Shown piece after piece: positions 1-32,286 of a stretch of DNA of 32,286 bases (position 1 is the stretch's first letter; the number at the start of each line of letters is the position of its first letter). Source of the stretch: a virus. Made by a program: the position numbers and the translations under genes. Location of the stretch: positions 1 through 32,286 of IMG/VR virus record IMGVR_UViG_3300036766_000465, one strand, 5' to 3'. Below the pieces are notes generated by a model. The model saw only the letters and a list, made by a program, of their open reading frames with translations. It searched no databases and was not told the origin of the DNA.

Positions 1-2
1 TC

Positions 3-143
3 CCTATCGAGCGCGACCCGGAACGCCAGGCCCGCGAGGCCGCGTGCGGGCATGACTGGGATTGGGTATCTCACATGGGGTTCTACGGGTCGTGCGATCT
101 CTGCGGCGCACAAGACTGGGGTGAAAGGCGTGCGAGAGCGTGA
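3..143 (+). CDS. Partial zinc-ribbon protein (3' end only)
   Basis: Open from the left edge of the window with no start, leaving a 46-residue C-terminal fragment that ends at TGA 141-143. The fragment shows Cys15-x-His17 and, after a spacer rich in Trp, Phe and Tyr, Cys31-x2-Cys34, which looks like a small zinc-binding knuckle. The stop overlaps the GTG start of the next gene (GTGA), the junction style used throughout this genome, so the frame is likely real. The family and the missing N-terminus cannot be judged. It belongs with several other zinc-ribbon miniproteins in the window. Confidence 0.55.
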   Translation, partial: PIERDPERQAREAACGHDWDWVSHMGFYGSCDLCGAQDWGERRARA

Positions 144-961
144 CGGCTGACGAGCTCAAGGATCGCATCCGGAACCACCATCGTGGCGACCCTCGCATGG
201 CCGCCGAGTGGTGCGTGATGACCGAAGTGGCGAGTGGTGCGGGCACCGCCACCCGGTACGCGGACGCGATCGCTATGAACCTATGGCCGTCCCGTGGGCT
301 CGCGATCCACGGCTTCGAGGTGAAGGTGAGCCGTGGTGACTGGCTGCGTGAGTTGAAGAACCCGGCCAAGGCGGATGTCATCAGTGCGTACTGTGACTAT
401 TGGTGGGTAGTCGCTCCCGAGGGCATCGTTCTCGCTGGCGAGCTCCCGCATGGCTGGGGCCTGATGGTGCCGAACAAGGGTGTGAAGCTTCGGGTGGTGA
501 CGAAGGCGGACAATACAGCGGCGAAGGTTGTAGACCGGGCTTTTGTGGCTGCGATGCTGCGCCGCGCTCAGGATCAGGCACCGGACGTGCTCGCGTTACA
601 GGCGGCGGTGATGGCCGAACGTAAGGCCGCGTACGAGCGTCAGTCGGCGGCGATCGAGGGCGAGCGGGAGCGTCGCGAACGTGCCGAGGCAATCATAGGC
701 GCGGTGAATCAAGGCGCGAAGGTCGCTGGTGGTTCGTACGACACACTCTCGGTCTACATGGACTTGGAGCGCGCCCGAGACGTTGGTCGCATGGCGACAC
801 TAGCGGCGGTCCCCATTGAGCTTGCACGGCACACGCGTTCTGCGGCAGAGGTCGCGTTACGAAACGCTGAAGGTCTGGCCATAAAGGCCCGTGCCGTATT
901 GGATTCACTAGAGCCTCGCGAATCCTCGGACGAGGAACTGGCCTCGGTCGAGGCCGGCTGA
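140..961 (+). CDS. PD-(D/E)XK-like nuclease domain protein with C-terminal coiled coil
   Basis: 273 residues from a GTG start that overlaps the upstream stop. The N-terminal ~110 residues look like a compact restriction-endonuclease-fold core: Glu29, Asp42 (in YADAIAMN) and a Glu60-x-Lys62 pair (FEVKVS), followed by a hydrophobic strand with DYWWVV. That spacing fits the PD-(D/E)XK superfamily and resembles phage proteins often annotated as MmcB-like or DUF nucleases. Residues ~145-273 are charged and alanine-rich and probably form a coiled coil. It lies two genes before the terminase, so a role in DNA processing or packaging, or in attack on host DNA, is possible but only inferred. The catalytic assignment rests on motif spacing by eye. 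Confidence 0.6.
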   Translation: MTADELKDRIRNHHRGDPRMAAEWCVMTEVASGAGTATRYADAIAMNLWPSRGLAIHGFEVKVSRGDWLRELKNPAKADVISAYCDYWWVVAPEGIVLAGELPHGWGLMVPNKGVKLRVVTKADNTAAKVVDRAFVAAMLRRAQDQAPDVLALQAAVMAERKAAYERQSAAIEGERERRERAEAIIGAVNQGAKVAGGSYDTLSVYMDLERARDVGRMATLAAVPIELARHTRSAAEVALRNAEGLAIKARAVLDSLEPRESSDEELASVEAG

Positions 962-1311
962 TGCCGGATATGCCCCTACCCAAACGGCTTATCTGCGCAT
1001 ACTATTGCACCGAAGTCCCATCGCTCACGGTGGGCACCAGTGCAGGTGCAGGTCACATGACCGCAGATGTCGAATGGCAGGCCATCGAGGTTCGCACCGA
1101 ATGGGAGGATGGCGTTTCGCGCGCTTTCCTTGTCGGTGAGTGGCCTGAGCGCACGCGGATGAGTGGCGCGCTCGTGAAGGATGCGAACCCGCTCAGACTC
1201 AGGCTGGATTCGGACCGTATCGTCCTGACGCTCGATAGTGGTTCGGCGGTCTATCGCATCGACCGTTACGTGGACTATCTAGACGTGTATGAATGTACGA
1301 GGGAGTCCTAG
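961..1311 (+). CDS. Hypothetical small phage protein
   Basis: 116 residues. The ATG shares one base with the upstream stop (TGATG), and a GAGG about 7 bases before it is a plausible ribosome binding site. The C-terminal half looks like alternating beta strands (LRLRLDSDRIVLTLDSG and VYRIDRYVDYLDVYE), with no membrane segment and no recognisable catalytic motif. I do not recognise the family. The gene ends directly before the ATG of the next small gene, so it belongs to the same transcript as the nuclease and terminase genes. Confidence 0.6.
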   Translation: MPDMPLPKRLICAYYCTEVPSLTVGTSAGAGHMTADVEWQAIEVRTEWEDGVSRAFLVGEWPERTRMSGALVKDANPLRLRLDSDRIVLTLDSGSAVYRIDRYVDYLDVYECTRES

Positions 1312-1488
1312 ATGGATTGCCCCCGCTGCAGCTTGCGCATGCTACGAGACAGCGACGGTGACTTCGCCTGTCTCACATGCGGCTGCATCCAGCTCGCCAT
1401 CCCCGGGTTGAGCCAGGCCCAGGCAGAGCACGAGCAGCGCCGCGGGGGCAAGCGCTCGCACAAGCGGGCACAAGGGGTGAGGCTCTAG
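1312..1488 (+). CDS. Zinc-ribbon miniprotein
   Basis: 58 residues, starting at an ATG immediately after the preceding stop, with GGGAG 7 bases upstream. Two CxxC knuckles (Cys3-x2-Cys6 and Cys20-x2-Cys23, with an extra Cys25) form a rubredoxin-like zinc ribbon, followed by a basic, glutamine-rich tail (HEQRRGGKRSHKRAQ) that could touch nucleic acid. Phages often carry such ribbons as small DNA-, RNA- or protein-binding factors; no specific function can be given. The stop lies one base before the GTG of the small terminase gene. Confidence 0.7.
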   Translation: MDCPRCSLRMLRDSDGDFACLTCGCIQLAIPGLSQAQAEHEQRRGGKRSHKRAQGVRL

Positions 1489-1489
1489 G

Positions 1490-1915
1490 GTGCCTGCTCT
1501 CGCCAACAAACGTCACGAATTGTTCGCCCAGCAGGTGGTGAGCGGCAAATCGGGGACGCAGGCGTGGCTTGCGGTGAATCCCTCGGCTACTCCCAAGGCT
1601 GCTAGCGTCACTGCGGTGCGGACGCTAGCCAACGCTAGTGTGGCTGCGCGCATCCATGAACTCCTGCACCGCAGCGAGGATGAGGCCTGGGATACTGCGG
1701 AGGGTATCCGCGAACGGTCACGTCAGGCCGTGGAGATGGCAATGGCGCAGAAGCGCCCGGACCGTGCAGCGCCGCACCTATCGTTGCTGGCCCGCCGTCA
1801 CCCCGAGTTCTCCGAGAAGCACGACGTGAACATGACCCTGCGGGCGCAGATGCTCGCGCTGGTGGCTGGGCTGAGCGAGGACGAGCTACGGGCAGCCAAG
1901 GAGCGGCTGGTATGA
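1490..1915 (+). CDS. terS: Terminase small subunit (putative)
   Basis: 141 residues from a GTG, preceded by GTGAGG at 7 bases. The N-terminal ~60 residues have the small-terminase pattern: a 'KRHELFAQQVVSGKSGTQAW' helix, a short NPSATPKAAS turn, then a second helix with repeated VRTLAN/VAARIHELL, as in HTH-containing DNA-recognition domains of Terminase_2-like proteins. The rest is helical and charged, suiting oligomerisation. It should recognise the packaging site and load DNA on the large terminase, which lies one gene downstream. Length and position fit; the call is from pattern memory, not a profile search. Confidence 0.75.
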   Translation: MPALANKRHELFAQQVVSGKSGTQAWLAVNPSATPKAASVTAVRTLANASVAARIHELLHRSEDEAWDTAEGIRERSRQAVEMAMAQKRPDRAAPHLSLLARRHPEFSEKHDVNMTLRAQMLALVAGLSEDELRAAKERLV

Positions 1916-2514
1916 CGACGCAACTAGAAGTGCGCCCGCGACGCGTGAACGTCCGGGCGCATGGCACACAGGAACAGGAGTTCCCGATGCGAGAGCAGAG
2001 TATCAGCGCGATCACTACAGTGCTGATGACTGCGGCAGAGGCGCGGGCGTCCACTGACCGGCTCAAGCACGCCATCGAGGACACCGCGCTACTGGTGGCC
2101 GATTTGCACGACCGTGAGGCGTGGCGGGCGCTCGGTTTCAAGTCATGGGCGGCCTACGTCGATGCCGAGTTCCCGTTCAAGCGCCGCGAATCCTACGAGC
2201 TGATTGACCAGGGGCGGGCGATGCGGCTGCTGTCGCAAGAGTTGGGCCGTCCGGTGGAAGTGACAATTCGGCAGGCGAGGCTGCTCAAGGCGGCACCCCG
2301 ATCTGTGCAACATGTTGCACAACTTGTTGCTGGCGGCACGGAGCCTGCCGCGGCGATTCAGCACGTCACGCAGCACGAGTTGCCGGTGACGCGCAGTCGT
2401 TTTGACGATGGTTACGGCTCGCTGCCTGGTGACGATGGCGAGGCTGCAACAGCATTCCGCTGCCCCAAGTGCGGCTGGACAGCGCCCGTCGTGGACGAAT
2501 GGCAGGGCGCGTGA
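1912..2514 (+). CDS. HTH DNA-binding protein with C-terminal zinc ribbon (ParB/KorB-like core)
   Basis: 200 residues between the two terminase genes. Residues ~70-110 (W..LGF.SW..YVDAEFPFKRRESYELID) match a helix-turn-helix block seen in plasmid/phage ParB-like and replication-associated proteins, followed by helices that carry HVAQLV and AAAIQHV repeats. A zinc knuckle (Cys184-x2-Cys187 in CPKCGW) closes the protein. ATG 1912 overlaps the terS stop (ATGA) with AAGGAG 8 bases upstream. ATG 1987, preceded by AGGAG at 6 bases, is a good alternative that would drop a low-complexity 25-residue leader. It could help site recognition in packaging or act as a regulator; its location favours the former. 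It contains an 18-bp palindrome. Confidence 0.65.
   Translation: MTTQLEVRPRRVNVRAHGTQEQEFPMREQSISAITTVLMTAAEARASTDRLKHAIEDTALLVADLHDREAWRALGFKSWAAYVDAEFPFKRRESYELIDQGRAMRLLSQELGRPVEVTIRQARLLKAAPRSVQHVAQLVAGGTEPAAAIQHVTQHELPVTRSRFDDGYGSLPGDDGEAATAFRCPKCGWTAPVVDEWQGA
2304..2321. repeat. Perfect 18-bp palindrome inside the HTH gene
   Basis: TGTGCAACATGTTGCACA reads the same on both strands, and a further TTGTTGC half-site follows within 10 bases. It lies within the coding sequence of the putative DNA-binding protein. It could be an operator or recognition site for that protein. Roughly 0.1 such palindrome is expected by chance in a window this size, so it is suggestive only. Confidence 0.4.
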
Positions 2515-3914
2515 CCACCACCCTCACTCGCGAGCGGGCGCGTGACATGCTGATGGTGGACGAGTTGTGCCGCCGCTCGTTCCCTGACTTCCTGGACTAC
2601 GTGAAGGTGCGTGGTGATGACCCGCTGAACCCGGCGATCACGGCGTGGGAGCCGTGGCCGCATCTGGTCGAGCGCAACGAGGCATGGGCACGGGGCGAGT
2701 CCGAGGTGATCCTGAAGGACCGCCAGCTCGGGTTTACGTGGGACTTTGCGGCGTTCGTTGACTGGTGTGCGCGCAACGGTAAGGCGTGCGGCCTGATCTC
2801 CAAAGGGCAGGACGAGGCGCGGGCGCTGCTCGGGCGCGTCAAGTTCGTCGAGATGCACCTGCCGGAGTGGATGCAGGTCGGGGCCGTGTTCCGTGCGGAT
2901 TCGGCTGAGTACCCGTCGGGCGGGAGCGTGCAGGTGTTCCCCTCGACGGAGGACGCTGGTGTTTCCTATACCTTCCAGCTCGTCGGCATGGACGAGGCCG
3001 CGTTCCACCCGTACGGCGGCGCGAACCATTCCGCGATCCGTCCCACGATCTCAGCAGGCGGCCAGATCCTCATCTTCTCGACGGCTGACCCGCAACTCGG
3101 CCCCTCTGGGTTTTTTCACGACATCTACTGGGCGAGCAAGCGCGGGGAGACGCCGTATCATGCCGTGTTCGTTCCGTGGCACCGCCGTCCGGGCCGAGAC
3201 GCCACATGGCTGGCGCGTGAGCGGTCGGCGTATGCAGGGCGGCTGGAAGAGTTCGACGCCTACTACGCGGACACGGATGCGCAGGCGTTCACTGGCCGCT
3301 CTGGGCTGGTGTACCCACAGTTCAACGAGGTGCGGCACGTCAAGGTGGCGCGCATCCCGATCACTGCCTGTACGCGCATTGTCGCGGGCGTGGACTGGGG
3401 TGGTGGCGACCCGACGGCGGTAGTCGTGCTGGGAATGGACAACCGCCAGGACGTGCACCAGTACGCCGAGTTCTACCGGCGAGGCCCGGTGAGCGTGGAG
3501 GACATCGTAGCCTTCTTGAGCCGTTATCCCGTGCGCCAGGTCAGGTGCGGCGCCGACGAGCCGGTGGCGATAGCGACGCTGGCGAAGGCGTTGCCGAGCA
3601 TGGACGTGGGCGTGGCAGACACGCGGCGGGGTGAGGGATTGGGGCTTGTCGCCTTCCTGCTCGACCATGACCGCCTCACCATCGAGCCCGACAACAAAGC
3701 CAGCATCGCGGAGTTCCCCGGCTATCGCTGGGCGGAGCGCACCGACCCGAACGACAAGACCCGATATGCCACGAAGACCCCGGTTGACCACCACGCAGAC
3801 GCGATGGATGGACGGCGGTACGCGTGCGCGGAGTTGCTGGCGTTTATGCTTGACCAGCCGCACCTCCCCGTCCACACCATGAGCGGCCGGCCGTTGAGCC
3901 GCAAGGCGTCGTAG
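2511..3914 (+). CDS. terL: Terminase large subunit
   Basis: 467 residues from GTG 2511, which overlaps the upstream stop (GTGA); ATG 2499 and GTG 2469 are in-frame alternatives. It is the ATP-driven packaging motor with a DNA-cutting domain. The ATPase half shows a Walker A variant at 69-77 (KDRQLGFTW), in which the usual P-loop lysine is replaced by Phe and a Lys sits at the start of the loop, as in the known KxRQxGxS/T terminase variants. Walker B is at 157-162 (hydrophobic strand then Asp161-Glu162), with the coupling motif FST at 189-191. The nuclease half shows Asp295 (GVDWGGGDPT), Asp349 and Asp430 (HHADAMDGRRY), the RNase H-like acidic triad. Length is typical. Confidence 0.93.
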   Translation: MTTTLTRERARDMLMVDELCRRSFPDFLDYVKVRGDDPLNPAITAWEPWPHLVERNEAWARGESEVILKDRQLGFTWDFAAFVDWCARNGKACGLISKGQDEARALLGRVKFVEMHLPEWMQVGAVFRADSAEYPSGGSVQVFPSTEDAGVSYTFQLVGMDEAAFHPYGGANHSAIRPTISAGGQILIFSTADPQLGPSGFFHDIYWASKRGETPYHAVFVPWHRRPGRDATWLARERSAYAGRLEEFDAYYADTDAQAFTGRSGLVYPQFNEVRHVKVARIPITACTRIVAGVDWGGGDPTAVVVLGMDNRQDVHQYAEFYRRGPVSVEDIVAFLSRYPVRQVRCGADEPVAIATLAKALPSMDVGVADTRRGEGLGLVAFLLDHDRLTIEPDNKASIAEFPGYRWAERTDPNDKTRYATKTPVDHHADAMDGRRYACAELLAFMLDQPHLPVHTMSGRPLSRKAS

Positions 3915-3961
3915 GCTCGATAAATGGTAGAGTGTGCTCGGGCAAATGAAAGGTCGTGGCG

Positions 3962-4171
3962 ATGGTCGCGAAGACTGCGGAGCGCCGCACGTACACGCCG
4001 AGCGAGGCGGCACGGTACCTCGGCTGCACCCGGCAGCACCTCTACGCGCTGCTTGAGGCGGGGCAAGTGCCTGGTGGCATGCGCGTCGGTGGCCGGTGGT
4101 ACGTCGGGCGCGAGGCGTTCGACCGGTGGATTAACGGCGAGCAGTCGCCGGGTGGCAGCGCCTCCGCATGA
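3962..4171 (+). CDS. MerR/excisionase-type HTH DNA-binding protein
   Basis: 69 residues with the HTH_17 pattern: YTPSEAARYLGCTRQHLYALLEAG, then a wing (MRVGGRWYVGREAFDRWI). Such proteins act as excisionases or small regulators. ATG 3962 is preferred because GAAAGG lies 8 bases upstream; GTG 3956 would be only 2 bases from it. It follows the large terminase after a 47-base gap, so it may have its own promoter, though I cannot identify one with confidence. No integrase is in the window, so an excisionase role is not supported by context. A regulator of the late or packaging genes is equally possible. Confidence 0.75.
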   Translation: MVAKTAERRTYTPSEAARYLGCTRQHLYALLEAGQVPGGMRVGGRWYVGREAFDRWINGEQSPGGSASA

Positions 4172-4281
4172 GTGCCGTGGTGGCATCGCATCGCGCTGAC
4201 CGCAGGTGCCCGACCTGCTCCATTGAAGGCTGCGAGAACGCTGCTGTGCGCATGGCGAACGGAACTTCTCGTGCGAACTGA
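4168..4281 (+). CDS. 37-residue zinc-knuckle micro-ORF
   Basis: Starts at an ATG overlapping the HTH stop (ATGA) and ends at TGA 4279-4281. It contains DRRCPTC followed by a third cysteine (SIEGC), a partial zinc-binding pattern. The same DRRCPTC residues reappear about 70 bases downstream at the start of the next ORF, in another frame. Either this is a genuine translationally coupled microprotein, or it is the front half of a once longer two-finger protein now split by a frameshift. The junction overlap and the cysteine motif favour real coding, but its small size keeps confidence moderate. Confidence 0.5.
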   Translation: MSAVVASHRADRRCPTCSIEGCENAAVRMANGTSRAN

Positions 4282-4612
4282 TAGGCGTTGTCCGACATGC
4301 ACGCTGTTTCCGGACATGACGGGGCGCGATCTCCGACATTGGAGAAGTTGCGTACCCAGACGCTATTGGCCGACGAAGTGGGAGCTACTCGCCCCCCGGA
4401 TGCAGGTGGTGGGCGAGACCACCACCGGGCAACCCGTGTTGGAAGTGCTCCCGGACGCGCCGCGATACCGTGTCACGGAGGCAGGGACGCTCAGCCCCGT
4501 GTACGACTGCGAGTGCGGCTACACTGTCCCTGTGGCCTCGAAGAATCCTGCGGCGGCATTGCGGATGCACAGGATGAGCGCGAAGCAGCACCGGGAGCCA
4601 GTGAGTGCCTGA
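4271..4612 (+). CDS. Zinc-finger protein of unknown function
   Basis: 113 residues from GTG 4271. The longer upstream reading of this frame to 4172 lacks any motif and overlaps the micro-ORF, so I chose the later start, which has a weak purine-rich site (AACGGA) 7 bases upstream. The N-terminus is Cys7-x2-Cys10-x12-His23-x3-Cys27, a C2HC zinc finger. Near the C-terminus a second set (Cys-x-Cys followed by two histidines in RMHRMSAKQH) looks like a C2H2 finger. Between them is a beta-rich linker. The end overlaps the portal start by 8 bases. A nucleic-acid or portal/terminase-binding adaptor is possible; no family is recognised. Confidence 0.6.
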   Translation: MRTDRRCPTCTLFPDMTGRDLRHWRSCVPRRYWPTKWELLAPRMQVVGETTTGQPVLEVLPDAPRYRVTEAGTLSPVYDCECGYTVPVASKNPAAALRMHRMSAKQHREPVSA

Positions 4613-6764
4613 GACGACTCCTGACGCCAAGGCCATCCTCTCCCGCCTCCGCAACACCCGGCAGGCGTATGCGCGGGTGCAGGCGGTTATGCAGGTGCGG
4701 CGTGCGCTGATCGCCCGCGTCATCACGGGCAACGTCGGCGGCAACGGCACCGGCACCAACGTGATCGCCCCCTTCGACTCCTCCGCGATGGTGATCCGTT
4801 CCATGCTGGGCGAGCCGTCGAAGGCCGTGCAGCACTACGCCGGCCGCCTCTCCTCCAATCAGCCGACGATCACCGTCACCCCGATCACCACCCACCCTGA
4901 CCTCACCAAGCGCCTTGACCGTGTGGCCGGGGAGCAGGAGCGGCTCGACGCCGAACTGTGGGCGGAGGCCTGCGCCGTCGGTGGAGGGCGTGGCGAGCAT
5001 CAGCGCGCGGCGGAGGCGATGGTCGTCGGTGGCGCAGCCTACCTGCTCGTGATGCCGCGTGACCTCGTCTTCGGGTTGCCCGACCGCATCTACCACTCAG
5101 ACATCACCGACGACGAGGTGGCGGCGCTGCGTGCCTCAGGGAAACTCTCGCCGCAGCAGGTCCCACACCCGAAGACCGGCCAGTTGGTCTATGCGGAGGC
5201 AGGTGACGTGTGGGCGGCGCGCCGCAAGGAATCGCTGAAGGCGCAGAAGGTCAGCGGTCGCGGGCTGTTCATGGTGCGGTCATTCCCACGTGACATGGTG
5301 CTGCGTGAGAAGGACGCCGCGGGCATGAAGTGGTGGGCCGCCACCGAGACCGTGCCGCAGTCCACATTCGGGGCCGGCTCGGACTGGGCGCGTGCGGCCG
5401 CGCGGCGGGACAGCACCTTCACCGGCGACGCCGACCGTTATCAGCTCATGCTCAACGACCGCGGCCAGGTGACTGGGGGCATCACCACTGGCGGGCCGCC
5501 GGGCGCCACGACGAACTCACAGGCCTTCACCTTCATCACCTACGTTGACCGTGAGGAGATCGTGTACCTCGTCGCCGGTCAGAACGATGTGGAAGGCCGC
5601 GAGGTCTGGCGCGGCAAGCATGGCTGCACGGTACAGGGCCAGCCCGAGTGCCCGGCCATCGAGATCCCCTGCATTCGTGGCGACATCGACACGCCAGACT
5701 ACGAGTTCCTCAGTCCGCTCGACCCGCTCTTCGCCGTGATCCCCAACGTCAACCAGTTCCTCACCATGCGGTCGAACATCGCCGTCTACAACGCCACCCC
5801 GCGCTTTGTGTCCGAGAACTCTACCGGGTCGCCGCTGCGCGGTGACGATGGCGAGCCGGTGAATGTGCAGTCGGCACCCACTCCCGGCCTCAACCCCGAG
5901 GAGATCGCCGCCTACCCCGGCACGGTCAAGCAGCTCACCATCGATGCTTCAGACCTTGACCGGGCCATTGAGTTGATGTTCACCCGTATCGACGGCTACA
6001 TGCCAGCGCCGGTCACCCAAGGCGCGGCGGGTGCGAGCGCGCCGGCGTGGCAGGTGCACCAACTGATCCAGCAGGCGCAGGAGAACCTCCGCCAGCCCGC
6101 CGACAACCTCGCCTACGGCATCCACCAGGCGCTCCTGAGGATGCACGGCTGGCTGCGGACGCTGGATATGGACGTGTACTTCTGGGCGGCGCCCGGGCAC
6201 CGCAAGGACAAGCGCGAGACGCGGGGGCTGATCGAGTTTGACCCGAAGGACATCACCGACAGCATCAGCGTCAAGATCGAGTTGGACGCGCCAGAAGACA
6301 GGATCGTCATCGACCAGGTGTGGCAGGCCAAGTTGAAGGACGGCTTGTGCACACGGGAGCAATATTTCGAGATGACCGGCGCACAGGACGCGCGCCAGTC
6401 CACCATCGATTCGTACGCCCAGATGGTCGCGGACTCGCTGCTGCTGCTTCCCCAGCAGGGCCAGCCGCAGCTCGGCCCTGTACTGGAGATGGTCGCCAAG
6501 CGCGTGATGGGCCGCCTCGCCGTCGAGTTGCCGCAGTGGTCGCCCAACGCGGCGCGTGCTACCGCGCAGGACATGGCGATGGGGGCACGTGCTCAGGTCG
6601 CGGGCCAGATGCAGCCGCCCACAGGCATGACGCCGCCCGCTCCGGTGCAGCCGGCGGCGGCTGGCACTGGCAACCTCAGCCTTGCCAACGCGGCGGGTGC
6701 GGCGGTGCCTGGTGTCGGCATCGCGCCGACGCTGGCGGGAGCCACAGGAGGGCCACCGGCGTGA
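4605..6764 (+). CDS. Portal protein (putative)
   Basis: 719 residues from a GTG inside the end of the preceding gene. It should form the dodecameric ring at one capsid vertex through which DNA enters and leaves. Support: its position just after the large terminase, a length close to large podoviral portals such as P22, an N-terminal helical and alpha/beta part ending in AGRLSSNQPTITVTP, and a long helix-rich section (LDRAIELMFTRIDGYMPAPVTQGAAGASAPAWQVHQLIQQAQENL) resembling the portal stem and crown. The C-terminal ~70 residues are Pro/Ala/Gly-rich and probably disordered. No competing portal candidate exists in the window. The identification is by context and general pattern rather than a conserved catalytic motif. 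Confidence 0.8.
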   Translation: MPETTPDAKAILSRLRNTRQAYARVQAVMQVRRALIARVITGNVGGNGTGTNVIAPFDSSAMVIRSMLGEPSKAVQHYAGRLSSNQPTITVTPITTHPDLTKRLDRVAGEQERLDAELWAEACAVGGGRGEHQRAAEAMVVGGAAYLLVMPRDLVFGLPDRIYHSDITDDEVAALRASGKLSPQQVPHPKTGQLVYAEAGDVWAARRKESLKAQKVSGRGLFMVRSFPRDMVLREKDAAGMKWWAATETVPQSTFGAGSDWARAAARRDSTFTGDADRYQLMLNDRGQVTGGITTGGPPGATTNSQAFTFITYVDREEIVYLVAGQNDVEGREVWRGKHGCTVQGQPECPAIEIPCIRGDIDTPDYEFLSPLDPLFAVIPNVNQFLTMRSNIAVYNATPRFVSENSTGSPLRGDDGEPVNVQSAPTPGLNPEEIAAYPGTVKQLTIDASDLDRAIELMFTRIDGYMPAPVTQGAAGASAPAWQVHQLIQQAQENLRQPADNLAYGIHQALLRMHGWLRTLDMDVYFWAAPGHRKDKRETRGLIEFDPKDITDSISVKIELDAPEDRIVIDQVWQAKLKDGLCTREQYFEMTGAQDARQSTIDSYAQMVADSLLLLPQQGQPQLGPVLEMVAKRVMGRLAVELPQWSPNAARATAQDMAMGARAQVAGQMQPPTGMTPPAPVQPAAAGTGNLSLANAAGAAVPGVGIAPTLAGATGGPPA

Positions 6765-7039
6765 GTAGCCCGCTCAGTGGTGACTTGTTGACCGATGTCG
6801 AGGACAAGGCCGTCGAGATCGTGATGGGCGTGCTCGAGGGCGTGGTGGAGCTGATGCAGGTCGATGGTGTCTACGGAGACGTGCAGCTTTCTCGCGCTGA
6901 CCGCATCCTCGCGTTCGAGGCAGCGATGCGCTCGGGTGAGTTGGACAGCCTCGTGGTGGTCAACCCGGCGCTGGCGAAGCGGATGGCGGAGCAGTTTGTG
7001 CGCGACACCAGCGCGATGCCGGCACTGGCAGGGGGGTAG
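6761..7039 (+). CDS. Small helical virion-module protein
   Basis: 92 residues from a GTG overlapping the portal stop (GTGA). It is predicted all-helical and acidic (DVEDKAVEIVMGVLEGVVELMQ, then LDSLVVVNPALAKRMAEQFVRD). Its last codons (GGG GGG TAG) double as the ribosome binding site of the next gene. I do not recognise it. Small helical proteins just after portal are often head-completion or scaffold-like factors, so a portal-associated role is an inference from position. Confidence 0.6.
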   Translation: MSSPLSGDLLTDVEDKAVEIVMGVLEGVVELMQVDGVYGDVQLSRADRILAFEAAMRSGELDSLVVVNPALAKRMAEQFVRDTSAMPALAGG

Positions 7040-7042
7040 GAG

Positions 7043-8968
7043 ATGTCGTGGCCAGATGATCTAACTGTTGCCGGCATAATCTTTCGGCGACAACCGGATG
7101 GCACATATCGGAGCGACGCTGGCGGCACGATGTCCGCCGCGGTGGCCCAACAGACTAACGGTCCTGATGGAGGCTCCTCAACACCCACGATTCGGCAACT
7201 TGCTGACGGCCAGTATTACCAGCTCGTGGGAGACCAGTGGAAACTCATAGGCGGGCAGCCGCAGGAGTCCGCGGCGGCAGTGAAATATCAGCGCGTCGGC
7301 ACCACTGGCCTGCTCTATGGCTCGGACGGCAACTACTACGTCGCTGGTGAGCCGTACACGCAGCCTGGCGACCACCTGGGCGACCCCTCGACACAGCAGC
7401 AGGCAGCGCCACGGTTCGCCACCGCTCAGGAAATTGCCGCCGGCGGCGTCGGTGCCGGTGGTTCAGCGTCCGGTGGCGACCGCAGCAACCCCGACCTACA
7501 GGCCGAGCAGCAGTTCACGCGTGAACGCGACGCGTTGGCGGCGCAGCAAGACGCAGCCGCCCGCCAGCAGCAGGCGCAGCAGCAACAGGCGCAACTCGAC
7601 GAGGTAATCCGTAACAACCGCGTGCAGGCCGCGCAGTCCGACGCCAACCTGCAATTCCTCTACGACAAGTTCGCGGTGGAGACTGACCAGGGCAACCGTG
7701 CGGCGTCGCTCGCGACGCAGCAGGCGATCTGGGGCGCGCAGCGTGACATCCAGCAGATCAACTACCAGTACGGTCAGTTGCAGCAGCAGGCCGCGCAGTT
7801 CAACGCGCAACAGGAAATGGCGGTCGGCATCGAGAACCAGCGCCGCACCGAGGCGGCAGCCGAACGCCGGCGTGCGTTGGCGGAGAGCATCGGTGTCACC
7901 GCGCAGGACGCGGGTTCACGTGGCAAACTCGCCGCTACGTTGCTTGCCAACCCCGGCCTCGGCAGCATGGACGCGGGACTCACGGGTGGTGGCAACTTCT
8001 TTACTGACGAGAGCCTGACTCCGCTCACCGACCTGCTAGGGCAGCGCGCCGATGCCGCCAAGTCGCCCAACTTCCTCAAGTTCACCCCGATCAGTGCACC
8101 GGCAGCGCCCACGATCGCGGTGCCGACATTCGGCGCGGCGGGTGCGCCGATGGCTGCTCCTGCGAGGCCGGTATCCACTGTGGGCGCTGGCGGAAGCATT
8201 CCCGGTGGGCAGCCGCCACCGCCAGCCGCCGCACCATCAGCGGCGACTGCCCCGCCCGCAGGCACTCCCACCGCGGCGCAGATCGCGGCAGGGGCCGATC
8301 CTGCCAGCCTCGTATCACCCGACTGGACACCGGGACCGGTGTGGCAGCCGACACCGGGCTTCGCGAGTGGTGGCATCGCGTCGGGTGCGTACATGGGCGA
8401 CGAGCAGGGAGCCGAACTGCACATCCCGCTGGGCCCGGGCGAGGCGCTGGTGATCCCACACGCTCAGGTCAAGAACTTCCTGCGATCGGCGTCCGCGGGC
8501 ACAGTGGCGTCCCTGCCCGGCATGAAGGACGGCGGCCATGTCAAGTCGCGCAAGCAGGTGGGGTTGCTGCTCTCGAAGGGCAGCCCGCTCACTGCGGCGC
8601 AGCAGGCGAAACTGCGGCGCGAACTGCACTCAGGCGCGGTCACCGTCGCGGGCATGGCGGATGGCGGGCTGTTCAGTGAAGGTTCCATTTTCGGCAACAG
8701 TCAGCTCGGCGACACCACGACCGCACGCAACTTCCTCGCCGAGGCGTTGAAGCGCGCGCTTGCAGGCACGCCGTGGGGCCAGTCGGGCCGCGCACCGACG
8801 CCGGTAGAGGTCTCGGCGCCGGGGACAGATCAGCTGGTACAGGAACTCAGTGGTAGCCTCTCGGCGCTGGGCACGGGGATTCCGAGCGACTTCTTCCTGC
8901 GTCGCGCGCGCGCGCTCACGCCGCGCGGGATCAGCGAAGGAGTGGGCGGGCTACGGAGGACGGCATGA
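7043..8968 (+). CDS. Gln-rich coiled-coil virion protein with tape-measure-like C-terminal motif
   Basis: 641 residues. The N-terminus carries three DGxYY-like beta hairpins (residues ~18-105). Residues ~150-283 form a long Gln/Ala-rich coiled coil, then comes a Pro/Ala-rich linker (~345-430). At ~437-470 there is FASGGIAS...GDEQGAELHIPLGPGEALVIPHAQ, which resembles the GG...GE.GPE...ViP signature common near the C-terminus of tail tape-measure proteins. Two further short DGG copies follow (MKDGGHV, MADGGLF). It sits between portal and a 1441-aa protein, so it could be an internal or ejection protein that forms a DNA conduit. No large hydrophobic segment is evident. The specific role is inference. 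Confidence 0.6.
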   Translation: MSWPDDLTVAGIIFRRQPDGTYRSDAGGTMSAAVAQQTNGPDGGSSTPTIRQLADGQYYQLVGDQWKLIGGQPQESAAAVKYQRVGTTGLLYGSDGNYYVAGEPYTQPGDHLGDPSTQQQAAPRFATAQEIAAGGVGAGGSASGGDRSNPDLQAEQQFTRERDALAAQQDAAARQQQAQQQQAQLDEVIRNNRVQAAQSDANLQFLYDKFAVETDQGNRAASLATQQAIWGAQRDIQQINYQYGQLQQQAAQFNAQQEMAVGIENQRRTEAAAERRRALAESIGVTAQDAGSRGKLAATLLANPGLGSMDAGLTGGGNFFTDESLTPLTDLLGQRADAAKSPNFLKFTPISAPAAPTIAVPTFGAAGAPMAAPARPVSTVGAGGSIPGGQPPPPAAAPSAATAPPAGTPTAAQIAAGADPASLVSPDWTPGPVWQPTPGFASGGIASGAYMGDEQGAELHIPLGPGEALVIPHAQVKNFLRSASAGTVASLPGMKDGGHVKSRKQVGLLLSKGSPLTAAQQAKLRRELHSGAVTVAGMADGGLFSEGSIFGNSQLGDTTTARNFLAEALKRALAGTPWGQSGRAPTPVEVSAPGTDQLVQELSGSLSALGTGIPSDFFLRRARALTPRGISEGVGGLRRTA

Positions 8969-9180
8969 CGACAATGCGGTTCGTGGGGATCGTGCTATGC
9001 GTGATCGTTGGCGCCGTTGCGACGCCGCTGGCGTTGTACTTCGTATCGCGTGCCGTAGCGTACGGCTTGGCGTTTGTGCTCACTCCACTGTGGTGGGGGG
9101 GTGCTTGGGTCGTGCTATATGTGTACGGCGCGCTCGCGGCGGTGGCGTTCGTCCGCTGGGTGCGGACTGGTAGCATCTGA
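8965..9180 (+). CDS. Small two-helix membrane protein
   Basis: 71 residues; the ATG overlaps the preceding stop (ATGA), and its own stop shares a base with the next ATG (TGATG). Two hydrophobic stretches (residues ~6-28 and ~35-62, separated only by TPLWWGG) make it an integral membrane protein with a short basic tail (RWVRTGSI). It is locked between two large virion-module genes and is translationally coupled to both, unlike the lysis genes 20 kb away. It could be a holin-like or injection-pore subunit; neither can be decided from sequence. Confidence 0.65.
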   Translation: MTTMRFVGIVLCVIVGAVATPLALYFVSRAVAYGLAFVLTPLWWGGAWVVLYVYGALAAVAFVRWVRTGSI

Positions 9181-12100
9181 TGGTCACGAGCGAGCCGCGT
9201 AGTTGGGCCGAGCGCCGCCAGCAGGAGCAAGAGACGCTGTTTCCTGAGCTGCGGCTGGCGAGTCCTGACATGGTGTCGCGGGTGGATGGCTACCGCGTGC
9301 AGCAGGGACGCGCGCCGTCGGCCATGACCATGCAGACCACCGCGCTCGCGGCTGCGATTGCACGAGCGAGGGCCGGACAGCGTGACCCCAACGGTGGCGC
9401 GTTCCTCTCGTCTGTGGCGGACGGCGGCGAGGACAACGCGCCGAATGTCCTGCCGTGGCTGCCCTCTGCCGCGCCTGACCCGTACTCACGTGAGGCACTG
9501 TCCAGCGTGCCGATGCCGCCTGACCAGTCGTACTACGGCGCGAGTGCGAGCCTCGGCGAGACCGCTGGCCGCGCCTATCGCGGAATCACGGCGACCGCCT
9601 TCCCCGATGCGAACTCGGTGGTGCAGGAACTGGGCCGCCCCATCAACTACCTGCCCGTTGGTGCCGGTTCCTTGCCACTACGAATCGCCAGGGGCGTCGC
9701 TGGCGGCCTTGGCGCGCGGTTCGCGGGGGAAGCGGCGTACCGGGGGCTAGAGGGCGCCCCTGAGCCACTGCGGGCCGCTGGTGCCATCGGAGCAGGGCTG
9801 CTGGGCGGTGGAGTCGGTATCGCGGCGGCTGGACGCCTGCCCGCCGCTGGTCGCTACGCGCGTGACGTGGGCCGCGCGCTCAAGGAGTCTCCGCCGCTGC
9901 GCGCGGGCGAGGCCACGGCCACCGCGAATCTGATCCCCGGTGTCGGCCCGGATGCGATCCAGTCTCGCGCCATCCCTGTGCCTGCCGAGGAGCGCACGTA
10001 CCTCAAGCGCCTGTTCAACGTGGACGTGCCCGAGGCCGGGCTGACGGCTGGCGACAAGTTCACGGGGGCGGTGCGTGCCATGTTCGGCGGCGTGCGTGAG
10101 GACGCGATCGCCACGCCGATCATGAAGATGATCGAGTCCTCGAAGCCGCGCATCCAGAACCAGGCCGCGCGCATGGGGTCCGTGGTGGAGGCCGTCGCCA
10201 ACGCCGCCTTCAAGCGTGACGAGCTGGGGCGGATAGCGAGTCTGCCCGGCAACCCGACGCTGCAAACCGTGGCCGCGCGGCTGCCCGAGTTCGACCCGTA
10301 CCTGACGCCGCACCAGCGCAGCGCGATCGAGGCCATCCAGAACGAGATCGCCGACTATCGCCCGCTGGTGGACGAGGCGGGAATCGAGATCGGGAGCAGG
10401 CGGGACATCGTGGAGGGTGGGTTCTACCTGCCTCGTGGCAAGGTCGTCAGCGTGCGGGGACGGTCGACGCAGGCGCCGGGTGGGCGGGCCGGTGGCGGGT
10501 CGGCGGGCTATCGCAAGGAAGCCGTGTTCGACTCGATGGAGCAGGGCATCGACGCCGGGTACCGCTACGAGCCGCTGGCATCGGCGGTCTCGCGGCACGT
10601 CGAACAGACTGGTGGCGATGCGGTGCGCAAGTACGCCGAGACGTTGTTCAAGGAGGCCACGGGCGAGGGTGGCGAGTTGATCGGCCGCTCGCAGCACCAG
10701 CGCCTGCTCGACGCCAGTCCGGGACTCGCTGCGAAGGTGGAGGGCGTCCGCAAGTCGCTCGCATCGCTGCGCGGCACGGCTGCTCGCATCGACGACCGCT
10801 TCCACGCGATTGTGGGTCGGGCCACGAATCGTCCGGCTCCGCAGGAGCGGATCGTGCTCACGAGCAGCATCATCGACTCCGACCGGCTGCCGGCGATGGC
10901 TGACCTCACCTCCGCGATTGCCGCGAAGCGCGCTGCGCTGACGCGGGACGGCGCGGGGGCGATCCGGCGTAACGCCGCGAACACGAAGGCCATTGCCGAA
11001 CTCGGCGAGCTTGAAGCGCTGGCTGACGTGCGTGGAGCCATCGACCAGGCCGGCGGTGATGTGACCGCTGCGCTCGATGCTATCGACAAGATGAACACCG
11101 ACCTTGGGCGGGCTGCGCAGGCGCGCTCGAACACCTCAACGCGGATGGGCCTGCTCAACGAGAGCAATGCCGCCCGTAACCGGAGGGTGCGCGCCGGGCA
11201 GTCGGACCGCCTGACGAGGGCCACGCGTGTCGAGGGCGGCGGCGACGACATGGGCATCCTCGCCAGTCACTCCAACACGCTGAATCAAATTGTGGAGTCG
11301 ATGGGCCTCGACGTGCGCGTGCAGCGCGCCCTCGACTCCGCGGACAGCGGAGACCTCGATGCGCTCGCCTCCGCGCTGCGCAACCTGCGCGTGGGTGCGA
11401 ATGCCGTGGGGAAGCGCGGCGTGAACTACGGCAAGAACCGCGCCGAGTTGCTGACTGTCATCGACGAGGCGACCCGGACGCTGAAGGCGGCGATGCCCGA
11501 GTGGACGAGCGCAAAGGAGCGCGCGGCGCAGACCCCGCTGTTCGCGGGCCAGATCGACTTGCCGGGGCTGCGTGGCACGTCCTTCCCCGCCGAGGTGGCG
11601 GCGGCCGCCAATCGCCGCCTCGACCTGCAGAAGCCGCCCACCGGACGTGGTACTGCGGCCGTGCGGGCGATGCAGGCCGTGAACGCGCTGCTACGCATGA
11701 CCGGATCCGCGCTCGACATCTCGGGCACGGCGTTGCAGGGCCTGCTCGGCGTGGCGCTCGACCCGCGCGCCTATGGCGCCGCGCTCAAGACCTCGGTGCG
11801 GGGCTGGTGGGACCCGGACTCGCTCGGCGCCTACTTCCACGACTTCGACCAGCGGGCGCAGCAGGCCGGCAAGCCCACCTCGAAGGACTGGGCGGCGGTG
11901 GGGCAGCGCATCGGCTCCAACCTCACTGAGTACACCGGCGAGGGGCTGCCGGATGCCATCCGCCGCGCCTACGAGGGCAGCATCCCAGGCACCGGACGCC
12001 TCGTGAAAGGCGGCCTCAACCCCGCGCGTGGCGCCAACCGCCAGTTCGGGTTCTTCGGCGACGTGCTGCGCAACGAGCTCAGCGACACTGCCTACGACAT

Positions 12101-13505
12101 CGCGCAGGGGGCGGGCAAGCTGGGCGGGGACTCGCGCGCCGTCATGGCCGACATCGCGCAGGGCTCGAATCGCATGACCGGGTGGAGCACGCGCCGCTTC
12201 GGTGGCGACTTGGGCGAGCTCGCGCTGTTTGCGCCGCGCTACTTCCAGGCGAACATCGAGACGCTGGTGGACGCGGTGAAGGGGTTGCGTCCAGGCGCCT
12301 CGATGTCGCAGGCGCAGGCGCGCAACGCCCTGCTGCGGCTGATCGGCGTTGGCACGGCGCTCACGGTCGCCGTCAACGAGGCCCGCGGCAAGGACACCGA
12401 CTTCCGGCTGCTCATCAACGGCCGCCGTAACCCCAACTTCGTGCGCATGCTCGACGTGGGCGGACAGGACATCAGCGTCTTCGGCATCTACGACCGTCTG
12501 GTGGGGCTGGTCGCGCTGGCAGCCACGGGCGAGTACAGCCGCGCTGCCCGTTCGTTCATCAATGCGCCGATCGTCGCGCGTGCCTGGGACATCATCGAAG
12601 GCAAGGACGCCATCGGTCAGCCGGTCCGTGACGACCCCCAGCAGTTCGCAGGCTACCTGCTGCGTTCGGTCGCGCCCTACGCGGGCCAGTCCTACGCCGA
12701 GGGCGCGCAGCAGCTCGCGGCCCGCGACGTGGGCGCGGGCGCGGCTACCATCGGCGTGGGGGCCACCGGCCTGCGTGGCTCGCCACAGAGCCTCGGTGAG
12801 CGGGTGGCGGCCGGCGAGTACGGCGACCTCAGCGCTCCCGACCAGCTCAAGGCCCATCGTGCGCAGTCGTGGCAGGACGTGGGCAAGGCCTTCGGGACGG
12901 CCACACTGGGCGGCGCCACCTCCTACGGCGCATGGCGGCAGCAGCAGGTGGACGCGCTCGCCGGGTCGTTGCGCAAGGCCGGGCTGTCCGAGGCGCAGGC
13001 GATGGAGAACGCCGAGACCGCCATCGACAAGCAGCCCGTGTCCAAGATGTACGAGCAGGTGCGCAATGGCCGTGAGGACGCGTGGGCGGTGCAGCACCCG
13101 CACGACGCCGCGGCGTTGCTGGACAAGGAATCGCGGCTCCCCGCCAGCGAGCGCACGTTCCGCCCCACCGCGAAGGTGCGGGCCTACATCGAAGCCATGC
13201 GGCGCACCAAGCCGCAGGAGCCGGGTGTGCTGGACAAACTCAAGGGCATGGTCCCCGGCATGGAGGAGGGCGGCTATCTCAAGGATGGGGTCGTGACGCC
13301 GCTCACGGGACAGCAGTGGCGAGTGGTGCGGCGGGTCACTCGAGAGCCGGTGCGTGACGAGCGCGGGGTGATCGTGCGGTCGGTGGACTCTGCGGAGGAG
13401 CCAGTGCGCAAGCGGCGCGTGGTCAAGCAGACCGAGCATCACCAGGACGGCCCCTTGCGGGGGAAGATCGCGCGCGTGGTCGAGACGGTCGAGGAGAGCG
13501 ACTGA
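9180..13505 (+). CDS. 1441-aa polyvalent/LPD38-like protein, candidate internal virion (ejection) protein
   Basis: The largest gene in the window, 1441 residues. Around residues 165-235 a Gly/Ala-rich amphipathic stretch (GVAGGLGARFAGEAAY...GAIGAGLLGGGVGIAAAG) looks membrane-active. Around 375-425 there is LTPHQRSAIEAIQNEIADYRPLVDEAGIEI...YLPRG, a block typical of phage large polyvalent proteins. Residues ~600-780 are helical and Arg-rich. Residues ~830-1190 (NRMTGWSTRRFGG..LALFAPRYFQANIETL, then a hydrophobic helical region) resemble the LPD38 domain. The C-terminus (~1365-1441) carries MEEGGYLKDG and a highly charged RRVVKQTEHH tail. Proteins of this type are packaged and delivered with DNA. 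No protease or lysozyme motif is seen. Domain names are from memory of patterns. Confidence 0.6.
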   Translation: MVTSEPRSWAERRQQEQETLFPELRLASPDMVSRVDGYRVQQGRAPSAMTMQTTALAAAIARARAGQRDPNGGAFLSSVADGGEDNAPNVLPWLPSAAPDPYSREALSSVPMPPDQSYYGASASLGETAGRAYRGITATAFPDANSVVQELGRPINYLPVGAGSLPLRIARGVAGGLGARFAGEAAYRGLEGAPEPLRAAGAIGAGLLGGGVGIAAAGRLPAAGRYARDVGRALKESPPLRAGEATATANLIPGVGPDAIQSRAIPVPAEERTYLKRLFNVDVPEAGLTAGDKFTGAVRAMFGGVREDAIATPIMKMIESSKPRIQNQAARMGSVVEAVANAAFKRDELGRIASLPGNPTLQTVAARLPEFDPYLTPHQRSAIEAIQNEIADYRPLVDEAGIEIGSRRDIVEGGFYLPRGKVVSVRGRSTQAPGGRAGGGSAGYRKEAVFDSMEQGIDAGYRYEPLASAVSRHVEQTGGDAVRKYAETLFKEATGEGGELIGRSQHQRLLDASPGLAAKVEGVRKSLASLRGTAARIDDRFHAIVGRATNRPAPQERIVLTSSIIDSDRLPAMADLTSAIAAKRAALTRDGAGAIRRNAANTKAIAELGELEALADVRGAIDQAGGDVTAALDAIDKMNTDLGRAAQARSNTSTRMGLLNESNAARNRRVRAGQSDRLTRATRVEGGGDDMGILASHSNTLNQIVESMGLDVRVQRALDSADSGDLDALASALRNLRVGANAVGKRGVNYGKNRAELLTVIDEATRTLKAAMPEWTSAKERAAQTPLFAGQIDLPGLRGTSFPAEVAAAANRRLDLQKPPTGRGTAAVRAMQAVNALLRMTGSALDISGTALQGLLGVALDPRAYGAALKTSVRGWWDPDSLGAYFHDFDQRAQQAGKPTSKDWAAVGQRIGSNLTEYTGEGLPDAIRRAYEGSIPGTGRLVKGGLNPARGANRQFGFFGDVLRNELSDTAYDIAQGAGKLGGDSRAVMADIAQGSNRMTGWSTRRFGGDLGELALFAPRYFQANIETLVDAVKGLRPGASMSQAQARNALLRLIGVGTALTVAVNEARGKDTDFRLLINGRRNPNFVRMLDVGGQDISVFGIYDRLVGLVALAATGEYSRAARSFINAPIVARAWDIIEGKDAIGQPVRDDPQQFAGYLLRSVAPYAGQSYAEGAQQLAARDVGAGAATIGVGATGLRGSPQSLGERVAAGEYGDLSAPDQLKAHRAQSWQDVGKAFGTATLGGATSYGAWRQQQVDALAGSLRKAGLSEAQAMENAETAIDKQPVSKMYEQVRNGREDAWAVQHPHDAAALLDKESRLPASERTFRPTAKVRAYIEAMRRTKPQEPGVLDKLKGMVPGMEEGGYLKDGVVTPLTGQQWRVVRRVTREPVRDERGVIVRSVDSAEEPVRKRRVVKQTEHHQDGPLRGKIARVVETVEESD

Positions 13506-13837
13506 TGCCGCTGGGCCCCGAGTACAGCGGCTCCTACTACGAGCGCCAGCCGGTCGTCTGGCGTGACGGTGTGAGCGCCGCGGACATCGAGGTCGTGTTG
13601 GGAGAGTGCGAGGTCGGCGGCATCGCCTACTGGGATGTGCAGGAGGGCGGGGTCATGCAGGGTGGCGGCCCCACGCAACGCCGGCGGATCTCTGACGGGC
13701 AGAGCTACATCATCCCGGCGGGTGCCTTGCAGATTCGCGTGCGCGGGCTGGAAGGCGCGTCGTTGCGGGCGGTGCAGGAGACGTTGGCGGTACAGTGGCG
13801 CTACGTGTCGCTGCATCGGGTACTAGCGAATGGATAA
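13505..13837 (+). CDS. Small beta-rich structural-module protein
   Basis: 110 residues, the ATG sharing one base with the stop of the 1441-aa gene. It is predicted mainly beta (SYIIPAGALQIRVRGLEGASLRAVQETLAVQWRYVSLHRV), with no membrane segment or catalytic motif. Its size, fold type and coupling to the preceding gene suit a minor virion or neck component, but I do not recognise the family. Confidence 0.55.
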   Translation: MPLGPEYSGSYYERQPVVWRDGVSAADIEVVLGECEVGGIAYWDVQEGGVMQGGGPTQRRRISDGQSYIIPAGALQIRVRGLEGASLRAVQETLAVQWRYVSLHRVLANG

Positions 13838-13991
13838 GGCGTTGGTTACTCCGCAGCGCCAGTGGGAGGTCGAAGAGATCGCCGCGCAGCGCGTTGCGAA
13901 GCTCACCGGCAAGGTCGTGCTCAACATGAAGGATGGCGAGGTGCTGGAGATCGAGATCCAGCAGCGTAAACACAAACCGGTATCGGTGTAG
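13830..13991 (+). CDS. 53-residue hypothetical protein
   Basis: Starts at ATG 13830, inside the last codons of the preceding gene (8-base overlap), and ends at TAG 13989-13991. It is charged, with a helix (RQWEVEEIAAQRVAKLTGK) followed by a strand pair (KVVLNMKDGEVLEIEIQQRK). It has no cysteines or hydrophobic segment. The overlap start and normal codon composition support it as real. It is the last gene before the first long structured gap (13992-14120). Confidence 0.5.
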   Translation: MDKALVTPQRQWEVEEIAAQRVAKLTGKVVLNMKDGEVLEIEIQQRKHKPVSV

Positions 13992-14120
13992 ACTAGCCTC
14001 GACACGGCGAGACCGATTTGAGCCGCCGTGCCGTTGACCACCAGCCACTTCCGCCCGGGAGACCACTCACCGTGAGCCCCGGTCGTAGCGCAGAGATGCT
14101 GCGCGCGACTGGATGCGCTC
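13992..14120 (+). promoter_or_regulatory. Structured leader A, upstream of the zinc-finger gene
   Basis: 129 bases without a supported gene. It contains a 7-bp stem (CACGGCG 14003-14009 with CGCCGTG 14024-14030) and an 11-base inverted repeat CTCAC-C-GTGAG (14066-14076). The stretch GACACGGCGAGACCG (14001-14015) recurs with 13 of 15 matches in the leader before scaffold, and both are followed by five variable bases, then AGC and a GCCG. No T-run follows, so it is not an ordinary terminator. No convincing sigma70 promoter is visible. The following gene lacks a clear Shine-Dalgarno site, so the leader may control its translation. Confidence 0.4.
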
Positions 14121-14546
14121 ATGACTGTCACCTCCTCTGCCTCGTCCATGGCCGGAACGCGAAGCGCGCGCATTGGCGGCACGAACAACACGCGCATCCA
14201 CCTGCCGGGCGCAGCGACCGAGTACGCCGACCGCGTGGCCGTCACCGGCTTCCGTAGCGGCTTGTTCACGTTGTTCGACCCTGAGCGCCCGGAGGAAGAC
14301 CCCAACGCCCTCCTGGGCCGCATGCAGGGCCGTGAGCATGACCCGAATGCAATGAAACATCACTGCCCGATGTGCTGTCATTCCGTCACCGCAGCCGGTT
14401 GCGAGGCGGAGGCGATGGAATGGGCGGTGTTTCGCGCGCACCTCCGCAAGTGCTACATCGACAACCGGCTGACCAAACTCGACATCACACACCGCAAGTT
14501 TGCCGGGGCATCCGTTGCTGACGCAGGGAGGGTCACTCATGCCTAA
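14121..14546 (+). CDS. Zinc-finger protein in structural module
   Basis: 141 residues. After a Ser/Thr/Gly-rich start and a FTLFDPERPEED segment comes Cys82-x2-Cys85 ... His107-x3-Cys111, a C2HC finger much like the one in the protein at 4271-4612 but with a longer spacer. No typical ribosome binding site precedes ATG 14121; the gene follows a structured 129-base leader. The end overlaps the next gene by 8 bases. It could bind nucleic acid or organise a virion sub-complex; I do not recognise the family. Confidence 0.6.
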   Translation: MTVTSSASSMAGTRSARIGGTNNTRIHLPGAATEYADRVAVTGFRSGLFTLFDPERPEEDPNALLGRMQGREHDPNAMKHHCPMCCHSVTAAGCEAEAMEWAVFRAHLRKCYIDNRLTKLDITHRKFAGASVADAGRVTHA

Positions 14547-14913
14547 TTTCGGGGCGATGTCGGACGTTGAGCTCCGGCAGTTCAAGAGCGCAAAGAATGC
14601 CGAGATACGTGCTGCGCGTACGGAGTTGCTAGCGGCCGAGGAGGCGCTGCAACGCAAGCGTGCAGCATCCGAGGAGCGCTGGCGCCAGTCAGTGCGGCTG
14701 GCGACGATGCTCGGGCTTGCTGGTGACGAGCACTCCGCTGCCGCCGAGCGCTTCTACACGATGGAGGAAGCGCAATTCGCTGCGGAAGCCGAGAAGTTGC
14801 CGAAGGAAGGGCTGTCGCGTGAAGAGCGCAGGGCATCACATGCGCAGTCAACGACGGTGCTTGCGCCACCGGCGAGCGCTGCGGGCCGTGCGCGGCCTGG
14901 GACGGGGGTGTAA
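14539..14913 (+). CDS. Coiled-coil protein of unknown function
   Basis: 124 residues from ATG 14539, chosen over an upstream in-frame ATG (14500) because GGGAGGG lies just before it at the right distance. Residues ~8-60 form a charged coiled coil (ELRQFKSAKNAEIRAARTELLAAEEALQRKRAASEERWRQ), followed by a second helix and a Pro/Ala-rich tail. Such proteins near phage head genes are often scaffold-like or chaperones. A true scaffold candidate lies downstream, so a scaffolding role here is not favoured. Confidence 0.55.
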   Translation: MPNFGAMSDVELRQFKSAKNAEIRAARTELLAAEEALQRKRAASEERWRQSVRLATMLGLAGDEHSAAAERFYTMEEAQFAAEAEKLPKEGLSREERRASHAQSTTVLAPPASAAGRARPGTGV

Positions 14914-14915
14914 TC

Positions 14916-15395
14916 GTGGCTGTCACCGCGTGGTATTTCGTAATTGCGTTCGAGACGATGCTCAACAAAGAAATTGACTTCATCTCTGATGATATTGCCG
15001 CGACGTTGCACACCGTCACATATGTCCCCAACCAAGACACGCACGACTTCTTCAACGACCTGACGAACCAACTCTCCACTGCGAACGGCTACACCAACGA
15101 GGATGGTACCGGCACCGGTAAATTGCTCGCGGGCAAGGGCCATACACACGCGAACAATGTGTCGAGCCTCGATGCAGACAACCCAGTGTGGACGAGTTCT
15201 GGTGCTGGCTTCACTGCGCGCATCGTCGTGCTCTCGGACGTGACGACGAACGTGACGACCACCGACCCGCTGTTGCTGTGGGTGGACAACGGTGCGGATG
15301 CAACCGCGAGCGGCGGTGGCACGTTCACCGTCGATTGGTCGGGGACAGACATCGTGGGCACTTTCACGCCGGCGGACGCGACAGGATTCCCGTAG
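14916..15395 (+). CDS. Minor structural protein (beta-sandwich family)
   Basis: 159 residues from GTG 14916. The pattern FETMLNKEIDFISDDIAATLHTVTYVPNQDTHDFFNDLTNQLS..GYT, then a run of strands ending GTFTVDWSG, matches a phage structural family common in actinophages, in which a small beta-sandwich begins with a 'D.D.I...L.T..Y.PDQD.H.' segment. It is probably a virion surface or neck component. No enzyme motif is seen. It is co-transcribed with the next, signal-peptide-bearing gene. Confidence 0.6.
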   Translation: MAVTAWYFVIAFETMLNKEIDFISDDIAATLHTVTYVPNQDTHDFFNDLTNQLSTANGYTNEDGTGTGKLLAGKGHTHANNVSSLDADNPVWTSSGAGFTARIVVLSDVTTNVTTTDPLLLWVDNGADATASGGGTFTVDWSGTDIVGTFTPADATGFP

Positions 15396-15418
15396 CAGCG
15401 AGCGATGGGAGGTCGCAC

Positions 15419-16000
15419 ATGCCCTGGAACCTGAAGTGGCACATTGCGATCGCGCTGGCGTTCCTGCTGGCGCTCGGCGTGCTGACCCACGCGCAGGCGG
15501 CGCAGCCGTCGAATGCGATGCACTGGGCAGGCGGCACGTGGCCCTGGCCGTGGATAGGCAGCCGGACGGAAAACTCCGTGGCCTGCTTCGGTGAAGATTC
15601 ATACAACGAGGCATTCCTCTTTGGCGACCTTGCCCCCGGGGAATACTCGCAAGCCGCATTGCCCAACATCTGTGACTATGGCGGAGGTGGGGCGGCGCTC
15701 TTCGTTTCAGGTTACGCGAAGGGCAACGTGCAACTGGTGGCACGCATTGTCCGTCCCGATGGCGCGGTGATCACACACAACGACGGCAAGGTTTGCCTGA
15801 GCGACACGATCTGGACTTCTTACCCGGGGGTCCTGCAACCAATAGGCGTTGGCGGTCTGACGGCGGGGGTATACAGCCTGCAAATCCAGAACGTAGGGGC
15901 ACGCCTCGCCCGCAACGTTTCCGTACAATACCTGCTGAATATGGGGGACATCATGGAGGGAATCTGCCCGGCAGGCGACATCTTGGTTGACGGGCACTAA
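15419..16000 (+). CDS. Secreted cysteine-containing beta protein (signal peptide)
   Basis: 193 residues from ATG 15419, with GGGAGG a few bases upstream; the reading frame is open further left, but only this start gives a sensible protein. The N-terminus is a textbook Sec signal: basic n-region, hydrophobic IAIALAFLLALGVLTHA, and an AQA|AQ cleavage site near residue 27. The mature part is predicted beta-rich with four cysteines (56, 85, 126, 183), enough for two disulfides, and has the look of a pre-peptidase or lectin-like beta sandwich. It would leave the cell or sit in the envelope of the infected host, unlike the virion proteins around it. Function unknown. Confidence 0.6.
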   Translation: MPWNLKWHIAIALAFLLALGVLTHAQAAQPSNAMHWAGGTWPWPWIGSRTENSVACFGEDSYNEAFLFGDLAPGEYSQAALPNICDYGGGGAALFVSGYAKGNVQLVARIVRPDGAVITHNDGKVCLSDTIWTSYPGVLQPIGVGGLTAGVYSLQIQNVGARLARNVSVQYLLNMGDIMEGICPAGDILVDGH

Positions 16001-16012
16001 GGGCGCATCTTA

Positions 16013-18520
16013 GTGCGCATCCTCGTCCAATGGACGCAGCGCGACCCGCGCGATTACGTCGCACTGGATTCGGCAGCATGGGCGGCGCTCGCTCGCCGTC
16101 CTGAACCAGCACCCGGCCAACTCGGCGGACAGGACAACGTCCCTGGCTGGGTGATGACTCTCAACGTGCAAGGCGTGCACTTCGAGGGCCACGACCATTA
16201 CGCGCTCGAAGATCAGCCAGACGGATCACTCCGCGTCTGGCACTGGCTTGATGACCCGGTAGACCTGATCGCGCGTGGTGAGACTGCTTTCGGGCGCGTC
16301 TGGACATTCTGGCCGCCCGAGCATGACCCGCTGCTGCATGGGCGCCTGATCGACAAAGTAGTCGAGATTCGCGAGCGCATGGCGGCGGGTCGTGTTGCCA
16401 CCGCGCCCATCACGCTCCGTGCGGGCCGCGTGATTGCGCACCAGTCCGAGGTCACCGCCGATGATGCCGTGAACACGCGTCAGAGCGTCGTCACCTACAC
16501 CGACACGCCCGCAATCCACGCGATCAGCAGCGACACCCGCCCGTGGGCGGAGTTCCCGTTCCCGCCAGACGCGATCACGCGGCACGGCGTCTGGGTAGAC
16601 GAGCCAACACTGGCGGAGCATGTTGCCGTCCGCACGGAGCATGGCTGGCGTGAATGGGTCGGGCCGGTGCAGGGCGCGCCGCAGTTCCTGCCCCACTCGA
16701 CGATCACGTACTACGGTTCGAATACCGCGCTCGCTGCGGGCTGGATGACTGCGACCAACGAAGAGGCTGCGCTGACCACCACCAGCGGCGGCGCAACACT
16801 CACCGAGTCATGGACAGGCAGTTCGACCCATACATCGTTCGGCTGGTCGTCGCCATCGAGTGAGCCCAACGTCGCGGACTGGCCGAGCGGGGTCTTCCAC
16901 TTGCAGATCGATGTCAGCGTTATGGGCGCTGACATGCTGCTGCAGAACGACAGCGCCGCGGCCTTTTCTAATGTCAGTTCTGACCTTGCTACCACCAATA
17001 GCACACCGGGCACGCTAGCGAATTGGGATAGCACGTCGGGGACTGGGGTCAAACTCAATACCTCAGCCACGTGGGACGCGGCAGCGGGCGCTGCCTCTGA
17101 CCGTTACGGCGTACTTGTGCGCGTCTCGCAGACCAACTCGCACAAGTCCGAGACGATCACGATCCAGAATGTCAACACGACGACATGCTATCTGGATGGG
17201 CCGTGGACGGGTTCCGTGTCCACGACAATTACCGGGGTTTCTGCCACTGCCACCGCCGCCGTCTCCATTCCGACAATCACCGGCGTACAGATCGCCTCAG
17301 CCACCGTCTCGGCTCCGGCTGCGGCTGCTACCGCTGCCGTCTCACTCCCCACCATCACCGGGCAGGTGCAGACGAGCATTGTTGCGGTGCCTGCTGAGGC
17401 CCCTGCCTCTGTGCCCGTACCGACGATCTCTACGGTGCGCAACGCCGTCATCTCGGCGGTGCCTGCCGAAGCCACGGCGGCGGTGCCACTGCCTACCGTC
17501 ACCGGCGTGCAGGTCGCATCCGCGACGGTCAGCGCCATCCCCGCCGAGGCTAGCGCGGCAGTCCCCACACCTACCGTCACGGCGCAGGTGCAGGCCACTG
17601 TCGCTGCCGTAGCCGCCACGGCGGATGCGGCTGTCCCGACGCCAGTCATCGCTTCGGCGCAGATCGCGAATGTCGCGGCGGTACCTGCGGTGGCGACCGC
17701 TTCCGTCCCGTTACCCACGATCACGGGCGAGACTGGCGGTGTCAGTGCGACCGTGAGCGCGGTGCCTGCTGAGGCGCCCGCCGAGGTGCCGCTCCCCGCG
17801 ATTTCTACGGTGCGCAACGCCGTTATCCTCGCAGTCCCTGCCGAGGCCGCTGCCGAGGTGCCGCCACCAGCCATCACCGCGCAGGTGCAGGCCACGGTGC
17901 TTGCGGTCGCCGCGACCGCTGATGCTGCTGTCCCGCTCCCTACCATTACGGCGCAGGTGCAGGCGACCGTCTCTGCCCCGGCGGCCACCGCTGCCGCTGC
18001 CGTGCCTGTGCCGGCGATTGCCACAGCCCAGATTGCGGCCGTCACGGCTCCACCCGCCGAGGCCATTGCGGAGGTGCTTACTCCCACGATCACGGCTGGG
18101 AGCACGGTCGATGCCACTATCCTCGCTGTCCCTGCCGAGGCGACGGCCGAGGTGCCGCTGCCGGTCATCACAGCCCTTGACCTCGCGCAGCCCGTCCCCG
18201 CGGTCGGCGGCGGCTACCGTCAGGGCACGTGGCTACAGCCACGCCCGCCGGGACGCGTCATCAGCTCGGGCCTCGTCATCGAGATCATTGTGGACGTGGT
18301 TGCCACCGGCGCGCTGGTGCGCGGGCCGCGCCCACGGCTGCCCGCCGAGGTGTTGGTTGCCACGCCGCGCACATCGAATGCGCCACGGATACCAACGCGC
18401 ATCATCTCGGCTGGACTGGTGACTGTGATCGACATTGGCGTCAGCGTGGGCGCGGTACGTGTCGAGGACACCAACGACCCGGACGAACTGTGGTTCCTCG
18501 GATTAGGTGAGACGGAGTGA
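16013..18520 (+). CDS. 835-aa tail/appendage protein with tandem 24-residue repeats
   Basis: Starts at GTG 16013 with AAGGG 9 bases upstream. Residues 1-180 form a compact domain (VQWTQRDPRDYVALDSAAWAAL...VIAHQSEVTADD) seen in other phages as an uncharacterised structural domain. Residues ~215-400 are a beta-sandwich-like region (ITYYGSNTALAAGWMTA..TTCYLDGPWTG). Residues ~405-722 are about 13 copies of a VSAVPAEATAAVPLPTIT-type repeat. The last ~110 residues (GGGYRQGTWLQPRPPGR and strands) may be a distal knob. The repeat is rich in Val, Ala and Pro and should make an extended stalk. A receptor-binding or surface fibre is the best guess. Confidence 0.6.
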   Translation: MRILVQWTQRDPRDYVALDSAAWAALARRPEPAPGQLGGQDNVPGWVMTLNVQGVHFEGHDHYALEDQPDGSLRVWHWLDDPVDLIARGETAFGRVWTFWPPEHDPLLHGRLIDKVVEIRERMAAGRVATAPITLRAGRVIAHQSEVTADDAVNTRQSVVTYTDTPAIHAISSDTRPWAEFPFPPDAITRHGVWVDEPTLAEHVAVRTEHGWREWVGPVQGAPQFLPHSTITYYGSNTALAAGWMTATNEEAALTTTSGGATLTESWTGSSTHTSFGWSSPSSEPNVADWPSGVFHLQIDVSVMGADMLLQNDSAAAFSNVSSDLATTNSTPGTLANWDSTSGTGVKLNTSATWDAAAGAASDRYGVLVRVSQTNSHKSETITIQNVNTTTCYLDGPWTGSVSTTITGVSATATAAVSIPTITGVQIASATVSAPAAAATAAVSLPTITGQVQTSIVAVPAEAPASVPVPTISTVRNAVISAVPAEATAAVPLPTVTGVQVASATVSAIPAEASAAVPTPTVTAQVQATVAAVAATADAAVPTPVIASAQIANVAAVPAVATASVPLPTITGETGGVSATVSAVPAEAPAEVPLPAISTVRNAVILAVPAEAAAEVPPPAITAQVQATVLAVAATADAAVPLPTITAQVQATVSAPAATAAAAVPVPAIATAQIAAVTAPPAEAIAEVLTPTITAGSTVDATILAVPAEATAEVPLPVITALDLAQPVPAVGGGYRQGTWLQPRPPGRVISSGLVIEIIVDVVATGALVRGPRPRLPAEVLVATPRTSNAPRIPTRIISAGLVTVIDIGVSVGAVRVEDTNDPDELWFLGLGETE
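17229..18180 (+). repeat. About 13 tandem ~72-75-bp coding repeats
   Basis: Each unit encodes roughly A-T-V-x-A-V-P-A-E-A-x-A-x-V-P-x-P-x-I-T plus a 4-8 residue linker (GVQ, AQVQ, STVRN or SAQI type). A 20-base stretch beginning TCTACGGTGCGC occurs identically at about 17429 and 17803, five units apart, and the AQVQATV unit recurs several times. This suggests growth by duplication of multi-unit blocks, followed by drift. It lies wholly within the 835-aa gene and is not a CRISPR array. Confidence 0.8.
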
Positions 18521-18942
18521 TGAACGATCACGAGTTCGAGACGCAGAAGGCGCGATTATTGGCATTGTCCGAGGAGTGGATACGAGTTATCGGGCTCGGC
18601 TGGTGGCGCATCACGCACTCGTGCGACCGCAGCGGAGAGGACTTCGCGGACAGCGTGCGCAAGGAGGGTGGGTTCCGTTCGCAGTCGGTCGCCCGCTGCT
18701 TCCCGGAGTGGAAGTACGGCATCGCCACCATCGTCTGGAATATGCCCGAACTGGAACACTTAGACGATGAGGAACTAGAGCGCGTATTTGTCCACGAGTT
18801 GATGCACATCTTCCTGCACGAAACGCGGCAGAGCGTCGATGGTGACTGGCTCGATCACGAGGAGCGCGTCGCGACCACGCTTGCCAAGGGTTTCCTGTGG
18901 CTGCGTGACCATGTGCGCGAGCAGGCAGCGGAGCAGCAGTGA
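18520..18942 (+). CDS. Zinc metallopeptidase-like protein (HExxH)
   Basis: 140 residues. ATG 18520 shares a base with the preceding stop (GTG 18517 is possible), with AGGTGAG 8 bases upstream. VHELMHIFLHE holds the zincin signature His92-Glu93-x2-His96, and a downstream LDHEERVATTLAKGF (Glu114/115) is placed like the third ligand of gluzincins such as ImmA or SprT-like enzymes. The protein is compact, without a signal peptide or membrane anchor, so it should act in the cytoplasm or inside the prohead. It lies two genes before the scaffold and capsid. It may mature head proteins, cut a host regulator, or have lost activity; the motif itself is intact. Confidence 0.65.
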   Translation: MNDHEFETQKARLLALSEEWIRVIGLGWWRITHSCDRSGEDFADSVRKEGGFRSQSVARCFPEWKYGIATIVWNMPELEHLDDEELERVFVHELMHIFLHETRQSVDGDWLDHEERVATTLAKGFLWLRDHVREQAAEQQ

Positions 18943-19127
18943 TGGGCGCGACGGTGGTCAGCCTGCTCCCCCACGCCATCGAGGCGCGGCTGGTGGAACT
19001 CGCGCTGGCCGAGTACAGCGGCGTCGTTGAACTCCATTACTCGAACGGGAACCTCATGGTGGCGAAGATACCGCGTCCACCCGAGGTGATTACTGTTGAC
19101 GTGGGTACACGGAAGAGTACAAACTAG
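18942..19127 (+). CDS. 61-residue hypothetical protein
   Basis: The ATG at 18942 shares a base with the metallopeptidase stop (TGATG); GTG 18939 is an in-frame alternative. It is a small alpha/beta protein (HAIEARLVELALAEYSGVVELHYSNGNLMVAKIPRPPEVITVDVG) that could be a partner or inhibitor of the preceding protein, given the coupling. I do not recognise the family. It is the last gene before the leader of the scaffold-capsid block, and a promoter candidate lies in its 3' end. Confidence 0.55.
   Translation: MGATVVSLLPHAIEARLVELALAEYSGVVELHYSNGNLMVAKIPRPPEVITVDVGTRKSTN
19096..19123 (+). promoter_or_regulatory. Candidate sigma70-type promoter for scaffold/capsid
   Basis: TTGACG (19096-19101), 16 bases, then TACAAA (19118-19123): five of six matches at -35 and four of six at -10, inside the end of the 61-residue gene. 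It precedes the 128-base leader of the scaffold-capsid genes, where extra transcription would be expected. Spacing and boxes are fair, not strong. Confidence 0.4.
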
Positions 19128-19255
19128 CGCCTAGACACAGTGAGACCGGGCCAAGCGCCGACAGCGCCGCCCCTTCCATCCATCTCGTTTGGCGAGGTGG
19201 GCGGGATGGGCGGCTTTTCTGCGTCCCCGGCGAACTGTGGAGAGTGAGGTTCCAG
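19128..19255 (+). promoter_or_regulatory. Structured leader B, upstream of scaffold
   Basis: 128 bases, almost the same length as leader A. It carries GACACAGTGAGACCG (19134-19148), matching leader A at 13 of 15 bases, then five variable bases, AGC and GCCG as in leader A, with ACTAGC just upstream in both. The second half holds a terminator-like hairpin (separate entry), and the leader ends in GAGG 6 bases before the scaffold ATG. It may regulate expression of the capsid operon as RNA or hold a phage-specific promoter. Confidence 0.4.
19166..19220 (+). terminator. Terminator-like hairpin in the scaffold leader
   Basis: Outer stem GCCGCCC (19166-19172) with GGGCGGC (19208-19214), inner stem CCATCTCG (19180-19187) with CGAGGTGG (19193-19200, one G-U pair) and loop TTTGG, followed by TTTTCT (19215-19220). 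This looks like an intrinsic terminator with an imperfect middle. It lies between the promoter candidate and the scaffold gene, so it may separate the upstream operon, act as an attenuator, or protect the 5' end of the capsid message. Confidence 0.55.
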
Positions 19256-20143
19256 ATGGTGCAGGCGCAGGTCGCAGCCGATCCCACCGCAGACGCCACA
19301 CAGGCCGATCCCAACGCATCCGCAGCCGATCCCGCAGGGGGTCAGGCGCCGGGTGACGTACAGGGTCAGGCCGGCGCTGCGGGTACCGAGTCGGGGCAAG
19401 CCCCGGACGGCGGGGGTACGGGTGCAGAGGCGCGGGCGCCGCTTTCGTTGGCTGATCTCTCTGATGACGATCTGATCGCCCAGTTGCGGGAACGCAAGAA
19501 CGGCGACGGGTTAAGTCTCGAAGACCGGCTGCGCAAGAGTGGAGCGGACCAGGCCATCGCACGGCAGCGTGCGGAGGCGGGCAAGGTCGAGAACGTCCAG
19601 CGGCGCACGGCGCGATTCCTGCAAACGCATGGGATCGACCCCGCCGACGCGAGCCGGGAGGAGTTGGGCGAGTTGAACGCCCTCTCCGCGCTGGCAGAGC
19701 AGGACGCGCTCGGCCGCATCGGGCGGGCATGGGTACAGGCGACGGCTGACGAGTTCAGCGTCCTTGACCGCACGCTGCTCGAAGACTCGTTGGCGGCGGC
19801 CACGGACGACCCGAGCGGCATCGATGCCCTCGCGTCGCGGATGTGGATCGCGGCGCGCGAGGCAACCCGTCTGAAGACGCTTGCTGAATCCTCGCTCAAG
19901 GACGTGCCCGAAGGATCGCAGTTGCGTGCGGAGATCAACGCCGAAGCGCAGCGGCTCGCGGACGCCGAACTGTCGGCCCGTGCGCTGGCTGCCAGCCGTC
20001 CTGACTCGCCGCCCACCGCGCCCATCGGAGCACCGCCGTCATCGAACCTCGAACGCTACCGCTCCATGAGCACTGAAGAGGCCGCGAGACTGCCAGACGC
20101 AGACTTCGCGGACTACAAGCGTGTCCTCATGGGAGTGAGCTAA
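19256..20143 (+). CDS. Head scaffolding protein (putative)
   Basis: 295 residues from ATG 19256, which has GAGG 6 bases upstream; GTG 19244 is a poorer alternative. The first ~75 residues are low-complexity Ala/Gly/Asp/Gln (disordered). The middle is acidic and helical (LSLADLSDDDLIAQLRERKN..., ALAEQDALGRIGRAWVQATADEFSVLDRTLLEDSL). Near the C-terminus, after a Pro/Ala linker, is ERYRSMSTEEAARLPDADFADYKRVLM, a short helical end of the type that binds capsid subunits. This architecture, plus position directly before the capsid gene, is typical of phage scaffolds, which guide shell assembly and then leave the prohead. Confidence 0.75.
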   Translation: MVQAQVAADPTADATQADPNASAADPAGGQAPGDVQGQAGAAGTESGQAPDGGGTGAEARAPLSLADLSDDDLIAQLRERKNGDGLSLEDRLRKSGADQAIARQRAEAGKVENVQRRTARFLQTHGIDPADASREELGELNALSALAEQDALGRIGRAWVQATADEFSVLDRTLLEDSLAAATDDPSGIDALASRMWIAAREATRLKTLAESSLKDVPEGSQLRAEINAEAQRLADAELSARALAASRPDSPPTAPIGAPPSSNLERYRSMSTEEAARLPDADFADYKRVLMGVS

Positions 20144-20160
20144 CCCAAAGGGAATAGGAC

Positions 20161-21036
20161 ATGGCTCAGTCAGCATCAACCGTCCAGTCTGATGTCAGTC
20201 AGGTCTGGGCCGCCGAACTGTTGCGAGCGCGGGACAAACTGCTCTCGTTCGCGCAGGGGTGCAACCGCACCTACGAAGCTCGCGTGATGCGCGGTGGCGA
20301 CACCGTGCGCATCAACACGGTCGGTGACATCACCGTCAACTCAACACATCTGCGCGCGGGCGCGGACATGACGATTCAAAACCTGCGCACCACCCCGCAG
20401 ACGCTCGTGATGGACTCGGAAGACGACTTCCTGTTCTACCTCGACGACGTGGACAGTGTGCAGGCGGTCTCGGAGATCATGCCGGAGTCCATGCGTCGCG
20501 CGGCCTACAAACTGCGCGACACGATGGACTCGTACATCGCCACCACGATGGCTGCCGGCGTGGCGACCGCCAACGTACTGGCGGCGCGCACCGTCGGCTC
20601 CGGCGCCGGTGACTCGGACGCCTTTGAGCTGGTAGTGGACATGGGCGTGCAGCTCGACGTGAACAACGCGCCGATGGAGAACCGCTGGTTGTTCGTCCCA
20701 CCGTGGTTTGCGGGCACGCTGCTGAAGGACCCGCGGCGCACGTCCTTTGGCACTACGGAGAACCTGCGCGCTTACGGCTCGGCCTACATCGGCCGCTCCG
20801 TCGGCGGCCTGGAAATCTTCGTGAGCAACAACGTCCCGGTCTCCGGCCTCGCCTACACGCTGCTCGCCGGCGACAAAGACGCGACTACGCTCGCGGAGCA
20901 GATCAACAAGTACGAGACGAACCGCCATCCACTGGCGTTCGGTGACATCCACAAGGGCCTGCACGTCTACGGCGCCAAGGTCTTGCGCCCGGACGAGCTG
21001 GTGAAGTGCGCTGTAACCCAGAGCACGGACGTATAG
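20161..21036 (+). CDS. Major capsid protein (HK97-fold, putative)
   Basis: 291 residues, ATG preceded by AGGA and a purine-rich AAAGGGAATAGG. The sequence has the alpha/beta mix of a compact HK97-fold coat protein: an early DVSQVWAAELLRARDKLLSFAQGCN helix, a beta-rich GDTVRINTVGDITVN segment, a spine-like helix (MPESMRRAAYKLRDTMDSYIATTMAAG), and an A-domain-like NRWLFVPPWFAGTLLKD...GLEIFVSNNVPVSG stretch, which is characteristic of several phage coat families. It lies directly after the scaffold and before a decoration-type protein. No N-terminal protease delta domain is obvious, so scaffold removal without capsid cleavage is possible. Confidence 0.88.
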   Translation: MAQSASTVQSDVSQVWAAELLRARDKLLSFAQGCNRTYEARVMRGGDTVRINTVGDITVNSTHLRAGADMTIQNLRTTPQTLVMDSEDDFLFYLDDVDSVQAVSEIMPESMRRAAYKLRDTMDSYIATTMAAGVATANVLAARTVGSGAGDSDAFELVVDMGVQLDVNNAPMENRWLFVPPWFAGTLLKDPRRTSFGTTENLRAYGSAYIGRSVGGLEIFVSNNVPVSGLAYTLLAGDKDATTLAEQINKYETNRHPLAFGDIHKGLHVYGAKVLRPDELVKCAVTQSTDV

Positions 21037-21052
21037 CCAAGGAGGCTGAACT

Positions 21053-21424
21053 ATGGCCGACACGGCTGTAGCGATCACGAACATGACGATGGACACCGTG
21101 ACGGCGGACATCATCACCACGGCAGAGGGCGGGACTTCGGTCTCCGCCGGCAACACGGCGGTGATCACGGCGAACGGTGACACCCGCAACCTGATCATCG
21201 GGCTCTACGGTTCAGGCGCGGCCACGGCCACGGTGGAGGCTGGTGACACCCCGCCGGCACTGCGCCAGGGCCTCGGCGCGAAGGCACTCACTGTGCCGTC
21301 GAGTGACCAACTGCTCGTCGTGCTCGAAGGGGCGCGATACATGCAGGACAACGGGACGATCCGCATCGCCATCGCCACGAATGCCGTGGTGGTGAGTGCG
21401 CATCGCATCCCGGACACCATCTAG
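21053..21424 (+). CDS. Head decoration/minor capsid protein (putative)
   Basis: 123 residues with a very strong ribosome binding site (AAGGAGG) before the ATG. The pattern TVTADIITTAEGGTSVSAGNTAVITANGDTRNLII..., then TATVEAGDTPPALRQGLGAKALTV...LEGARYMQDNGTIRIAI matches a small beta-barrel family that commonly follows the major capsid gene in phages and is regarded as a head decoration or head-surface protein. It would trimerise on the capsid to stabilise it. Strong translation signals fit a protein needed in many copies. Confidence 0.65.
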   Translation: MADTAVAITNMTMDTVTADIITTAEGGTSVSAGNTAVITANGDTRNLIIGLYGSGAATATVEAGDTPPALRQGLGAKALTVPSSDQLLVVLEGARYMQDNGTIRIAIATNAVVVSAHRIPDTI

Positions 21425-21519
21425 TCCAGCGGCGGGGAGACTCGCACTGGTAGTCCAGCCGGTATTGACCACCTGCCGGGGAGCAATCCCCGGCAGGAGG
21501 GCTGGCAAAGGAGAATCGA
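21425..21519 (+). promoter_or_regulatory. Structured leader C with perfect GNRA hairpin
   Basis: 95 bases between the decoration gene and the next structural gene. The core is an 11-bp perfect stem (21472-21482 with 21487-21497) closed by a GCAA tetraloop. An outer stem CCAGCC (21455-21460) with GGCTGG (21500-21505) encloses it, and a 5' CCAG/CTGG pair precedes it. TAGTCCAGC is directly repeated at 21422 and 21451. There is no T-run, so it is not a terminator. It ends in AAAGGAGAA, a usable ribosome binding site. It may be an RNA-stability or processing element, or a protein-binding site. Confidence 0.6.
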
Positions 21520-22296
21520 ATGCCTGCTCGTTCGGTTACGCTCTCTCGCAGCGACTTTGAGCATCTACGCCGTGTCCATGTGACACAGGCCGACTTGTGG
21601 GCCGGCTCAGTCGGCACCGACTGGTGGCTACAAGTCGATAACATGACCACGCCGTGGGCTGCCGGCCAGGGCAACCTGTCGTCGGAACGTGGGTGGACAG
21701 TCACCTCGCTCGACGCGGCAACTGCTGGTGCCGGCGCAGACTTCATGACCAGCTCAGACAAGGGCGTGCCTGGCACGTTCACGCTCGCCACCTCTGCCGA
21801 CCTCGTGCGTTCGCCGGCCATCTTCGGTGACTGGACACACGCGCGCGCGGCGGCGGAGATCCTTGGGCACAAGGTGATGCCGCGCTTCCTCGTGGGCGAC
21901 TTCATCGCGACGTGGCTCACGACATCCGCTACTGAGGCTACCTCGGCCTTCGGCTTCACCGAGGACAACGGTTCGATCGTCGTCTCGGCTGACCACCTCG
22001 GGGCGGTCGTGTGCGGAGCCACGTACTTTGGGCTCGATGTGAACGCCACCGTCACCTACTCGACGGTCGTGCTCGACAGCGCCGTGCACTTCTGGCGCAT
22101 CGTCCACGACCGCGTGGCGGACACCGTGAAGCTCTATATCGACAACGTGCTCGCAGCGACCTCCACCCTGGCTCCCACGCTGGACGAGTGGCCGGCGGCC
22201 ATCGGCGTCGGTTCGGGCGTGACCAACCGCCCGGCGCTGCATCAGGCACACATCTACTACGCATGGCGTGATCCGGGGGCGGGCATCGCCTACTAA
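21520..22296 (+). CDS. Beta-rich structural protein, paralogue 1
   Basis: 258 residues following leader C, with AAAGGAG upstream. Alternating strands with many Trp, Thr and Ser residues, and a second half (HFWRIVHDRVADTVKLYIDNVLAATSTLAPTLDEWPAAIGVGSGVTNRPALHQAHIYYAW), look like a concanavalin/LamG-type jelly roll. The first half shares VHVT..LW...GTD.W, a GW..TS...AG.GADF segment, and the block DLV.SPAIFGD..HA..AAEILG with the protein at 23464-24207, so the two are diverged copies. A carbohydrate-binding spike or capsid-surface role is plausible; no catalytic residues are seen. Confidence 0.6.
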   Translation: MPARSVTLSRSDFEHLRRVHVTQADLWAGSVGTDWWLQVDNMTTPWAAGQGNLSSERGWTVTSLDAATAGAGADFMTSSDKGVPGTFTLATSADLVRSPAIFGDWTHARAAAEILGHKVMPRFLVGDFIATWLTTSATEATSAFGFTEDNGSIVVSADHLGAVVCGATYFGLDVNATVTYSTVVLDSAVHFWRIVHDRVADTVKLYIDNVLAATSTLAPTLDEWPAAIGVGSGVTNRPALHQAHIYYAWRDPGAGIAY

Positions 22297-22355
22297 TCCC
22301 GCACCACGGATAACGCTGTAGGTCAACACGACACGACACGAAAGGAAGTGGACTT

Positions 22356-23057
22356 ATGCCCCTGATTCACGCCGTCCGGCGCAACGCTGGATCGCTCACC
22401 TCCGCTGACGGGACGGCCCCCGAAGGACTTGACGCGAGCCGCTACGGGGAACTGTTCCAGGGCCCGAACTACATCGAACGCCGCTCACTCGCTGGCAAGG
22501 CGTTCGTGGTGACGGTCGGCGCCGTCTCCACACCAATCCAGGGTGGTGGCGCGGGCACGGTGATCGACCCTGAGCAGCCGGAGCTACGCATCTGCATCCC
22601 GGCCAACACCATCTGTATCCCGACGCGCATCGTGGTCACGTTGAAGACGCCGTTGGCGGCGACGGACTCTGACATCATCGAGTCGTTCATCGGCATCGCG
22701 CAGGGCGTCGATGCCACCGGCAGCGGCACTGCCGAGACGATCCAGAACAAGCGCGGCGACCTGCTGGCGACGGGCTCCAATGCGACTGTCACCTCGGCCA
22801 TGACCGGGGATGCCATCACGCCCACCATCCACACCGAGATCGAGCACTTGCTGCTCACTGCGGACATGAACGGCACGCCCGCGAACGCGATGTGGAACGC
22901 GCCGAAGATGGTCTACGAATTGAAGTCCGGCATGGCGCCGTACCTCATCGCGGGTGCATCAGGGGCCACGCTGTACGTGTACTGGGGCGGTACCGTCGCC
23001 ACTTCCGGTTACTGCACGGTGGAGTGGGTCGAATTCCCATCTGGCTACGCCAACTAG
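22356..23057 (+). CDS. Structural protein, unknown function
   Basis: 233 residues preceded by AAAGGAAG. It is beta-rich (AFVVTVGAVSTPIQGGG, LRICIPANTICIPTRIVVTLKTPL) with a C-terminal LYVYWGGTVATSGYCTVEWVEFPSGYAN. No transmembrane segment or catalytic motif. It resembles uncharacterised phage structural proteins found near decoration and fibre genes. The short gap before it (22297-22355) holds only a triple ACACG repeat and the ribosome binding site. It sits between the two paralogues, so it may assemble with them. Confidence 0.6.
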   Translation: MPLIHAVRRNAGSLTSADGTAPEGLDASRYGELFQGPNYIERRSLAGKAFVVTVGAVSTPIQGGGAGTVIDPEQPELRICIPANTICIPTRIVVTLKTPLAATDSDIIESFIGIAQGVDATGSGTAETIQNKRGDLLATGSNATVTSAMTGDAITPTIHTEIEHLLLTADMNGTPANAMWNAPKMVYELKSGMAPYLIAGASGATLYVYWGGTVATSGYCTVEWVEFPSGYAN

Positions 23058-23068
23058 GGAGGATGCCT

Positions 23069-23467
23069 GTGACCTCCGAGGCACGTGACGTTCGGGCGGA
23101 AATCAACTTCCGCGACGATGGCAATTCACTCATTCCGGTCGAACGTGTGAACCCGTTGCCGGTGGCCGATGCCGGGGCAAAGACAATCTGGCTCAACCAC
23201 GAGACCATCAGCGTAGGGACATCTGCGGTCGGTCTCACGCCGGCGATCATAGCTGCGCACACGACAGCCCTGATCACCGTCGAAGGTGGAGCAGTCCGTT
23301 TCTGGCCGGACGCCAGCGCCAACCCGACCGCATCCGCAGGCCATGCGCTTGGGCCTACCGACGTGCTGCAACTGAGCGACATGGACCTCACCACATTCAA
23401 GTTCATCTCTCGTGACGGCGGCACTGTCACCATGTTTGTCACGTACGGTGATCGGCGGCCGTCATGA
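23069..23467 (+). CDS. Small structural protein, unknown function
   Basis: 132 residues from GTG 23069. GGGAGG (23057-23062) abuts ATG 23063 with no spacing but sits 6 bases before GTG 23069, so the GTG is the better start. The pattern ISVGTSAVGLTPAIIAAHTTALITVEGGAVRFWPDASANPTASAGHALGPTDVLQL..FKFISRDGGTVTMFVTYGD is a small beta-barrel type often found next to phage head or tail genes. It overlaps the next ATG (ATGA). A minor virion component is likely. Confidence 0.65.
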   Translation: MTSEARDVRAEINFRDDGNSLIPVERVNPLPVADAGAKTIWLNHETISVGTSAVGLTPAIIAAHTTALITVEGGAVRFWPDASANPTASAGHALGPTDVLQLSDMDLTTFKFISRDGGTVTMFVTYGDRRPS

Positions 23468-24207
23468 ACGAGCGGCTGATACTCGCGCGCGGCCCCTCCA
23501 ACCGTGTCCACGTCACCGCCCCAGAACTCTGGAACCGCGCTGGCGGTACGGACTTCTGGGCAGTATTCGGGCCGGAGTCCACGGTCGCCGCCGCCGGGTC
23601 GAGCGCGCTGCTCACCGACTCCGGCTGGACGATCACCTCGATGGTGGAGACGGCGGGCACGGGCGCTGACTTCATCGCCACCGCCGACCGCACGGCACCG
23701 GCGCACGTCCTTACGGATGGCGGCTCTGACCTTGTGCAGTCGCCGGCGATCTTCGGTGACTACATGCACGCGCAGGTCGCGGCGGAAATCCTCGGCTACC
23801 AGCCGACGCTGCTGATCGCGCGTTTCGGGTTCAACTTCACCGTGGGGACGGCGAACGAGACTGCCACAAACATCGGGTTTATTGAAGCGGGAGGGTCTCC
23901 GATAACCGCAGCTGGGGCTGACACTCTGGCGGCGTTCTTTTCTGACGGCACCAACTTCAAGATTCATTCAGGCGCATCTGCGTCCGCGGCTGGCCCGTTG
24001 GTGGGGGCTGCGTGGCGCGTCGGACAGATCACGCTGAGCAACTCCGTGGCAGCCGGTACGGCGATGGTCACCTCGTCCATTGACGGCGTGGCCCTGCCCG
24101 CCATCGACCTTGAGACTGACCTGTTCCCGGTGTCCTTCGGCATGGGCATCGTCGCCGCGGGCACTAACCGTATCGGCCTTTCGTATGTCCACATCTGGTA
24201 TGCATAA
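23464..24207 (+). CDS. Beta-rich structural protein, paralogue 2
   Basis: 247 residues, the ATG overlapping the preceding stop. It shares with paralogue 1 the order VHVT..LW...GTDFW, GW.ITS...AGTGADF and DLVQSPAIFGDYMHAQVAAEILG, then diverges in the jelly-roll half (NFKIHSG..., AMVTSSIDGVALPAIDLETDLFPVSFGMGIVAAGTNRIGLSYVHIWYA), where Ile/Val patterns still line up. The N-terminal 15 residues differ. Duplication followed by specialisation is the simplest history; the two may bind different surface ligands or occupy quasi-equivalent sites. Confidence 0.6.
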   Translation: MNERLILARGPSNRVHVTAPELWNRAGGTDFWAVFGPESTVAAAGSSALLTDSGWTITSMVETAGTGADFIATADRTAPAHVLTDGGSDLVQSPAIFGDYMHAQVAAEILGYQPTLLIARFGFNFTVGTANETATNIGFIEAGGSPITAAGADTLAAFFSDGTNFKIHSGASASAAGPLVGAAWRVGQITLSNSVAAGTAMVTSSIDGVALPAIDLETDLFPVSFGMGIVAAGTNRIGLSYVHIWYA

Positions 24208-25515
24208 ATGACGACGCGTGCAGCCCTCATCACCTCCGTTGCCAAGCGCCTCGGCGCGATCACGGGCAACGTCGGCACGAACGCGGCCACCAGCGCCGTG
24301 CTGCCCGAATTGATCAACACCACGGGCGACGACAACGCCTACGACGGGCACCGCCTGATCTTCCCGGCCGCCGCCAACGAAGCCTCAAAGCAGACCATCA
24401 TCAGCGGCTGGGTAGACCTCACGGGGGCGGCCACCTTCGCATCGCGCACCGCCACGGCCAGCGAGCCGTACATCCTGCTCAGTCGCGCTGACTACACGCT
24501 GGGCGAGTTCCGGGCGGCGCTCACAGAGGCGCTGACACACTCCAAGCGGTCGTACCGCTACGTGATCCCGGCCATCCCCGGCGAGCACTTCTATAACCTC
24601 GCCGCGCTGGACTGGCTGGCGGGGGCCGGTGACGTGGATGCGGTGTACCTCTCGGGCTCGCCGAACCTGCTGCACAACGAGGACTATGGTACCTGGCAAC
24701 AGGGAGCGGATGCCGCTCCTGATGGCTGGACGCTGGCGGGCTCAGGGGCGACCATCGCCCGTTCCACAGCGTCACAGCGCGGCGGCTATGCGGTCACGGT
24801 CACGCGGGTGGGGAATGACTGCACCCTCACGCAAAACCTGCCGCCAGCGCTCGTACAGTACCTCACGCGTGGCGGTGGCACGCTGCCCATCCTGCGGGCG
24901 GGGCAGTGGGTGACCGCCAGCGTCGCCAGCCGGGCGCGCGTCGGTATCACGAGCACCGCGGCAGGCGTGACCACGGTCACCTACAGCAGCTACCACACCG
25001 GCGGCAGCGTCCCCGAGTGGCTGGAAGTCTCGCTGCAACTCACCGCCGCGATGACTGCGCTCGGCATCGTCGGCGCGGTGGGTACGGGCGACACCGCAGC
25101 CACCTTCTCGGGCGCCGTGCTGACCACAGGCGACGCGGCGATCAACGACACGCTCAAGCACTACGGGTCGGGCGCCTACCGCGAGCAGCGCGTCCCCAAG
25201 CTCGTCCGCAATGTCGGCGGTGCGCCGGTGGTCGAGTTGCAGAGCGCCCCCACTGGCGGTCAGGTCATCGTCTACTGCCGCCGCCAGTTCGCCGACGTGG
25301 CGACCGACTCAGAGATCATCGACGACCAGTACGCGCGCGTGCTTGAAGCCGGGCTGGCGGTCTTCCTGCTACAGAACATCAAGCCGGGCGTAGACCGCAC
25401 ACGCTATGACCGCGTACTGAAGGAAGAGACGCCGATCTGGACGCGCGCGCTTTCCACGCTCACCGACCTCCCCGTGCCCGCTCCACTGGAAAGGGTTGAG
25501 GTGCTTCCAGCATGA
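24208..25515 (+). CDS. Connector-like protein with inserted carbohydrate-binding-like domain
   Basis: 435 residues from an ATG directly after the preceding stop. The N-terminus (MTTRAALITSVAKRLG..) and C-terminus (VIVYCRRQFADVATDSEIIDDQYARVLEAGLAVFLLQNIKPGVDRTRYDRVLKEETPIWTRALSTL) form a helical core like head-to-tail connector or adaptor proteins. Between them, residues ~150-310 contain NLLHNEDYGTWQQGADAAPDGWTLAGSGATIARS...GGYAVTVTRVGNDCTLTQNLP, which fits a galactose-binding/CBM-type beta sandwich placed as an insertion. That would put a sugar-binding lobe on the neck of the particle. Domain assignments are by motif resemblance. Confidence 0.55.
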   Translation: MTTRAALITSVAKRLGAITGNVGTNAATSAVLPELINTTGDDNAYDGHRLIFPAAANEASKQTIISGWVDLTGAATFASRTATASEPYILLSRADYTLGEFRAALTEALTHSKRSYRYVIPAIPGEHFYNLAALDWLAGAGDVDAVYLSGSPNLLHNEDYGTWQQGADAAPDGWTLAGSGATIARSTASQRGGYAVTVTRVGNDCTLTQNLPPALVQYLTRGGGTLPILRAGQWVTASVASRARVGITSTAAGVTTVTYSSYHTGGSVPEWLEVSLQLTAAMTALGIVGAVGTGDTAATFSGAVLTTGDAAINDTLKHYGSGAYREQRVPKLVRNVGGAPVVELQSAPTGGQVIVYCRRQFADVATDSEIIDDQYARVLEAGLAVFLLQNIKPGVDRTRYDRVLKEETPIWTRALSTLTDLPVPAPLERVEVLPA

Positions 25516-25559
25516 GGCTAAATGACGTGAGCCCAAGTCTGACGATGAGGCCCATCTGA
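25512..25559 (+). CDS. 15-codon coupling micro-ORF
   Basis: ATG 25512 overlaps the stop of the connector-like gene (ATGA), and the micro-ORF stop TGA 25557-25559 overlaps the ATG of the next gene (TGATG). The peptide is only 15 residues. It contains the GATGAGG that serves as ribosome binding site for the next gene. Its exact fit between two junctions suggests a translational relay more than a functional peptide; chance remains possible. Confidence 0.3.
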   Translation: MRLNDVSPSLTMRPI

Positions 25560-26491
25560 TGGCCGGCATCACGTGGGAGGCTGTCCCCGCCACCGAGTAC
25601 GTGTCGCACATCGACCTTGAGCAGGCGACAAACCAGAACCTTTTTGCCGTCATTTCCGGCTGCACCGTCACCGAGTCCGGCGCCAACATGGTGGTCACGG
25701 TCGCGGCGGGCGTCGCGCTGGTGGACGGCGCGGTGGTCACGGTCGCGGGCAACACCATCACGCTCGTCTCGGACGCGAGCAACAAGCGGTGGAGTTACGC
25801 CACCATCAACGGGTCGGGCACGGCGGTGCTGGTGTCGGGCACGCCCGCCGCCTCGGCTGCGGTGGAGCCGACCAAGCCCGACCCCGCCAGCAAGACCATC
25901 CTCAAGATGTACAAGATCGAGGCCGCGCAGACCATCGCCGCCAACATCGCGGTCGCGCCCGAGAAGCGGATCATGGCTCTGACGCCATCGCCCATCGCCC
26001 TTGTTGGTTCCTCCTCCACGCCTACCTCGACTACTTCCACGACCGCCGTTGACCTCGTGACCATCTCAGGGCTGAGCATCCTCGTCACACAAGAGTTCCG
26101 GGTTGAAGCGGAGTTCAGAAAGCAGGCGCTTGCGGCAAATGCCGTAGCGTTCGGCATCAAGTTCAACAGCACCGTCTTTCTTGAGGCAGCTGATTCATCT
26201 ACATCGTGGACACGTTCAAGTGCGATTAACCAAGCAGAACAAGGGTCGGCACTCCTCGGCGTGCCCGCGCGAGCCACTGCGGATTACCTTCAGACGTATT
26301 ACGTCGTGTCGTGTGGTTGGCGCATCTCGTCATCGGGAGCGCAGGCGGCGGCGGGGGCAATTGGTAGCCAGACGCCCGCAGCGGCAATCCCCAATGTCAC
26401 CATCACGAGTGCGGCCATCCGCGCCATCAACGGCACAGCGAGCAACGCAGCCGAGGTGGGTTATATCCGTATTCTGACAGGAATCATCTAA
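25559..26491 (+). CDS. Tail fibre/receptor-binding-like protein
   Basis: 310 residues, ATG sharing a base with the micro-ORF stop, GATGAGG 8 bases upstream. The N-terminal half (GCTVTESGANMVVTVAAGVALVDGAVVTVAGNTITLVSDASNKRWSYATING.., KTILKMYKIEAAQTIAANIAVAPEKRIM) is the pattern of phage fibre or baseplate proteins that present a beta-prism and an adhesin-like head. The second half (TTAVDLVTISGL.., FRVEAEFRKQALAANAVAFGIKFN) looks like a C-terminal jelly-roll domain. It likely takes part in host recognition; the ligand is unknown. Confidence 0.6.
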   Translation: MAGITWEAVPATEYVSHIDLEQATNQNLFAVISGCTVTESGANMVVTVAAGVALVDGAVVTVAGNTITLVSDASNKRWSYATINGSGTAVLVSGTPAASAAVEPTKPDPASKTILKMYKIEAAQTIAANIAVAPEKRIMALTPSPIALVGSSSTPTSTTSTTAVDLVTISGLSILVTQEFRVEAEFRKQALAANAVAFGIKFNSTVFLEAADSSTSWTRSSAINQAEQGSALLGVPARATADYLQTYYVVSCGWRISSSGAQAAAGAIGSQTPAAAIPNVTITSAAIRAINGTASNAAEVGYIRILTGII

Positions 26492-26868
26492 TGCCAAAGG
26501 CGATCCGCTACCAGCACAACGGCCAGTACCTGCGCAACACGATGTTCTGGACGCAGGGCGAGTTCATCGGTGCATTCCACGCTGACCCCGTACTCGCCGC
26601 GGAGGAAGAGGCGCTGACCATCGCCTCGCACGCGCATGACTTCGCGGTGGCATTCGGTATCCCTGCTGACGAGATCACGCACGAGGTGGTCGCATGGGAC
26701 GGGCGCGATGAGACGCTGCCCTTCGCATCGGACAACTCCGCGCCCGTAGTGCGGCTGCCTGTGGCACCCGAGGAACCAGCACCGCCCACTCTTGAGGAGA
26801 AGGTGGACGCGTTGCTCGCTGCCTCGCCCGCGATTGCGCAGGCCCTCGGCATCACACTCAAGGGGTAG
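26491..26868 (+). CDS. Hypothetical protein, fibre-associated
   Basis: 125 residues, the ATG sharing a base with the preceding stop (TAATG). Small alpha/beta protein (IRYQHNGQYLRNTMFWTQGEFIGAFHADPVLAAEEEALTIASHAHDFAVAFGI), with a Pro-rich linker and a C-terminal helix (EEKVDALLAASPAIAQALGI). A fibre-assembly chaperone or attachment factor is possible from its place after the fibre gene. Not a recognised family. Confidence 0.55.
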   Translation: MPKAIRYQHNGQYLRNTMFWTQGEFIGAFHADPVLAAEEEALTIASHAHDFAVAFGIPADEITHEVVAWDGRDETLPFASDNSAPVVRLPVAPEEPAPPTLEEKVDALLAASPAIAQALGITLKG

Positions 26869-26871
26869 GCC

Positions 26872-28782
26872 GTGCCCATTGAGAGCACGCTGGTCAGGCT
26901 CGGCGCCCACACCTACAAACTGGCGGCGGACTCCGCGCTGCCCGCGGGCAAGCGCGGCTGGCAGCGTGAGCGCAAGAAGAGCCAGCCATCCGACCCCGGC
27001 ATCCAGAAGGTCGCGCAGTGGCGGCTCTCCGGGCCGGTCGGGCTTTCGCGTGAAGACCCGGCGGGCGGGGCGCTCCTTTGTGACTACGCCGAGGGCATGG
27101 ACACGCTCTACGACGGCCTGCTGCTGCCGGGCCCGGCGCGCAACGCCATCGACCTCGCCTCGGCGCAGCCTGCCGCGTCCGCGCTGGCCCCGTATGACGG
27201 CTTCGCCTACGACAGCGTGGCGTACGACTCGGGCACCTCGTCCTACATCCCGGGCGCTGTCGCCTTCATCGACGAAGACCGCGGCCAACTCTTCTTCCAC
27301 GACCGCGCCTACTCCACGCAGGTCGAGCCGCTGGGTATGACCGCCGTCGAGGCCGTGGCGCACTCTGCCGAGGTCACCGGCGCCGCCATGTGGCGTGACC
27401 GTGGCTACCTCGGGCTCGGCTCGCTCGATGTCATGCAGCGCCGCGCGCTGGTGGGGCCGCTGGCCTCCACCTACGAGGATGCGCTGGCGGGCGCGTACGC
27501 GGGTGCACTGGTGGTCGGGACAGACCGCATCTGGATGGTAGACCCCGAGGACACCACCGAGAGCCAACTGCGGTACTCGCTGGACGCCATGGTCACGCGT
27601 TCCAACCCCTTCCCCGTGGGCGACCCCGGCATCCCCGCCACCGGCCTCGGGACGTACGGACGCTCCGCGATCGTGGGGTCGGAGATCGGCGCCTTCGGCT
27701 TCAACGACCTCGGCCAGCCGGTGCGCGTACTCGAATCGCTGCGCGGCCATCGCTCCGTCAACAACGGCAAATGGATCGTCACGCTCTGGGGCTGGACGTA
27801 TATCACGACCGACATCGGGCTCAAGGCCACCATCCCCGGCCAGGTTGAGAATGCCGCCGGGCCGGACGCCGACCGTCGCTTCGAGGGGCCGAGCGGGCGC
27901 ATCACCGCCATCTGGCCGTACAAGGGCGCGCTGTTCGCGGCGGCGCTGGTGGGGTCGGACACCTACGTCTACCGTGGCGAGTTCGACGACGGTCGCTACG
28001 GCGGCAGTACCGCGGCGACCGGGCGCCCCGCGTGGTTCCCGTTCGCGTTCATCGAGGCCGCTCAGGTGGGCTGCATCTTCTCCACCGGCCTGCGCACGAC
28101 ACCGACCTTGCTAGTGGCTGAGAGCGGCAACGGCTCCTACTGGACGCTCTCGACGCGAGAGCGTGACATCGCCGACCCGCTCTATCGCTACCGCACGGGG
28201 ACGAGCACGTGGTACGGCACCACCATGATGCGCGGCGCGGGACTGCACAAGAACCCCCGTACCTTCATGGTGCAAGCGGAGGACTGCGACGCCTCCAACT
28301 CCTACCAGCTCGCGATCAGCGTGGACGGCGGCGCCTACGTGGACGTGGGCGACCCGGTGGAGGCGGACGGGCACACGCTGCTGATCCCGGCAGCGGCGGG
28401 GGTGCCGTTGACCACCGTCAGCGGGCATACGTACAAGCCACGCCTCACCTGCACCTCAGCCTCCACGACGACGCCACCGAAACTGCGCGGCACGCTGGAC
28501 ATGGTGTACGACGAGCGTCCGACCACGATCACCGAACACACCTTCGTGGTCGAGCTGGGCGCCACCCGCAACACGCCCAACGGCGCGGCTACCGACTACG
28601 ACAATCTCGCGATTCTCTTCGGTCATAGCGCGGCTGCGGAATCTCCCATTGAGTTCTCGTTGCCCGGTCAGCCGGGGAAGGTCTACGGCATGTGCGTCTC
28701 GGTAGCGCAGGTTACAGATCGCGTTGGCGACGGGTTGCAGAGGGCGCAAGTCGTGCTCCAAGAGTGGAGCACCACTGGATGA
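26872..28782 (+). CDS. Large beta-rich tail protein (propeller-like)
   Basis: 636 residues from a GTG just after the preceding stop. Repeated short strand clusters with GxxxWM/WxY endings (RIWMVDPEDTTESQLRYSLDAMV, ITAIWPYKGALFAAALVGSDTYVYRGEF, PTLLVAESGNGSYWTLSTRERD) suggest a beta-propeller or barrel-like middle. The C-terminal ~140 residues (YQLAISVDGGAYVDVGDPVEADGHTLLIPAAAGVPLTTVSGHTYKPRLTCTSAS..) form a separate beta-sandwich. No catalytic residues or membrane segment. Its size and place after the fibre gene fit a tail hub or central tail protein. Confidence 0.6.
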   Translation: MPIESTLVRLGAHTYKLAADSALPAGKRGWQRERKKSQPSDPGIQKVAQWRLSGPVGLSREDPAGGALLCDYAEGMDTLYDGLLLPGPARNAIDLASAQPAASALAPYDGFAYDSVAYDSGTSSYIPGAVAFIDEDRGQLFFHDRAYSTQVEPLGMTAVEAVAHSAEVTGAAMWRDRGYLGLGSLDVMQRRALVGPLASTYEDALAGAYAGALVVGTDRIWMVDPEDTTESQLRYSLDAMVTRSNPFPVGDPGIPATGLGTYGRSAIVGSEIGAFGFNDLGQPVRVLESLRGHRSVNNGKWIVTLWGWTYITTDIGLKATIPGQVENAAGPDADRRFEGPSGRITAIWPYKGALFAAALVGSDTYVYRGEFDDGRYGGSTAATGRPAWFPFAFIEAAQVGCIFSTGLRTTPTLLVAESGNGSYWTLSTRERDIADPLYRYRTGTSTWYGTTMMRGAGLHKNPRTFMVQAEDCDASNSYQLAISVDGGAYVDVGDPVEADGHTLLIPAAAGVPLTTVSGHTYKPRLTCTSASTTTPPKLRGTLDMVYDERPTTITEHTFVVELGATRNTPNGAATDYDNLAILFGHSAAAESPIEFSLPGQPGKVYGMCVSVAQVTDRVGDGLQRAQVVLQEWSTTG

Positions 28783-29042
28783 TGCAACCTGAGATCGCAT
28801 GGCAGCCGGGCGGCGCGCATGACCTCGAACGGCTGACCGCCGCGTTGCAGTCCTCACCTACGGGCCTCGCGCTGCTGAATGGTGCCGTCGTACTGCCGAT
28901 CACGGCCACGGCGCGCACGGAGACCGTGGGCGTCGCTCAGGGCTCCGTGAACGTCTACCGCTCTGGCGCCAGCCGCTTCCTGCAGGTCTTCGACCGTGAT
29001 GGCACGGGCGCTCCCGCGTGGTTTAAGGTGGAGTTGACGTGA
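28779..29042 (+). CDS. Small beta structural protein
   Basis: 87 residues from ATG 28779 (followed directly by a second ATG at 28782), overlapping the preceding stop. Short strands (GLALLNGAVVLPITATARTETVGVAQGSVNVYRSGASRFLQVFDRDGTGAPAWFKVEL) suggest a small barrel. It is the last gene before the lysis group and is coupled to it by a GTGA overlap. A tail-tip or minor component is plausible. Confidence 0.55.
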   Translation: MMQPEIAWQPGGAHDLERLTAALQSSPTGLALLNGAVVLPITATARTETVGVAQGSVNVYRSGASRFLQVFDRDGTGAPAWFKVELT

Positions 29043-29323
29043 ACGATGGCACGCGCATGTCCGATGGCGAGACCCGTCAGCGCATCGAGGCGGTCGATGA
29101 ACGTGTACGCGCGGGCTTCATCGATATCCGCAACGACCTCATGGGCCTGACCACGCAGGTGCGTACCACCAACGGGCGGGTGCAGTCACTGGAACTGGCG
29201 CACGCCGAACAGCGCGGCGGGCTGCGCGTGATGATGTGGATGGTCGGGATCGGCCTCGCGATCCCGGGGGCTTGCGCGGCCGTGGTCGCGGTAATTATCG
29301 CCATGCGCACGCTGGGAGGCTGA
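29039..29323 (+). CDS. XhlA-like coiled-coil membrane protein (lysis)
   Basis: 94 residues from a GTG overlapping the preceding stop (GTGA). An N-terminal coiled coil (ETRQRIEAVDERVRAGFIDIRNDLMGLTTQVRTTNGRVQSLELAHAEQR) is followed by one transmembrane helix (~64-89, MMWMVGIGLAIPGACAAVVAVIIAM). This is the architecture of the haemolysin XhlA-type proteins that accompany phage holins and endolysins. It lies directly before the amidase gene; its last GGC TGA codons are part of that gene's ribosome binding site. Confidence 0.65.
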   Translation: MNDGTRMSDGETRQRIEAVDERVRAGFIDIRNDLMGLTTQVRTTNGRVQSLELAHAEQRGGLRVMMWMVGIGLAIPGACAAVVAVIIAMRTLGG

Positions 29324-29325
29324 CT

Positions 29326-30018
29326 GTGCCGGTGTTGAATATCTATCCAGCGGCGGTCTGGCGGCCGGGGCCGGCCGGCAAGATTTGGCCGGGGGCCAAT
29401 GCCTGCGAGGGCATCATCGAGCACTCGGCACAGGGCTCGCTCGCTGGGGCATGGTCGGTACTCGACGACGTTTCAGCCGATGCGGATGGCCGTTACCTCG
29501 CTGCCTCATGGCACTTCACCATCGCGAAGGACGGCACGGTCTACCAGCACTATGGCCTTGACCGCTCCCCATTCCATGCTGGCACCAAGACGCAGAACCT
29601 CCGATTGATCGGTGTCGAACATGAAGGCGGGCCGCCCGGCAACCTCGCCGAGCCACTGACCGAAGCGCAGATCCAGGCGAGTGTGCTGCTCGCGCGGTGG
29701 ATTGCCGAACAGGGCGCCTTCACGCTCGCGCGTGAGCCGGCCGTGCGCACGTTGTATGAGCACCGCGAGCTCTGGGGCACTGAATGTCCGAGCGGTCGCG
29801 TCCCGTGGGACCATTATGTCGGCATCGCCGATCCCTACCCGGTGCCGCTGGCGTACTTCACGTGGCGCGGCAAGGGCGAGCAAGCATGGCAGAACATCTG
29901 GGAGTTGCGTGTAGTGACAACGCAGCCAAACACCAACATCCTGCTCACCCGTGAAGGCCGCGAGCACGGCACGGACGAGGTAATGCGAGTCGTGGTGGAA
30001 GACTGGGTAGGAGGCTGA
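29326..30018 (+). CDS. N-acetylmuramoyl-L-alanine amidase endolysin
   Basis: 230 residues from GTG 29326, chosen because GGGAGG lies 6-7 bases upstream. The enzyme should cut the bond between muramic acid and the peptide stem in the cell wall. The Amidase_2/PGRP zinc ligands are visible: His33 (GIIEHSAQG), His146 and Cys154 (EHRELWGTECPSG). SWHFTIAKDGTVYQHY and FHAG are further family marks, and GVEHEGG supplies the usual acidic pair. The last ~50 residues (WRGKGEQAWQNIWELRVVTTQPN) are an extra domain of unknown role, perhaps wall binding. No signal peptide, so release should need a holin. Confidence 0.88.
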   Translation: MPVLNIYPAAVWRPGPAGKIWPGANACEGIIEHSAQGSLAGAWSVLDDVSADADGRYLAASWHFTIAKDGTVYQHYGLDRSPFHAGTKTQNLRLIGVEHEGGPPGNLAEPLTEAQIQASVLLARWIAEQGAFTLAREPAVRTLYEHRELWGTECPSGRVPWDHYVGIADPYPVPLAYFTWRGKGEQAWQNIWELRVVTTQPNTNILLTREGREHGTDEVMRVVVEDWVGG

Positions 30019-30019
30019 G

Positions 30020-30205
30020 ATGGCAGGCCGAGGCGTCAGTGAGACCAACGGCTGGACGTGTCCGCATGTGCGGTCGTACGAGGCCCCCTGTGAACGCTGC
30101 CGCGCCGAGGTGGGGACTGGTATCTGCGGGCGCTGCAATCGCCCGTACGACGACCACCTTGGCTGGAACCCGCGTATCTGCTTCAACGGGCGCATCTACG
30201 CATAG
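30020..30205 (+). CDS. Zinc-ribbon miniprotein in the lysis region
   Basis: 61 residues with a strong ribosome binding site (GGAGGCTGAG then ATG) partly inside the end of the amidase gene. Cys14-x-His16, Cys24-x2-Cys27, Cys36-x2-Cys39, His46 and Cys54 could bind two zinc ions. Function unknown; it may be a regulator or a small host-takeover protein rather than a lysis factor. Confidence 0.65.
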   Translation: MAGRGVSETNGWTCPHVRSYEAPCERCRAEVGTGICGRCNRPYDDHLGWNPRICFNGRIYA

Positions 30206-30216
30206 AGGAGGCTGAG

Positions 30217-30414
30217 ATGAACCCAACGACGAACAAGAGCGGCAGAGACACCGCGTTCTATGCGCTGGCAACGGTGGTCTCAGGCGTCATCGCCAGCAAG
30301 TATGGCCTCGATGTCGTGGCAGCTGGGGCAGTTGGGACTGTCGTGTTCGGCGTACTCTCCTTCGGCTGGCGCGTGCTCAGGCACTACGCACCGTGGGTGG
30401 ACGAGGCTGCCTAG
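30217..30414 (+). CDS. Two-TM small membrane protein, holin candidate
   Basis: 65 residues with GGAGGCTGAG before the ATG. Two hydrophobic stretches (residues ~12-26 and ~31-53) flank a short loop, with a basic N-terminus (NKSGRD) and an acidic C-terminal end (WVDEAA). Size and topology match small class II-like holins, and it lies 199 bases after the amidase. No functional proof. The gap after it contains promoters and structured sequence. Confidence 0.6.
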   Translation: MNPTTNKSGRDTAFYALATVVSGVIASKYGLDVVAAGAVGTVVFGVLSFGWRVLRHYAPWVDEAA

Positions 30415-30439
30415 TTCCATCGTCTGCATTGGCTCGCCG

Positions 30440-30467
30440 TTGTGGATGGTGAAGCACACGCTATACT
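30440..30467 (+). promoter_or_regulatory. Candidate sigma70 promoter with operator-like repeat
   Basis: TTGTGG, 16 bases, TATACT (30462-30467): good -10 (five of six), weak -35. Just downstream, CCGTT-C-AACGG (30477-30487) is an 11-base inverted repeat close to the expected start of transcription, as an operator would be. No ORF with support begins here until 30657, so it may produce a short structured RNA. Confidence 0.45.
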
Positions 30468-30476
30468 TGCGGGTAT

Positions 30477-30566
30477 CCGTTCAACGGCCGTGGAAGTCCT
30501 CGTCAGCGGCAGGCCCGGCGCGTTTGTGCGCGTCGGGTGCGGAAACGGCAGGGCCCGCCTGAGCCC
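30477..30566 (+). ncRNA. Possible small structured RNA
   Basis: Downstream of the promoter candidate, a 9-bp stem (30514-30522 with 30529-30537, one G-U pair) with a TTTGTG loop, then a GGGC...GCCC mini-stem (30551-30554 with 30563-30566) and a CCGGCCGG palindrome nearby. Very GC-rich, no T-run, no tRNA features. The full gap 30415-30656 holds no other gene I can support. This is a structure-only claim. Confidence 0.3.
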
Positions 30567-30621
30567 AACCAGCGCCGTCCGGCCGGGTGCGCAACGGGAA
30601 TCAGGCACAACAATCAGCCCC

Positions 30622-30650
30622 TTGACACGCTCGCGACTGGTGTGTAATCT
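30622..30650 (+). promoter_or_regulatory. Strong sigma70-type promoter, apparently leaderless
   Basis: TTGACA (30622-30627), 17 bases, TAATCT (30645-30650), with TG two bases before the -10. The ATG of the next gene (30657) begins just 6 bases after the -10, at about the expected +1. No Shine-Dalgarno lies between. This is the clearest promoter in the window and implies a leaderless message. Confidence 0.75.
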
Positions 30651-30656
30651 CCGGGC

Positions 30657-30866
30657 ATGGAGATCACCACCTGGGGCGATGTTCGAGCGGAGATAGCCCG
30701 CCGCGCAGCAGTCGAGAAGCAGACCATCGCCATCGAGATGGGCTACCGGCCTGACGTGTTCAGCCGGATCATCAACGCTGACGCCGATAGCCTGCCCACC
30801 TCTGCGTGGGTTGAGCGGTTCATAGCGGCGCTTGAAGCCGTCACGAGTAGGACGGTAGCCCGATGA
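30657..30866 (+). CDS. Small XRE/Cro-like HTH regulator
   Basis: 69 residues. IARRAAVEKQTIAIEMGYRPDVFSRIINADADSLPTSAWVERFIAALEAV fits a compact lambda-repressor-type helix-turn-helix with a short C-terminal helix. It has its own strong promoter whose probable start coincides with the ATG. The regulator may control the nearby inverted repeat (30477-30487) or the genes that follow. Its end overlaps the next gene (ATGA). No second, divergently transcribed repressor is present, so a lysogeny switch is not supported. Confidence 0.65.
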   Translation: MEITTWGDVRAEIARRAAVEKQTIAIEMGYRPDVFSRIINADADSLPTSAWVERFIAALEAVTSRTVAR

Positions 30867-31003
30867 CGCCAGGACGCCCAGAATCGCGCCCTGTGGGCTC
30901 TACAGCCCCCTCGACCCACGAGGTGCGCCGTCGCTGGCACGAGCGGTGGTGCGTGTGTCAGGGCATCGAGCCGTGCCCGGCGCGTAAGGCGGAGGCGGCG
31001 TGA
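30863..31003 (+). CDS. 46-residue Cys/Arg-rich miniprotein
   Basis: ATG 30863 overlaps the regulator stop, and its own stop overlaps the next GTG (GTGA). The second half is VRRRWHERWCVCQGIEPCPARKAEAA: three cysteines and one histidine that might bind zinc, in a basic context. It is too small for family recognition. Both couplings and the spacing support it as real. Confidence 0.5.
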   Translation: MTPGRPESRPVGSTAPSTHEVRRRWHERWCVCQGIEPCPARKAEAA

Positions 31004-31527
31004 ACGCGTCACTGGTCGCAGGTGTCGTGCTTCTAGGGCTAGGGCTCTCGGTTCGTGAGCGGGCGGATGCTGGCGCCGCCTCGAGCGTTCACGAGCCGAG
31101 AGCCGCTCTGGAAGTAGGGCGGCCACGTGGGGAGGAGACGGGCGTGGCAGTCACAAATGCTGACGTTGCCAGGAAGGCTGGGGAGATTCCTCGCAAGACC
31201 GCGCCCGTCCCTATCCCCTACGTCGTGGAACTGCACGGCGGTGAGGCAGTGAAGGTGTGGACGCTCGATGCGTGGCACGCCGTCAAAGCCTTCCCGCCCG
31301 AGGAGCAGGTGCGCGCTGCTCAGACGTTCTGGTGCGAGTCGCGCTGGGATAAGCGTGTCGTCGGCTCGCAGGGCGAGGTGGATATCCCTCAAGTGCATCC
31401 CATTCACCGCGAGCTCGCGCTGCGCCTCGGATACACGTGGGAGCAGGTAGCGAGCGACCCCGAGGCCGCAGGTGTCGTGGCCCGCGCGGTGTGGGATGCG
31501 CAGGGATGGGCAGGCTGGGGCTGCTGA
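31000..31527 (+). CDS. Lysozyme/transglycosylase-like wall hydrolase with signal anchor
   Basis: 175 residues from GTG 31000 (GTGA overlap). The N-terminus (LVAGVVLLGLGLSV) is a hydrophobic signal or signal-anchor, then comes a linker. Residues ~100-175 follow the lysozyme-like pattern: FWCESRWDKRVVGSQGEVDIPQVHP (probable catalytic Glu113) ... GYTWEQVASDPEAAGVVARAVWDAQGWAGWGC, with Cys112 and Cys175 able to pair. The related phage family cuts peptidoglycan glycan strands. With its own export signal it could work without a holin, or it may be a virion- or envelope-acting enzyme. It is separate from the amidase by about 1 kb. Confidence 0.65.
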   Translation: MNASLVAGVVLLGLGLSVRERADAGAASSVHEPRAALEVGRPRGEETGVAVTNADVARKAGEIPRKTAPVPIPYVVELHGGEAVKVWTLDAWHAVKAFPPEEQVRAAQTFWCESRWDKRVVGSQGEVDIPQVHPIHRELALRLGYTWEQVASDPEAAGVVARAVWDAQGWAGWGC

Positions 31528-31536
31528 GAACAAAGC

Positions 31537-31573
31537 GCCCTCGCTCCCCCGTGGTAAGCGAGAGAACGAGGGC
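31537..31573 (+). other. Hairpin in the gap before the next small gene
   Basis: GCCCTCG (31537-31543) pairs with CGAGGGC (31567-31573). CTCGCT (31540-31545) can instead pair with AGCGAG (31557-31562), so two folds are mutually exclusive. ACAAAG precedes it and there is no T-run. It stands between a stop and a strong AAGGAGG site. An attenuator or mRNA-stability element is possible. Confidence 0.45.
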
Positions 31574-31592
31574 AACACCAAGGAGGTTCGTG

Positions 31593-31895
31593 ATGGATGG
31601 ATTGACGGTCGGACGCATCGTTCACATTCGAGTGGAGCGTGGGGATCGTGGTAAGTGCCAACCCGCGATGGTCGTGCAGGTTTGGGAGGACGAGCCGCGC
31701 GCCTACGTGAATCTCCAAGTCTTTCGAGACGGCTCGAACGACTCGAAGTACGACGGTCTCGGCTATGACGCGCAAGGCAACTGGACGGACGCGCCACTCG
31801 GTGCCTCGGCAACGCGCTGGGACACGTCCGTTTATGAGGGGCAGAAGACCCACGAGTTCCATGACCCGCGTGCATGCGAAAGCACGCCGACGTAG
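31593..31895 (+). CDS. Hypothetical phage protein, small beta domain
   Basis: 100 residues from ATG 31593, with AAGGAGG 6 bases upstream. VGRIVHIRVERGDRGKCQPAMVVQVWEDEPRAYVNLQVFRDG then a loop and TRWDTSVYEG...HEFHDP is the pattern of a small beta-barrel-like family seen often in accessory regions of phages of actinobacteria. Function is unknown. It is independent of the lysis genes, being preceded by a hairpin and followed by another. Confidence 0.65.
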   Translation: MDGLTVGRIVHIRVERGDRGKCQPAMVVQVWEDEPRAYVNLQVFRDGSNDSKYDGLGYDAQGNWTDAPLGASATRWDTSVYEGQKTHEFHDPRACESTPT

Positions 31896-31899
31896 CACA

Positions 31900-31931
31900 A
31901 AGGCCGCCCCGCCAAGCACGGGAACGGCCTT
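31900..31931 (+). terminator. Hairpin after the small beta protein (weak terminator)
   Basis: AAGGCCG (31900-31906) pairs with CGGCCTT (31925-31931), inner CCCG/CGGG (31908-31911 with 31919-31922), loop CCAAGCA; CATTGT follows. An A-rich left side and partial T content on the right suit a weak intrinsic terminator. Its layout (ACAAAG, GC stem, AAGC..GAACG) parallels the hairpin at 31537-31573. Confidence 0.5.
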
Positions 31932-31975
31932 CATTGTCCCTAGTGCTCAGGGTATGGGCACAGAGGAGTGAAGTG

Positions 31976-32260
31976 ATGGTAGCAGAGACGACGTTCACAC
32001 CGGGGCCGTGGCACGTCGGGGATCACGGGACGGTGATCTATGACGGTCCGGAGACATCACGTACGGGCGGTATCTCTGTAGCGCGCGCTTTCGACAATGC
32101 GAGCCGTAACGCCAACGCCCGTCTCATAGCCGCAGCACCCGACTACGACGCGGCGCTGGTAGCGATTGCGGGGCTCACGCCATTTGACGACGTGACGACT
32201 GCGATCAACATCGCTCGCGCGGCCATCGCGAAGGCGCGCAGTGAGGCGGTGTCGGCATGA
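31976..32260 (+). CDS. Ead/Ea22-like phage protein
   Basis: 94 residues from ATG 31976, with GAGGAG 7 bases upstream. FTPGPWHVG at the start and ANARLIAAAPDYDAALVAIAGL in the middle are the hallmarks of a widely conserved phage accessory protein of unknown function (Ead/Ea22-like pattern), with a C-terminal helix. Its exact role is unknown. The end overlaps the next ATG (ATGA). Confidence 0.7.
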   Translation: MVAETTFTPGPWHVGDHGTVIYDGPETSRTGGISVARAFDNASRNANARLIAAAPDYDAALVAIAGLTPFDDVTTAINIARAAIAKARSEAVSA

Positions 32261-32286
32261 CAGCCTTCCACCAGCTGGTACAGGAA
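32257..32286 (+). CDS. Start of a further gene, cut by the window
   Basis: ATG 32257 overlaps the preceding stop (ATGA), and ten codons are open to the right edge (MTAFHQLVQE). The junction style supports a real gene, but no function can be given from ten residues. Confidence 0.4.
   Translation, partial: MTAFHQLVQE

What the first reader, a model, noticed from the sequence alone, without database searches (positions are those of the whole stretch)
9180..13505. 1441-aa LPD38-like protein between portal and capsid
Its size, membrane-active-looking N-terminal stretch, long helical middle, LPD38-type region and charged tail fit a protein packaged with DNA and injected. It sits in a module with a tape-measure-like coiled-coil protein and a small membrane protein, all translationally coupled, which could together form a DNA-delivery conduit in a phage without a visible tail tube.
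Basis: partly seen in the sequence, partly recalled or inferred. Interest (0 to 1): 0.5.

Follow-up and report, generated by a model that had tools for sequence, protein, structure and literature searches.

The report
Giant, likely phage DNA-ejection protein
A very large protein of an uncultured phage, encoded next to its portal, probably travels inside the virus particle and is pushed into the bacterium with the DNA, as known ejection proteins are; the new points are how unlike known ones its sequence is and a small front-end module that related phages carry either fused to it or as a separate gene.

Summary
The 1441-codon gene at 9180-13505 is real and coupled to its neighbours. In 17 viral records (window included) a giant of 882-1806 aa follows a portal and a Gln/Ala-rich 'cc' protein; in 15 of them a homologous TerL precedes. 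The giants are modular: a 68-residue N-terminal cap, a variable middle and a helical C-terminal core. The cap is fused in 9 of 17 records, a separate small ORF just upstream in 5, and not found in 3. One relative's cc protein carries a transglycosylase (SLT) domain, as some ejection proteins do. A relative of the core in MW202497.1 lies two genes behind a gene annotated 'phage stabilization protein'. 'LPD38' is not supported by sequence (no Pfam match at E up to 10; profile comparison no better than controls) but is by predicted fold: of 17 BFVD hits at E<=0.001, seven are named 'Large polyvalent protein associated domain', the other ten have no informative name. A virion LPD38 protein is known (JC1 gp69, mass spectrometry). 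Best reading: an internal virion/ejection protein of the polyvalent-protein kind. Not supported: the 71-aa membrane ORF as a conserved conduit part. Not settled: absence of a tail tube. Virion presence is untested.

The parts
9180..13505 (+). giant protein, 1441 aa (P0001)
9180..9383 (+). N-terminal cap module, residues 1-68; fused here, a separate small ORF just upstream of the giant in 5 of 17 records
   Evidence: leave-one-out profile E 4.4e-23 for the window, single hit among its 351 ORFs of 30 aa or more
9774..9830 (+). Gly/Ala-rich weakly hydrophobic stretch, residues 199-217
   Evidence: borderline hydropathy
10002..10835 (+). conserved middle segment, residues about 275-552
   Evidence: blastp to L027 (2.6e-27), L058 (8.2e-28) and, with the N-terminus, L044 (3.1e-39)
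11376..13160 (+). conserved helical C-terminal core, residues about 733-1327
13212..13502 (+). charged C-terminal tail, residues 1345-1441
   Evidence: not part of the aligned core
7043..8968 (+). 641-aa Gln/Ala-rich partner protein ('cc'); homologue in L006 carries an SLT transglycosylase domain
8965..9180 (+). 71-aa membrane ORF with two hydrophobic stretches; no credible counterpart found in relatives
4605..6764 (+). portal protein (by position, size and weak PHROG portal hits in single relatives)
2469..3914 (+). terminase large subunit
   Evidence: PHROG 2, 1.6e-27
19244..20143 (+). 299-aa protein before the capsid gene, scaffold by position (inference)
   Evidence: 61% to L044 homologue
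20161..21036 (+). major capsid protein
   Evidence: PHROG 267 9.6e-51, Pfam P22_CoatProtein 1.5e-9
24208..25515 (+). tail-type protein (by position) with a carbohydrate-binding-module-like jelly roll in its model

Best explanation
The 1441-aa protein is an internal virion (ejection) protein. It is made with portal and capsid proteins, taken into the procapsid (perhaps through its N-terminal cap docking on portal, scaffold or partner), stored in the head, and ejected through the portal ahead of or with the DNA. Its long helical C-terminal core, which looks in predicted fold like LPD-type phage proteins, would unfold, pass the portal and refold in the envelope, with the 7043-8968 protein, as part of the DNA route into the cell. 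The variable middle is where related phages carry extra segments. Shown by computation: gene, coupling, family, synteny, modularity, SLT domain in one relative's partner protein, fold similarity to LPD proteins. Inferred: packaging, ejection, role of the cap, conduit.
For: Order TerL-portal-cc-giant in the 15 records (window included) with a homologous TerL (G013 if its contig is circularly permuted); portal-cc-giant also in G028 and G029. L006 cc homologue: Pfam SLT 9.9e-20; PHROGs with an SLT domain, among them 342 'internal virion protein with endolysin domain' 2.7e-24, behind 669 'endolysin' and 2013 'lytic tail protein'. C-core model against BFVD: 17 hits at E<=0.001, 7 named 'Large polyvalent protein associated domain-containing protein', 9 unnamed, 1 'uncharacterized'. 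The core profile matches the 1582-aa giant of MW202497.1 (hhalign probability 98.4, 9.1e-15), which lies after genes annotated portal, capsid and 'phage stabilization protein'. The virion of podovirus JC1 contains its LPD38 protein gp69, 51 unique peptides (PMC9144972, passages seen; domain confirmed here, 1.1e-34). Ejection proteins vary in size, diverge fast, and some partner proteins carry lysozyme activity (PMC8954989 section 4); here the portal is 72-74% identical to L044 while the giant is about 30-35%.
Against: No virion proteomics. No sequence match to any known ejection protein or to LPD38. No solved structure resembles the core (Foldseek 0 hits at E<=0.001; VIA best Z 4.9). Core model only moderate (pLDDT 69.1, pTM 0.54), TM-scores to the BFVD hits at most 0.47. 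No peptidoglycan-cutting domain was found in the window's own cc or giant; SLT matches 1 of 17 cc proteins tested (16, L044). Single giants gave stray profile hits that point elsewhere: PHROG 938 'endolysin' 2.8e-8 over 63 residues of L012, PHROG 77 SbcC-like 0.0024 in two, PHROG 1272 tape measure 0.0075 in one, Pfam BAR_4 0.0016 in one. Capsid relatives are mostly mycobacteriophages (280 of 367 records), which I recall as long-tailed, and MW202497.1 is itself described as 'Siphoviridae sp.'. Partner and portal of MW202497.1 do not match those of the window.
Confidence: 0.7

Rival explanations
1. It is an injected effector (polyvalent-type) rather than a conduit part: packaged, delivered, and then acting on host defences or metabolism, as DarB-like proteins are thought to.
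For: Fold similarity to LPD proteins; variable middles, with a sub-threshold ART-PolyVal match in L039 (0.09) and a segment shared by L006 and L039 (6e-9); DarB-like annotation of the LPD38 protein JC1 gp69.
Against: No enzymatic domain found in the window protein. The conserved part is the core, which matches no enzyme. This and the best explanation overlap: both are packaged and injected.
Confidence: 0.3
2. It (or the 7043-8968 protein) is the tape measure of a siphovirus-like tail.
For: Length and helical content; capsid of a type shared with phages recalled as long-tailed; one relative's giant matches a tape-measure PHROG at 0.0075; MW202497.1 is described as Siphoviridae; Gly-rich C-terminal motif in the cc protein resembling tape-measure tails (by eye).
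Against: Position before the capsid gene; cap, middle and core blocks with large insertions among relatives; among the 50 BFVD rows listed the only tape measure is rank 48, E 0.093; no tail-tube profile was hit by the 20 window ORFs tested, though few of them hit anything.
Confidence: 0.12
3. It is a head-decoration or scaffold-like morphogenesis protein that does not enter the cell.
For: Gene lies between portal and capsid; the cap could be an assembly tag.
Against: Size up to 1806 aa, fast divergence, SLT domain in a relative's partner, LPD-like fold.
Confidence: 0.1

Closest known systems
LPD38-bearing giant virion proteins of Bcep22-like podoviruses (JC1 gp69)
   Same: giant, among morphogenesis genes; the window core's predicted fold hits LPD proteins; JC1 gp69 is virion-associated and has an LT-like domain
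   Different: three times longer, with further domains (JC1 Table 5; DC1 annotated transglycosylase/helicase/methylase); LPD38 profile hits it (1.1e-34) and not the window protein
T7 gp14/gp15/gp16 and P22 gp7/gp20/gp16 ejection proteins
   Same: small operon of very divergent large proteins, hydrolase domain moving between partners (PMC8954989 section 4; SLT in L006 cc)
   Different: no sequence or solved-structure match; gene before the capsid gene; no conserved gp14-like membrane protein found
Polyvalent proteins (PMC5512222, passages seen)
   Same: multi-module giant in a virion-gene neighbourhood, LPD-like fold, variable middle
   Different: no two disparate catalytic domains found in the window protein
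N4-type virion RNA polymerase (PMC12633501, abstract start seen in listing)
   Same: giant ejected protein with two further ejection proteins
   Different: no polymerase domain found here
Giant hypothetical protein UOF78006.1 of Caudoviricetes sp. MW202497.1
   Same: homologous core, near the stabilisation-protein gene
   Different: portal and preceding gene do not match those of the window; gene lies after the capsid gene; no cap found

Membership tests
LPD38 (PF18857) | match to the Pfam profile | tested here: not met
   no hit for P0001 at E<=10 with JC1 gp69 as positive control 1.1e-34; 0 of 15 records incl. window (whose control genomes also gave none)
LPD38 (PF18857) | profile-profile similarity of the C-core to an LPD38 alignment | tested here: not met
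   hhalign probability 0.1, 0.2, 0.8; best E 0.068 against 0.1-0.79 for four control families
LPD38 (PF18857) | fold of the domain | tested here: inconclusive
   7 of 17 BFVD hits at E<=0.001 named LPD proteins, one named LPD38 at 3.6e-3; model moderate, TM at most 0.47
polyvalent proteins | two or more domains of disparate activity in one chain | tested here: not met
   no enzymatic profile in P0001
polyvalent proteins | encoded near virion genes and packaged | tested here: inconclusive
   position met; packaging not testable
T7/P22-type ejection proteins | located inside the virion and ejected with DNA | not testable with these tools
   needs virion proteomics
T7/P22-type ejection proteins | operon of several divergent internal proteins | tested here: inconclusive
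   cc-giant pair conserved; no conserved third member found
T7/P22-type ejection proteins | peptidoglycan hydrolase domain in one member | tested here: inconclusive
   in L006 cc, not found in window proteins; 1 of 17 cc tested; the review notes that P22 and Sf6 lack it in gp16
siphovirus tape measure | gene between tail tube and distal tail genes | tested here: not met
   lies between portal and capsid genes

The most novel reading that the evidence does not exclude
The 68-residue cap is a portable encapsidation tag for ejection cargo: fused to the giant it loads it in cis; encoded as a separate small protein just upstream it loads the giant in trans. The middle of the giant is then a swappable cargo bay between a loading tag and an LPD-like ejection core, in a phage lineage with almost no relatives among deposited phages.
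Probability: 0.22. Interest if true: 0.65.

Novelty: new variant of a known kind. Interest (0 to 1): 0.42.

Why it matters
How phages load large amounts of foldable protein beside DNA and thread it through a narrow portal is open. A family in which a short module is either fused to or separate from the giant offers a direct test for a loading signal. It also suggests that LPD-type virion proteins reach into lineages that sequence profiles miss, so that the label needs structure, not sequence, at this distance.

Tried and rejected
Direct look-ups with the giant failed: tblastn in 50,697 phage records, single-protein scans of viral and genome contigs, Pfam/PHROGs/NCBIfam. The family came from TerL and portal instead. 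A portal-seeded scan of genome contigs found no relative. The capsid-seeded scan gave four records without a match to the giant. Solved-structure sequence searches with giant, cc, portal and tail profiles and two relatives' middles gave nothing convincing. A lysozyme-like N-terminus of the L044 cc protein, seen by eye, was not confirmed. The idea that 24208-25515 is a P22 gp10-like hub was not supported; its model (pLDDT 65.9) shows a CBM-like jelly roll in residues 151-310, so tail type stays open. ART domains in the middles of L006, L039 and L058 were suspected; only sub-threshold support (L039: ART-PolyVal 0.09; RNA 2'-phosphotransferase 0.14; none for L006 and L058). In one search the record G025 gave no match although blastp finds its giant at 4e-20. 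VIA-align listings did not include any phage ejection protein; this excludes nothing.

Dropped rows: the core alignment A10 and its model use 11 of the 17 giants from viral records; L006, L007, L029, L031, L040 and the near-duplicate L026 were left out, the first five because they did not align over the core to the window by blastp. Confidence in the best explanation was lowered slightly (0.72 to 0.70), and the tape-measure rival raised (0.10 to 0.12), after the stray profile hits and the 'Siphoviridae' label of MW202497.1 were added.

Full report
OBSERVATION. The window is a whole IMG/VR virus record of 32,286 bases, genome completeness unknown, without terminal direct repeats or tRNAs. The ORF 9180-13505 is as described: 1441 aa, ATG start. 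It is not a chance ORF: 100 shuffles of the 66% GC window gave a longest stop-free run of 573 codons, and its codon-position GC is close to that of portal and capsid genes. The start-stop overlaps cc/71-aa/giant/110-aa are real, and GGAGG precedes the 71-aa ORF.

NEIGHBOURS. TerL (2469-3914, PHROG 2, 1.6e-27) and the capsid protein (20161-21036, PHROG 267, 9.6e-51) are clear. The portal (4605-6764) has no profile match itself; the name rests on its place after TerL, its size, its conservation (33-45% to 12 and 17-19% to 3 of 15 aligned relatives; 72-74% to L044) and weak PHROG portal hits in single relatives (7.5e-4 and 0.053). The endolysin is at 29236-30018 (PHROG 1493, 2.2e-16).

FAMILY. 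The giant itself finds nothing in 50,697 phage records, nor do single-protein scans of viral or genome contigs. TerL- and portal-seeded scans gave viral records. Of 29 records searched with P0001 (7, 20, 2; four of them came from the capsid scan, and many are short fragments), 12 match at E<=0.001, two of them (G005, G026) through the N-terminus only. Counting by position too, 17 records including the window hold a giant of 882-1806 aa; G019 and G020 are near-duplicates. In 15 of these a TerL homologous to that of the window is held (36-63% identity) and the order is TerL, portal, cc, giant (for G013 if its contig is circularly permuted). G028 (L044), the closest relative by portal, has in the TerL place an ORF that shares only 40 residues with the window TerL, so the packaging gene seems to have been swapped. 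G029 starts inside the portal. In G006, G007 and G025 portal and cc match those of the window only weakly and are assigned by position. In the seven records where a capsid homologue was found downstream (G013, G016, G018, G023, G026, G028, G029) an ORF of 280-305 aa and then the capsid gene follow the giant; in the window a 5.6-kb stretch of other ORFs intervenes.

HOMOLOGY OF THE GIANTS. In a set of 17 proteins (window, 15 viral records, MW202497.1) the window giant matches 10 of 16 others by blastp at E<=0.01: L027 4e-87, L044 6e-55, L058 2e-50, L032 5e-20, L037, L036, L012, L038, L035 (2e-12 to 2e-14) and L039 (cap, 4e-5). It does not match L006, L007, L029, L031, L040 or L055 directly. These link through intermediates (L007-L029-L031, L040-L032, L055-L038), L006 only through its separate cap and an 85-residue middle segment shared with L039; for L006 the giant is assigned by position. 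Three blocks stand out: cap (1-68), a middle block (about 275-552), a C-core (about 733-1327). Relatives differ by large insertions between cap and core, and L035 and L036 share 94% over their first 287 residues but 41% later, which suggests recombination.

CAP. A profile from 11 caps finds one protein per locus among 9,644 ORFs of at least 30 aa in the loci held. In 9 of 17 records it is the N-terminus of the giant (window, G010, G013, G016, G018, G022, G023, G028, G029). In 5 (G005, G019, G020, G024, G026) it is a separate ORF of 66-175 aa directly upstream of the giant. It was not found in 3 (G006, G007, G025; at E up to 10 in L007, L012, L032) nor in the MW202497.1 locus. Leave-one-out profiles recover each of the 11 in its own locus as the only hit protein, E 8e-10 to 9e-27 (close relatives stayed in the training set for some). 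L029 was not in the training set (2.6e-9). L029 (fused) and L031 (separate) are close relatives (about 40%), so fusion or fission happened within the family. A module found in cis or in trans suggests physical contact with the giant; that it is a loading tag is inference.

PARTNER. The cc proteins that match are related mainly at their C-terminal 100-200 residues and a 60-residue segment near 283-343. The L006 homologue has an SLT transglycosylase domain near its N-terminus (Pfam 9.9e-20; several SLT-bearing PHROGs). SLT matches 1 of 17 cc proteins tested. The review of ejection proteins says that functional domains swap between them and that they diverge fast (PMC8954989, section 4 read).

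MEMBRANE PROTEINS. The 71-aa ORF has two strong hydrophobic stretches (2.58 and 1.88). In the cc-giant gap of 15 other records (four of which have almost no gap) I saw no credible counterpart: the hydrophobic ORFs there (L035, L036, L037, L038, L058) lie in another frame of a long GSGGAT-repeat ORF; blastp against ORFs of seven loci gave none. Nine of those gaps hold small Lys-rich ORFs instead. The giant's own Gly/Ala stretch is borderline: among 17 giants only the window (1.61) and L031 (1.72) reach 1.6 in the first 300 residues, though similar Gly/Ala runs occur at about 120-210 in several.

LPD38. Sequence: no Pfam match at E up to 10 for P0001, while the JC1 gp69 C-terminus gives 1.1e-34 in the same call (83). 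Searching 15 records with PF18857 gave none, but its control genomes also gave none. hhalign of the C-core against six LPD38 sequences gave probability 0.1, 0.2 with a longer LPD38 alignment, and 0.8 with E 0.068 on a trimmed pair, against E 0.1-0.79 for four other families. The best register pairs a hydrophobic helix, an acidic run, 'NF' and 'GG', but is not significant. Fold: the AlphaFold2 model of residues 701-1345 (11 sequences, pLDDT 69.1, pTM 0.54) gives 17 BFVD hits at E<=0.001; 9 have no name at hand, 1 is 'uncharacterized', and 7 are 'Large polyvalent protein associated domain-containing protein' (best 4.2e-6); 'Large polyvalent protein associated domain 38' is rank 23 (3.6e-3). The same model has no PDB hit at E<=0.001 and no VIA Z of 5, so generic helical proteins do not score by default. 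I therefore do not file it as an LPD38 member, but say that its core looks like that group.

OTHER PROFILE HITS. Among the 14 giants scanned, single members gave PHROG 938 'endolysin' (2.8e-8 over 63 residues of L012), PHROG 1272 tape measure (0.0075), Pfam BAR_4 (0.0016) and, in two, PHROG 77 SbcC-like (0.0024). They do not agree with each other; I read them as chance or helical similarity, the first possibly as a shared segment of giant proteins.

FUNCTION. [quoted passage not shown] JC1 gp69 was found in CsCl-purified podovirus particles with 51 unique peptides (PMC9144972, passages). The core profile matches the 1582-aa protein of MW202497.1 (98.4%, 9.1e-15), which lies after genes annotated portal, capsid and phage stabilization protein, the region where P22 keeps its ejection genes (recalled); that record calls itself Siphoviridae. 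Together: internal virion/ejection protein, confidence 0.70. Conduit and effector roles are not separated by the data.

TAIL TYPE. Not settled. None of the 20 window ORFs tested against PHROGs hit a tail-tube or tape-measure family, but few of them hit anything. 24208-25515 is a conserved protein with a CBM-like jelly roll at 151-310 in its model (Z 12.1, rmsd 2.8 over 135 residues); its best BFVD hit A0A1B1ITR8 (1.9e-17) has an accession close to that of the core's best hit A0A1B1ITM0, which may mean one phage with both, not checked.

LITERATURE. 'LPD38' occurs in 8 papers of the library; two were opened and concern the domain (PMC5512222 and PMC9144972), the other six were not opened. Searches for polyvalent/ejection, ejection/metagenome, large polyvalent/podovirus, capsid targeting sequence and DarB-like/podovirus terms listed no paper that by title or abstract start is on this family or on a cap that is fused or separate; apart from the passages and sections named above, the full texts were not read.

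Noticed in passing
L035:4660-7336, L036:5316-8421, L037:8142-10687, L038:7662-10476, L058 (reverse strand); fewer in L006, L027, L039, L040: Relatives carry tiny Lys-rich ORFs (37-100 aa) between cc and giant, candidates for small DNA-binding virion proteins; five also hold a 323-367-aa GSGGAT-type repeat protein and a 134-aa protein.
   Followed up: no
L044:7448-8923: In the closest relative by portal the ORF in the TerL place is unrelated to the window TerL except for about 40 residues; it reads by eye like another terminase type, so the packaging gene may have been swapped.
   Followed up: partly
window 20161-21036: Capsid gene is mosaic: 50% to G013/G029 relatives but 38% to L044, whose portal is the closest (72-74%).
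   Followed up: partly
window 16013-18520: 835-aa protein with tandem Ala/Val/Pro-rich repeats between giant and capsid genes; no blastp match in the seven relatives' loci compared.
   Followed up: no
window 24208-25515: Conserved tail-type protein whose model has a carbohydrate-binding-module-like jelly roll at residues 151-310.
   Followed up: partly
window 1912-2514: Weak PHROG 464 match (0.0011, unknown function) just before TerL.
   Followed up: no
L006:17170-21237, L039:8901-14201, L058:4590-9437: Middles of these giants look by eye like ADP-ribosyltransferase domains; only sub-threshold support, for L039 (0.09).
   Followed up: partly
L012:6858-12278: Residues 494-556 of this giant match PHROG 938 (annotated endolysin, 2185 positions long) at 2.8e-8.
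   Followed up: no
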